Shown here one piece after another: positions 1 through 64,000 of a stretch of DNA of 64,000 nt (the stretch's first letter is position 1; each line of letters starts with the position of its first letter). This DNA is from Tetradesmus obliquus (taxonomy: Eukaryota; Chlorophyta; Chlorophyceae; Sphaeropleales; Scenedesmaceae): NCBI GenBank assembly GCA_030272155.1, contig CP126199.1, forward strand, positions 3,026,501 to 3,090,500, given 5' to 3'. Under the pieces are notes generated by a model. The model saw only the letters and a list, made by a program, of their open reading frames with translations. It ran no database searches and was not told the DNA's origin. The translations under genes were made by a program, and so were the position numbers.

Positions 1-47
1 CGCCTTTGTGGTGTGTAGAACTGCTACTACATTCACAAAACGTCCAC

Positions 48-1418
48 ATGGGCCAGGCAGCCTCAGCAGGGCGCAGCTACAAAGCTGCTGAGGCAGCTGG
101 CAAGGCTGCTGCAGCAGCAGTCACACAAGATCTAGGGGCCGTGGCAGCAGATGCACAGCGAGGTGAGGAACGCTGACCAGGCAGCAGTACAACCACAGCA
201 CTGCGGCAGCACTGCTAGCGCACAGCCCATCATGATGCACTGCCCTTCAATTAGGAGCTTGTTGCAGCCACAGGCAACAATTTAGTTTACTAAGTTCAGC
301 TGTCAGCCGTTCACCTGGACAGCTCGTCACAACCAACCGATCTGTCCGGCCTGACTCCACCCCGTGCATGTGCTGCTTTAACATCATGCCTGCAGCTGCG
401 CAGCACGCACAGCGCAAAGTGCTCACATTGGAAGAGGAGGAGCAGCATGAGGCCAGGGATGCGTCATTGGGCAGCATGCTGGACAAGCTGGGTGGGGCCA
501 TCCACGGCACCTCACTCAACATCATGCCCACAGAGGTGAGCAGCAGCAGCGCTGCCCCAGCACAGCAGATCGCACAGGCATTTTGCTGGCGGTTGCTAGC
601 ATGATGGCAAGTATGCGGCATGTCTCAGATGCAGCGAGCCAGTTGAGCATCGCACATGTGTGGGCGTGTGGTGTATCCTGCTGCTACACTGCATGGAGCA
701 CCTCGCATCCAGTGGCTGCGATGGCGCCAGACATCACACAACCCTCCCTGCCATCCATCCTGTCCAAGCATTTCAGCCATTCAATGGTCTCAATCCTACA
801 AATCCTTATACACATTAATTGCTGCTGCTGCTGATCCATGGGACTCCAATTCAAACACTCGCCGCAGCGGCTGGCGCAAGCCACCCCCAGCAGTGCAGGG
901 CGGCTGCCGCCACACGCACTGCAGGAGCTGCTGCAGCTGCAGAGCCAGGCTGCTGGCGGGCCTGTTGACGCATCACACATCATAAACAAGTGAGCCAGAG
1001 CAACGGATGGGGACAGCAGCTGTGGGTTCGCTTTGAATCCTCAGCGTGTGTGCTGCAGCAGCTTTGGCAGTGTTTTTTTATTCTGCACAACTGCACATCC
1101 TGAATGCATCGCCTGCTGCTGCATGAAGCATGCCTGCTTTCTTGATGTTCTGCTTGACCGGCTGGAGGCTCTACCTACATCAGGCACTGCTGTTGCTCCT
1201 CGTGCGCATGTGACGTGCAACACACGCTCGTGCGTGTGTGTACCGCTTTGACCTGCTGCATCTGCTGCTGTGGTGTGCTGCATAGGTACAAGGCTGACCC
1301 GCAGCTCGTGCAGGCGGTGCTGTCTGTGGTGTGCCTGCCTGAGGTGGTTGAGGCACAAGGCTCTGCAGGCATCGAGGCATTTGCAGAGCACCCTGTATGG
1401 TTTGGCAGGCGCAGATGA
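48..1418 (+). CDS. Small predicted N-myristoylated protein, function unknown
   Basis: I do not recognise this protein. Four exons join in consistent phase: 48-162, 396-535, 925-989 and 1286-1418, giving about 150 residues. Donors are GTGAG and acceptors CAG/TAG. The start is the first ATG of the chain and gives MGQAAS, which fits the G-x-x-x-S/T N-myristoylation rule, so membrane attachment through a lipid is inferred. The N-terminal part (about residues 3-45) is Ala-rich and looks helical. An acidic stretch (LEEEEQHEARD, about residue 50) follows, then a short region with LDKLGGAIHG. The C-terminus ends in basic residues (WFGRRR). There are no membrane segments or known catalytic motifs. Only four short exons support it, but all junction phases agree, which is unlikely by chance in such repeat-rich sequence. 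Confidence 0.55.
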
Positions 1419-3052
1419 ACGCAGCTGCTGCACCGTCACCTCCCATGCAGCTCAGTGGCTGCTCTATGCTGTGCATGTGGTGGTGCCCAGCATCATTTGA
1501 GATGCGACAGCCAGCCGGCCCCTGCAGCCCAGCAGCTGTGCAGTGCCCTCGTCCAAGGCGCCGGCCCGCAGTGTTGTTACGTCCTCATGTCATAAGCTCC
1601 TCTCAGTCAGTCAAATCGCCAGCTGGCTGTGAGGCACGCCCCTGGCCAGGAGCCATGCACCAAAGCCAGCCAGCCAGCCAGCCAATCAGCCAGCCAGCCA
1701 GCCAGCCAACCAGCCAGCCAGCCAGCCGACCAGCCAGCCACCCAGCCAGCCAGCCAGCCAGCCATCAGACAAGCAAGCCAAGGCGCGCAGTGCAGCTGCA
1801 GCAGCAGCCCTGCAGCCGTGCAGCTGTGGAGGCTGCAAAACCAGCCATGCAGCCAGAGGCAGCTGGCTTGCAGATGCAGTACTGCCTGGGGCGCGTGTAC
1901 ACCCTTGCGCGTGCGTGGCTTGCAGAGCATCAAGCCTCACATGGGCGAGCACGTGCAGCTGTAGCATGGCACTGCATGCGCGTCATCGCCCTGTACTCCC
2001 CTGCACGATTGTGCAATTATACTTGCAGCGTTACGTTTTCAAAACAAGGATGATTGCTTTCATCGTCTCAGATTGCACAGCATGTAGCAATGGAGTGGCA
2101 TGGTAGCAGCACATTGGCAGGTTTGAAGCTGCCGGAAGCACTCGTGGCATGCTCAGAGTTGACCTGTAAGGCAAAGTTGGCTGCAGCACGACAGCATGTG
2201 GTTACCTTTGCATCGGTATGTGCAGCTCCACTGCTGCCAGCAGTGTCTGCAATGTGTGCGGCTCCTGTGTTGTGCTCTGTGGCAATGTTTGCTGCTGCGA
2301 GGGGGAGTTTGAAAATATTTTTCAGCGTGGTGACAAGATCACACCAGGGTTCTGGTGTGCTGTGTTGCTGCTACTAGCCTAGGTTGTGACCTGGGAAGTG
2401 TTCAGCCCCATGTTCGTGAGCGTGCTTTGTACAGTCATTGTACCGTACAGTGACTGAGTGCTCTCTTGCTCCTGTTCAAGCATACTACCAGACGCGACGG
2501 CATGGCGGGCTGCCTGCATGGCTTGAGTGGATGGGATGTTGTTTTAACATGGCGCTTGCAGCTCTATTTCCATCTAATCTATGCACGTCTATCAGCTATG
2601 GCACTCGGTTGTTGCTGGTCCTCTGCTCTCAGTGATGTTCTGAATGAGCAGGCCTTGCCTGACAAACGCATGCAACAGGTTACGCGCGTGATTGCAGGTA
2701 ACGCCGAGCTTTGTTGTCTGACTATTGCTGTCTCTGAGCACGGGTCTTCTGTTGCATGCTCTCAGAGCATATCTGATTCGAAGTCGAGGGCAACATGGAC
2801 GAACTCGGGACGAGCTTGTTGTTCGCGAGCCTGCCACGCATCGTGCAGTCATGTTTCACAAACCTGGCGACAAATACGTGATGTGGCTAAAGGCTGACTG
2901 CACCACGGCCTGGCTGCAGCCAATATATGCTTCCACGACAGAGCCCGACCATCCACTGCCCTTCATGCAGGCGACTGCAGCCACACAGTAAACACGTTGG
3001 ATAGCTTACTAAAGTTCGATACTATCTCGCGTCTCAGCGCTGCAAAGGCGTG
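1419..3052. other. Intergenic, no supported gene
   Basis: Between the small myristoylated protein and the subtilase. Apart from the CCAG microsatellite I see only short open frames without splice-phase support or recognisable motifs. The last few hundred bases presumably hold the subtilase promoter and 5' leader, but no specific element can be named. Confidence 0.5.
1659..1765. repeat. CCAG tetranucleotide microsatellite
   Basis: Imperfect run of the 4-base unit CCAG (AGCC), about 25 copies, with occasional A or G substitutions. It produces open frames on both strands (SQPA-like and WLAG-like peptides) that should not be read as genes. Confidence 0.9.
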
Positions 3053-5802
3053 ATGGATCGCTTGACAGTCCTAGCAGGACTGCTGCTGTGCCTGCTCCTG
3101 TGCCCCTCAGGCGCACTCGCGACGACAGCCACTTTCAGGAGGCCCCCACGTAAGCTTTTTCGCTGGTTTATGTCAAACCCTGCCCGCCAAACACGCGTGT
3201 ACCAGCCAATGGCAACCTGGCAGACACGACTTGCTGCAGTGACACTGGCCATCTGCAAGCCTTGCGGGGTCACCAATCCCATCTGCTGGAAGGGACCTGC
3301 AAGCTTATACAAATATAAGTAATACTAGCGTAAACATTGTAGATCTATGGTGTTGAATGGTGTCTTGCTTCTTGTGTGTTGCCGTCACCTGCTGCCCACC
3401 CACTCGAGGTGCTGCCGCAGGTGGTGACCCATCTTTGAGAACTGGCAGGATCCTTGCTAAAGTGTCCAGTGCATACTGCAGTGAAGAGCCAGCTCTATCA
3501 ACCTCCAGCGATGACTCATCCACATCAGTTGCGTCAGTATCAGCGCTGTCAGCAGCAGCCATACAGGCAGTCACTGCAGTGGCTGCTGCAGCAGGCCTAA
3601 CTTACCAGAGGCAGGTGGCCACTCCCTGCTGGGTGGTGCTGAAGGCTGCTGACAGCAGTGCGGCTGCAATGGCAGCAGCAATCACTGCGCTGAAGCAGCC
3701 TACTGCAGAGGTGATCGCGGCAGGTGAGGCGTCCCCTGCACACAGACTGCAGGTCAGGCTGTACCCTTGCTGTTACATATGGTTGGCGTGTGTATCGCAT
3801 GAAGGTGCAGCACAGCCACGTCAAACCCAGCATAGCAGGTCCGCTCCCAGCACAGTGCAGCATGTACAGCCGCGGCAGTAGCGCAGCACTACTGCACACA
3901 ACACACACACTGGTGTGCAGCCACGCTGAAGCCTCACTCAAGGGACACTGCAGCGCCTCAACCAAATTGCCCCCTGTGCTTCCAGCAAGTAAATGTGGCT
4001 GAGCATGCAACATGTTCTGTCACTCTTCTGCCGCGCTTGCCCACTGCTTGTCCCGCCTTGCCCATTCTGGTACCAACTTTCCACTCGCAATCAATGGCTG
4101 CAGCCACAGCATCATCGGACCCTGTCATCCAGTACGCCGCCACAGAGATGTGGCGATACAGAAATGCACCTCTGCCCCGCGAACCAGCAAGCAGCAGCAG
4201 CAGCAGCAGCGGCGGCAGCAGCAGGTTGCGCCGCGTTGCCAGGCACCGCAACATAACCGGCAGCAGGGCCAACAGCACCAACCGCCGCCGCAGGGTGGCA
4301 CCTGCGCAGGCTGTTGATGGCCTGCCTATTGAATGCGGCTCAGGCACCTGCAACAGCATGTGGGGCATGAACAGGATCAAGGCTGTGGGTGAGTCCGTGG
4401 CAGCGCAGCATTTATGCTTGACTGAAGCAGTGTAACACGCTGTCTGTCCGCCGGTTGAGTGCATATCTGGACATCTGGTGCTGGCAGCAGGTGGTGTGCA
4501 CACAGCTGATACTCTCCGAGGAAGTTGACAGCCACGCCATGTGTGCGCTAAGAATCACGTCCTGCTGCTGCTGCTGCTGCTGCGGCCTGCCTGCTGTAGA
4601 TCTGTGGCGGCAGCTGATTGCCGCCAAGAAGATGCCGCTGCCTCAGGCAGGCTTCCTGAAGGGCATGCTGATTGATGATGGCGTGGACTTCTCCCACAAT
4701 GACCTGAAGGGGCAACTGGACACGACAAACTCAAGGCAAGGGTGGCCAGGGTTTGCAAGGGTGCACAGACTGATGTGCATCACGTGACTTGATGACTAGT
4801 GCTATGCAGTGCATCCATGATTGAGCGGCATGCATTTCATGTGGCAGCATGTGGCACACATCGCTCCTGTGCCCATGCAGCGGCGCCAGTGCGGTCTCAT
4901 GACTGCACTCACCTCAGCACAACATGCTGCTACAAGGCAACACACATGCATCAGGTTCAGTGCGAGTCAGCTAGGGTTTGGTGCGGTGTTGGCTTGCAGG
5001 ACGTTTTATTCGGATAATGGCAACCAGCCACCAGGTGGCAAGGAAGCTGCAGGACAGAGTCATGGCACGCATTGTGCGGTGAGCTGCCAACACAGCATGC
5101 TGCACATGCACAGGCGGCGCTGCGGCTGCTGCAGGGCACAAGCAGTACTGCATTTGTACAGTTTTACACGAGTGTTTGATCGTGCTGTGTGCAGCCAGTT
5201 GCAGGCGATGGGCTGTGTACTGCTATATGTGTAACTGCTTGAAGTAATAGGCACTGGCCGGTGGGCTTTGCCCTGCAATGCAGCCCTTGCTGTTGTGTAT
5301 GGCACCCAGCTTATGGCTTTAAGTCTCGAGTTTAGCGTTTGCAGCTCCATGTGGCACCTTTGAACAAATTGGCAGGCTGTTGCTCACCTAAGCAGACCAA
5401 GCAAGTGAGCTGGTGGCCGCGGCTGTGCAATTGTTGCAGGGCACCATCGCAGGAAGCTGGAGTCCATATGACAAGCAGGCTGATGCTCGAGGCATTGCAG
5501 GCGTTGTGGGGCCGGCTTACGGCAACTTGGTTAGGTATGTATGCAGAAAGATGTAGATGAAGGGAGTCCCTGACGCTTGCATGCTCCGTACACACAGAGC
5601 ACGCCATGTCAGACAAACCACCACAGGACAGGAGCAGTAACCATTACCTGCACTGGGCTGTTGCAGTGCTGTGCAAGGCCTGCGCGCAAGGTGCATTTGC
5701 GCACCCAGCCTGCTCAGGCATGCTCAGCCGCTGTTTGTCGCCTCTCTGTCGCCGCTTATCACGGTGCTGCTGGCTGCCCTGTGAGAACAAGACACGTGCT
5801 GC

Positions 5803-5845
<43 letters not shown>

Positions 5846-7187
5846 TTGTTGTTGACTTCAGTTGCAACGTGTTTGGCAACGGCGAAGGAGCAAGCGACTC
5901 TGACATTGCTACGTGCATTCAGCATGCAGTGCGCGTGAGGGCCCACTATGCCATCAACCTTTCGTGAGTGTTTGCGGTCGCATGCGCATTACATGACGCA
6001 TGAGCACTGCATGGCCATACGCAATGCATGATGCATGCGCAGTGCATGCTGTGTTATCTCTACACCTGCTTGCCAGCCAATACCAACGTGAGTGTGACTT
6101 ACTGCATTGACTTGCCTTCGCCAGCAGTGCAGCATTTGATGTGTGCATGTCCATCTACTGTATATATCTGTCCTTTTACTTGCCGCCACCAAACAGGCGC
6201 TGTGTTGCTTAGACATACAAAGGCACAAACATGTACTTCAACTGCAACGCCATGCTGTTTTGAATTTGTGAAGTGCAGGCTTGGTGGGCCTGGAGACATC
6301 GGTGATGGTGATCAGTACTGGCGCGACACCTTTGCTCCGTTCTGCAATGCGGGCGGGGTAGCGCTGATCGCTGCCGGCAATGGTTACGAAGTGAATGGCG
6401 TGGACAGGGGAAGGGACGTTGCCAACCCATACGGTGCGTCACTGCACTGAGCGTAGTATCTGCTGCGCAAAGTTTGTATGCCTGACATGTTCATGCGAGC
6501 CCCAGTAATGTACACTACAGCACGGCACAGCATGATTGTCTACAAGTGGCGGAGTGCTCACAGGTTTGCTGAGCTCCAGCACACAGCACCTGCACCTGCA
6601 TGCTCCTGCAATGCACTGGCAGGTTGCGGGGAGCAGCGGGCAACTGCACTCGACTGCGTCCATAATAGCAGCCATTGCCGTTTGCAAGCAACTGTCTCAC
6701 CAATGCAAGTTGAGCACTGGCCACGCCGTGCCCACGAATGAACCTTGCGCAACCTTGGTATCTCTACATCAGTTATAAGCCGTCACTGCTGGTTGTTGCC
6801 GCTTGCGCGTTATGCTCCGCCTGCAGAGGATGGCCAGCAGCACGACTACCCAGCATATGCAGCAGCCTTCTTCCCCGACTGCATCCTGGCGGTTGCTGCC
6901 ATCGGCCAGGACAATGACAAGCTGACAGACTTCTCCAACTATGGACAGCTCGTGAGGATTGCAGCGCCGGTGAGCCGAGTCCTAGATTTGGCAGTTTGGC
7001 AGCCGCTGCTGTTGTATAAGAACCAATTAAGACACCCACCGAGCACTCAAGGCTACGGTGGATGTGCACCTGCGCATTTCAAGCCATGCTGGACCCGAAG
7101 ACTGTTGTGCTGCAGTGCAGGTGCAGGTGCAGTGCAGGGTGCATGGGGGTGTTAGATACTGCAAGGGTCTGAAGGGCTTGAGCCTGC

Positions 7188-7223
<36 letters not shown>

Positions 7224-10121
7224 CAGGGCGCTGACATCTTGTCTGATGTGAGCAGCGCTGGCGCGAATGGATGGGCGAGCGATGTGTATGATGGTGGGTA
7301 CTTGTCGGTTGAGTTGCTGGCTCCAGCCAGATCAGCAATTTAAACCAGCTTGCAACAGATACGCCACATGCTGCAACCATGCTGGCTGGGCATTGGGCTT
7401 TACATGCACGATTATTATCACTGGCAGGTCAACAGAGCGCCACTCGCTTGGGCTTTGCACAATGACATAAGTACTACTTATCTTTTAGTAGAACGCAATA
7501 CAGTACTTGGCTCTTTGAGTAGCTGACTACTGCTGCTGCTGCTGCCGCTGTTGCTGCTGCTGCTGGTGTTTGCCTGTCTGTGGCCCTGCGTTGCACCAGG
7601 CACATCCATGGTAAGCAGGTCAACTCTTGTGTGACTGACGCCCTGTCAAAGACTGTCGCAGATAAACACAACAAGTGTTTGGCAGCAGTAACCCAAGCGC
7701 AGCCATAACATGATGGTTGACTTGACACAGGCTTTGCAACTGAGCGGATTTAGCAACCAAGCATTGGCAGGGCTTGTACACCACCAACATTGCAAACACC
7801 GCAGCTTCCAGAGACAAAGCTAGCATCGGTTGCTCTGTTCTGCTGTGTCGCATTGCTTGCAAGCACCTTGCAGCTGACGCTCAACTCATCTGACCTGCAT
7901 GCTATGTCTTGTCTGCACACTTTTCTGTCACCTGCTGTGCAGGCGACACCCCACGTGACTGGTGCCACGCTGCTGCTGCGCAACCTGTTTCCAGCCGCCA
8001 CCAACAAGCAAGTCACCACCTGCATTGTATCATCTGCTGATCGCACTGTTAAGCCTTACCGGGCTGGCGAGACCATCAATGGCGGAGTGCTGAATGTGCT
8101 TGCTGCATACAACTGCCTGGCGGGTGGCAGCGTCAACCCAAACCCTCCGCCTGCTACGCAGCTGGATTGCAAGTCGGCGCAGCAAGTGACAGTGCCTGCG
8201 TGTGTCAACCAGGCTGCTGGTGGGTGGCGGCTGGGCAGGCGTACGTGGAGGCTGTCTGAGGGAACTGTCTCTTATCACCTGACTTGTGATGTAACCAACA
8301 TCATTGCCTTTGGGATCTGTTACTCACTGCGCATTGCTGTGCCAGATGCTGCTGTTGCCCTTCCCAGGCGCTGCTGAACTGCTGGCCTGTTTAACGAGAC
8401 AACTCAGCACGTTTATCGCTGCCCACACACACGCCTTGTGCGCGTTGCTGCATGCATTCATCAGGTACCGAGAACCGCGCATGCAGTCCCTCTGCAAGTA
8501 TGTACTGCCAACCTGTGGGCAGCAGCACCTGCCAGTACCCCTTCAGGCAACCAGGCACCGTGTGCAACACAGCCACCCGGGCAGCATGCACAGGAACATC
8601 TGCCGACTGCCCCACCCCACCGCCTACTGCCAAGGCGTGCGTTGACCCGCCGTACCTCGACGACGCCGATTGGTGAGTTGCTGCTGCTGTTGATGATGAT
8701 GCTAGAATGGTTCACAGGCTTGTGTGCTGTCTGTTGTGGTAAGAAAGGCGGCTGTGACCAAAACAGCGCAAGAGCGCAACAGTCAACAGCAACACAGTGC
8801 AAACTTTTGGCGTAGGACAAAGCAAACAGCGTGGCAGCAGTCACACTGCTGCCGAATGACAGCCTAGCTTGTATCCATCTGGAGGTGCTGATTCGTTGAA
8901 TTGCTGTAGAGTGTGCAGCATGTGCGCCCTGTGCATGCTGAACACACCCCAGCAGCAGCAACAGCGGCAGCAAAGCAGAACACTGTGTTGCAACAAAGGC
9001 AGCACTTGCAACTGCAGTGGCTTGGCTGGTGAGTGCAGCCGTCTTCATGCTGCCATGGTATGTACAACCACATGTGCCTTCGCGCCATTTACTCTGTTCT
9101 TCACAAGCAGGGCATCACTTAGGCTTAGCTTGCTGCCTTAATTTGCTCAGGGACGAAGCTTGCTACAGTGGCATTGCTGTGGGCAGGACCTGCAGTGCTC
9201 AGTGCAGCATTGAATACGACTACTCTGGACCTGGCTACACATCAACATGCAAGCTAGATGGCACGTGGAGCAAGCCGAGCGGCTCCTGCCAGTCTGACTT
9301 TGCTAATGCCATACAATGCGAGGACGATTGCCAGGTGGCCAACTGTGATGGCTGCAAATGTGGGGAGGATGTTATTACTGGGGACCCCGCCTGCCAGTGC
9401 AATGCACGCCAGGGCTTCATTGATTGGCCCTACACGTGAGTTGCCTGTGCCTATGCCATGCTGCGACATCTGAATAGGTACTCTGCATCAGCTGATTGTT
9501 TGTTCAAGGAGCAGATGCACTTGTGAGTACGCATTGTGTGGCATGCAGCTACTGCGAAGTGTCTTTCCTGCAACTCTCACTTTAGTGCACAGTGCTGCTA
9601 CCCACCGGAGCCCTTCCTTCACATGCATGACCAACAATACATGCCACGCACGTGCGGCACATGTACAGTTGACGAGCCTTGAGGCCGCTGTGTTTTGTGT
9701 GGCTGCTTGCTGCAGAGATGATGAGACTGGGGAAGAGTTCAGCACTTGCAGCTGGAATCTTGAGTATGCAAAGGCCTACAGCGTGCGGGCCAGAAGGAAT
9801 GCCAACGTGCTCGTTGAGTTTCACCTCATGGCCGGCTTCATCAAGATCTGCCCGAGCGTGAAAGTTATAACCAAAGTAACGTTCGGAGTACTGCAGATAT
9901 GCCCGGGGGACATCCGTGCCGGCGAATACCTGCCGCTCAGGGCCGCGGGTGGTCAGAGGCTGGGCACAGAGACTTGCGGCGCGGTTGCACGCCAGGGCAG
10001 GACTCTGGCATTTGCTTTCAAGGTGAACAGTCCTGCCAACAGCAGGAACAGGTGTGCTGTACTGCAGGTTGAAACATCGGACGGGTATTACCAGGAGATG
10101 CTGTTGCGCTACGCTGATTGA
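3053..10121 (+). CDS. Secreted subtilisin-like serine protease (S8) with Cys-rich C-terminal modules
   Basis: Fifteen exons in consistent phase give about 882 residues: 3053-3149, 3421-3723, 4104-4388, 4600-4735, 5000-5078, 5440-5534, 5862-5963, 6279-6433, 6827-6969, 7227-7293, 7600-7610, 7943-8219, 8465-8672, 9151-9435, 9716-10121. A signal peptide (MDRLTVLAGLLLCLLL) is followed by a prodomain-like region. The S8 catalytic residues are visible: Asp254 in LIDDGVD, His295 in HGTHCAGTIAG, oxyanion Asn400 in AAGNG, and Ser490 in GTSMATPHVTGA. After the catalytic domain comes a disintegrin-like patch (TVCNTATRAACTGTSADCP), a sushi/CCP-like Cys cluster (about residues 655-700), a Cys-rich stretch and a terminal domain of about 130 residues. 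A secreted or wall-associated endopeptidase is inferred. Oddities are an 11-nt exon that encodes the active-site Ser and one GC-AG intron (donor at 4736). The family is certain; the substrate is unknown. Confidence 0.93.
5811..5855 (+). repeat. CTG/TTG triplet run in a polypyrimidine-like position of a subtilase intron
   Basis: A run of CTG then TTG triplets ends just upstream of the acceptor at 5860-5861. Similar CTG tracts precede several acceptors in the window (for example near 7200-7225 and 24010-24042), where they may act as pyrimidine-rich splice tracts. Confidence 0.7.
7600..7610 (+). other. 11-nt microexon carrying the catalytic Ser of the subtilase
   Basis: The exon GCACATCCATG lies between a CAG acceptor and a GTAAGC donor. 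Phase 1 entry and phase 0 exit restore G-T-S-M between the flanking exons at 7293 and 7943, and the joined protein reads GTSMATPHVTGA, the S8 serine signature. Skipping it would remove the nucleophile and shift the frame. Confidence 0.88.
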
Positions 10122-12861
10122 TCAGGCGAAGGGCAATTCGCAACAATCAGGCTGCGGTGGTGACTGTATGTGGCAGGACATGCACGTGTGCGCCAACTCT
10201 GAGTGGCCAAGTGCAGTACATGGCCAGCAACGAGACTTTATGTTCTGAAGGTGGCCAACTTGGTTGCGATATTCTCCCTGCATCGTTAGTGACACCTGCG
10301 ATGCACAACACACATCGCCTGGGCAGGGGTGGTTTGCATCAGGGACCCTTCTGCGCCCCGTTGTTGAAACGTATCATTTTCTGGATTGCTGCTGTCCGAG
10401 TTGATTATGAAGTTGGGATGCTGCTGTCCCAGTTGATTATGTATGTGCACTTTCACTGCTGTTGCTTGCTGCAACCACACCTGTGCCTTGGCTCAGCTGC
10501 AGGTCAACGGAGCACATGTGCAGAGCCAGGGGGTGTGACACACATCGGTGTGTTTGGATGAGTCATGGCCCTATCGCCCTTGTTGCTGCACCTGTTGATG
10601 CCGATTATATCAGTTACACACAGTGTCTATGCTTCCGCTGAGATGCCGCAGGCAATTATTATTTGGAAGTGATTGATGGATTGTTCATGTTGCAAGCGGT
10701 CAGTGCTCCTACCGGCTGCACAGCTCACCAGCAATTTTGTTGCATGCTTTGTGGTGCCTACGAACGGCACCGCAAAGCGTGCGCACAATGTTCCGCTCCT
10801 TCTGTACGTTTTGGCCCTGCCAGCAGCAGTCTTACTACACGTTCCCACTACGTTGCTGGCTATTAAGGGTCAATGTACTGCATCTTCAGCCGTTTTCTGT
10901 ACCCAAACAGCATGCACACAGCTCTCACAGTTGGGCTCACTGCAGCAGCGGCTGTGGCACTGCATATCACAGGGTGCGCAAGATGCGGCACCGCCAGCTT
11001 GTCCTGGTGCCTTGCGTCTGTTTGAAAAGTTTACACAGTGTTGGACGCTCTGGTGCATGTTTGTGCAGGAGCGCTTTGTGGTTTACCCGGCGGCGGCAAC
11101 TTTGCCTAAGCCTCTTTTCTTGGTGCTGCATCATGTGAGCAGCAGCAGCAGCATGTTTGTAGCGGATTACAGCGCAGGCGCTTGACACAGAGTTCACGCC
11201 TGGCTACATGCACATTTGATGTCGGTTTCTTAAATATCTATGGCACGACAATCAGTCAGCTGCCATCTGTAGAAGTGATTGAAACGAGCAGCCGCCTCTG
11301 ATGCATTTTTGTCGCGGCACTTGATGTTACAATGCATGGCATGTTGCCCTGACCAACTGCAGCGTGATATGCTGAGCAGGAGTGTGTTTCAGCGGTGCTC
11401 TTATCATCAACTGCCTTGGCAAACTTTGCCTATAAGGTGGTCTCATGGTCCATGGTTCGCCGTGCTTCCCAGTGCGTACAGTGTATACACATCAACTCAA
11501 CTGCAGAACACGCGCAGACGTGATGGCCTGCGACTGCAAGAAGTTGTGCGGTGCTGGCAGTTGCTGCTTCCATACACTTTTCTGGAGCTTGCAGCATGTA
11601 ATTCAACTCTCAGGCAGCAGGCTGCTTGGTATTGTTGCGGATCACGTGCATTAGAGGCCTGCAGGATATGCTCTCATGGCATGCGTCTGGCGTGCTGAGG
11701 GGTTGAGGCTGCTGCACATGCGCTATGTCTGACCTGCAGCTGGCTCTGAATGGCAGCAGCAAGGTAGTGGTACGACATGGTGTTGCTGTTGACTGTGGTG
11801 ACTGTAAGCTAGCGCATGAAGTAGAGGTTGGCAGGCCATCACGCTTACATGCTCACATTGCATAAAGATTCACAAAGCACCGTCCGGCATCTCCTGAGAT
11901 TTGGTCACCAAGCCTAACGTGTAACAATTACACTTGTTGCAGCTTGCCGCCAAGGTCCCCAGCCTGAGGCGATCACAGCAGCGGCGCTGCCAGCCGCAGC
12001 AAGCTCAGCTGGAGCAGCAGCCGCAGGTCGCCAATATGAAAGAAGCAGCTTGCATTTATAAGAGACAGATTGCCATTACGAAAAAGGCAGATTGCCACTA
12101 TGCGCACTTGGCTTGTTATGCCAACAGCTAGGAACTTGGATGCCCCTCGCACAGCTAGGAGAATGAACGACTGCTACTGACGCAGGGTACTCAATCCAAG
12201 CGTGTCGTTGCTCCCAGCACAGCAGGATGCTGGTTCGACGACAGCTTCACCCCATTGCTTACATGCTGAAAATGTAAACTTGATCCACTTGCTTTGCATG
12301 CGTAAAAAACTCTGCAAATTCCATGTTAAGAGCAACCTCGACCTCCACCACCAAAGCCACCCCTTGCAACACCCAGCAGGTGTGCAACGAGCTGCTGTAT
12401 AAGAACAAATTTGTCATATCAAGCTCAAATGCTGCCGCTGTTGCTGCTTAGCAGCAAGCTGCAGCTGCTACTCCTGCTTGTTCAATACGACAAATAGCAG
12501 CCAAATCACACGGCATATGCACATGCGGTCGGTCACAGCACCATGCAGCAGCTGCTGCTGCCCTTCACCCACATAACCAGCTGCAGGAACCCCTGCGCCT
12601 TCATTGCCATGACGTCAATAAGCCTGCAGCACATAAATGCTACAGCTTCCCGCCGTGTCCTGCTACTGCCTTGCCGGCATGCTGCGCCTTCCGTGTTGCC
12701 TTACGCTGTCGCATTCATCGTTGCATTGCCAGCTGCTGGCTCAGCAGCAGGCGGCGCAGCAGCCCTGTCGGCACAGCTGCACTACGCTGTCAAGCTCATC
12801 GAAGCATTGCCAGCTGCTGGCTCAGCAGCCGGCGGCAGCAGCCATGATTGGCATCGCTGCC
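10122..12861. other. Long stretch without a supported gene
   Basis: Subtilase 3' region followed by about 2.5 kb with only short open frames. There is a small direct duplication of about 33 bp near 10380-10440. No exon chain with consistent phases or recognisable motif was found. The interval 12720-12860 holds minisatellite copies that belong to the 3' end of the neighbouring minus-strand ten-cysteine gene. Confidence 0.5.
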
Positions 12862-12930
12862 TCACGCTGTCGTATTCATTGTTGCATTGCCAGCTGCTGG
12901 CTCAGCGGCAGGCAGCGCAGCAGCCAGAAT
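12720..12930 (-). repeat. Three-copy minisatellite at the 3' end of ten-cysteine gene 1
   Basis: Three near-copies (about 65-70 bp apart) of a segment that reads on the minus strand as Ala/Pro-rich EPAAGNA followed by an ACAGCGT motif. In the copy nearest the gene the motif is ACAGC-GTGAGG and in the farthest ACAGC-GTAAGG, both plausible 5' splice sites. Confidence 0.7.
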
Positions 12931-13730
12931 CGGCATAGCTGCCTCAGGCATAGGCGCCTCCGCAGCAGGAGCCCCTGCACCAGCAGCACCAGCTTCCGCA
13001 GCAGGAGTGCCAGCGCCTGCTGTGCTGCCAGTCAGCACAGGAATGACCCGTCCGTCTGCACAGTTGAGGGCTGGCGGTGGCTGGAAGTTTGTGCAGCGCT
13101 GCGCGGCGCCGAGCAGCACTGGCACGAAGGGGCGCACCTTGGCCTCCTGCTCGGCTGTGGAGTTGCAGATGGCGTTGATGAGCACGGGGATGCAGTTGTT
13201 GTCGATGATCTGGAGCAGCAGCAGCAGGAGGAGGGGGAGCAGCAGCAGCAGTAGCAGCGGGTAGCGTGAGCAAGGAATGTGCAGCCGGTAAGCAGCGGAA
13301 CCAGAGCACACAGATGGATGTGCAGCGCTGCATCTAATGCTGTTGCAGTTGAATTCCAAATTGACAGACAAGGATCATGTGCAACCAGCAATCAGCATGC
13401 AAGGTTGGGTGACAAGCAAAACCTGTCGCTGGCTCTGTCCGTTACCCAGCCCAGATTTTTGTGCCATGTGATTTGTCTGACTGCCGAGGTACATCACACA
13501 TGCGTACACACCACCACCTACCTGCTTCATCTGCTCTGAGCAGGCAGTGGAGCAGCAGCCCTGCTTCACCTCCAGGCTGCCATCAAATGCACACGTAGCC
13601 AGGCCCTGCACCTGGGCGCTGCAGGGTGAGGGAGGGCCTGAGATGATGAGGGGCGAGAAGGTGGAGATGAGGGCACCCGTTGAGTACTCCTCCTTGGTGT
13701 ACTTGACCACGGGGATGGGGCAGTCTGAGG

Positions 13731-13762
<32 letters not shown>

Positions 13763-14366
13763 AGCAGAAGCAGCAGCAGAAGCAGCAGCAGCAGAGGAGG
13801 CGATGGCAGCGAAGATACAGCAATGTGTCAGCAGTAGGCAGCGTATAGGACAAAGCACTGCAGCAGGTGCTTTGAGTTGTGGCGGAGCTAAGGGGGCTGG
13901 CTATTGATGCAAATAGAATGTGGTGGAGAAGCTGCAGCTGTATGCGGTGTTGTCTGTTGATATGTCAGCGAGTGCAGCTGCCAGAGCACCGCAATTGCTG
14001 CTGCACAGCAGCAGACGTGCAACAAGCATCTACCAGCTGCTGCTGGCAGCTGCCCGCATGAACTGTAGTTCGCATGGCGCAGAGGCGCATCTTCTGGTTA
14101 GGGAAACTAAAAAGCCTCTCAGCTTACCTGCTTCATAGCAACGTGTTCTCAACTGCATGATCTATGTGCATCTTATCTCATGTGCAGCAGCAGCAGGTCT
14201 GCTGCTGCCGTGTGCTCAAATCCTCTCTGCCGAGGGCCAAAACAAGCACACACTCACCCCCAGTAACATTTGCGACTATGTAAGCAGGGTTGTATTGGCC
14301 TCTGCACTGTGGCGCAGCAAGGAAAAGCAGTGCTGCAACGAAACTGACGAACATCTTGGCGACCAT
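12862..14366 (-). CDS. Secreted ten-cysteine protein, paralogue 1 (unknown family)
   Basis: I do not recognise the family. Three exons on the minus strand (14366-14258, 13724-13522, 13209-12862) join in phase to about 219 residues. A signal peptide (MVAKMFVSFVAALLFLAA) is followed by a module with ten cysteines: D-C-P, P-C, T-C, G-C-C-S-T-A-C, N-C, I-C, R-C and N-C. A low-complexity Ala/Pro tail follows. The same cysteine order and the 8-residue C7-C8 spacing occur in the genes at 15291-18320 and 29862-31734. Compared with them, this copy has fused exons (109 nt and 203 nt here), as if introns had been lost. The stop at 12862 lies inside a strong donor context (GC-GTGAGG), so the real transcript may splice onward to a C-terminal exon in 12540-12800. 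One phase-consistent candidate there ends near 12540. A secreted or surface role is inferred; its ligand is unknown. Confidence 0.7.
13734..13795. repeat. CAG/AAG triplet-rich tract in an intron
   Basis: Runs of CAG with interspersed AGAAG units lie just outside the acceptor of exon 2 of ten-cysteine gene 1 (on the minus strand these are CTG/CTT and serve as a pyrimidine-rich tract). Confidence 0.6.
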
Positions 14367-15290
14367 GTTGCCGACAGTATCACAAATAAAAGCTGAGGCA
14401 AACCTAAAGACACAGTAATCCGCTCTCCTGGAGTCTCTCTCTTGTCTTTATCGGTGGCCGAGTGCCCTTGCTGGTCATCACCACCCTACCTTGGACAAAA
14501 CGGTACTCGTACGATGCGCGTGGCAGGCAGTTGGCGACAGGCTGCGTTTGCCGCCCACAGCACGTAAGCAATCGAGCTGTTCTGTAAGTCTTGGTTGAGT
14601 TTCAGCTTCGCAACGGGACTCCCTAAGCACGGCACTTCAACCTGGTCGATGCCGCAGCTGGCATGCAGTGCTGCAGTTGGATGCAATAACAGATGCAGGC
14701 AAAACTGCTGGGCCGGGGCCTGCTGCATAAGTACGTGTCAATGTGTAACACACGAATCCGGCGACAAACATACGCAGCTTGCTAGCTTTGACAAATCAAC
14801 GGCACAGCTGGCGCATCACAGGAAACACATGCCACCCTGACAACCCTCCACAGCCGTGCTGCGCCATGAACACATAATCTTGCACATTGCCATGCGAGCT
14901 ACAGCAACAAGTGCAACTCTTAGAACAGCAAAGGGCTCGTACGTCCCAAACCAAGCTTCAAATAGCCTATCACCAACCTGCCAATTGGATTGATTGCAAT
15001 CAAGGCGCGGCCGCAAATGCGCTAGCCCGTCCCCCCTGGTAACAACAGAGTGCGCTAGCCCGGCCTCTTTGGGTGCTGCCACGCACAACATCAGCACCTA
15101 GAAGCATGCTATGCCGTAACACAGCAGCAAGCTTGAAACGAGCAGCTCATGCACGCATTATTGCCCATGAATGCACACGCCCGCCACTCATGCTCACAGG
15201 CACCTGCACCCATCGCCTGCAGCTCAAACTGCGGCTCTGGCAAAGCCACAAACCACAAACTCTCTAAACCACAGACTCTTCCAACACCGC
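14367..15290. other. Spacer between ten-cysteine paralogues 1 and 2
   Basis: Lies upstream of paralogue 1 and downstream of paralogue 2, both on the minus strand, so it should contain the promoter of the first and the 3' end of the second. No further exon chain was supported. Confidence 0.5.
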
Positions 15291-18200
15291 CTAGCTCAAC
15301 ACCGCTGTCAACAGCAGCATTGCTGCTGCAGCTGCCCCAGCGCTCCAATGGCCGATAAGCAGGCTGGTGCTGCTGCTGGATGCAGCTGCCCGTGCTGCTG
15401 GTGCAGCAGGTGTTGGTGCTGCCCTGTCTTGGTCAACAGCTGCTGCAGCAGCAGCAGGTGGCGCCAAGCCCTCGGCTCCCGGCGGTGTGCGTGGCTCAGT
15501 GCTGTTTGCTGCGCTCGCTGTCTTGCTGCTGTTCATAGGTGTAGGTCCAGTGGTGTTGCCTGCAACCACGGATGTAACAGCAAGCATGGTATTGCGTGAT
15601 TTGGGAGCAGCTGATGTGAAAGCAGCACACCTCACGTGGGCCCTGAGACCGCGGATAACCAGGGCAGCAGCCAATCGTGGTTGTGTGCTAATGCTGTGAA
15701 TGGATACTGCGGATAACCAGGCAGTAGCTACTTGTACCTGTGTGACAATGCCTTCAGCGGAACCGTAACCAGGCAGCAGCTCTGAGCGTGAGTCAGCGTA
15801 GCTGTGTGCCAAAGCCTTGGAATGGCTACAATCAGCTGCTGCCTGGTTATTTGCGGTCTTAGGATCAAAAAAAAACTGAGCATGTGCTGGACAAGCTTGC
15901 GGTGGACACACAGGCAGTGCCGCAATGCAAGAATCAGCGCTGCACTCAGAAACTACACAATAATTGCACAGCACACTGCTCTGCTGTGCTTCATGCACAC
16001 CTTGCAACAGCGCAACATGCGGTGCTTGTGCCTACGTTTCCGCACATAGGTGTGTAACTGTGCATTTTACTGTATTAACTTGTCCTTTTACGTACACTAC
16101 AGCAGCAGATTCCACCGCAACTCACTTGTAACGATGGCCCTGCGGCTGCCGTTGCGGCGGGCCGCTGCCTCGTCAATCTCTTCAGGCGTTGCCAGCACGA
16201 CAGCTGAGGAAGCGGTCTCCACAGGCCTCGGCACGAGAGGCATGAAGGGATCAGGTGCTGCATAAGGAGCAGCCTCCTGAGCTGCCAGAGCAGCTGCAAG
16301 CTCATTCATACCAAAGCTGTTCCCCACAATGGCACTGCCGCTGCCCCTGCTGTTACTGCTGCCTGCGCTGGTGCCGCTGCCGCTGCTGCTGTTTCCTGCA
16401 GCGGCGCCTGTGCTGTTGCCTGCAGCGACCCCTGTGCTGTTTCCTGCAGCGACCCCTGTGCTGTTTCCTGCAGCAACCCCTGTGCCACTTTTAGCCTGCT
16501 GCTGCTGCAGCTGCTCCTGTGGTGGCGTTGCTGCAGTGATGTTGCTGCCGTTGCCAGCACCTGCGGTGACTGTTGAGGCATTGAGCAAGTCACCAGGCTG
16601 TGACAGCAGCTCGCAGGAGGGTTGCAAGCCCAGGCAGCGCTTGGCAGCACCAAACAGCACGTGGGAAATGGACTCGCGGATCTCTGTGCTGTTGCACATC
16701 ACCTGCATACATCACATGCCATGTTACGAGTAGTTCAGCATGCCAACATATGCACTTCAATCAGATTTGGTGCTGACATGCCATGTTACGAGTAGTTCAG
16801 CATGCCAACAGATGCACTTCAATCATGCCAACAGATGCACTTCAATCATGCCAACAGATGCACTTCAATCATGCCAACAGATGCACTTCAATCAGATTTG
16901 GTGCTGACATGTAAGGGAGTGCTGCAGTGCTCACCTGAGGACAAGCCCCACTATGCAATACATCCATTTGTTCTTATACATATTTCAAAACATGTGGTGA
17001 TATGCTGGCAATGCTGCAATATGCTGCCTGCTGCAGCTCACCTCGATGAACTCCCTGTAGCACTGCCACCCGCTGCTCACCAGCGCCTGGCATTCGGAAT
17101 ACACAGCATTCAGTGCAGGCAGCGCTTGATCCGTGCATCACAACCCAGGAGTGTTTACCTAGTGGTGGGGTGCTGGATGCTGTGCAGGGGACATGCAGAT
17201 CATGATGTTGCTGCTGCTGCATGCTGCTGCAGATCAGCCCGGCTTGCGGTTCACCTGGAACCTGCTTACACAACAATGGCACAGTTACGGCATGCACAAC
17301 ATGCATTGGCGTGCTGCAGCGGCCTCACCTGCTGCATCTTGCCAGCACAAGCTGTGGAGCAGCAGCCCTCCCTGACCTGCAGGGTGCCGTCTGCCGCGCA
17401 GTCGGTCAGGTTGGGCACTGCCCTGGCGCAGGGGCTGTCCCTGCTGCCCTGGCTGACCATTGGCGTCATCAGCCCAAACAGCTTGTCCACTGCACAAGAG
17501 GTTGTTTGCAATGCACGACACACAAAATAAGGTAGTAGTAAGCACGAAATGCATGTCAGCATCTGCGTGCGCCCTCACTTCAGGGAAGACGCAGCGCTGG
17601 ACCATATCTGGCGTGTCGCACTTCAGATCTCCGCAAGCAAACAGCATGCAACGTGTGCACATTGCGAGGCGTTGATCGGCTGACAGCCAAGCTGTTTCGG
17701 CTGGCGCACTCCCCCGCCAGTTTGACTTGCTGCATTGGGCATGATTCGCTGCGTGCTCTTGCTCTTGCTGGCTGTGCCTTGCTGCTGTCTGCTGTCATCC
17801 TGCAGGGCTGCTGCTGTCATCGCTGATGCCATGTGGAGCATGAACTGGTGCGACCACCGCTCGCATTGCAGCAAGCCGTAGTAACCCACCGCTAAATTCA
17901 TCCGGTGTGTAAAGGGTGGTGTTGACAGGGCAGTCTGCGGCAGCAAAGCACAGTCGTGTGTTCAGCAAAGTTCGCAGCCTGGCACAAATGTCAAGTGCAG
18001 CCACCAGCAAAGGATGTGCGATCGCAACGGGCGATGTAGCGCCAGCAGCATGGTCAAATGTCGTACCTTTGTTGACATCTTTAACAATTCTGGACGGATC
18101 CACCTCTCCTTGACCTTGGGTGGCAGCCTGTGCATGCAGCAGGCAACCGGGAGCTGTCAGTTGCTGCTACAGTGATGCTACTGCGGCCATGGCAGCCCTG

Positions 18201-18320
18201 CTCGCGGAATATGTGCACTAGTTTCGTGTCGATCGTGTACAGGGCAAAGCTGTATCATGGTTTGTCAGGATGTCAGCTCACCAGCAATGCAAACAAGCAT
18301 GCTAGCAGAAATGGCTGCAT
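15291..18320 (-). CDS. Secreted ten-cysteine protein with GPI-like tail, paralogue 2
   Basis: I do not recognise the family. Seven minus-strand exons join in phase to about 415 residues: 18320-18282, 18127-18067, 17934-17890, 17489-17329, 17086-17042, 16702-16126, 15610-15291. A short signal peptide (MQPFLLACLFALLAA) is followed by the ten-cysteine module: D-C-P, P-C, D-C, G-C-C-S-T-A-C, Q-C, M-C-N-S-T, K-R-C and S-C. Then comes a Gly/Ala/Asn/Ser/Thr linker with four 8-residue repeats (GVAAGNST type) that supply N-glycosylation sequons. The last exon has more Asn/Thr/Pro-rich linker and ends in a hydrophobic tail (AGAAAAAMLLLTAVLS) typical of a GPI-attachment signal. If the last intron is retained, the frame stops at 16097 after WNLLL and loses the tail. 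A glycosylated, membrane-tethered surface protein is inferred. The 61-nt and 45-nt exons match paralogue 3 exactly in size. Confidence 0.8.
16385..16490 (-). repeat. In-frame 24-bp repeat encoding GVAAGNST units
   Basis: About four copies of a 24-base unit inside exon 6 of ten-cysteine gene 2. Each copy adds one N-S-T or N-S-S sequon, so copy number would set the number of potential N-glycans. Confidence 0.8.
16739..16912. repeat. 23-bp tandem repeat inside an intron, nested in a larger duplication
   Basis: Four to five units of ATGCCAACAGATGCACTTCA plus 3 bases, flanked by two copies of a longer segment (AGATTTGGTGCTGACATG and its upstream partner). It lies in the intron between exons 5 and 6 of ten-cysteine gene 2. 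Confidence 0.85.
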
Positions 18321-18851
18321 AGCTTGATCCCTGTCCTACTGCGCGTCCTCCGTCCGCTGATGTCTGACCATCGCATGCCAAAAGTTGTTCGGCGACCCGC
18401 ATTGCCCCAGCCCATCCTGCAGCCGGCCCTGATGATACCGTTCGAGCGTCGACAGGTGGAGGACCCAACCGCCATCCAAGGATCCAGCTGGCTGTCCTAC
18501 TCACACATACTCTGACAGCTTTGGCACACGTCACTCCTGACACAAGTTTGGCACCTTTACTTTCACTAGTTTTTTGCATCAGCTGTCGCTAGGGTTTGGC
18601 TTCGAGGCTATCACAACGCAATGGAATTGCTCTGCGAAAGATAGAAAGAAATATGTGTTCCAACCATTTGCTTGGAGTTAGGGGGATGTAATGTTCGAGT
18701 TTCGCGACAATCCATACTGCTCAGCAATACTGCTTCAGATGCGATAGCCACAGCAATAAAGGCCACAACCCCCCAGTTACAGCAGTAGTATGTCCCATGC
18801 TTAGCCGTGGAGGCTAGCCCGTAGCTAGCATGCAAGTCCAACAGTAGCAGC
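18321..18851. promoter_or_regulatory. Divergent intergenic region (ten-cysteine gene 2 / SPATA17-like)
   Basis: About 530 bp separate two start codons facing away from each other, so both promoters must lie here or overlap. No TATA-like or other box can be assigned with confidence. Confidence 0.45.
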
Positions 18852-21800
18852 ATGGCGCTGGACAGGCTCAGTGCAGCAGCTGCCAGGGCAGTGGACGAGT
18901 ACTATGAGAGGTGCAGGTGTGCCAAGTTGAAACTGAAAGCCACTTAAATTTATATTAAGGGTACTGATGCTGGTCTAACTGCGGCACCATTCGTGCAGAG
19001 CTGCTGAGCAGCACAGGAAGGAGGAGGAGCATGCTGCAGTGGTGCTGCAGTCATGCTGGCGTGGTAAACTGCAAAGACACGAGCTTCAAAAGCTCAGGTG
19101 TGAGTCAATGTTTGCACTGTGCCCTGCAGCATTACCAGCAGCAGCATCAGCCTTGCTATCAATGCTATCGCTGCTGTCTTGGTTCTCTGGCACTGCACAC
19201 GACAGCGCTGCGCGCGATACATGACAGCACATACTGCTGAGCTGCCTTGCTGTGTTACTGCACTTTTTTGCTGTGTCAGTCATGTAGCCCTGACCATTCA
19301 GCGCTGCTGGAGGGGCTATCTAGGCAGGCAGAGATTTGCTGCTGCTCGGTCAGCCAGAAACACGCAGCTGCGAGAAGTAAGGCTAGAAATATGGAACTTA
19401 CAGCATGTAGTTGCTGCAGTCAGCCCAGCACTCAAGTGCACCAGAAACCAGGCTGCAGCAGCAGTGCAAGTGCAGCAGTACTGTGTGCGCAGGCTTGCTT
19501 TGTCGTAACAGCAGCACTCCATCAAGCATGCAGCAATGCACGCGTGACTTCTGGCATCTGCGCAGGGTGTACTGCAGTTCAGCATCCACAGGCGTGCTAT
19601 TCAACTGCATGCCACTGAGGTCCCGCCTTTCAGCTCATGCATGTGCTGCTGCTTTTGCTGCCGCTGCACCAGGCTTACTTCAATCACCAGGCTACAGTGA
19701 TACAGAATTGCTGGCGCGGCCACTTCAGCAGGAGCAGGGTGCATGACTTCTACAAGCGCAAGGCATACCTGGCGGCTGTAGCAGCGGCGAATGCGGCTGT
19801 GCGAGCTGGCATGGCAGCGGAGCTGCAGGAGGCGCTGCAGCACCAGCAGCAGCAGGCGCAGCAGGCAGCCAAGCAGCAGTTCGATGCGCAGGTGGGCATG
19901 CGCTGTTGCTGCTTTTGCTCTGGTGTGGCGGTGTTTTTGAAGCGGAGGGTGCATGTGCTCTGACTAAACTGCAGGATGCAGCGTTGGTTGTAGCGGCATG
20001 CAGCTGCCTCTTTCTAAGGCGCACAGGCATATTAGGCATCGCAACAGCAGACAAGCAGCTCACCCAGCTGGAGGAGCGTAGCCTTGCACAGTGCACGCAT
20101 GTGCTAGCCTGGAGCTGAGCACAGCCTGCCGCCGCAACATTAGCAGCAGCGCCGAGGCAGCCGTATGATGCTGCTCTGTGACTTGCTGGTGCTGCGTGGC
20201 CGCAGGTGTCGCGCCTGCACCACCTGGCCTCCACAGGCTGCAGGCCTGGCATATTTAGCAGCCAGGTAACAGCAGGCGGTGCAGTGCGGGTGCCTGCTGT
20301 GGTGGCTGGGCAGCCGCTGGAGCAGCACCTGAGGGCTGCTGCCAAGCAGCAGGTGAGGCAGCGCTGCTTGTCCTGCAAGCAGTGTCTGGCGGTTGTGGGC
20401 AGTCACAGTGCTGTCTGCAGTTGAATGCTACAAGAGCGTGCATGCATGCCAGCGGCAGCCACAGGAATGGACTACAGCAGTTGCCACATCAAGTTGACCA
20501 CAAGAGGAGGGCATGTTGCAATCCAGCAAATGGTGTAAGGGTGTTTTGCCTGCCACACAGCACCACGCCTGACGTCTGATGCACTTGTGTGGTGTTGCGA
20601 TTGCGCTCTGCAAGGCTGCCGGAACAGTGAAGCAGCAGCAGGAGGCGATGTGGCAGACCATACACAGCAGCGCGTCCGCCACAAGCAGCACAGCTGGCTT
20701 CAGCTTCCCTGCAGGTTCAGCGGCAGCCAGGGCAGCGTCAGCAGCAGCAGCAGCAGCAGCAGCGGGTCCAGCACTCAGCAGCAGCGGCGGCGCTGCAGCA
20801 GCAGGAGAGCACCTGCCTGCGCAGCTGCGGCCCCTCAGTGGCATGTCACTGCCGGCATCCACGCTGTACGCTCATAGCGCCGGCAGTGTGAACGGCGCGC
20901 TGCGGGGTGTGCCAGCTGCCGGCAAGCTGGCTGCTGCTATGATGGCGTCTGTGGACGACTGGTATGCTGCGCGTGCTGACGCCAACATGCCGGATGGTAG
21001 CTTCAACCCCAGCCTGACATTGCAGCAGAGCGCGGAGTATGAGGCGGTGCGGCAGGCGGCAGGGCTGGAGGGGCGCATTAGCAGGGGCCTGGTGGGTGCT
21101 GCGGCGATGTGCAGCTGTGAACATGGAGTTGCAGCTGTGTAGCAGCGGAGTTGCAGTAGGGCCATGATGTGACTGGTGCTTGTGAGGGCGTCGCATGTGT
21201 ATGCATGTCAATTGGGCCAAGCGTGCAGCGAGTATTGCACAGTCTGCAATGCTTGCGGCGTGTCTGTGCAGAAGAGTGCAAAGGTTAGCAGGGTATTGCA
21301 GCGGGGTTGCAGAAAAACATCCGCTGCTACACAGCTGTTACCATGATGGTGCACTGCAGTTGCCGCGGCATCAACAGCCTGTTCACCAGCATGTGTGCCC
21401 CGCCCCATTGGCAGGTGTCTGCAGCATCTCCCGCTAACGTTACTTATAGCAAGAATGATGCCAACATGACTGTGCTGTTGCCGCTGCTGTTGCCGCTGCT
21501 GTTGCCGCTGCTGTTGCCGCTGCTGTTGCCGCTGCTGTTGCAGATGTTGGTGTTGCACGATGGTCAGCCGTTCAACAACATCACCAAGCCTGCTCCAGGC
21601 ATGCAGCCATCAAGCCCTGGTGGCAGCACAATCACAGCGCCGGCCACAAACAGCAGTCAGGAAGCGGAGTCAAGCAGGTCACCTGTGCAGTACCACGGTG
21701 GTTCTTGGGGCAATAATGGGCAGCTGTCGCCTGGGCGTTTAGTTGGTGCGCAGCAGCAGCAGATGGCGCGCACAGCAGGCAGCCCCCAGCACATGCAGCA

Positions 21801-21873
21801 AGAGCAGAAGCACTGGCAGCACAACAAGCATGCAGGCACGTTTTTCAGCAAGCACTTGAAGCAAGCGTCTTGA
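18852..21873 (+). CDS. SPATA17: SPATA17-like IQ-motif ciliary protein
   Basis: Seven exons join in phase: 18852-18910, 18999-19097, 19280-19376, 19673-19891, 20206-20352, 20615-21091, 21415-21873 (about 518 residues). Three IQ calmodulin-binding motifs stand out: VVLQSCWRGKLQRHELQKLR, TIQRCWRGYLGRQRF and VIQNCWRGHFSRSRVHDFYKR. The third is followed by KAYLAAVAAANAAVRAG, which parallels the Y-L-K-V-V-x-x-x-N-x-A-I-R region of vertebrate SPATA17, and a later LHHLASTGCRPGIF matches its L-L-S-T-x-x-x-P-G-I stretch. The spacing between IQ2 and IQ3 equals that of the vertebrate protein when 19377-19672 is treated as one intron. The C-terminal half is Ala/Ser/Gln-rich and weakly conserved. SPATA17 is known as an axonemal, calmodulin-binding protein, so a ciliary role is inferred. 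The last exon encodes an odd (LLPL)n stretch that could instead be intronic. Confidence 0.84.
21474..21542 (+). repeat. 12-bp tandem repeat (CTGTTGCCGCTG)n
   Basis: About five perfect units inside the last exon of the SPATA17-like gene. If translated they give LLPL repeats. Because the run ends in TTGTTGCAG it could alternatively be the 3' tract of an intron with acceptor at about 21542. Confidence 0.85.
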
Positions 21874-22405
21874 AACTGGTAGCCACTGCTGGGTCAAGGG
21901 TGTGGTGAACTTGGGCGACTTCGCACTGCGAACTAGGAGTGTAACTAGTTACTAGGTACTAGGCAGGAGGATTGTTGGGTCCTAAGGCATCGCTGTCGGG
22001 CGTACTGAGGATTCGCTTTGAGGTTCGGATAATAATATTACAGCGAAAGTTAGCGGCGAAGAAGTTTTAACAAAATGTAGGTGCTTGTGCGAACATGTGG
22101 CGGGCCATGCCCGCCCGTCGAGATATGCACTGCAGAGCGCGTGAGAGCGGGCCTGAAACATGGGACTTTCAACAGCAAAACGTGTTTGTTACATTTCTGC
22201 GAGCAGAGCAGTACGTGAAGGCTGTCTCTAACAGTATATTCCCGCACCACAAGTCCTCCAACCTGCAGCCTTCGTAGTGCAGACACCACGCAGGCTTTAA
22301 GGCACTGACGTCTTTCACACCATGCATACCAAAGCCTTTTCGCCGGCCGATCTCTCCTGAAAGCCATCGTCAAGGAACCGGAACCCACCTACAGACGCAG
22401 CTGAA
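21874..22405. other. Intergenic, no supported gene
   Basis: Between the SPATA17-like stop and the phosphate transporter start, both on the plus strand. It should contain the transporter promoter. No PHR1/PSR1-type site is claimed, because I cannot distinguish one from background. Confidence 0.5.
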
Positions 22406-24003
22406 ATGGCGTGGACGGTGAGCACTTGATTTCTGGGGCACTATCTTACCAGCGAAGCCTTAAAGAGTTGAAGCGCAGTCCATCGAATCCTCGCGAGCGA
22501 TGCTGTGTCATGTGGCAGCGCCGACACCTGGCAGACACTGCAACATCGGTCTGCGGAGTTGTGTTAACACTGCTCCCCGTTTCCTGCTGCAGGAGTACAC
22601 ATGGATGATCGTGATCGTGAGTATATGCGGCAGTGTGGCGGCTGCAGCTGGTGAATCCGATGGCTGCCGTCTTGTCGTGGCTCACGTGCATTTGCTTTCT
22701 ACGAGTACTTGTTACGCGCCCCTGCCCACTATGACTTGTATCACTTGCTAAACTGTCAAACAACTTTGTTCTTGTTTGCAGCACGGCATTGTTGCCTGGC
22801 TGGACGCATATGGCATTGGTGAGCATCTGAGCAGTGGCCAGTGATCACAGGCTGTAGCCAGGGAAAGCAGTAGTGGTTTTATGATGTATTCAAGATGATA
22901 ATTACCTGTTTTGTAAGGAAAGCAGCAGCGGTTGCATGCCTGCACGCTGACAGCTGGTGCAGATCCACAGAATATTGTAGCCGTTTCTTGCAGCCAAATG
23001 CTGACACCAACCTGCCGCTGCGTGTGTGCTTTGCAGGTGCCAATGATGTTGCCAACTCCTTTGGTGAGTTGGAAACCTTCTCTGCCAGCTCCTGCAGCTT
23101 TCTTGCTTTACTGTACTTCACAGTGACTTCGTGCAGTGCGGCTCAGCACTGCACGAAGTCACTGTGAAGTACAGTAAAGCAAGAAAGCTGCAGGAGCTGG
23201 CAGAGAAGGTTTCCAACTCACCAGCGCCGCACTGCAAGCACCACTTTCTCAGTATGCTGTAGCTATGATTGAGTGGCGGCAGCTCTGCAGCCAACAGAGC
23301 CAACGTATGCAAGGGTATGCAATAGGGTGGACTTTTGAGAGCTGCTGCTTGCTGTGTGCTGGTTACTGAAAGTCTTCCTTGTCGTCTATCCCTGCAGGTA
23401 CCAGTGTGGGCAGCAAGACCCTCAAGCTGTGGTCAGCTGTTGTCATTGCAGGAATCTTCGAATTCCTGGTGAGCTCATCTGCAGCGCAGTGATTGTTTTC
23501 ACACATTGCATTCCTTGTGCACAGCTTCTGCTGCCTCGGCTCGTCATCAACCAAGGAGCATGTACAGAGCAGCAGCGCTACAGGTTCCTTGGATCAGAAC
23601 ATTCAGAGCTCCGTCAGCACTGGCACCCCTGTTTGCTCTTTTTGCCTTGTCCCTCACTCACCAGCACCCCACTTGCTGCGCATTCCTGCAGGGTGCCATG
23701 ACCCTGGGCGGCCAGGTGACCAGGACCATTGCCGGTGGCATTGCCAGGCCTCAGACCTTTGCCAAGTTCCCGGCCCTGTTCATGTTCGGCATGCTTACAG
23801 CAGAGACCGCCGCCATGATCTGTGAGTGCTGCTGCTGCTTGGCTGCATCCATCTTACCTCACAGCACTGTCTGCTCCGAGTTACCGCCAGTGATGCATGC
23901 AAGTGGTTCTGTCGCCAACGCGCACTGCCGAACACTGTTCCTCCTGCTCTGAGCATCCTTTAAACATGCCCTATGTTCTGCAGCTGTGCACACAGTGGGC
24001 TAA

Positions 24004-24040
<37 letters not shown>

Positions 24041-27000
24041 AGGGATCCTGCTGGCCACCTACTGGGAGCTGCCAGTTTCCACCACCCACTCCATCATCGG
24101 AGGCATCATCGGTGAGTGCTGAGTTGTCGCATGCTGCTGAAACCTAAACAGGGGTGCTGCAGAGGGCATCTGTTCTTGCTTGCTTGCCTGCCTTGTGCTG
24201 TCGACCACTGAGTGACAAACAGCACGTGCTCATTGCATCATCTGTACAGCCGCCAATGCCACCACGTCATCCGGCTGCATCACACCTTCTCTAACACCTG
24301 TGTTGTTTGCCTCTGCTGCGCACATGCTCCCCACCGCCAACCGCCTGCAGGCTTTGCCATGGCCTTTGGTGGCGCCGGCGCTGTGTCATGGTACGAGCCC
24401 CGCCCAGACTTCCCGTATGTGCGCGGCATCGCGCCCATTGTGGTCTCCTGGTTCCTGTCCCCGCTGCTGGCCGCGCTCATCACACTGGTGTTCTTCCTGA
24501 TTATCCGCACGGTCGTGCTGCGCCGCCAGAACAGCACCAAGATCGCATTCTGGGTGCTGCCCTTCCTCATCTTCTTCACCATCTTTGTCAGCCTGCTGTT
24601 TGTGCTGGTGAGTGCGGGAATGAACTGCTACAGATTGATGTGCCGACTCACAGCCTGCTGTTTGTCCTGGCGAACCAGATGGTGGGCTCGCCTGGCCAGC
24701 AAACTGCAGCAGCACGCAGAGTCCTCTCCCTGCGCGGCCACAGATCTCCTCTGCCCTCCATTCTGTATGCTTGTTGCCGCCACCTGTTGAGGTCTTCTCC
24801 CTGACGCCTTTCGATCTCTGTCCGCCGCTTCCTCCCACCCGCAGACCAAGGGTGTGTCTGCCGTGGTGAAGATCAAGACCGAGAAGGCCGCGTGGCTCGC
24901 CGCAGTCTCGGGTGTCGGCGCTGCGGTCATCGGCACTGCCGCGCTGTGGCCGCTGATGAAGCGCATGGTTGCAAAGTACGACCGCCAGCACGGCGGCAGC
25001 AAGGACGCCAGCGACATTGTGATTGATGCCGGCGGCAAGTTCAAGGATGTGGAGGAGGATGAGTTCCAGAAGAAGGTGAACAACATGCTGGCTGCTAAGG
25101 AGGTGGACCCCAACGACAAGTCCATCGGCGCATACTTGACTCGCTTCAGGTGGGGTATCGGCCATGCGATGACTGCGCTTCACTTGCTTCAGGGTCGATC
25201 GCACTTGATTGCAATAGCTAGTGATTGGGTTGGAAGATGTTGGCGGTGCTTGCAGCCAGCGTGCCCTGCTGTTTCTTGAGTGATGCACACTACCAGCTGA
25301 GTACGGCTGCTGACTTCTGCTGTCTGCTGCCGCTTGCTGCTCTTTCTGGCCTCACGCATTACATCCATGCTGACGTGAAGCTTTCAACATCGACATGCAT
25401 GACTCTGGCCACCTGTGCTGACGTTTGGCTGCTTACTTCTGCTTGCAGGAACGCTGCTCTATCTGGCCTCACGCATGACATCCACGCCGACGTGGAGGGC
25501 AATGACAAGATCCAGGAGATGCACGACGACGCTGAGAAGTTTGACCCACGCACAGAGGAGGTGTTCAAGGTGCGTTACAAAATGCGTCACTAACACAGCA
25601 AAGGCAGGCCTTCAGCATTAACCGGGCATGAAGCACATGTGTGCTTGTTGCCATTCCTGCAGCTTGCCTGTGTGGAGCTTGCTGATTCCCTCAACACATG
25701 CAGCGCGCGCTGTTCCCCTGCAGCCTGTTCAATTGGTGTGAGCAAACTGACAACCACCATGCATTGTCACTTACACATGTTGCTAACACATGTTATTTGT
25801 TATTACTTGTGCTATGTTGTGGCCTGCAGGTGCTGCAGGTCATCTCCGCATGCGCCATGGCCTTCTCCCACGGAGCCAACGATGTGGCCAACGCCATCGG
25901 CTCCTTCGCTGCTGCCCTGATGGTGTACAAGACCTTCAAGGTGCCCTCCTCCAACAGGTGAGCCACTTGCGTATTCTCCATCGTCTGCAGATGTTTGTCG
26001 AGCTGTGATTTTGGTGTGCTGGCTACCGCAGTGCAAGCATTGATCAATTTGCAACCCCTTTGTGTCGTATGTTCGTGGCCGCTGGGACTCGACCCTTGAC
26101 GACTGCCCAGACTTCACAAGCACTCTCGCGACACCACCTGATGAAGCACGCGTAGCTGCCAACCATTTCTTTCGCGCAATGCCCTGCCCAACATGACACA
26201 CCTGCAACCGCCTGTTCTGCAACATTTTGCTACATCCTGCAGTGACACCGAGCTCTGGATCCTGGCTCTGGGAGGCTCTGGTATCGTGGTGGGCCTTGCC
26301 ACATACGGCTACAACATCATGCGTGTGCTGGGCGTCAAGTGCACACACATCACACCTTCTCGCGGGTGAGTGCGGCTGCATCTCAGCTGTCTGCAGCTTG
26401 TAGTAGACTAGCTGTGCCAGTTTCAGGTGGCAGCGCATGAACTGGCATGACTGACACCAGCACACAGCACTGCTAACAGACAGCTACTCTGCTGTCGAGG
26501 CACCACCTGACCCGTGCCCCTGTGTTGGCTGTTGCTGCTGCTTGCTGCTGCCAGTTTCTGCATGGAGCTGGCTACCTCCTTTGTGATTGCAGTGGGCTCA
26601 AGCTTCGGCCTGCCTCTGTCCACCACCCACACCATCACCGGAGCCACTGCTGGTGGCGGTGTGGCTGAGGGCCGCTGGAAGGCACTCAACTGGCTGCTGT
26701 ATGCCAAGATGTTTGCTGGTGGGTTGAACCTGCTGCTTGTAGCTTGCAGGATGTGCTTCGCCTGCATGTGTCGAGAAATACATTTTGGTGCGGCTTCAGC
26801 TGCCTTAGCTTGTGCTGCATCCCGCCATGTGTTGAGCAACCCTGATTGTGCTACCGCTGTAGTTCTACTTGCTGCCGCTGTGCTGATAGTTTGCTGTGCT
26901 GCTGTGTTGCTCCTGCAGGCTGGGTCTTCACCCTCATCATCACTGCCGCCATCTCAGCAGTCATCTTCCTGCTGGGCACCCACACTCCCTCCCAGCTCGA

Positions 27001-27253
27001 CCAGGCGCAGCTGCGCAACTACCAGGAGTCTATGCTGCAGCAGGGCAACCAGACCCTGGCGTTCCTGGCTGAGGAGAACAACAACCTGAAGCCCATGAAC
27101 ATGCCGCTGATGGACAGCATTGTGGAGCTGGGCACGCAGAACAGCGACCTGCTCGAGAGCAAGCTGTGGCTGCCTGCAGAGAACGTGACCAGCAACTTTG
27201 ACAGCGTGCAGAGCCTGCTGATGAACTTCACCACCTTTGCAGTGCCCAAGTAA
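22406..27253 (+). CDS. PTB: Sodium/phosphate symporter, PiT/PHO4 family (algal PTB type)
   Basis: Fourteen exons join in perfect phase to about 600 residues: 22406-22417, 22593-22616, 22782-22818, 23037-23063, 23398-23468, 23692-23821, 24043-24111, 24351-24607, 24845-25149, 25449-25569, 25830-25957, 26243-26365, 26555-26718, 26919-27253. The two inverted PHO4 halves are plain: [10 protein letters not shown] near residue 25 and [10 protein letters not shown] near residue 366, each followed by an S-T-T-H motif ([22 protein letters not shown]). Multiple hydrophobic membrane segments flank a central hydrophilic loop of about 140 residues (exons 9-10, rich in Lys, Asp and Glu). The C-terminus is a hydrophilic domain of about 90 residues after the last membrane segment. 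It should import inorganic phosphate with Na+ at the plasma membrane, as for Chlamydomonas PTB proteins. The first four exons are very short (12, 24, 37 and 27 nt). Intron 4 starts inside a perfect palindrome. Confidence 0.97.
23062..23223. repeat. Perfect 78-bp inverted repeat with 6-nt loop at a 5' splice site
   Basis: Arms 23062-23139 and 23146-23223 are exact reverse complements, loop GGCTCA. The left arm begins two bases before the end of exon 4 of the phosphate transporter and contains the GTGAGT donor. In RNA the donor would be fully base-paired in a 78-bp stem. Confidence 0.97.
24009..24042 (+). repeat. CTG triplet run ending in a splice acceptor
   Basis: (CTG)n of about 11 units runs directly into the CAG acceptor of exon 7 of the phosphate transporter, a clear case of a triplet repeat serving as the polypyrimidine tract. 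Confidence 0.85.
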
Positions 27254-29861
27254 ACCTTGAGCGCGAGCAGAGTGTCCCAGCGACACGGATATGCGTTGTG
27301 TGAGCATTTGATTCCGCGTGCGAGACAGCGCATTTGATTCCGTGTGCGAGACAGCGGAGACGGCGTGTGTGAGACGCATGCTCGTGGGTTGGTTGCCTGC
27401 CAAGCGTGGGTGCTGTGGGTGCTGTGGATGCTATCAGCAGCATGGAAGCCACGAGCTGAATCCAATGTGAGCACACAGGCGATATTTTGTCAGTGGTGCG
27501 CAACAGTGATTTGCTAGTTGCGCACGTCATCCTGCACGCCCGATCAAGGCGGTGCAAGTGACATCAGATGCAGCGCCTGCTGCGATCCCATGGTGTTGAT
27601 GCATGCATGAAGCACAATCCTACTTGTTGCTGCATGTCTGTCAGGTTCATGAAAAGAAAGAGGGTACATCTGGCCGAGCGCAGTGTGTTTGTATCAGCTG
27701 CGAAACTAATCCCAGGGCCCAGTGTCAGGTGGTGACCAATCCTCTTGGGTGCTCTGCAAATAGAGACTGATTCAATGCAGACAGAGCAGTCACTTGCTCT
27801 GCAGCCACTTTCGTGGCACAAGGACAGGGGTGCTGCTTTTCAGCTTATCACAACACAGGTGGTGTTTGTGCACAGAGATTGTTCAGAGTTTCAGATACGG
27901 CTGGGTTCTGTGTGCTGCGCATGCATATTATTGAGCTGCAGTTCCTTTCGGTCCTGCAGCACATCAACCCGATCCCTGATACACCTGGCTTCCGCGCTTA
28001 AGGGTGTGTGTGGTGCGAGCACCTGCTGTGAGTGCCTCGCTTGCCCATGGTTTGCATTCTATGTCGGTGTGTGTTTTGGTCAACAATTGTGTGACCATGT
28101 CCGAGAGCAACCCAATCCGACTGCGAAGGGAGTGCGTGCATGTCACAGTGCGAGTATATGCCGTCAAATGCTTGAAAGGTTCAAAGGGATAGAGATGGAG
28201 CATACGTCGGCACTGCTGCTGTATAACGGCCGTCAGCATGCCACCACATACTACATTAGCAGCTTTGAGAGTCGGTGGGCTCAGGTGGTCAATTACAATA
28301 GATCTACTTCATATACTAAAAGTATGGATGGCATGCATGGCTCTACGTATCCAATCCTATGCAAAAGTAGTGTTGTGGGCCGCGCTCGTAGCAGCTTACA
28401 CAGCATGGAAGCGGGAATCGTAGACTTTCATGTCCCAACACAGGGCATGGCAGGTCGCGGCTCGTCACACTTTGTTGCGAATGTCCAGCTTCGTTTGTGG
28501 CATTCTCAAATTTGCTTCAGGATGCAGCTTGCTCAGCAATTGCTGCACACTAGGTTGGAAGGACTGTTGTTTTCCAGGTTCTGCGCTGTTGACTCTGTCT
28601 CTCATATCCACAATCGAGCACAGCCTGCCGTCTCTCTTGCAGCACATGGACTTGTGGCGCTTGCTGCTTGAGGTCTGAAACTGCATCATCAGCAGAGGCA
28701 GGCCTACGCGGTGCCTGTCAGGTGTTGGTGGATGTTTCACAGGCTAGGATGGTGCACAACACAGGAGTTGCGCATGCACTGCTACTGTTCCTGTTCAGAT
28801 GCTGTGGCACACCAGCCACGATCGGGTGCAATCGATTCATTGCATGTAGCCCACCTCTCCAAAAGCATCCGCGGCTTGCCGGCAGGATGGTGCTGCACTG
28901 TGAGCATGTCGAATAAACATGGGTGGGGTTGAGGGCGAGTTGTACCGCGTCACCCAGTCTGCTGGTGTTGCGCATGCGCGTGGTTGCTAAGCATTGCTGA
29001 CTTGTGGTCAGCTGCAGCGCTTGATGCCCCACGGCTGCTTGTTGCATGCCAAGAGCGTGTGCGGGTGTTGCCACTGTTTGTCATGCTGAGGGCGATGGCG
29101 CTATGGGACAGCTTGATGGTAACTTTCTGACGACAAAAACGCCACTGCTGTCGCCAGTCTGTGCCTTGCAAGTGCACTCGCTTGATTTTCAAGCAGCTCT
29201 GCTGTACCACAGCAGACACTGTTACCTGCATGCCACCGTGACGTTGAACCTCTTGACACTGATATGTGTGTCAGCCGCTGACAATGTGCGGCAATGTCGT
29301 CCGCTGATACTTGGCCTGATGCCTGGATGACTGCAGATGTCACATACGTAAGTTACGTTGATTATGTTACACAACATGAGCACTACCTGAGCCGCTCAGC
29401 GCGAGTCGCGCCAATGGCAGACTCATTACGCAACCACCAGATTGGTTGAGCAGTGTGGGCTGCTACCATGCCACAGTCAGGCGTATAAGAGTGTCCGCCA
29501 TCAGCAAGCAGTCCCGGTATTAAACCATAGGGCGGGTCATACACTGTACAGGCAACAAGTGGTACAGCGATAGCTATCGCTGCCTATAGGCAATAAAATC
29601 GATTAATGCTAGATCGCCACATTCAGGCCATCATAGCACGACAACAGCAACAGGAGAGCCTGCCTGCCAGGCGGTGCCCAATGGGCTGTGCCCCCAGCAA
29701 GCTAGCCCCCCTTGAGCTCCGAGCAACATTTTGGTGAAGAACACCTCAAAAATGACAGCAACACATCCAGCAGCGCTGATTCGCAATAGGTGTGCTGCGC
29801 AGCACGCATGCAAGCCGCACTGCGGCAGCAGCCAACCCACTGCTGTGCTAGGCAAGCCGCC
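27254..29861. other. Long stretch without a supported gene
   Basis: 3' region of the phosphate transporter, then about 2 kb with no exon chain I can support. A short direct repeat (CATTTGATTCC..GTGCGAGACAGCG, about 27 bp, two copies) lies at 27303-27356. An uninterrupted plus-strand frame runs 27745-28671 (308 codons) but has no motif, no repeat bias and no splice support. The 29340-29640 part is richer in A/T. Convergent with ten-cysteine gene 3. Confidence 0.5.
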
Positions 29862-31734
29862 TCACAGCACTGCCAGCGCCAGCGCAGCAGCTGCCATCAC
29901 AACAGACACGCAGCTGGCAGCAGCCATGCTGACAGCGCTGTTCTTCTTTGGCTCTGGGGAGGTAGCTGGAGCTGGGGATGCTGCTGGTAGCTCTGCACTC
30001 TTAGCAGCCACTGCTGTGGCATTAGCGCCCTTTGCTGCTGCTGTGGTGGTGGTGTTGGATGCCTTGGTGGTGGCATTGGCCTGCAGAGCAGCCAGCGTGA
30101 AAGCGGATGACAGGAGGTGATGATAGGGCGGTAGTTGCAGCAGGGTTGCAGGCACAGGAGTAGTAACAGGCATTCAAGTCAAAGGCCGCAGGCTGCGCGC
30201 AGGGCAACTGAACAAACATACAAAATGCATGAGGGAGGATCTGGCAGTGCCGCTGTGCAAACACTAAACACAGAGTGTGTATAACTTGCTGGCGTGTGCT
30301 TCTTACCGGGCATGCAGCAACGTAGTTGGCGCAACGCTTGGCAGTGTGCGACCTGCAGCACAACAACACATGCAGCAAGGCGCAAGATGGGTCAGGCAAC
30401 ATCTCCTCACTGGCACATGCATACGCGCTGTGCAGACTGTACTGGTGTTGTGCACAGCATCCTTGCGCATCGTGATGCGATGCAGGTCGTGCAGTAGAAG
30501 CTGCACAATGCAGCATCTATGCTGCTGCTGCAAGCAATGCAACCCGCATTTCAACGCTGCTGCTCAACGCAATTGTTCAGGTTACAGCTGTATGTGTGCT
30601 GAACAGACTCGTCACGCATTCGGCCTAGGCACTCACAGGCCAAGCTGCACGCTGGCACTTGCAGGGTCCTTGCAGATGGCTGTGGTGTACTGTGCAAAGC
30701 AGCCAGACTTGACGGACTGCAGCGGCAGCAGGCAGCAGAAGCAGCAGCAATGATCTTGTCAGCGTGCATTGATCACCAGGCTATGCAAGCGTACTAGCGG
30801 GCGTTACAGCACAGCTACTATCATGGCACGCCCAACAATGCTGAAGACACAGCTTCCCACACGTACTTTGTGCTGTGGAAACATTGTAACCAGTCATAGC
30901 GGCTCTTCCAACATGGGATGTGTCTACAGCTACGCCGCCACAGCTATCACAGGTTGCAACAATGCCAGTTGCAGCTCCCCAGGTATACAGCTCACCTCCT
31001 CAAGGGCAGTAGCGCAGGCCTTGCTGCAGCATCCAGTCATGATTGCCAGGCTGCTCATTTTGTCGCTGTCGGTGTAGCAGTTGATCAGCTGCTCAAAAGC
31101 TGCGGTGCGGCACTTCTCAGTGACATCCGGTGTCTCCAAAGCGGTGCCCAAGCCCACCACGGCGGTTGCTGTTTAGCAGCAGCAGAGAACAGAGGGATAA
31201 TCAGGTCTTTTGCAGATTGTGAGCAGCTGCTTTGTGCTGTTGGCAGCATGCTGCAGAGCGCTGTGAGCTGGCATGACAAGCAGGCAAGCAGCTGCCTTCA
31301 TGTAACACTTGAGCAGCGGTTGCTCGCGAGAGTAGCAGCAGGCATACACGTCAGCCACATACAGGGAACCACTCACGATCGAAATCCTTGGGGTCAAATG
31401 CCACGCTCTTGACGGGGCACTCTGCGAAAGGAAAGGAAGTCAGCAAAGTGCAGTGCAGTGATAGCAGTGCACTGTGCTGATCTGCTGGTGACAACAGCAA
31501 GCAGCGAGTCGGAGTGTCTGCTGCTACAACCGCTCACTTGCAAGGTCTGCTACGATCAGAGTCTTGTCATAAACTGCCGGAGCAACCGCTGCAGAGGCCT
31601 GCAGGAACAAGCAGCGGCTCATGAGCAAATGGTCCCGACAGCTGGTGAGTCTGCTGCTGCGCTGCAGCCTGCCGACAACTCACAATTTGAGCTGCAACGA
31701 GCAATGCAAAACAAATGTATTTGACGGATGCCAT
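29862..31734 (-). CDS. Secreted ten-cysteine protein with GPI-like tail, paralogue 3
   Basis: I do not recognise the family. Seven minus-strand exons join in phase to about 224 residues: 31734-31684, 31598-31538, 31421-31377, 31168-30996, 30716-30637, 30352-30307, 30080-29862. A signal peptide (MASVKYICFALLVAAQ) is followed by the ten-cysteine module: K-C-P, K-C, N-C, G-C-C-S-K-A-C, G-C, I-C, K-R-C and A-C-P. Next come a short Asn/Thr/Ala linker with several N-x-T sites and a hydrophobic C-terminus (MAAAALALAVL) suited to GPI attachment. Exons 2 and 3 (61 and 45 nt) have the same length and phase as in paralogue 2, though the protein sequence has diverged. A Cys-containing open segment (LPCAQPAAFDLNACYY, minus strand near 30210-30170) lies in the last intron. 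I could not join it in phase, so it is left out. Surface tethering is inferred. Confidence 0.8.
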
Positions 31735-32443
31735 TTTGCTGTCGGCTGTTGCTCTCCTGCGAATGATTGCACAGCTGTCGGGGTGGTGGTTGAAGGTCAA
31801 CCGATCGCCGGACAGGAACTGGCAGGTGCAGGACTCCTTGAAACGTCTTACTATGGATGTGAAACGGTTATATCGCGTGAGAGGAAGGGAGTAACCGGCT
31901 GCTGAACCCTCCTGGGCTCGGATTAGTAACAACAGGCACTAATCCGCTGCGCTGGAAGCCTTTTCTACCAGAACCGCCATGTCGTTTTGTTGACACTTTA
32001 TGCTTTGAAACCACCATGCCAGTTCAACGCAGCAATGCGTCAGTGCTGCCTGCACAGCAGATGGCTGGGCCATGACATCATGGCACCAGCCACTGCCTGA
32101 AGTGCCTGCCATCATGGCACTGTCATGTAGGTGGTGACACACTACGCATGGCACTGCTCAAATCAAAACAGCTACCAGCAGACAGCTTCACGGCTGGTTC
32201 TGTTGCACAAGATCCGACCCTCGGCCGAAAAAAGTCGCGTTCAACATCGTGTGGTACCCTACTGGCCACCTGCCAGTCGGCTGCTGCAGTAATATGAGTT
32301 GCAGGAAACACATTGCACATCGCGACAGCATCAATGCAACCTGAAGCCTTCAGCCAGCCTGGTGCACTGCCTGGCCAAACACCAGCCGTTCAAGCAGGCC
32401 TCTGCCTGCAGCAGCACCATGCCAACTTGAAGCTACCTCAACT

Positions 32444-32484
<41 letters not shown>

Positions 32485-32500
32485 GTGGTGGTGGTATAAG
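31735..32500. other. Intergenic, no supported gene
   Basis: Upstream of ten-cysteine gene 3 and downstream of the MYB/SANT gene, both on the minus strand. It should hold the promoter of the former. No exon or RNA gene is seen. Confidence 0.5.
32449..32493. repeat. CTG/GGT triplet run downstream of the MYB/SANT stop
   Basis: (CTG)11 followed by (GTG)n just outside the MYB/SANT coding end. A second CTG run at 32598-32634 lies inside the last exon and encodes poly-Gln on the minus strand. Confidence 0.8.
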
Positions 32501-32595
32501 TTATACCATGCCCTCTGCACTGCCTGCCTGCACTCCCGCTGCCTCCCCATCTGCCACACTTGCTAATGCTAACGCATCACCCCCAAGCTGCTGCC

Positions 32596-32632
<37 letters not shown>

Positions 32633-33703
32633 AGCCGCTGTGAAATGCGCCTTCAGCGTGCCCCGCTCATCATCCACCAGCATGCCATTCTTCCAGCACC
32701 CTGTAACCGCCCCCAGCTGCTGGTTCTGTTCAAACTCAGCCTGCGCCTCAACCCTACTAAAGCGCCGGCCGTAGTACCACGACAGGTTCTGGCAGCCCAG
32801 TAGCTTGGCTGCCTTGATGCGGATGCTGTGGTCGTCCCAGCCAGGCAGCATGTCTCGGCCGATGTCGCGCCACCTGCCGATGCCGTGCTTGGCTAGGCCA
32901 GCGTACAGTGCCTCCCGCTCAGCATCACCCCAGCGCCTGCAAGTGATCAGCAGCGAGACATCAATGATGTTTAATCACAGGCACACTTGCGTGGCAAGTG
33001 GTCAGGGACAACGGGACTGACGCTGTCGATGTGGACGTCAAACACCAAGTTTGTAACAAGTTTGTAGCTGCACGGCGTGGAGAGTGATGTTTGGCTGGTG
33101 TTGAGTGCGCACTTGGTGATCCAGCTGCAGTGGAGCAGACACTGTGATGATGCGTCTAAGCCGTGAAGTAAGCAATGTCATCTGGGCGTCATGCAAATGA
33201 GCGTGGCGGGCGTGCCGCTGACAACAGCGCCAACACTGGGCATCCCTGCCACCGCTGAAGATGCAGTGCCATACGATTGCAGCGCAGCATTCACGGGTTG
33301 CGCCTCAATTGAGGGGCATGTGGGCACTACTGTTTATTGTTGAGTATGCTTGCCAGTGCCTGTGGCCCACTGTAGAGGCCCGCGCACTGCTTGGTTGCAA
33401 TCCCCGTGACAGTGAATAAAACAGCAGGGTTCAAATGCAGGCGCAAATGGGTACTCCAAGCCATGCGCTGCTGTTTCCGCAGTCTGCTGATGCAACTCAC
33501 TTGTCTGTCAGGGTGACGACCTTTTTGGGCCTGAAGAACTCCTGGTTGATGCTGCCATCCGGCTGCAGCATGCCAGGGGGGCTGAAGAGGCGGCGCATGT
33601 GCATGGCGTAGTCCCTGCGCTGCTGTTGGGGTTCGGCTGCGTGCTGCTGCTGCTGCTGCTGTTGCTGTGGGTGGTCCGCCTGCTGCTGCTGAGGGTCTGC
33701 CAC

Positions 33704-33737
<34 letters not shown>

Positions 33738-33832
33738 AATTGATGTGGCTGGCTTGCATGCTGCTGGCCGACATGCTGTTGTCCTGTTGGCACGGCTCCT
33801 GTCTGGTCAGCGGCAGCACCAGGAGAGGCCAT
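32501..33832 (-). CDS. MYB/SANT-domain nuclear protein with poly-Gln tracts
   Basis: Two minus-strand exons, 33832-33501 and 32936-32501, join in phase to about 255 residues. The start ATG (MASPGAAADQTG) was chosen because upstream sequence in this frame lacks conserved character. Residues up to about 75 are Gln/His-rich. Then comes FSPPGMLQPDGSINQEFF and a single MYB/SANT repeat: KRWGDAEREALYAGLAKHGI with GRWRDIGRDMLPGWDDHSI directly after, with the spaced Trp residues and a helix 3 region (IRIKAAKLLGC). The MYB helix is followed by NLSWYYGRRFSRVEAQAEFE, then a long poly-Gln run and a low-complexity tail. Such single-repeat proteins act as DNA- or histone-tail-binding regulators, and that is inferred here. 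CAG-repeat length in both exons is likely polymorphic. Divergent from the RTF2 gene across 417 bp. Confidence 0.85.
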
Positions 33833-34249
33833 CGGGGCAAGGCACTTGCTCAAGTTTGGCTCCAGCTGTGAAGGCTTGCTGTGCTGACGTGTGTTGCTGC
33901 TGTCCTTGACGCAACCTTGCAGGTTGGTTACAGACTGCATGCATGTTGCAAGGCATGAGCCAACAGCCATGTTGATTGAGCATCTGGCGTTCAGCCAAGA
34001 CCCCGCCTGCCATCCTGCTTTTATGACATGCAGGATAGGGCCCTGCATAAGGTCTCAGCTGCACCTGTCCTATGTGATGCTTCCCCCTGCCAAATTACAG
34101 GCAGCTTCACATTGTCGCTGCTTCTTCAAGTTGTCACTGCTGAGTATTGAACAGAAGCCAGCAAGGTTCAGGCACAGAGCTGCAGTCCAAAGGTTGCTGC
34201 AATTCAGAAGTCACGGCTAGCCTGCTGATATCGTCGAACACTTACAACC
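33833..34249. promoter_or_regulatory. Divergent intergenic region (MYB/SANT / RTF2)
   Basis: Only 417 bp separate the two start codons, so this stretch must carry both promoters. No individual element can be named with confidence. Confidence 0.45.
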
Positions 34250-36045
34250 ATGCAGTTGTTTGTGAGGGATAGCGAAACGCTGGTGCTGGACGCATGCGAG
34301 CAGACAACCATCGCGGAGCTGAAGGCAGCCTATGCAGCACGCAAAGCCTATGGTATCGATGCTGAGCAGGCTCTGGTAAGTTAACGAACCTTCTGTTCTT
34401 ACGAGTCACGATATGCTGAGCAGGGTCCGGCCTGCATGGCAGCAGCAGCAGCATGCCCTCACTGTGGCCTGGTCCGTCCTGTTTCGTTGCATGGTAGCTG
34501 CTCTTCAGAGGCCCGCTATCGGAATCTTAACTCCGCAACACAGAGCATACATGTCGCCATGCCATCATGTGCATCACAGCACACGTGCTCCAGCTCATGC
34601 TGTCTCCATGCCTGCACATTCTGCAGGTCTTGCTGCACCACAGCAGGCAGCTGCAGGACACAGCCACGCTAGCAGAGGCAGCACTGTATGATGGCGCTAC
34701 ACTATCAGTTTGCAGCAGGCTGCGAGGTGGCGGTGGCGATGGCGGCAGCACAGGCGCGGAGAGCAGGAGCTGTTACCTGGAGATGTATGCGCAGCGCAAG
34801 CCTGACAAGGTGAGTGCTGGAGTCTTGGCATGCTGCAGGATTGTGTTTGAGATACAGTTGTGTATTGCTTCGCGTCTGCAATGCATGCCATTGCAACCGG
34901 CAACAGCAGCAGCAGCCTAGACGTTGCTTATCTGCTGCATGTTGGTCCTGTCCGTACGGTGTGCAGCAGCCGCCTGCATCTTAGTGTTTGCTTGCTTCTG
35001 CGTGGCCAGCAGCTCTCAGCATGGCAGATTTGTACGCTCAGCCATGCAGCCACTTGACTCAGCACTATCATTGCAAGTGCTGTTCAGCCTTATGCCGCAA
35101 ATCACGCCGCACACTAACAGCGCACACGTGCGTGCACACGCATAGCAGTATCTCCACCTCGCAAATTCACGGTAGCCCTTCTCTCTCCTGCCGTGCTGAT
35201 GCACACAGGTCAACCCCCTAGAGGAGCTGCTAGCGCGCAGCACGCGCTGCCGGCTGTCAGGCGAGCGGCTGGCTCCTCCCTGCGTGGCAGATGAGCTGGG
35301 CAGCCTCTTCAACAAGGAAGCAGTAGTACACGCGCTGCTGAACAAGACCATGCCTGCAGCGCTCTCACACATAACTAGCTTGAAGGCAGTTGTTAACCTC
35401 AAGCTTGAGCCAGCACACAAGGCCGGCGGCAGCAGCAGCAGCAACGGCAAGAATGGCAAGGCCAACGGCAGCAGCAGTGATGCGGCAGACTTCCAGTGCC
35501 CTGTGACTGGGCTGGAGTTGAATGGGCGCTTCCAGTTTGTCATTCACCGGCCGACAGGGCAAGTGCTGAGTGAGCGGGCGCTGAGGGAGGCTCCTGCAGC
35601 AGTAGAGGAGCTGCTTGGCGGCAAGTGGGCAGCGGAAGATTTGATACCTGTGAACCCGCAGGGGGAGGAGCTAGAGAAGCGGCAGCAGGCGATGGCGGCA
35701 GCAGCAGCGGCGGAGCGCGTGAAAAAGAAGGCAAAGAAAGCAGGCAAGGAGAAGGAGAGGGAGAAGGCGGCAGCAGCAGCAGGGGATGCTGCTGGTGGTG
35801 CAGGGGCAGTTGCAGATGCTGCAGATGGTGTAGCAGCAGTTGGCAGCAAGCGGCTGCCGGTGGCGCCGCCAGCAGCAGCAGTAGCAGCAGCAGTAGCAGC
35901 TGGCGGGGCAGCAGCAGCAAAGAAGCTGAAGCTGCCGGCGGGTGCGACACCAGAGGTGTATGCGTCCATCTTTTCGACAGGGAAACCGAAGATGAAGGAG
36001 ACCTACTGCTGTAGATCTGCTTCGGGGAGGGGCCTGGGCATGTGA
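34250..36045 (+). CDS. RTF2: Replication termination factor 2 with N-terminal ubiquitin-like domain
   Basis: Three exons, 34250-34375, 34627-34809 and 35209-36045, give about 381 residues in consistent phase. Residues 1-77 form a ubiquitin-like domain (MQLFVRDSETLVLDACEQTT at the start) ending in SRLRGGGG, with the Gly pair at positions 76-77, almost exactly where ubiquitin ends. The RTF2 body follows: a first zinc-finger-like region where the usual cysteines are only partly visible (LARSTRCRLSGERL, PPCVADELGSLFNKEAVV), then LNKTMPAALSHITSLKAVVN, then FQCPVTGLELNGR, FVIHRPTGQVLSERAL and a Lys/Ala-rich tail ending in YASIFSTGKPKMKE. RTF2 proteins act at stalled replication forks and in splicing in plants and yeast. 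Plant RTF2 is known to carry an N-terminal ubiquitin-like extension. The Ala/Lys stretch at about residues 230-340 is low complexity. Confidence 0.93.
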
Positions 36046-36575
36046 GAAAGCCGAGCATGCTAAGTTGTACAGAAAAAGGGGTCTGATGGGGCGCACCGGC
36101 AGAATCTGTGCTGCTGTGCTGCTGTTGTATACTGTTGTTGGTGCTGCAGTTGTTGCTGCTGGGCTGGTTTGTGGCCGAGCAATGGATGTGATTGTCTTGG
36201 GGGACAGTTTGTTGTGCTTTGTGTGTCATGCACCGTGCGTGTCAATGCATGGCCAGACACCCTAAAACCTTGGTGTTCAGAGGCTTTGCCAAGTAACTGA
36301 CCGTGGCTTGCTGTGGTGTATCACTGTCAGATATGTACCTGCAAGAACCGTTGAGGTGGTTCACAGTCACAAATGAGAAGCAAATCCCTGCTCTGGTGCA
36401 GCACAGACAACATCAGCCCTGTGCCATCATACCGATCAGCAAAAGTGCAGCTTCACGACTGTGACTCGCGACAGAACGCGCATTTCTTATTGTTTGCGCC
36501 CATGCATGCGCGTATGGCGAAGCCAGCAGCTTGAGTGAACTACTTCGAGTGCCACAGCAGCAGGAACCGGACAGC
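36046..36575. other. Intergenic between RTF2 and PRCC
   Basis: RTF2 3' region and presumed promoter of the PRCC-like gene, same strand. No other feature was supported. Confidence 0.5.
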
Positions 36576-38009
36576 ATGGACCTGCTTACGGGCTACGGCA
36601 GTGGTTCAGACTCCGAAACTGAAGTTGACGTCCCAAATCGTATCCTGGCCAGCAGGACCGCCATCGAGGCAGCCCCAGCTGTGACTAGCACAGCATCAGC
36701 AGCACCTGCAGCAGCACCAAAGAAGCCCAGCCTCTTCGGCAGCTTGCCAGGCCCTAAGCATGCTGCTTCTGCTGCTGCACCTGCCGTAGAAGCAGCTCCT
36801 GGGCTGCCTGCTGGCTTCTTCGACAGCCCTGCAACAGCACCACCCAAGAGCAGCAGCGCTGCAGCGCCTGCAGGCCTGCCCAGCAACTTCTTTGATGCAG
36901 CACCCAGCAGCACAGCAGCAGAGGCTGCAGCAGCAGATGCAGTCGAAGATGCAGAAGCAGAAGCAGCACCAGGGCCAGCGCTGCGTCCGCCTCCTGCAGC
37001 AGTAGCAGACCTCCCGCAGCCAAGTGACCCCAAGCTCTGGTCAAAGCTGCCAGCTGCCAACAAGCGCAAGGTCACTCTGCGGCCCAAAATAGACATGGCA
37101 CTGCTGGCAGCATCTGACAGTGATGACGATGATGCAGCACCAGCAGCTAAGAAGGCAAAGCCGGCAGCAGCAGCAGCAGGCAAGCTGAGTATACTCAGCT
37201 TCCTGCCGGCGCCAAAGCATGCGCCAAAGGGGCCAAAGGGCGGCGGCAGCAGCAGCAGCGGCATGCTAGGGGGTGGAGGTGGCACGCGGCTTGACACAGG
37301 CGGGAGCCGCAGCAGCGAGCAGCAGCAGCAACACAGTGAGGATGCTGCAAGGCAGCAAGCAGCACCCGGCCCAGCAGCTATCAGCAATGAAGCCTACCGC
37401 ATGCGGCCAGCTGCAGCAGCGGCAGCAGATGATGGCAGCGGCGGCTACGGGTATGCTGCACAGCAGTACCAGCAGCAGCAGCAGCAGTACGATGCGCAGC
37501 AGTATCACCAGCAGTATGCTGCAGCAGGCAGCGCTGGCTTTGATTACAGCGCCTACTACCGAGGCAGTGCTGCCGCTACAGCCGCGCCCGCAGCAGCAGC
37601 AGCAAGCCGCCCAGCAGCAGCAGCAGCAATGCATCCTGAGGAGGCCCTCTTGCAGGAAGCTTTGCAGGCAGAAGCAGCCAAGGCAGCGCGGCGCGGCGCC
37701 GGTGCCGGCAGCTCCCAATTAGTCATGCCCGACATCCAGTTCAAAGAGGTCAAAGCAGATGCAATCAAGTATGTGGATCCCGCGCAGCGCGAGGCCGCGC
37801 AAGGCATGCGCGCCGCGCTGGGTGCGGATTACGCTGTGAAGCTGCGTGCGGAGGCTGCGCCGCACACGGGCAGCAAGCTGGCGCGCAGCAAGCACCAGAT
37901 CGGCACGCTGTTTGCCAATGCGAAGCTGCGGGAGTTGGAGGTGCTGGAGAATAGAGCAGCGGGCATGAAGTCCAAGGCTGAAACGGCCGGCAAGTACGGC
38001 TGGCGCTGA
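36576..38009 (+). CDS. PRCC: PRCC-like splicing/cell-cycle protein
   Basis: A single uninterrupted exon of 477 codons, which is unusual in this intron-rich window. The start ATG gives MDLLTGYGSGSDSETEVD, matching the short hydrophobic plus acidic Ser/Asp/Glu N-terminus of PRCC proteins. The middle is Ala/Pro/Gln-rich with KPSLFGSLPGPKHA and KLSILSFLPAPKHAP repeats. The C-terminus carries the conserved PRCC block: IQFKEVKADAIKYVDPAQRE, then SKHQIGTLFANAKLRELEVL and ENRAAGMKSKAETAGKYGWR before the stop. It corresponds to the R/K-K-H-Q-I...K-Y-G-F/W ending of human PRCC. Animal PRCC is a nuclear protein linked to pre-mRNA splicing and the mitotic checkpoint; the same is inferred here. The last 87 bases are repeated three more times downstream. 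Confidence 0.9.
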   Translation: MDLLTGYGSGSDSETEVDVPNRILASRTAIEAAPAVTSTASAAPAAAPKKPSLFGSLPGPKHAASAAAPAVEAAPGLPAGFFDSPATAPPKSSSAAAPAGLPSNFFDAAPSSTAAEAAAADAVEDAEAEAAPGPALRPPPAAVADLPQPSDPKLWSKLPAANKRKVTLRPKIDMALLAASDSDDDDAAPAAKKAKPAAAAAGKLSILSFLPAPKHAPKGPKGGGSSSSGMLGGGGGTRLDTGGSRSSEQQQQHSEDAARQQAAPGPAAISNEAYRMRPAAAAAADDGSGGYGYAAQQYQQQQQQYDAQQYHQQYAAAGSAGFDYSAYYRGSAAATAAPAAAAASRPAAAAAMHPEEALLQEALQAEAAKAARRGAGAGSSQLVMPDIQFKEVKADAIKYVDPAQREAAQGMRAALGADYAVKLRAEAAPHTGSKLARSKHQIGTLFANAKLRELEVLENRAAGMKSKAETAGKYGWR

Positions 38010-38742
38010 GGACCAGCTCAAAGCTTGCTGCTGCTTTAGAGTACAGCAGCAGCTGGCGCGTCTGGCGTGTTCGAGGGCAGCGTTATCTGCAGCAGCTGGC
38101 GGCCTCGGCATACGGCAGCAGGTATTTGGCAGCAGGGCAGCTGCATGGGTGTTTGAGGTGCTGCTCAAAGCTGCGGGAGCTGGAGGTGCTGGAGAACCGT
38201 GCAGCGGGCATGAAGTCCAAGGCGGAAACAGCGGGCAAGTACGGCTGGCGCTGAAGGGCCGCTTGGGCCTTGGGTATGTACAGTGAGGCAGCAGTTGCAG
38301 GAGTGTGCGGCAGCGATCCTTTTCAGCGGCAGCTAATTCCCCTGGCACGTATGGCAGCAGGTGTGTAAGGCAGCTGGGCAGCTGCATGGGTGTTTGAGGT
38401 GCTGCTGCCAAGCTGCGGGAGTTGGAGGTGCTGGGGAATAGAGCAGCGGGCATGAAGTCCAAGGCGGAGACGGCCGGCACGTACGGCTGGCGCTGAGGAC
38501 CAGCTTCAAGCTAGCTGCAAGTCCAGGGCACAGCAACAGCTGACGCGTCTTGCGTGTTTGAGGGCAGTGTTTTCTGCAGCAGCTGGCGGCCACGACATAC
38601 GGCAGCAGGTATTTGGCAGCAGGGCAGCTGCATGGGTGTTTGAGGTGCTGCTGCGAAGCTGCGGGAGCTGGAGGTGCTGGAGAACAGGGCAGCGGGCATG
38701 AAGTCAAAGGCGGAGACGGCCGGCAAGTACGGCTGGCGCTGA
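37923..38742 (+). repeat. Four tandem copies of the PRCC 3' coding end, period about 245 bp
   Basis: The true end (37923-38009) is followed by copies at 38168-38254, 38410-38496 and 38656-38742. Each copy keeps the frame KLRELEVLENRAAGMKSKAE to GWR and its stop codon, with only a few substitutions (for example Glu to Gly and Lys to Thr in copy 3). The spacers between copies are also related to each other. Confidence 0.95.
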
Positions 38743-39895
38743 GGGCCAGTTCTGTTGCGAGAAGTTTGTAGAGTGCAGAGGCGGTTGTGTTGTTGCGGCT
38801 GCTGACGGGCCTGGCGTGTACAGCAGCAGTGCTTTCTGCTGCAGCGCTGGACACTGGCATGTAATGACAGAGATGCTGCATTTGGGAGCATTTGGAAGCA
38901 TGCGAGCAGCACATGTGCATTGCTGGTGCATTGCCGAGAACCAGTGAGCGCAACTGTGGTTCAGCACAGCGTTAGTATGGCTGCGCAATGCTGCACTTGA
39001 CATTGTGTCCGTTGTGGCGTTGTTGCAGCTGAAGACGCACCTGCCGCAAGTTGGTGCAACTATAGGCTAGCTAGCTAGCTAGCTATGTGTCCATCTGCTG
39101 GTGTGTGCACCCATTTGCGCATCCTGTTCATGATCATTGATATGATTATATGGGATCATGATTCCAGCAGGAGCAGTGCTCATGGGATGAACAGAGATCC
39201 GGCCTCTGTCTCATGTGGTGCTGCTGTACACCTATACGTTTGTGCAAGTTCCACCACATCATTACGGCCAATTTGCTTGGGCCAGGACTCATCAGTCTCA
39301 TGTAACAGCAAGTTGCAGTGACCAGTGACGGCTGGCCGGTTGCCATGTATACATACAGCTCAGGATACGTACATGCTTACATGCCATATGCAGACTCTCT
39401 GTCCACAGCAGCAGCGTGGCCATAGGTCACAACATACACATCACTGTCACCGAGAGCACAGTGTGTTTGCCAGCGGTCAGAGATGCTTGCAATCTGAGGT
39501 TCAGCAGCCATGCTGGCCTTTTCAGGGACCACTTCTACCATGTGAGTACTCATTATGCTGCATTATACTTGCAATGATTGACCTGCTTGCACGTTTTTAC
39601 CCCTTGAATACTAGAGACACCGCTCACTACCGCATGGTGTGCGTCACGCTAGCAGCCGGGCATGCCCTGCCAGCACAACAACTGCCGTTACTTGAGTAAT
39701 CACTGGCAGGCTGGGAAACTACAGCTGGCACCGCAATTAAATGCAGAAACGTTTCTGCCAATGTCGCAGCAACAGCAGTCACTAGGGCAGTGCTGTTCGC
39801 AACCACGGGCGACCACAATCAATGCCGTACACGCCACGTAGGGTCCAACATACAGCAGCTACCGGCCGCCGTTTGACCCCACAGCAGCCGCCCAT
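38743..39895. other. Convergent intergenic region, no supported gene
   Basis: Between the PRCC 3' copies (plus) and the 3' end of the AT-hook gene (minus). It contains a short (GCTA)n run at about 39065-39084 and otherwise only short unsupported frames. Confidence 0.5.
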
Positions 39896-41953
39896 CTAAG
39901 ACTCCGCAGCAGCAGCTGCGGCGCGAGCTGCAACGCGTGCAGACTTGGAGGGAGAAGGCGCTGGCGGCCCTGCTGCTGCTGCTGGTGGTGGTGGTGGGGT
40001 GGCTTCACGGCCACCTGAGGCAGCTGCTGCCTTGCTGAGGGTGCCTGCTGCAGAGCAGAAGCAAGCAGCCATGCAGGGCAAGAGGCTCAGGTGTTGCAAG
40101 TTTATCAGGGCATACTATTGAGAGGTGCACAGGAGATTTAAAAAGCAATTTGAGCACTTGGCGGCCTATTGCATGCAGCTGCGCGATTGGATGCCTACAC
40201 AATACGCATGCATGCAGCTAACGTTTGTGTCGGTATGCAGCACCGTGCGCTGCAGCGTGTCATGTGACATGACAGCCTGGTAGTATGCAGCGCAGGTATG
40301 CAGCCAGCGCACCCAGTGCATTCGAAACACAGTGTGCAAACGGCACTGCCTCGTCTATTCGCTACCCACCTGCAGCAGCAGCCTTGCCTGCTGGCTTGCC
40401 CTGCTTGTCTCCCTTGCTCTTCTGCTGCTGCTTGGCAGCCTTGTCTGCTGCATTCTCTTTTGCTGCCAGCGCTGCTTCACGCGCCTCAAGTGCAGCCCGC
40501 TGCTGCTGCAGCTCCTCTAGCTGCTGCTGCTGCCTGCTGCCGCCTTCTGCAGATGTTACACGGCAGGCAACACGGCAGGCAAGTGACGCAGCGCAGGGGG
40601 ATGCACACCACCATGTGTTGGGGCGTCCAGCAGCACGCACGGCGCCAGCAGGATGTGAGTGCCACCTGTTTCTGCATGCACGTGCTGCTACTTGCAGGAG
40701 ACCTAGTAGCAGGGTCTGAACAGTCCTTAGTTTGTGTGCCGAACAGGAAGCAGCCATGCACACGTGACCAAACACATGTCGAGGCAGCTTCAGCATAGGC
40801 GCAAGTCAGAGGCTGACTTGAGGTGCCTGCCTGCGTCAGGCCTGCATGCCAACAGCATTTGCAGCAGTGTCACCAAGCTGTGCTGTGCGTAAAGCAAGCC
40901 ATGCGATGCTGCACAGAGGTGCTGCTGCATAGCTTACCTTCTTCTGTGTCGCCTCCTTCCGCTGCTGCTGGGACTGCAGGCAGGCAGGCAGGCAGATGGG
41001 CAGGCAGGCAGACGGCCAGGCAGGCAGAGGGGCAGCTGAGTATCCATAATCGCAGGCCATGCATGCATATCGTTTTGACACAAGCAGCAGACCGAGATGA
41101 AGCGACCCCTGGAGGCTGGCTCATATCGCTGCTGCTGCCACCGCAGTCTTTCACGTCCGCATCCGATCACACCCACTGCTGCTGCTGCCACCAGCCCAAA
41201 CACCCTTCAACCGCACCCCCCACCCCCCCCCCCCACACACACACTTCTCCCACATACTCACGTGCCCCCTTGCCCTGTGCGAAGGCCATGGCCAGTGCGT
41301 ATAGGTCGTCAGCACGCCGCCTTTCGGCCTCCACCTGGCCCTCCTTGGCTTGCAGCAGCTGCTGGTACAGCGCCTCCTGCAAGCAAGAAATAATAGGGTG
41401 CAGCATTGCAGCAGGTAGGGCAGTTCAGCAAGCTCACGCACAGCAGCAGCACCTGTTGGCCTTCACCTTGGCCTCCTTGGCCTGCAGCTGCTGCTGGTAC
41501 AGCTGCTGCTGCAAGCATCAGGTACCAGAGCACAGCAGTGCAGCACACAGAAGAGCTGAGCACTTCTGACACAGCATCTTCAGAGGCGCAGCAGCTGCTG
41601 CGCTTCCTTCGCCTCCCATGCAAGCTGCTGCACAAGCTCCTGCAGCGTTGCAGCGCCCGCACGACTCTCGCCAGACGTGCCGTGTCGCGCAGCAGTGATT
41701 GTGCGCCAACGCAGTGTGTGTTACTTGCAAAGCACCCACCAGCAGCCGAGCCATTGACCACAGGTGGCCGCCGCTTGTTGGTTGGCAGATCTGTTGCATG
41801 ACTTGGACGTAACCACTGCCAGAGGCCGCGCAAGCAACGATCATCATTACAGCAGCACCAGCAGCAGCGGCGGTGGCAGCATACCGAATTACAGCTGCTG
41901 ATAATCATCCTTCCTGGCCTGCTGCCCACCTTGTCATCTGTCAAGGCGATGAT

Positions 41954-42010
<57 letters not shown>

Positions 42011-42656
42011 GAGAATCAACATGAACGCAACACATTGGTCCAACCAGCGCGACTGCCTGCTGCCTACCTTGTCGTCTGTCATGCCGCCAGTGCTGCTGCG
42101 GGCCTTCTTGCTGCTGGCAGGCGTGGCTGCTGGCTTGGCCTTGTTTGGGGAGCGCCGCTGCCGCTGGGAGCGCTGCAGTGACACCAGGCGGGGCCAACGA
42201 AGCAGATAGAGTAGCATCAGCATCAGCAGCAGCAGCAGCAGCATGCAAACAGATCAGGCAGGCAGCGGGCTGGTGTTAGAGTCTGTATGTGTGCCACTAG
42301 GCATTTCGCCACGCGCGTAGCGGAGCGCCGCTGCCGCCGGGAGCCCTGCAGCGACACCAGACGGGGCCAACAAAGCAGACAACGCAGCAGCAGCAGCAGC
42401 AGCAGCAGCAGGCAGGGTGAGGAGCAGGCCGCGGGTAAGAGTAGACAGATGCATCGCTGCCATGTGGCGCATATGCATGCATGCATGTGTGCACGCATCC
42501 AAAAAAGCAATGGCATTCAGGCACAGTAGACGTATGATTCAAGCAACGTCTCATACATGCACTCCCAACAGCGCCTGCTGTTTCAGAGCGCCTACGCTCG
42601 CTGCTGTGGCAGCAGCCAGCAATGTCACCGGCGCAATGTGTCCTTGCACGCCTTTT

Positions 42657-42690
<34 letters not shown>

Positions 42691-44029
42691 AACCAGGGGG
42701 ACGAAATCTTTGCATGCCTTACCTCATCATCTCCTTCCTCTTCAAACTCCTCACCATCCTCCCGAACTGCTGCTGCTGCTGCCGCATAATACACCGGTCA
42801 CCTCTGTACATGCAAAATACTTACAAAATGCTTACATGCAACAACCAATCTCACCGTCAACACCTACCTCATCTCCCTCCTGCTCATCCAATTCCTCATC
42901 ATCCCCATCTGCTGCTGCTGCTGCTGCCGCCTTGGCCTGTGTCGCGCTCTTTGGCGGCCGCCCCGGGCCCCTGCGCTGCTGCTCGCTCTTGGGTGGCCTG
43001 CCTGGCTTGCGCTTCGCTGGCTGCGGCTGTGCCACATCCAGCCTCACATCGTCCAGCGCACAGTCAGCACCCAGCCCTTGCTCCTGCAGGCAGTACGGAT
43101 GCAACTTTTTATCATTTGCAGGTGCTGTGGGCACAAAGGCTGTGCCACATCCAGCCTCACATCGTCCAGCACACAGTCAGCACCCAGCCCTTGCTCCTGC
43201 AAGCAGTGTGGTTGGTGCAGTGAGTGAAGAGTGCTGCGGGCGCAAGGGCTGCGCCTGCCTCACATCGCCCTAGTCACAGTCAGCACCCAGCCCTTGCTCC
43301 TGCAGGCAGTGGGGTTGGTGCAGTAGTCGTCAGCTGGCACAAACAGCAGTGCTGCAGTGTACAGGGGTGTGCCACATCACGCGTCACGTCGTCCAGCTCA
43401 CAGTCAGCAGCCAGCCCTTGCTCCTGCAAGCAGTGCGGATGGTGCAGTAATTGACAGTGTTACAGGTGCGCTCGGAGCTCACAGTCAGCACCCAGCCCTT
43501 GCTCTTGCAAATAGTGTGGTTAACTTTGTTCAGTGGTCAAATGACACACACATCCGTGCTGCGCGCACAAGGGTATGGCAGATCAAGCCTCACATCGGCC
43601 AGCTCACAGTCAGCACCCAGCCCTTGCTCCTGCAGGCAGCGCAATTAGTTTTGTTTAGTGGTCAACTGGCATGAACCGCAGTGCTGCGCGCACAGGGGTA
43701 TGGCAGATCAAGCCTCACATCATCCAGCTCACAGTCAGCACCCAGCCCTTGCTCCTGCAGGCAGTGCGGATGGTGCAGTGATACACCAATGCACTCAGGG
43801 GAACTTGGTGTTTTCCTGGAATAGGATTGCAACACCCACGCATGCAAACCAACATGTGAGGCAAAATACAATAAGGCTTCAAATGCTGATGCAGTGGCAG
43901 GCTGTTGCACGGCATGCAGCACACACCTTTGCCAGGATCCTGACTTTGTGGTACTCCTTGTTGGCAGCGTCCTCATCATTGTTGTTCTTTGCAAGCACAT
44001 CAGCCCACAGCTGAGGGTAGGCACGCTCC
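39896..44029 (-). CDS. AT-hook, acidic and coiled-coil nuclear protein (N-terminus unresolved)
   Basis: I do not recognise an orthologue. Phase-consistent minus-strand exons are 44029-43927, 43083-42855, about 42770-42723, 42172-42068, 41376-41262, 40973-40938, 40546-40370 and 40044-39896. In order they encode ERAYPQLWADVLAKNNNDED, a short acidic-start segment (EQGLGADCALDDVRLD), two AT-hooks (KRKPGRPPKS and RRGPGRPPKS), an acidic run (DDEELDEQEGDE, EDGEEFEEEGDDE), a basic Arg/Lys segment (RSQRQRRSPNKAKPAA), a Gln/Glu/Arg coiled coil (EALYQQLLQAKEGQVEAERR; QLEELQQQRAALEAREAALA) and a Pro/Ala tail ending in AAAAAAES. DNA minor-groove binding through the AT-hooks is known for this motif; a chromatin role is inferred. 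Several exons have decayed extra copies next to them: the EQGLGADC exon start about seven times, the RSQRQRR exon at 42290-42340, the TDDK end near 41935, and the EALYQQ exon at 41460-41513. The 5' end was not joined. Confidence 0.65.
41954..42008. repeat. (CAG)18 triplet run
   Basis: Pure CAG run, the longest in the window, in an intron of the AT-hook gene. Confidence 0.95.
42655..42690. repeat. (TTG)n triplet run
   Basis: About eleven TTG units after a T run, in an intron of the AT-hook gene. Confidence 0.9.
43030..43770 (-). repeat. Seven tandem copies of one exon start of the AT-hook gene
   Basis: The segment that reads on the minus strand as CTGCAG-GAGCAAGGGCTGGG plus the following codons (EQGLGADCELDDVRLD) recurs at about 43030-43083 (the copy continuous with the AT-hooks), 43138-43204, 43240-43305, 43365-43432, 43465-43508, 43575-43640 and 43705-43768. 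Most keep both the acceptor and the reading frame, but only the first continues into AT-hook coding sequence. Confidence 0.9.
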
Positions 44030-44041
44030 CTGCATGAAAGC

Positions 44042-44047
44042 AGCAGC

Positions 44048-44089
<42 letters not shown>

Positions 44090-44090
44090 G
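44042..44090. repeat. CAG triplet run next to an exon
   Basis: CAG units (CTG on the minus strand) just upstream of the 44029-43927 exon on the coding strand, in the position of a splice polypyrimidine tract. Confidence 0.85.
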
Positions 44091-44402
44091 GCGACGTGCA
44101 GGGTTGCTGCTTCATGGGTGCTTTAAGAATAGAGAAGGGCAGCCTCAAATGCACAAAGGTACCTTTCATAGTGCATTCTGCCTGTGCAGCTGCATGCATG
44201 CATGCTGCAAACTTGCAGAGCGTGGTGTGGCTCTGCATGCTGTGAGTAAGCTGCTGCTGCAGTGTGCTGATGCTGGGCTGACGGCCAAGCAGTATGCTGC
44301 TGATGCATTTAGAAAAATCAAACTCGAGGTTTTACATGGCTATGCATGCCAGAAAGCTCGCTCAAGGCTTGATCTGTCTTTTTGATGCTGCTCCTTGCTT
44401 AC

Positions 44403-44573
44403 CTTCCTCTTTTCTTTTCTCCCGGCGTCATTGCGGCCTTGGGTCTCAAACAACCCAGAGAATTCACTGTACCTTGATTGAAAAGCGCTGGAAAACTCTT
44501 CGCTGTATGATTCAACGGCTTGATCGACGAGCAGGGTTTTGAAAACGACCACCACGGCAGTGACACAGCACAT
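44403..44573 (-). CDS. Candidate first exon of the AT-hook gene
   Basis: A 57-codon frame from an ATG at 44573 to a GTAAGC donor at 44402. It contains VFKTLLVDQAVESYSEEF and FSGLFETQGRNDAGRKEKRK. It ends in phase 0, whereas the next clear exon (44029-43927) needs phase 2, so either an intermediate exon is missing or this belongs to another transcript. Confidence 0.4.
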
Positions 44574-45733
44574 GACAGAAATTACTGCCTGCCCAGGGCC
44601 TCGACTGCACGCTAAACAAGCGGACTATTTCATCTCAGTTGTTGAACGTCAATACAAACAGGCAACCGCTGCCTTGGTTGTCACTTCGTACAACCCATTG
44701 GCATGGCTGCCAAACCGCTGACGTCTTGACATCCTACAGTATTTTAATAGCAAAGATAGCTGATCTAGTAGGCGAACTTGATAACAAAGCTGCAGCAGAC
44801 ATCATGCTGAGACGCAGCTGCGCAAGCAACAGCTGGTATGGCTGTGCTGTCACTTGTTGTAGCAGACTCTGCCGGGCAGGGGGGCAACTACCAGCTGGCC
44901 ACTGCTGCCACCACATGCATATCATATAAAGAAAGTTGCCGAATTGCATTCATTACAAGCATAAGCATCATGCAACATAATGCGCACTCACATGGCAAGA
45001 AGTGGTCCCCCGAAAGGCCACCGTGGCTGCTGCATCTCAGATTAGCATGTGCAGCTCCTGCTTCTGCTCCTATGTCGTCTAGTATTATATATCAGGGGAC
45101 AGGGACGCAAGGAGCCAACTCAGTTTCACAATAGAAGCAAATTCAAATGTAATTCTAAAATGTAACTTGCGCCGCACAGGCTGCAGTTAACGTCAGGCGT
45201 CAGACGTGTCTCACGAACACCGCCACTGCCAAAATTGCCAACCACCTTGATTGCTGTGATCATCTGAAAACACTGCACCCGATTGGATTAATTATGCTGA
45301 GTCATACCATCAGAAACCAGCAGCACACAACCATCTGCCCAGCAGCTACTAGCTGATAGCCAATCATCGGGCGGCTGCCCACCAACTTCGGGTCACTATC
45401 ACTGCAGCACACCTTGCATCACCTGAGGTGGCTGGCCAGGTTCGAACAGTGCACCGTGTGGCTACGGCGAATTGGCCCAAGATCTGCTGCCTGGTGCATC
45501 CAGTTTTGGGGCTAGAGCTGCTACAGTCACTGCCAATTGTTCACAGCACACGGGCATGCCGCTGGGCGTCCTGTGCACCTGCCCCAGCTAAGCCGCTGAT
45601 GCCAGCCTGCGATGCATGTGCACGCATGCCCCACCCGCTGTAGCCATTATGCAGCGCATAGCTGCGATTCGCATGCTGTCAATGTAATTCTGTCAATGTG
45701 TATCTGGCAGCGCCTCAGCTGCTCAGCTAAACT
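44574..45733. other. Intergenic, no supported gene
   Basis: Between the AT-hook gene 5' side and the 49-bp satellite. Only short frames were seen. The 44730-45330 part is richer in A/T and may hold the AT-hook gene promoter. Confidence 0.5.
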
Positions 45734-47098
45734 CAGCTGGTCAGCGACTCGCTACAGCCGGCCACCTTAGCATCCCGGGCTTCAGCTGGTCAGCGACTCG
45801 CTACAGCCGGCCACCTTAGCATCCCGGGCTTCAGCTGGTCAGCGACTCGCTACAGCCGGCCACCTTAGCATCCCGGGCTTCAGCTGGTCAGCGACTCGCT
45901 ACAGCCGGCCACCTTAGCATCCCGGGCTTCAGCTGGTCAGCGACTCGCTACAGCCGGCCACCTTAGCATCCCGGGCTTCAGCTGGTCAGCGACTCGCTAC
46001 AGCCGGCCACCTTAGCATCCCGGGCTTCAGCTGGTCAGCGACTCGCTACAGCCGGCCACCTTAGCATCCCGGGCTTCAGCTGGTCAGCGACTCGCTACAG
46101 CCGGCCACCTTAGCATCCCGGGCTTCAGCTGGTCAGCGACTCGCTACAGCCGGCCACCTTAGCATCCCGGGCTTCAGCTGGTCAGCGACTCGCTACAGCC
46201 GGCCACCTTAGCATCCCGGGCTTCAGCTGGTCAGCGACTCGCTGCAGCCGGCCACCTTAGCATCCCGGGCTTCAGCTGGTCAGCGACTCGCTACAGCCGG
46301 CCACCTTAGCATCCCGGGCTTCAGCTGGTCAGCGACTCGCTACAGCCGGCCACCTTAGCATCCCGGGCTTCAGCTGGTCAGCGACTCGCTACAGCCGGCC
46401 ACCTTAGCATCCCGGGCTTCAGCTGGTCAGCGACTCGCTACAGCCGGCCACCTTAGCATCCCGGGCTTCAGCTGGTCAGCGACTCGCTACAGCCGGCCAC
46501 CTTAGCATCCCGGGCTTCAGCTGGTCAGCGACTCGCTACAGCCGGCCACCTTAGCATCCCGGGCTTCAGCTGGTCAGCGACTCGCTACAGCCGGCCACCT
46601 TAGCATCCCGGGCTTCAGCTGGTCAGCGACTCGCTACAGCCGGCCACCTTAGCATCCCGGGCTTCAGCTGGTCAGCGACTCGCTACAGCCGGCCACCTTA
46701 GCATCCCGGGCTTCAGCTGGTCAGCGACTCGCTACAGCCGGCCACCTTAGCATCCCGGGCTTCAGCTGGTCAGCGACTCGCTACAGCCGGCCACCTTAGC
46801 ATCCCGGGCTTCAGCTGGTCAGCGACTCGCTACAGCCGGCCACCTTAGCATCCCGGGCTTCAGCTGGTCAGCGACTCGCTACAGCCGGCCACCTTAGCAT
46901 CCCGGGCTTCAGCTGGTCAGCGACTCGCTACAGCCGGCCACCTTAGCATCCCGGGCTTCAGCTGGTCAGCGACTCGCTACAGCCGGCCACCTTAGCATCC
47001 CGGGCTTCAGCTGGTCAGCGACTCGCTACAGCCGGCCACCTTAGCATCCCGGGCTTCAGCTGGTCAGCGACTCGCTACAGCCGGCCACCTTAGCATCC
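45734..47098. repeat. 49-bp satellite, about 28 nearly identical copies
   Basis: Unit begins CAGCTGGTCAGCGACTCGCT and ends CATCCCGGGCTT. Copies are almost perfect; one visible variant has GCTGCAGCC for GCTACAGCC near 46240. The unit's reverse complement matches the last 33 coding bases, the stop codon and about 16 following bases of the neighbouring aminotransferase gene. Confidence 0.97.
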
Positions 47099-47345
47099 AC
47101 CTCGGCATTCAGCTGCTGCACCAGCGCCTGCTGCTCATACGCTCACACACAGACCCAAACACCTCAATAACATTGCATCCCGGGCTTCAGCTGGTCAGCG
47201 GCTCACTGCAGCCCGCCCCTTTGGCCTCCACCTCGGCCTCCAGCTGCTGCACCAGCGGGTGCTGCTCATACTTTCACACACAGACCTAACACCTCAATAA
47301 CATTGCATCCCGGGCTTCAGCTGGTCAGTGGCTCGCTGCAGCCCG
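47099..47345. repeat. Degenerate longer repeats linking the satellite to the aminotransferase 3' end
   Basis: Two partial copies (period about 128 bp) contain CTGCTGCACCAGCG, CTCACACACAGACC, CACCTCAATAACATTGCATC and CCGGGCTTCAGCTGGTCAG. They resemble the terminal exon of the aminotransferase plus its 3' flank and are likely the ancestral duplication unit. Confidence 0.85.
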
Positions 47346-48463
47346 CCACCTTGGCCTCCACCTCCGCATCCAGCAGCTGCACCAGAGGGTGCTGCTGCGG
47401 CCACGCCTGCGGCAGCAGCAGCAGCCAGCAGCAGCGCAAGCAGAAACATGCGCAGTGTGGGTGGAAGGCTTGAGGTGGCGGAGGTGTGGGCAGATAGTTC
47501 GCAGTTACACTGATAGCATTGCACGATGTCACTAAGTCATATGCTTCACCGTAAGCCAGATGCTGAATGTGTGCAGCCGGCCGCACCGATATAACAAAAA
47601 AATGACAGTAGTAACATGTCAAGTTTTGAAACGTCCGCCATAAGTAGCACCTACGGGCCCCGCAAATAACCAGCCCAACAGCAGCAGCAGCAGCAGCAGC
47701 AGCCCACCTTGTGCAGCAGCAGCCCCTGGCCCTCCTTGTAGGCCACCTCGCACACTGGCAGCAGCAGCCGCGAGGTGCTGCTGATGAAGGCGCCCTGCCA
47801 GCTGTCCATGTCTTTCAGGTTAGGGGCAGCCAGCATCACTGGGATGCCTCGCTCAGCACACACCTGCGGCACATTGTGAAAGGACAAAAGGCAGCAGCAT
47901 AATCTATTGCCTTGTTTTGTACAACATGGATGCAAACCCGACGCATGCCACGAGAAAGCAGCATGCAGGTACACAGTCCCATGATGAAGAACGGCACGGT
48001 CGGCACAGCAGCACAAGAGTGAACATGTACGGCAGTCAGGCTCAATCCTGTCTAACTTGGTCGCCTTGTACTCCCCAAGGAGTCAGACACGACAGCAACG
48101 ATTGCCTGCTCCCTGTTTGCTACAAATGACTCCCAGATTGCACGCTCGCAGTGCTGGGCATACAGCAGCATCACTCCTACGATAATTTGCCAAATAACCA
48201 GTCATCACCAGCCACCCACCTGCAGCACCACCTCCCGCACAGTGCCATTCAGCGCGCCCTCATTCGCCGTCACCACCTCCCCAGCAGCAGACACCACAAA
48301 GAAGTTGCTGGTCAAACCTTCGGTCAACGAGCCGTCAGGGCCCATCAGGATTATCTCGTTCACGTCGCGCGGCTGCTGCTGCTCCAGCGCCTGCCGCTGC
48401 CGCACCCACTCGCTGTCCTTGGCCTTGGCGTTCACACGCGGCAAGCCCCTGAATGGTGCCAGC

Positions 48464-48509
<46 letters not shown>

Positions 48510-48834
48510 GTGAGTGCAATGGCACGCCATACGTGATGTCAGCATTCAATTGCAGCTAACCTGGGCAAAGCAAAATGATCACAGAAACCGAGCGCAGGAC
48601 CAGACCATAAACAGCAGAACAAGCAGCAACACATTTAACACATGTAAGCATCACACACACAGCAGCAATAGCAGCAGCAGCAGCAGCAGCAGCAAGCTAC
48701 TTCTTACTTGATGAGCAGCTTCACTGGCGGCTTGGGCCTAGGCAGCAGCGGCTCTGCATGGCACCACAGGTCATGCTGGCCGCTGCTGCCCCACGTCAGC
48801 AGCAGCGTCAGCTTGGCCTGCACAGGGACGCACC

Positions 48835-48868
<34 letters not shown>

Positions 48869-50326
48869 GACAGCTGGCACCGGCTCAACATCGGAGGATT
48901 GCACTCAGGCGCATTCTGGCAACACCAGCAGCTAAATATGGGCTACACCACTGCCAGCAACCAGCATCTACTGACGCAACCAATGGCTCGCCACCACCCG
49001 GACACATTCAAACCTGTTGCAGCAGCTACACAACAATGCACAGCTGCAGCAGAACAACAGCAGCAGCAGCCACACCACGCACCTCGCCTCGCTGACCGCC
49101 ATGCTGCTGCTGCTGCTGCTGCTGCGCCAGCTGCTGCACAGCCACGCGCATGCTGTCTACCACCAGCGGCCGCAGTGAGTCGCTGTGGAACAGCGGCGTG
49201 TCTGCAGCCAGGTGGTCCGCTGCCTGCGGCATGAAGCACGTGCAGGGTACATACACACATTGCTACTAGTTCTCCGCCTGATATGTGAGATGCACAGTCA
49301 CATCAGGGAAGGAGGAGGGGCTGTGGCGGGGGCGGTGATGCCACTGCTTTTCAGCCAGCATACAGCGTGCATTGGTCAACCGCATAATCTGCCCAATCGC
49401 ACTTGGACAACACGACACAAAGACGATAACAACATCAAGCTTGCTGGTTTCAAATGCATGCTCATCGGCTGCTGCTGCAGCAGCAACTGCCACTGCAGCC
49501 ACGGCTGTGCATCAGCATCTGTTGCAATTATGGCTTAAGCAATCTCCACTTTCTTTGCGACGCCGCTGCTGCTGCTGCTGCTGCCGCTGCTGGTGCTGCT
49601 GCTGCTGCCGCGCACCCGTGCGTCTGCGTCCACCATGAGGTTGGCTGACGTGGCCAGCCGCTGCACATGTGAGCTCAGCATGAACACCAGGTCACCACGC
49701 ATGGTCCGCGCTGTGGTGTAGGCGCCTGCAATGGTGGCAGCAGCAGCAGCAGGATCAGCAGCAGCAGGAGAAGAGTCATGTTTGCGTCATCAGGAGCAGC
49801 ACTGCATACTATCGTGTGCGAGTCATGAAGCTCCTTGGCATTGCACAGACATGCAGCGCTGCTGGTGGTAGCGGCGGCTTCCTGTAAGAACACTGATTTG
49901 CCTGTTGGCTTGTCGTACCGCCCGATCAACTAGGCAACAGAATTGTGGGTGGGAGCAACTGTCAATCTCTGCTTCGTGTCAGCAGCGCAGAGCGCAGCAC
50001 GCATGCACAGCATTGGGCCCCTGCTGCTGCCCAAGGTGCTGTGCACAGCTGCTGATCGCACAGAACATGCACAATAAGCACAGTACGTACATTCAGCTCC
50101 GCCCACCTCGTGGTGCATGTTTGAGCCACTCTTTTGAGGATGCCTCACAAGGCACGACCTGCCCATTGTGCACCAGACAGTACTGCATGACAGCTGTACC
50201 AAGAGTAGGAGAGGCTGAGCAAGCGGCTCTGACAGCTGTGAGCCGTCTCAAAGGGGCTATGCGACTAGTTTTTGCGAACGAACGTGCGTGCTGGCAAGTG
50301 CTGCGCCAGAGGCTGCGGCCGGACAT
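47317..50326 (-). CDS. PLP-dependent class IV aminotransferase (BCAT/ADC-lyase fold)
   Basis: Seven minus-strand exons join in phase to about 347 residues: 50326-50107, 49725-49616, 49223-49083, 48817-48708, 48448-48220, 47863-47708, 47394-47317. The N-terminus (MSGRSLWRSTCQHARSFAKT) is basic and Ser/Arg-rich like an organelle transit peptide. Fold-type IV landmarks follow: APRGAYTTARTMRGDLVF, HVQRLATSANL, the presumed PLP lysine Lys194 in LLIKGLPRVNAKAKDSEW, then ILMGPDGSLTEGLTSNFFVV with the PLP-nitrogen Glu237, the GTVREVVLQV helix, and WQGAFISSTSRLLLPVCEV. It aligns with the plant D-amino-acid/branched-chain-like aminotransferases (the AKDSEWV sub-family). Substrate cannot be read from sequence. 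Poly-Gln from a CAG run sits at the end of exon 3. The 3' end seeded the adjacent 49-bp satellite. Confidence 0.9.
48458..48508. repeat. CAG triplet run in an aminotransferase intron
   Basis: CAG units with a TAG interruption, on the coding strand a CTG tract upstream of the exon 48448-48220 acceptor. Confidence 0.85.
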
Positions 50327-51205
50327 GAAGACAGTGCTAGAGAAGCAGCAACCACGCCAGCAACACCGTGCGTGCGTTTTTCAGCAGGCACGTCTCAGTT
50401 CGGACAGTAAAACTGGAACAACAGCTGTTAGGGCAATTTTACCGCGTTTCCGCAGCTCAACTGTGGTATCGGAAAACGTGTGATCGCGAGAACGTGTTCT
50501 GCCAGACGTCTTGGAAGCACCAATTTAATATACAGTAAAAGCTTCTATATGCAGACTAACATTTAAAGATAAGCGCAGCGATCAGGCCTTAAGAGAACCC
50601 GGGAAAACCCTAGCCTCTGAACCTTCACTTGGTGACACTTGCACGTGCAACAAAGCTCAGTGCACATGACATCTGCACGATTTGAGCGTAAGGGTTGTGC
50701 CAGCATGCCAGGAAACAAAGCTCAGGCAGCTCACACACAAAACCAAGGACCTGCGGCACCACTCAAATCGCCATCTGCTGCCGCATGGTACCATGGTACC
50801 GCACCAGCAGTGCCACTGTGCTGGCCGCGGGGCCAGAGTTGTGAACACAAGTGCAAAGCTAGTTGCAGGAACCAAGCTGAACATGCACGGTACCAACGTC
50901 AGTACCCTCCGACCACATTCAAGCAGCGCCACGGCAGCATGAGGTCTTGCATCCTTGACAGCAGGGTAGGCCGCCTGCGGCGCTGTTTAAACAAGCTGAA
51001 GTTCAGCCTGATTAAGCTTGCCTGCCCAAATTGAAGTTCAGCAGCAGCACCATATTCAACCACAGCTCAAGCCTCGGCCCTGAGTGTCTCAATAACATAA
51101 TGCAAGGATTGAAGAGATGCTAGCAACATATTGACGCAGAGGCAGCATGCGCACGCAACAACGTATGCCCCTTAGATGTCTGCTCAGCAGCCTGCAGCGC
51201 AACAC
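50327..51205. other. Spacer between aminotransferase and FAD monooxygenase
   Basis: Upstream of the aminotransferase and downstream of the monooxygenase, both on the minus strand. A perfect 16-bp palindrome (GCGGTACCATGGTACC and flank, near 50786-50800) is present but has no obvious role. No gene supported. Confidence 0.5.
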
Positions 51206-51426
51206 TCAGGCCGGCAGGCGCCCACAATCATACAGCGTATGATCCAAAAAGTGGCTGGGCGAAAACAGCTTTTCCATAACAAAGTCCCTTGCAGCCAGCA
51301 CCGGAGGGAATGGCAGCTGCAGCACCGCACCAAACGCCCACGAACGCACCGTCAGCGGCAGGCAGCGCGCAGCCCGCTCCGCTTCACACTGCCGCAGCAC
51401 GGCTGCTACCGCTGCAGCGTCAAACC

Positions 51427-51465
<39 letters not shown>

Positions 51466-54159
51466 CCTTCATCAGGGGTGCCAGCTGTCGGCCCAGCACC
51501 ACCGCATCTTCAAGCGCTGTGCAGCCGCCTTGTCCGAGATTGGGCGTCTGATCAGGGCAGCGAAAACAGCAGGCAGGCAGATGAGCAAACAATGTGTGGC
51601 TTACAACAGTGTGCAGGCAGCAGGGGTGAGTTCCGTTGGCTGGACGCATGCTGTCTATGTGCGTGCAAGCCCGTGCATGAATGGGAATTATGCAGCTGCC
51701 TGCCCTGGGTGTGTTAGCAGCAAGCTGGCAGCAGAGCGCGTTGATGCATGGGAAGAGGCGCACACTGCTCGGCTGCTGACGCCATTAGAGCGACAAAATT
51801 ACGATCACAGCATGTAGCAATGCTCAGTTTGCTCGACTCACCATAGGGTGTGCAGCATCTCCCACCAACGTAACGCAGCCCTGGCCAAAGCTGCCGCGGG
51901 TCCACCTGCACATGGCAACACATTACAACAGTACAATACATAGATACGCAGTTGTTGTGAGAGAGGCGGTGAGACATAAGCCCAGCCGACAACAGCTGTA
52001 CTGCAGAGCAGCAACCTAGATGTGCGTCACCTCACACCGCACCAGCCGAGTACACCTCTTAGAAAAGCATCACACAAACACTCCATCCCACTCAACCGTA
52101 CAGGCAGCGGTAGTGACAGTTGTCGTGCCAGGGTTCAGAAAGGTGTCGGCACTTGTCATCACTGTTTGAAAGCATCATACAGCAAGCTAGGCTGGCTGCC
52201 GCACCTGTCCCTGATGCGCGCTCTGCTTATGCTGGCAGGGTCTGTGGCTGCCACAGCCTCCCGTATGCCCCAGGACCAGCCACCCACTTGGCCCAGCGCC
52301 TCAGCAACGCAGCCAGCAGGGTCTGCAGGGGCGGGCGCTGCCTGCAGTGACATGCCATGAGTTCGAGAACCGTACAACTTGGTCCTGTTACATGCAACAG
52401 CATGCCTTGTTGTTTGCCAGCAGTAAATGATGACAATGGGCCGCAATTTGCAGCAGCCTGTCGGGCCTGCATCAGATTGCTGCGCAGTGGAGACTTGCTT
52501 CTGTGCTTTGCGTTGTTTAGCACGTGTTGTTTGACACTGCACCTGAGTCGCTCTTCATCTCCCCCAAGTGCCTCAGGCACACAGCAGCAGCAGCAGCAGC
52601 AGCAGGCCACCGCCATGCAGGCTCACCTCATCCGCATTGAAGCAGATGAACCAGTACAGGTCCTTGCTGGTGAGGGGGTACATGCCAGCACGCACACCCG
52701 CGCCGTAGATCTGCCGAATGGTGTCACTGGCCACTGGCAGCTGCCCATCAAACCTGGCGAGGCCCCTGCAGGCGATTTGTTGCACAAGCAGCAGACATGC
52801 AGTAGCCACGCAGCGGGCCTTTTTGAGCTTTGTTGGTGTCACTGGCCACTGGCAGCTGCCCATCAAACCTGGCGAGGCCCCTGCAGGCGATTTGTCCACA
52901 ATTGCAGCAGCCGTGCATTTGAGCGCCTGATTTTGCTGTGTACCTTGGCTTGGCAAGTATGAAGCAGACTGGAAGCTGCCGACTCACTGATGGTGACCTC
53001 TGCTGCCCGCAGTGCTTGGCTCCTAAAGAATGGAAGTGTTCAGGAAGGCAAGAGATTTGCCCCTTCCCATTCTGTTCTAGCAGCTGGGACTTACAGCTGG
53101 CGCAAATCCAGGGACGCTGATTGATAGTGGCGCGGCTGTTGCTTACAATGCCACTCTCCGACCCCTAGGCTGCTAGTCTAGGCTGCACACCGACTCACCT
53201 GTACCCAACATAGCCTGCATAGTTGGCCTGTGGTAGGCCCAGGTTCTTTGCAGCAGCGCTGTTGGCGCCGTCAGCACCTACCAGCACGCTGCAGCTCAGC
53301 TGCTGCCCGCCCGACAGCTGCAGCAGCGTGCGCCCTGCAGCAGCACAGCAAGCCAGGCATGCTAGATTCTAGATGCGGTATGAAGGGCGCCACAATGGTG
53401 GAAAGTGAGCTAATGTTCTGTGAAGGCGAGCATTGTGCACCTCCACTTCAGGCAACACCTGCCAGGCTGCACAGCAGCAGGCAGCTGAATCGCCGCAATG
53501 CTGAACTTGGCCATAGGCAGCTCCCTGCTCAGTTCTGTTGATCAGTGAAACCGCTGAAACGAGCACAACAGCGGTTGGCGAACATATCAGGTCTTAGCAG
53601 CACTATGTGCCTCACAAGTCGCAAATGAAGAAGTATAAATGCACTGCAGCGCACCCACTCACCGTCGGCCCCGCTGCTGATGCCTCTGACATCGCTGCTG
53701 AATTGCACCGCACCAGTCGGCAGCTGCGCAGCCAGCGCCTCAAGCAGGTGAACAAGGCATAGCACGGAGGCATCTGATCAAACAAGCGGATACTTTACTT
53801 ATCATCCACTTGTAACACCTGACAGCTATCGTCTGCACAGCAGCGGCAGCAGGCTGGACACCATGGCTCCTCGCCGCTGCCTTGGCAAAACTGCATGCCC
53901 AACACCTGAGAAACACTCCACCGCACCGCACACCACTCACCATCGGCCCCGCTGCTGATGCCTTGGACATCGCTGCTGAAGTGCACCGCACCAATCGGCA
54001 GCTGGCCAGCCAGCACCTCTAGCAGGTGGCCTCGTGACACGCCGCGAGTCTCGTTCACGCCGCCGGCTGCTGCTGACGCTGCGTCGCACTCGTCCAGAGT
54101 GAAGCTGCGCAGCATCTTGCCGTCAGCCCGCACTAGGTCTACCCTGCAAGCAGCAGCAG

Positions 54160-54194
<35 letters not shown>

Positions 54195-55500
54195 TCTTGC
54201 CATAGCCCGCACTAGGTCTACCCTGCGAGGAACAGCAGCAGCAGGCCAGGCATCACAAGGGTGTGACACAGCGATTTAGCGCTGGCACTGTAGCGTCCTT
54301 AACAGCTGGCACAGCGGTTGCAGGCGCTTGAGATGCCTGCAGTGAAGCCCGACTCCGGAGTGTGACGTGCGCATCCTGCGTTTCTGCAAATGAGGCTGGC
54401 GTTCCCATCAACACCATGCAACTTGCGTTTGCTGGGTTGCACATGCGCGCTTTATGTGTATTAAACTATTCGGCATTCACAGGCCTGGTAGTGCGGCCAC
54501 ACCTTTGCAGCAGCTGGTAGTCATGCCGCAGTTGTTCTGACACGCCTAGGGCATCCAGCGCCCGCCATGCATTGCTCCACAGTGCCACAGCAGAGCCCTC
54601 CTGGCGCAGCGCAGGTGCACGCTCCAGCACCACCACTGGCACACCTTGCTGCAGGTGCATATATATGCGGCAGTAATGCAGCAACATTGTATAAGTTTGT
54701 CATTTGACGTATGCAGTGGTGATGAAAGTTCTTTGGGTCCTGTCATGTTCTGACAGCTGCTGGAGCACCTGGAGACTGACGCGGCAGCCAGTGCAAACAG
54801 GTGCAAAAAATGCATACACAAGAGACTGGGCATCTCTGCTACGCTTCTCTCCGTTGCTCGCTTGCAGGGTGAAGGCTGTCAGCAAGTATCTGCTCGTTCA
54901 GCTGCAGGAGTAGCATCTCCCCAGCAGACATACCTTGTGCAGAGCAACTGCAGTTGCTAGGCCAGCAATGCCAGCGCCTGAAATTGCCACTGGGACATGC
55001 TCCTTGCTGCTTGCCTGGACCCTAACTGCGGCTGCAGGAGCATACAGCAAGCAGCAGTGTCAGCAGCGTTTGGTGCTGTTCAGCTGCAACAGCATCAGCA
55101 CTGCTGAAGTGTCACTGGTGTGCCTGTGCTGTTGGTGTCACTAACTTGGTGACTACTGGCCAGTACTTGCTTACAGGTGCCAGGCAGGGTGTCAGCATCC
55201 ACTGCAGGCGGGTTTAATATTGCTAAAAGAATATCCATTATATTGCCTCAACAGCATAGGTCACAACCGCTGAACATTTAAAGGCCTGGCAGGCATGGTT
55301 CATGTCAACCATTGACACAAGTGGCAGCTGCTGCAGTTGTGGTTAATGCCAGCAGCTGAACAGCAAGCCATGGATCGACCATGCTGCTCACCTCGCCGAC
55401 GTGAGGGCACGTGAGTGCTGATTGCCCCGTTCAACGTGAGGCCTCGCTGGCTCTGCAAGGTGGAGTAAGGAGAGCTGCTGTGGTGCATCATGCTTGTCAT
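51206..55500 (-). CDS. Chloroplast-targeted FAD-dependent monooxygenase (zeaxanthin-epoxidase-like class)
   Basis: Nine minus-strand exons join in phase to about 457 residues: 55500-55392, 55031-54934, 54648-54503, 54143-53941, 53334-53199, 52765-52627, 52341-52205, 51905-51842, 51547-51206. The N-terminus (MTSMMHHSSSPYST, then THVPSRRRAAVRVQA) looks like a chloroplast transit peptide. The class A flavin monooxygenase motifs are all present: GAGIAG at residue 55 (FAD Rossmann), VVVLERAPALRQEGSAVAL, the GADGANS motif at about residue 205, and VTLVGDAAHPMTPNLGQGGC at about residue 334. There is no FHA domain, so it is shorter than a true zeaxanthin epoxidase; substrate is open. A poly-Ser run from a CTG repeat sits near residue 380. 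Duplicate fragments of exons 4 and 6 lie in neighbouring introns. An alternative first exon from an ATG at 56005 (donor at about 55790) also joins in phase to an acceptor near 55452. Confidence 0.92.
51428..51463. repeat. CTG run encoding poly-Ser in the monooxygenase
   Basis: About eleven CTG units; on the minus strand the frame gives a Ser run inside the C-terminal domain, a likely length-polymorphic loop. Confidence 0.85.
52842..52895 (-). pseudogene. Duplicated 5' part of monooxygenase exon 6 with its acceptor
   Basis: Near-identical to 52714-52770, including the intron end ATCGCCTGCAG. It reads GLARFDGQLPVASDT then diverges (NKAQKG), lacking the second half of the exon. Confidence 0.85.
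53680..53760 (-). pseudogene. Duplicated 3' part of monooxygenase exon 4
   Basis: Reads HLLEALAAQLPTGAVQFSSD and VRGISSGADG with the same GTGAGTGG donor as the true exon at 53941. The 5' two thirds of the exon are missing, so it is probably an inert copy or a rare alternative exon. Confidence 0.8.
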
Positions 55501-56201
55501 TTTCACACACATTGGCTGAAACACATCGTATTGTTCGTTGAATTGTCTTCTTAATGATGTTTGAACTGTGCATGTCATGCGAGTGACTCGCAGGGTTTCA
55601 AGGCCCAGCAGGTCACACACGTAACAACACGATCTTGGCCGAAAACATACTCTTGAAGACACCTTTGCATCCAGCTGTTGAATGCACGCGCGCCTGGTGT
55701 GCAACCACGCAGGATCCATTGCTGCCTTTTCTGCTTCACCGACACTTTCGGCAACCACCAGATCTGCGGGCCCGCTGTCAAGCACCTACCTTCACAAACA
55801 GCACCAAACCTTTTGCAGAACCTTTTTTGATGATTTCGAGCTTGGGGACAGCCGGCAGGTCTGCAGCCTGCCGTACAAACAGCAGTAGTGGCAGCAGTAG
55901 CAGCAGGTTGCAGGCTGCTAGTCTGCCACTGCACAGCAGGCTCGCTGGTCGACATGCGCCGTCAGTAACACAACGACTACGGTCACAAACGACGTGCAGG
56001 AGCACGACAGGTGCGCCAAGGCATTCGGTGCTGGGCTGCGTAGCACAACATGCTGCCTATGGTCACATGATGCAGGCCTGCTTTAAACATTGTGTCTCCC
56101 CACCACACCTGGCACCTCTAGCACAGATATACTCAAGCAGCACAAAAATAAACACAAATTGAGATGCAGTGCTTACCATGCCGTGCTATCTGTGCATGCA
56201 G
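55501..56201. other. Divergent region between monooxygenase and the 56.2-57.1 kb gene
   Basis: Contains a minus-strand frame from 56005 to a donor at about 55790 (hydrophobic stretch LLLLLPLLLFV, then PAVPKLEIIKKGSAKGLVLF) that could be an upstream exon of the monooxygenase, and plus-strand frames such as FCRTFFDDFELGDSRQ (about 55808-55855) that could be an upstream exon of the plus-strand gene. Neither can be decided from phase alone. Confidence 0.45.
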
Positions 56202-56485
56202 ACAGCCCGGTGCCAGCAGCTGCAGCCACATTCGCCTTGCAAGACATCACCGTGACACCCCACTACACATCTCATCCACCTCCCGCTCCTTCCCTTGCTG
56301 GTGCTGCTGCTGCAGCTGCTGCCCAGCACCTGGCGCTGCACATCGGGGAGACCACCATTCAGCTGCCCTTCTCTCCAGCACAGGCACAGCAGCTGGATGC
56401 TGAGCTGGCGAAGCTGCTGCAGACCTTTGCAGACAAGCAGGCAGCAAAGCGGCCAAAGCGGTGAGAACCACACTTTCTCAGCAGC

Positions 56486-56538
<53 letters not shown>

Positions 56539-57136
56539 CAGTTCAACTGTTGATTGTCCTCAGCGGCCGCGGCCTTCCAGTTCTTGCTGTGTTGGGCGTA
56601 GAGCTGACACGGCAGCAAGATCTGACGGCTGCTGTCCCGGCGCAGCAATGCAGAACAGCAGTTGCTGACCAAACCTCAACGTCATGTCGAAGCAAGCTGT
56701 GCACTTGCAACCTTCCGTCAGGTTCAAGGGTCAAAGGGCTGCTGCAGTGGTCCGAGGGCCCGCGGGGGCCCAGCACTTGTTGACACTGTGCAACCCCTGC
56801 ATTGCAAGCTTCTCTGAGGTGAACAGACCAACCAATCCCCAAATTCAAAGATGTACATGTACCATCTCTGATCTGTGGTGGTCTCCTATTCATTGTCTTA
56901 ATTGTTATTTATTCTTTGTGTGCAGGTGGGACATGATGGAGGTTCGCTTCAAAGGGCCAGAGGCAGGGTCGGGCCTAGAGCTGCTGGAGCTGTTCTGCAA
57001 CCCCAATGCACACGCAACTGCATTCGATGCCAAGCTGCTGGTCACGATCCAGGCAGCAGGAGGCCTCAAGGTTATGAGTGAGGGGCGGCTGAGTGCCATC
57101 AAGGCAGACCTGGATGCATACCTGGCATCACAATGA
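56202..57136 (+). CDS. Unrecognised protein, N-terminus missing
   Basis: Two plus-strand exons, 56202-56460 and 56926-57136, join in phase 2 across a GTGAGA/TGCAG intron. The first reads [20 protein letters not shown], an Ala/Pro stretch, then [20 protein letters not shown] and a short helix ending KQAAKRPKR. The second begins [20 protein letters not shown] and ends [13 protein letters not shown]. The beta-rich then helical layout is loosely like the C-terminal COMM domain, but I do not claim membership. The reading enters the first exon in phase 1, so an upstream exon is required; none was found with confidence in 55500-56200. A CAG run of 16 units lies in the intron. Confidence 0.6.
56489..56536. 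repeat. (CAG)16 triplet run
   Basis: Pure CAG run just after the donor in the intron of the unrecognised plus-strand gene. Confidence 0.95.
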
Positions 57137-57894
57137 TGCTGGTGGTGTGCGGTGGTAATGCTAATCCTTCGAATGGTGTGCTGGACTCCAGTGGAGGTTG
57201 CTCGTTGATGGTCATCCAATGACCAATGTTTGGGAGTGGGATCGGCAGGATATCAGCAGAGTAGCAGCGCACAGCAGGATTTGTATATATTAGCTGGCGT
57301 GTTGACACTTGCTTGGGACAGCAATGTTGCTGGGCAGCACGCATGTGCTGCTGCACATATTGTGCGCACGTTGACACAGCAGCCGGTCAGGCAGCATCTC
57401 AGAATTGTCATGTGCAGCCTGTGCTTGGCAGGCTGCAAGCATCTGTCCAGCGCCAGTGCCCGCGCGCAACAGAAAACCAGCTATGGGCTCTGCGTGCATG
57501 ACGGGGCATGCTGTCTGCTACTGTACATGAGTGCGCACATGATCAGCTGCGCTCCGGCCCCTTGACATGCATGCTGTTGATAAGCAACATCCAGTGGCCA
57601 GCAGATTTTAATGGTGTAGTTGTTAACCCGGTGACGAGAAGTGCACGGCAGGCATACAGCATTGATGGGCGTCGTACTGCTGGCAGCCGCACGTGATAAT
57701 TGAATCACTATGTGACAGTCCTACTTCCCAGCTGCATCCTGCTGCACGCTCAGTGATACCGGTTTTACAAATTCTTGCAGCGTCTTACAGTGCTTCTCTT
57801 TTCGTTCATAGCAGGGTTGGTGGGCACGTGAAGCCACCCGCCAAGTTGCTTATCGAGCATTGCATCAAGGGCACCACGCAGATCGGACGGGAAA
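57137..57894. other. Intergenic, no supported gene
   Basis: Between the unrecognised plus-strand gene and the cysteine protease start. Presumed promoter of the protease; no element can be named. Confidence 0.5.
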
Positions 57895-60800
57895 ATGAAA
57901 CTAGCGGTGCTGATCACTGTCCTAGCTGGGTTGTGCGTTGCGCATGCGCTTGCACCGGCACATCAGGAGCAGAGCAACCTGCAGGTGCGCAACTGTCACC
58001 CGCACCACCTCACTCGCAAGCAAACAGCACTCACGTACAGTCCAAAGCAATAAATTTAGATCAATTTCCACATTCACCAGCTGCACGGGCCCTGGTTTAC
58101 CACACAGATGCCACTTGCACACCAGCAGTAGCACAGCACCAGATGACTGGCAGTAGCACAGGTGCCACTCCACATGTTGCTCCGCGCATGCCTACATCAT
58201 GTGCCTGCCCTACAGGAAACGTCGCAGGATGCTCTGTTGCAGCAGTTTCAGGCTTGGGCGGTGCAGCACAACAAGCCGTATGTGCATGACCGCAAGGAGT
58301 CTGCCAGGTGAGGTTGCCGGCACAGTTGGCAAAATTGACCACAGCTACAGTGCAAGGAGGGGTCAGCAGTGCCTTTGAAAAGCTCAGACGTGATTGTTGC
58401 CTGTGGATCGTGCCTCCTTTCACCACAGAATAGCACTAGTTGATCCGTGCATGCCCGGGTGGCACAACAATTGTTGCAACATGCAGCAACGCTGCTGCTC
58501 ACTTCGCGGCTGCACCCACAGCAGCGCATGTTGCATCCATGCACTTGCCCTTGTATCCTCGGCTCTTATCTGCAACGCTGTGTCATCAACCTGCTGTTCC
58601 AACCACAGGCGGTTCAGCATATGGGCCAGCAACGTGGCTCACATCAGCCGCAGCAACGCGCAGCGCAACGCAGCAGGCAGCAGCACCCGGCTAGGCCTCA
58701 CTGCCTTCACCGACCTCACTCGCGAAGAATTCGCAGCAGCATACGTGGGATCACCCATGGTCAGCCGCAACCTCCTACCGGAACAGCAGCAGCAGCAGCA
58801 TGCGTCAGGCGCTGGCAGGCTTCCGGGTGCCAGCGCACTGCTGCGCAGGTTTGCTGCTGCGCCTGGCAGCAGCGCAGCCGCTAACAAGAAAGTGCAGCAC
58901 TGGCGGTATGAGAATGTGACGCCGCCGTCTGCTGCGGACTGGAGGGCTGCGCAGCCGCCGATCTTGGGGCCCATCAAGGACCAACATGTGGGAGGTGCCC
59001 CATGTGGCAGTTGCTGGGTGAGGGTTTGAGGCTTTTAGTTTTGGCAGTGTCATGCGCATCATATGCTTTGCAGCAGGTTTGCTGGTGCTGCACACCCGTT
59101 TTCAAGAAGCATTTGACAGATGTTCGGTGATAATACGTATTAATTTGCGCATCAAGGACCAGCGTGTGGGAGGCGCGCCATGTGGCAGCTGCTGGGTGAG
59201 GTGCTGAGGCTTTGAGTTTTGAGACTGACAGTGTCATGCCCTGGATATGCTTTGCAGCAGGGTTGTTCGTTCTGTACACCGTGGTTCGAGAAGCAATCGG
59301 TGGTGGAGGTGGTCGGTAGAAGTTCGCGCTGTTGCAGTGTGCTTTCACCGCTGCCTGCACATGTTGCGGCGACTGTTGGCAGCCCATTGACACATCCGCG
59401 TGGGACTGCGGCTTGTTGATGACGATGCTGAACTTGCTGATCAAATCAGTAACAGTACGACGTTGTTGATTTGTTTCCTGTGCTGCCGCTGCAGGCGTTC
59501 AGTGCAGTATCCATCATGGAAATCGCCAGTGCTAAGGCAACAGGTGATGCTACAGCCGCAGCTGTTGCTACTGCTTCAGTGCCACTACTGGCATGGTGCT
59601 GCAACCCGCTCAATGCATCTGATTGCTGCAGCAATGTGCCACTGCTCGCCAACATAACAGGTGGTGCACAGATACCGCTGTGGTCTGCACCTTGCATAGA
59701 CAGGCCTCCTTACTGCTGCTACTGCTGCTGCAAACACGTACTACTGCTTAACTCAGATGCACCGTGGCAGTTTCTGATCTTGAATGCTGCTGCCATGCTG
59801 TGTTTCCGCAGGCAAGGTCATCTCTGGGTCAGAGCAGCACCTCATTGACTGCGACAGGTGAGCAGCGCGTGCCATTTATCACGCTGCACATCTGTTTGGA
59901 TGCAGCGCTACTGCCTTCTGCGGCTGCTGTCACACAGTTTACACAGAGTCCGGCTGCAGCTCTGCTGCCTTGCGCTGTTGCTGCCCCACTTCCAACCCAG
60001 CTCCACAACAGTAGCTCCTGCACTGTGCCTGCAACAAGCTCGTCCACATGCAAACCTCAACATCTCTTGGGCTTGGCGACAATCTGTTCCTGCAGGAAGT
60101 ATGACCACGGCTGCGAGGGTGGCGGCTGGCTCAACACTGCACGCGTGCCAATCGTAATCAACTCAATACATATACTAGTGGTACTCATGGTATGATATTT
60201 GTCCTTGCAGGAAGTACGATCACGGCTGCGAGGGTGGCGGCTGGCTGAATGCCATCCAGTACACCATCAAGAACAGAGGCCTGGCCACAGAGGATGAGTA
60301 CCCTTACACAGCAAAGGACGGCAAGTGCAACAAAACGCTTGCGCATGCCAAGTGAGTGTTGAAAGAGCTCCTACGTGCCAAGAGTAGGCATGCCTTCTCA
60401 TCACATGTTGGGGGAAAGGGGTTGCTGCTGAGTTGAAGTTGTATGCACACTGTTGCTCAGCTGACCCCGAGCGCTGCTTGACGTTCCATGTGTGCAAAGG
60501 ATTTTGTTGTTTGATACGACTTTGCTTGGCAGTGGAGCAGCTGGGCTTTCTGTCGTTGCAGCTGCACCCCTGCAGCCTCTGCCAGCTCGCTATACTTGCG
60601 CTGACTCCCGCAAGAAAGCCCCTGTTACAATCACCACCTGCGCACAGAGCAGCAGCTCGATTGGCAAGTAATGAGTAAATTGTCTGCTGCTTTATGTTTT
60701 GATATCATGCTTTGCTGCAGGCATGAGCTGCAGGTGGATGATTGGGAGGATGTGCCCTTTTCGAATGAGACAGCACTGGCTGCAGCGGTCAGCCAGACGC

Positions 60801-61996
60801 CAGTCATTGTGGCCATCTGCTGCGGCCCTGCCATCGACGACTGGCACCACTACACAGGTGCGACATGGAACAAGCCCTTTGTGGACAAGCTGGCAATGAA
60901 TATATTACGCGCTCTTTAGCAGAAGCAGGCAGCCCTCGTTTGCAGCATCCTCACAACCTCCGGTATCCACAACAAGCACTGGGCAACTTAACGTGTCGTA
61001 GTACTGTGTACATGTGTGCCGCTGCTCTTGCTGCTACTGCTGCTGCTGACGTCCAGGTGGTATTTTTGACAGCCCCTGCTGCGAGAAGGACAAAGAGATC
61101 ACGCTAGACCATGGCATGGTGGTGGTGGGCTATGGACAGGAAGCCGGCACACCATACTGGATCCTGAAGAACAGCTGTGAGTGGCGCATTATATAAGGGC
61201 TGCTGCCTGCTTGTGTCTATCTGTGTTCTTGTACTTGTTCTTGTACTGCTTGTGATATGGGGTGCCTGTGGGGACGGCAACATTTGAAGTGCGCATGGCA
61301 GACAGACGTGTCTGTTTGCGGAATGCATGCTTATTGCGGCGGCTGCACACGCCTCTCATAACCCGGGCAGTTGCGTGTTATGGTTCAAAACGAGTCCCAG
61401 CGCCAACTGCTGACGCATTCACTGCTTGCTGTCCACCTCTTGTTGTTGTACCTGCAGGGGGAGCAGCCTGGGGCGAGCAGGTGGGTCACACTAAACAGCT
61501 AAACACCACCACCACCAGCAGTAACAGCAGCAGCAGCAAGGGCAATTAGAGCCGTGTGCGCTGCGCTTCACCATTTGGGCACTGCCACATTGCTCAACAG
61601 ACAGCAGCACCAGCAGCAACTGGCTCGGCTTGCTGCAGTGTGCTATGCAATGAAGCGTGCTTCCGCATCTGCCATGTTCGTTGCAGCAAGCCTGGCTTGC
61701 TGATAGAAACAGTCGCCACTTGTCCTTTCACCCTGAACAGCGCATCCAACTCCAGCAGCCAGTGTAAGTTACCACCATTTGTACTGACACTAGTCGTAGC
61801 ATGCTCTAACCGGCCAAGCTTTAAAAATTGACAGCTGAACACGCACATAAAGTATACTCATGTTTCCCGCCTGCTGCCGTGCTGCTGTGTGCAGGGCTTC
61901 ATGCGCATCCGCCGCAACCACGGCAAGCACGGAAAGTGCGCGCTGGCCAGCTACCCAGCAATGGTCTTCAGGAACCCACCACAGCCCTCGGCCTAG
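57895..61996 (+). CDS. Papain-family (C1A) cysteine protease
   Basis: Ten exons join in perfect phase to about 402 residues: 57895-57984, 58216-58307, 58609-59017, 59495-59543, 59812-59857, 60211-60351, 60721-60857, 61057-61176, 61459-61481, 61895-61996. A signal peptide ([20 protein letters not shown]) is followed by an I29 inhibitor prodomain ([41 protein letters not shown]). A low-complexity Gln/Ala linker follows, then the mature enzyme. Catalytic residues: Cys196 in APCGSCWAFSAV, His340 in [11 protein letters not shown], Asn360 in WILKNSWGAAWGEQ. The presumed oxyanion Gln186 sits in [15 protein letters not shown], ten residues before the Cys instead of six. CEGGGWLN matches the usual C-x-G-G motif. 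A secreted or vacuolar endopeptidase is inferred. Fragments of exons 3 and 6 are duplicated in the introns. Confidence 0.95.
59148..59262 (+). pseudogene. Duplicated end of cysteine-protease exon 3 (active-site Cys) plus intron start
   Basis: About 115 bp almost repeat 58971-59086. The copy still reads [15 protein letters not shown] followed by GTGAGG. No acceptor is obvious just before it, so it is probably a fossil within the intron. Confidence 0.85.
60087..60147 (+). pseudogene. Duplicated start of cysteine-protease exon 6
   Basis: CTGCAG followed by [13 protein letters not shown] coding sequence, nearly identical to the true exon at 60211, then divergent. It keeps the acceptor but lacks the rest of the exon. 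Confidence 0.88.
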
Positions 61997-63788
61997 CTAC
62001 TAGCTAGTAGCCTCTGTTGGCTGCGCAGTATGCTGAGGCCTCATCATCATGCAGGGATGTGGCTTCTGTGGCTGCAATGTTGGCGCTGCGGAACGGCTAG
62101 CGAGTGGCAGCCTGGACGGCATGCAGCGGCGGCTGCCTGTGCTTGGCGTAGCGCACAAAGTGTATGCATCACAAGCATGGAGAAGAGATTGCTTTTTGGG
62201 TGAAAGCGATACTGCGCAACCGTGTTGTTGTATGTTGGTATTTGGGTTGGAGCCTGCAGAGAGCAGCGTGTGGTGTACAATGGCCTTCTGCCGAAAGCAT
62301 TCTGTGGCGCTGCTGCTGTCCCTGCGGCACGCCAAAGCTCGTGCGCAGGAGCGGCACGGTAGCAGTGATTCATTTCAAGAGGTATCGATGTCCTTGGCGG
62401 TGCTGCAGCCGCTGCTGCACCTGTCCGCATGGACGCCTTGTGATCTATCCTGAATGCTGCATGGCATCAATGCTGATATCAGCATGGCATCAGCATCCTC
62501 ACAGTACATACCTGTTGAACCTGCATACAACGCCAACAACATTATCAGGATGGGCATGCATGCACAGTTTGTTGTCCAGCAATGTTGCTGCAGTACTACT
62601 GCCAGCAGTAGCACTTGTTAGTAGTACTGACTGCACGTGATGTGTGAGAGGCCAGCCGTTGTTACCAGAGTATAATGGCCGATCGTTTGCCATGATTGGC
62701 GGTCAACAGCTGCCACAAGAGCTTGCGTGTTATTTGGCGGCCAGCAGGCAAGCTGGATTGCTTTAGACCCCTCTGGAACATTTATGCATGTACCAGTTTC
62801 GGCAGCAGTCATCTACCTTGAGCTCAGGCTGCTGTAGCAGCTGGCCTGTTGGTCTATAAACTTGAATGGCGCAGCAACACGCCCATAAGGCTAGTTACAG
62901 CCAACGACGTTGTTCAGACATGGGTTTGTTGCAAGCACACCAGCGTCAGCAGACAAGCTACCTTGCCAACGTTGGTCCGTTAACGGATGCACGAGGAGGC
63001 GACACTGGTAGTCTCATTGCCAAAAATCCGTTAACAGATGCACGAGGAGGCGACACTGGTAGTCTCATTGCCACAAATCCAAGCTGCTGCGTCCAGCACC
63101 TGCCACCAGACATCTCACTGTTTGCACCAGCCCAAGCCTTGCTCCTTGGTCATCCGTCACAAGAGCAACTGCTACCACATTTTACTAGCCGGTGAAAGTC
63201 ACAGGAGTAACCTCGCCCGTTGGGGAGCCAATGACAGGCTCATTGGGCAGAGAAAAACAGCCCCCGACCGGTCCTTTAAGAAGAACGAAACTACCAGTGG
63301 TGGTGGCACAGCTCCCCTTCATCACAACCTCACAACCTCAAACTGTGCTGCACTGTCAGCACCACGGCAGCAACCAGCACATGGTGCAAAAATACAGCAT
63401 CATGCTCAGCACGCCGGAACGTGCCCTGCAAAAAAGTAGTCCGCACTCACTGAACCACCACCAGCAGCCGCTGTGTCAAGAAGCTTCGTCTAACGACGGC
63501 GCCGTGCAAAAAAGGTCTGCCGCCGTTGCTCAATGCAGACATCAACTCGTGTCCGTAGAACACAACGCACCCCAGTGCATGCGCGCACAGCGACAGCACC
63601 ACAGCTCCTTTGGCCCAGTTTCACCAACAGCAATAACAACCAAAAAGATTGCGAAGCACCAGAGAGCCCTCACAAATGCTCTCAATGCATCCACAATGGC
63701 CAGCCTGAGGTTGCAACTGCTTCGCCAGCAGGCCGCCCAAAAACATCCAGCAGCACCTACACTCTACAGAGCGCAAAACCTCAACCCC
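61997..63788. other. Convergent intergenic region, no supported gene
   Basis: Between the cysteine protease stop (plus) and the PsbP-family stop (minus). It contains a 51-bp direct repeat (62976-63026 and 63027-63077). No exon chain or RNA gene was supported. Confidence 0.5.
62976..63077. repeat. 51-bp direct repeat, two copies
   Basis: Two adjacent copies of TCCGTTAACGGATGCACGAG and the following 31 bases, differing at a few positions. Confidence 0.9.
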
Positions 63789-63974
63789 TCAAGCCCTGAA
63801 GGTCTCCGCTGCCTTTCTCAGCGCGTCCTTGCTGTTGGCCCACTGCTTCTCGTTTGCAGATGCAATGAACAGCAGCGCAATGTCGCCCTTGGTGGTGCAG
63901 GCGCTGTAGCTGTGGGGCCCCAGCGTGCCGTAAGGAGCATTCAGCTCGTAATAATAGTAGGTGCGGCCGTCCTC
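63789..63974 (-). CDS. PsbP-domain thylakoid lumen protein, last exon only
   Basis: The final minus-strand exon (62 codons with stop), entered in phase 0 through a TTGCAG acceptor; earlier exons lie beyond the window end. It reads EDGRTYYYYELNAPYGTLGP, then KGDIALLFIASANEKQWANS and KDALRKAAETFRA. The Y-x-Y-E/D...P, L-F-I-A-S-A-N-E-K-Q-W and terminal helix are the hallmark of the C-terminal beta-sheet and helix of PsbP and PsbP-like (PPL/PPD) proteins. PsbP is the 23-kDa extrinsic photosystem II subunit, and relatives assist PSII or NDH assembly. Which member this is cannot be told from the tail alone. Confidence 0.85.
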   Translation of the reverse strand, partial: EDGRTYYYYELNAPYGTLGPHSYSACTTKGDIALLFIASANEKQWANSKDALRKAAETFRA

Positions 63975-64000
63975 CTGCAAGCAGTGCGGCACACATCACA

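Follow-up and report, generated by a model that had tools for sequence, protein, structure and literature searches.

Three paralogous genes for predicted secreted ten-cysteine proteins at one locus of Tetradesmus obliquus

Results

Gene structure of the three paralogues

The window analyzed here is a 64-kb stretch (64,000 nucleotides) of contig CP126199.1 from Tetradesmus obliquus. It carries three genes on the minus strand, referred to as P1, P2 and P3:

12862..14366, minus strand: paralogue P1, 219 aa; exons 14366-14258, 13724-13522 and 13209-12862; in-frame GT..CAG splices, end failing the GPI rule
15291..18320, minus strand: paralogue P2, 398 aa; exons 18320-18282, 18127-18067, 17934-17890, 17489-17329, 17086-17042, 16702-16126 and 15559-15291; long stalk and GPI-like end
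29862..31734, minus strand: paralogue P3, 224 aa; exons 31734-31684, 31598-31538, 31421-31377, 31168-30996, 30716-30637, 30352-30307 and 30080-29862; GPI-like end

Spliced at the coordinates of the original prediction, each model (3, 7 and 7 exons for P1, P2 and P3) gives a single open frame from ATG to stop. All 14 introns run from GT to CAG, with the donor GTGAG in 10 of them. Re-splicing also confirmed that two small exons, of 61 and 45 nt, are equal in size and phase in P2 and P3, and that their counterparts in P1 are merged into the adjoining exons, both as predicted:

18067..18127, minus strand: 61-nt exon of P2, phase 0 to 1
31538..31598, minus strand: 61-nt exon of P3, phase 0 to 1
17890..17934, minus strand: 45-nt exon of P2, phase 1 to 1, encoding DCP
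31377..31421, minus strand: 45-nt exon of P3, phase 1 to 1, encoding KCP

The stop codon of P1 overlaps a donor-like GTGAGG within an 80-nt repeat, and in P3 another open stretch, around 30085-30215, offers an alternative.

When a codon model was trained on a single 774-nt ORF, it favoured the proposed frame in 15 of the 17 exons; with this same one-ORF model the whole-gene scores of P1-P3 were all negative, and the best reverse frame of P1 lay just 10.6 bits below the proposed one. Between the paralogues, pS exceeded pN in all three pairs by a modest difference (0.56-0.67 versus 0.42-0.52). It is quite improbable that the models are partly wrong, whether through misjoined exons, above all those encoding the P1 and P3 tails, or through one copy being a decaying gene. 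The donor-like sequence over the P1 stop, the alternative stretch in P3 and the two exons in which another frame scores better would fit such errors, but all ten cysteines and an in-frame join at every splice are kept across three diverged copies.

Relationship beyond the cysteine positions

Each protein contains a module of ten cysteines (C1 to C10), interrupted by introns:

13060..13724, minus strand: P1 ten-cysteine module, one intron inside
16613..17934, minus strand: P2 ten-cysteine module, introns inside
30310..31421, minus strand: P3 ten-cysteine module, introns inside

The measured spacings from C1 to C10 are 32,9,11,0,3,11,8,23,10 in P1, 33,9,11,0,3,14,8,19,6 in P2 and 32,10,15,0,3,11,8,18,6 in P3. 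Thus, the cysteines occur in the same order in all three proteins, as predicted; the first numbered interval of the proposed pattern, given as x(8-10), is in fact x(9-10).

In shuffle tests, the observed alignment scores were reached in 0 of 2000 full shuffles for each of the three pairs, globally and locally, and again in 0 of 2000 shuffles with the cysteines held fixed (z = 6.5 to 19.0 over the three pairs, global and local). The latter result indicates that, at the sequence level, P1-P3 are related beyond their cysteine positions. Together with the gene structure, these tests identify them as true paralogues, which had been proposed. The sub-pattern C-x(8,11)-C-x(10,16)-CC-x3-C had four strict matches in the window, three of them being P1-P3, and 32 matches in 60 random windows, so that alone it is not rare. 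Whole-genome searches linked P3 to P1 (E=1.31) and P2 to P3 (E=0.94) weakly.

Predicted termini and stalks

Signal-peptide and GPI calls were made with simple hydropathy rules and not with trained predictors. Judged on hydropathy only, the proposed shared signal peptide corresponds to a hydrophobic N-terminus in all three proteins. The GPI-like rule (mean hydropathy of at least 1.8) was passed by 14 of 641 control frames; P2 and P3 pass it and P1 fails, in line with the two GPI-like ends expected:

15291..15362, minus strand: C-terminal hydrophobic GPI-like stretch of P2 with stop codon, mean hydropathy 2.34
29862..29930, minus strand: C-terminal hydrophobic GPI-like stretch of P3 with stop codon, mean hydropathy 2.82

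For P1, no GPI-like last exon was found downstream as far as position 9000.

The low-complexity tails are also present, with 60, 54 and 72% Pro/Ala/Ser/Thr in the tail bodies of P1, P2 and P3, where the compositional mark of arabinogalactan proteins is 50%. In the same order, the tail bodies contain 7, 15 and 7 Pro-Ala/Ser/Thr dipeptides, and the proteins 2, 11 and 3 N-sequons. The layout is that of a chimeric arabinogalactan protein, a cysteine module joined to a Pro/Ala/Ser/Thr-rich region (54-72%).

The P2 tail is long (251 aa) and glycosylatable, a feature that would suit an adhesin or structural wall glycoprotein whose module binds wall glycans or itself, for cell-cell contact, coenobium formation or mating. 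Such a role would also agree with the proposal that GPI-linked wall proteins act as flocculation proteins in S. obliquus (PMC7590803). We consider it rather unlikely: in the Pfam scan, P1-P3 matched no domain linked to adhesion, be it of the lectin, the fasciclin or any other type.

Searches for known families and further copies

As predicted, Pfam, NCBIfam and PDB offered no named family that covers the module. A Pfam scan of P1-P3 at E up to 10 (for P2, the first 165 aa) gave two implausible sub-cutoff matches only, NCBIfam zero matches and PDB no credible match. One sub-cutoff match of the P1-P3 consensus to the Arm family (E 0.014) was dismissed.

The family profile was built from P1-P3 only and is shallow, and could hide remote membership in one of the known families of helical Cys-rich proteins (the prolamin superfamily including EC1-type Prolamin_like, the GDNF/GAS1 type or another). 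The order C, C, CC, C, C is loosely like that of the prolamin superfamily and of Prolamin_like EC1 (PF05617). This origin is doubtful, since such families, the PF05617 profile among them, did not appear among the Pfam matches (E up to 10), and none of six weak PF05617 matches in the genome lies at P1-P3. Five of those six loci (L074-L078) read as chance.

At single-exon sensitivity, no fourth copy was detected in the genome. When all three frames on the strand of each locus were read, the weak candidates outside the window (L012-L015, L057, L058, L059 and L061) proved frame-broken or devoid of the cysteine pattern. The DNA pattern GGNTGYTGYNNNNNNGCNTGY was useless as a paralogue finder in this CTG-rich genome (526 forward and 510 reverse matches), and almost all of the 44 matches in a DNA search with P2 fell on the low-complexity stalk. 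No relatives were found among viral and prokaryote contigs. In the literature, searched with a coverage that leaves out most subscription journals, no account of a ten-cysteine family appeared among the matches listed. T. obliquus genomes are already annotated, GCA_030272155.1 with 15,224 genes (PMC12571836); P1-P3 may therefore already stand as hypothetical proteins in these annotations, and the proposal that the family is undescribed is provisional.

Comparison with the lipid-transfer protein motif

P1-P3 have an LTPG-like architecture without the CXC motif, in agreement with the original prediction. The nsLTP eight-cysteine motif C-Xn-C-Xn-CC-Xn-CXC-Xn-C-Xn-C is not found: CXC is missing in all three proteins, with C-x8-C in its place. 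Neither the proteins (E up to 10; P2, first 165 aa) nor their consensus matched an LTP family in Pfam, where a hand-typed LTP-like sequence, used as positive control, retrieved PF00234 at 3e-7. The shallow profile aligned to plant nsLTP1 by hhalign with a probability of 0.4% over 8 columns. By the motif and by this shallow profile, P1-P3 do not qualify as nsLTPs. Elsewhere in the genome, PF14368 gave two sub-cutoff matches; around the better one (17.2 bits) the sequence is rich in repeats, and no LTP gene could be read there.

A lipid carrier could still work like GPI-anchored nsLTPs, with the module shielding an acyl chain and supplying the wall with hydrophobic precursors, for example algaenan monomers. 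Consistent with this are the predicted architecture shared with type G nsLTPs and the binding of C20-C24 fatty acids by the algal CrLTP2 (both PMC9832785), the algaenan in the T. obliquus wall (PMC5908957), the C-x9-10-C preceding the C-C pair, and the P1 last-third fragment, modelled as two helices (pLDDT 61). Structure models were obtained from single-exon fragments only, and the first-half fragment reached a pLDDT of just 41. Amphipathic helices gave no consistent signal (z > 2 in 2 of 9 segments). With these results, the absent CXC, two cysteines more than in nsLTPs and the lack of a profile match, a lipid carrier has a small chance of being correct.

Genomic neighbourhood

In a scan of 61 of the 120 listed ORFs between P2 and P3, PHO4 matches in four ORFs supported the phosphate transporter proposed to lie there. 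The SPATA17-like neighbour is represented by an IQ motif in one of the 61 ORFs, which is consistent with that assignment but no proof.

Discussion

On balance, we favour the idea that P1-P3 are three old paralogues of one secreted family, with a module that would serve for binding where membrane and wall meet, likely in wall building. The predicted signal peptide would bring the proteins into the secretory pathway, and the module would fold outside the cell, probably with five disulphides. It would be borne on a Pro/Ala/Ser/Thr-rich stalk, presumably glycosylated at its N-sequons as in a chimeric arabinogalactan protein. A predicted GPI anchor would keep P2 and P3 at the plasma membrane, and P1, which has no GPI-like end, may be released into the wall. 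At the membrane-wall interface the module would bind something, and its most likely role would be in building or organising the wall.

For the interface between membrane and wall in an alga whose algaenan wall is resistant, P1-P3 offer concrete candidate genes. Because Pfam, NCBIfam and PDB gave no match, the module may be a small new domain, worth a structure solution. To our knowledge, no machinery that exports algaenan monomers has been described in green algae. As a highly speculative extension, the family might be a chlorophyte ten-cysteine invention doing the work of GPI-anchored LTPs, carrying long-chain algaenan precursors through the periplasm as far as the outer wall in Scenedesmaceae, a convergent parallel to the way land plants export cutin and sporopollenin.

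Among known systems, land-plant GPI-anchored nsLTPs, the xylogen type included, are close. The architecture of type G nsLTPs (LTPG) is described as signal peptide, cysteine module, stalk and GPI end (PMC9832785). P1-P3 likewise have a predicted signal peptide, a Cys-rich module with a C-C pair and a low-complexity stalk, and P2 and P3 also share the GPI-like end. In contrast to LTPG, they lack CXC and profile similarity, have introns within the module and possess ten cysteines, the extra ones lying four residues past the C-C pair and about 32 residues ahead of the rest. The green-algal nsLTPs of types AI and AII (CrLTP1, CrLTP2) are secreted, as predicted for P1-P3, and, like P1-P3, are larger than plant nsLTPs, with several introns in the module and neighbouring head-to-tail genes (PMC9832785). 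The survey that reported them selected for 8CM with CXC, and therefore the CXC-less family of P1-P3 would have been missed; T. obliquus is not among its 35 listed species (PMC9832785).

Within the Scenedesmaceae, 432 proteins with GPI signals were predicted in S. obliquus AS-6-11 (PMC7590803), in a species group where such chlorophyte surface proteins are common, and a wall proteome of S. obliquus 633 is published (PMC11839794). Such GPI-anchored wall proteins and AstaP, a secreted carotenoid-binding protein of the fasciclin type (PMC8234090), are secreted, as predicted for P1-P3, but AstaP-type proteins carry fasciclin domains where P1-P3 carry the ten-cysteine module.

Gene models and conserved introns

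We rebuilt the models of the three paralogous genes P1, P2 and P3 from the raw sequence of the window, which covers positions 3026501-3090500 of contig 9. They are listed here with domain matches found elsewhere in the window:

12862-14366, minus strand: P1
15291-18320, minus strand: P2
29862-31734, minus strand: P3
35200-36045, plus strand: Rtf2 RING-finger, strong match (E 5.2e-47)
58394-59029, plus strand: cathepsin propeptide inhibitor domain I29, match (E 2.9e-08)
7754-8377: subtilase (Peptidase_S8), weak match below the cut-off (E 0.0024)

All three originally predicted models were recovered, with an unbroken open frame from ATG to stop and GT..CAG borders at all 14 introns (GTGAG donors in 10 of 14). 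Introns 1-4 of P2 equal those of P3 in phase (0, 1, 1, 0) and agree in position relative to the first module cysteine (C1) and the C-C-x3-C stretch. Beyond intron 4 the patterns diverge, the fifth intron being in phase 0 in P2 versus phase 2 in P3. The two introns of P1 correspond to the second and fourth of these common introns; the first and third are missing and are read as lost in P1.

For 15 of the 17 exons, a codon model trained on one 774-nt Rtf2 ORF preferred the reading frame that we propose. This is weak support, because training used a single ORF, whole-gene scores were negative for all three genes and the best reverse frame of P1 lay just 10.6 bits below the proposed one. That the gene models are partly wrong seems very improbable to us. 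An alternative open stretch in the last intron of P3 (about 30085-30215), with several cysteines including a CAC, was kept out of the model because inspection by eye turned up no good donor.

Two tandem repeats touch these genes. An 80-nt repeat (12697-12946, 3.1 copies, 80% matches) spans the P1 stop codon; its three copies each close with their own stop (TGA, TAG, TAA), the first overlapping a donor-like GTGAGG. A 23-nt repeat (16801-16894, 4.1 copies, 100% match) lies within the fifth intron of P2. ARAGORN called a tRNA-Gly at 15188-15273, just downstream of the P2 stop, which is probably false since Rfam at gathering threshold gave no match within the window. Between P2 and P3 (18400-29800), 61 of 120 listed ORFs were scanned; four matched the PHO4 phosphate transporter and one an IQ motif.

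An old family defined by ten cysteines

The claim that all paralogues carry the same ten cysteines in the same order was borne out: the module (C1 to C10) measures 114-118 residues, with spacings of 32-33, 9-10, 11-15, 0, 3, 11-14, 8, 18-23 and 6-10. For each of the three pairs, the real alignment outscored all 2000 full and 2000 cysteine-fixed shuffles, the lowest cysteine-fixed z being 6.5 (P1-P3, global) and the highest 19.0 (P1-P2, local). P2 is 42% and P3 25% identical to P1. In every pair pS (0.56-0.67) exceeds pN (0.42-0.52), which marks the genes as duplicates of long standing that have been under some constraint.

Two results weigh on the other side. Taken by itself, the short cysteine sub-pattern turned up 32 times in 60 random windows (about one per two windows), and single queries of the whole genome tied P3 to the other two only at E 1.31 and 0.94. 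A fourth strict match to the sub-pattern, at 57379-57468 (minus strand), is likely chance.

Whole-genome searches (104.66 Mb, 17 contigs) found no copy besides P1-P3, although more diverged intron-split copies may escape such a search. Eight weak further matches were discarded once read. No relatives were found in viral and prokaryotic contigs.

Profile comparison with Pfam, proposed with the original prediction, yielded no plausible named family. At E up to 10, P1 had no match; P2 (first 165 aa) hit RSF (E 0.31) and P3 zf-RING_6 (E 0.023), both below the cut-off and implausible. NCBIfam matched none of the three proteins, and the single PDB profile match, a ribosomal protein (E 0.27), was judged chance. 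P1-P3 are a real, small, old paralogous family with no named relative in the libraries searched; a hidden member of a known family is a rather improbable alternative. Algae commonly carry orphan surface proteins rich in cysteine.

Protein ends and possible function

The N-termini of all three proteins contain hydrophobic 15-mers (mean hydropathy 2.07-2.33). Their tail bodies are rich in Pro, Ala, Ser and Thr (P1 60%, P2 54%, P3 72%) and hold 2, 11 and 3 N-sequons, respectively. GPI-like ends, proposed for two of the three proteins, are predicted for P2 and P3, whose hydrophobic C-terminal stretches pass a simple rule that 14 of 641 control frames also pass; P1 does not pass it. No GPI-like last exon was found downstream of P1 to position 9000. 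Taken together, the family probably comprises two tethered members and one released.

We lean slightly towards a secreted family with a disulphide module on a stalk, an optional GPI anchor and wall-side binding. Two CtpA exon pieces of the genome match the D1 protease of PDB 1fc6, a Scenedesmus obliquus protein: one is identical from GAAKQQ onward (54 residues), the other in 89 of 89 residues. The host is thus very probably Tetradesmus (Scenedesmus) obliquus, a species with an algaenan-containing resistant wall (PMC5908957; PMC11839794). Such a make-up, a glycosylatable stalk that bears a predicted disulphide module where membrane and wall meet, points to a possible part in assembling the wall or in adhesion; adhesion taken singly is doubtful. 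Our likelihoods for all the readings given here, including the hidden known family, the partly wrong models and lipid carriage, overlap.

Comparison with lipid-transfer proteins

The proposed likeness to GPI-anchored lipid-transfer proteins is fair for architecture and does not extend to membership. The CXC motif of lipid-transfer proteins (nsLTPs) is absent from all three copies, the module has two cysteines more, and there is no profile similarity to plant nsLTPs. Exon-wise searches of the alga's genome for a CXC-type nsLTP that it may have in addition, insensitive as they are (neither family matched in any of 14 control genomes), gave two sub-cutoff matches for PF14368 and none for PF00234.

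The family may still act like nsLTPs. In Chlamydomonas, the two nsLTP genes are neighbours of like orientation, each split by five introns, and CrLTP2 binds C20-C24 fatty acids (PMC9832785). Lipid carriage by the module is, in our estimate, unlikely. The test for amphipathicity was mostly negative (z > 2 in two of nine segments, both from P2). Models of two single-exon fragments reached pLDDT 41 and, with two helices, 61.

The survey that described green-algal nsLTPs required the CXC motif (PMC9832785); P1-P3, which such a survey would miss, are of value as candidates for a role in wall assembly.
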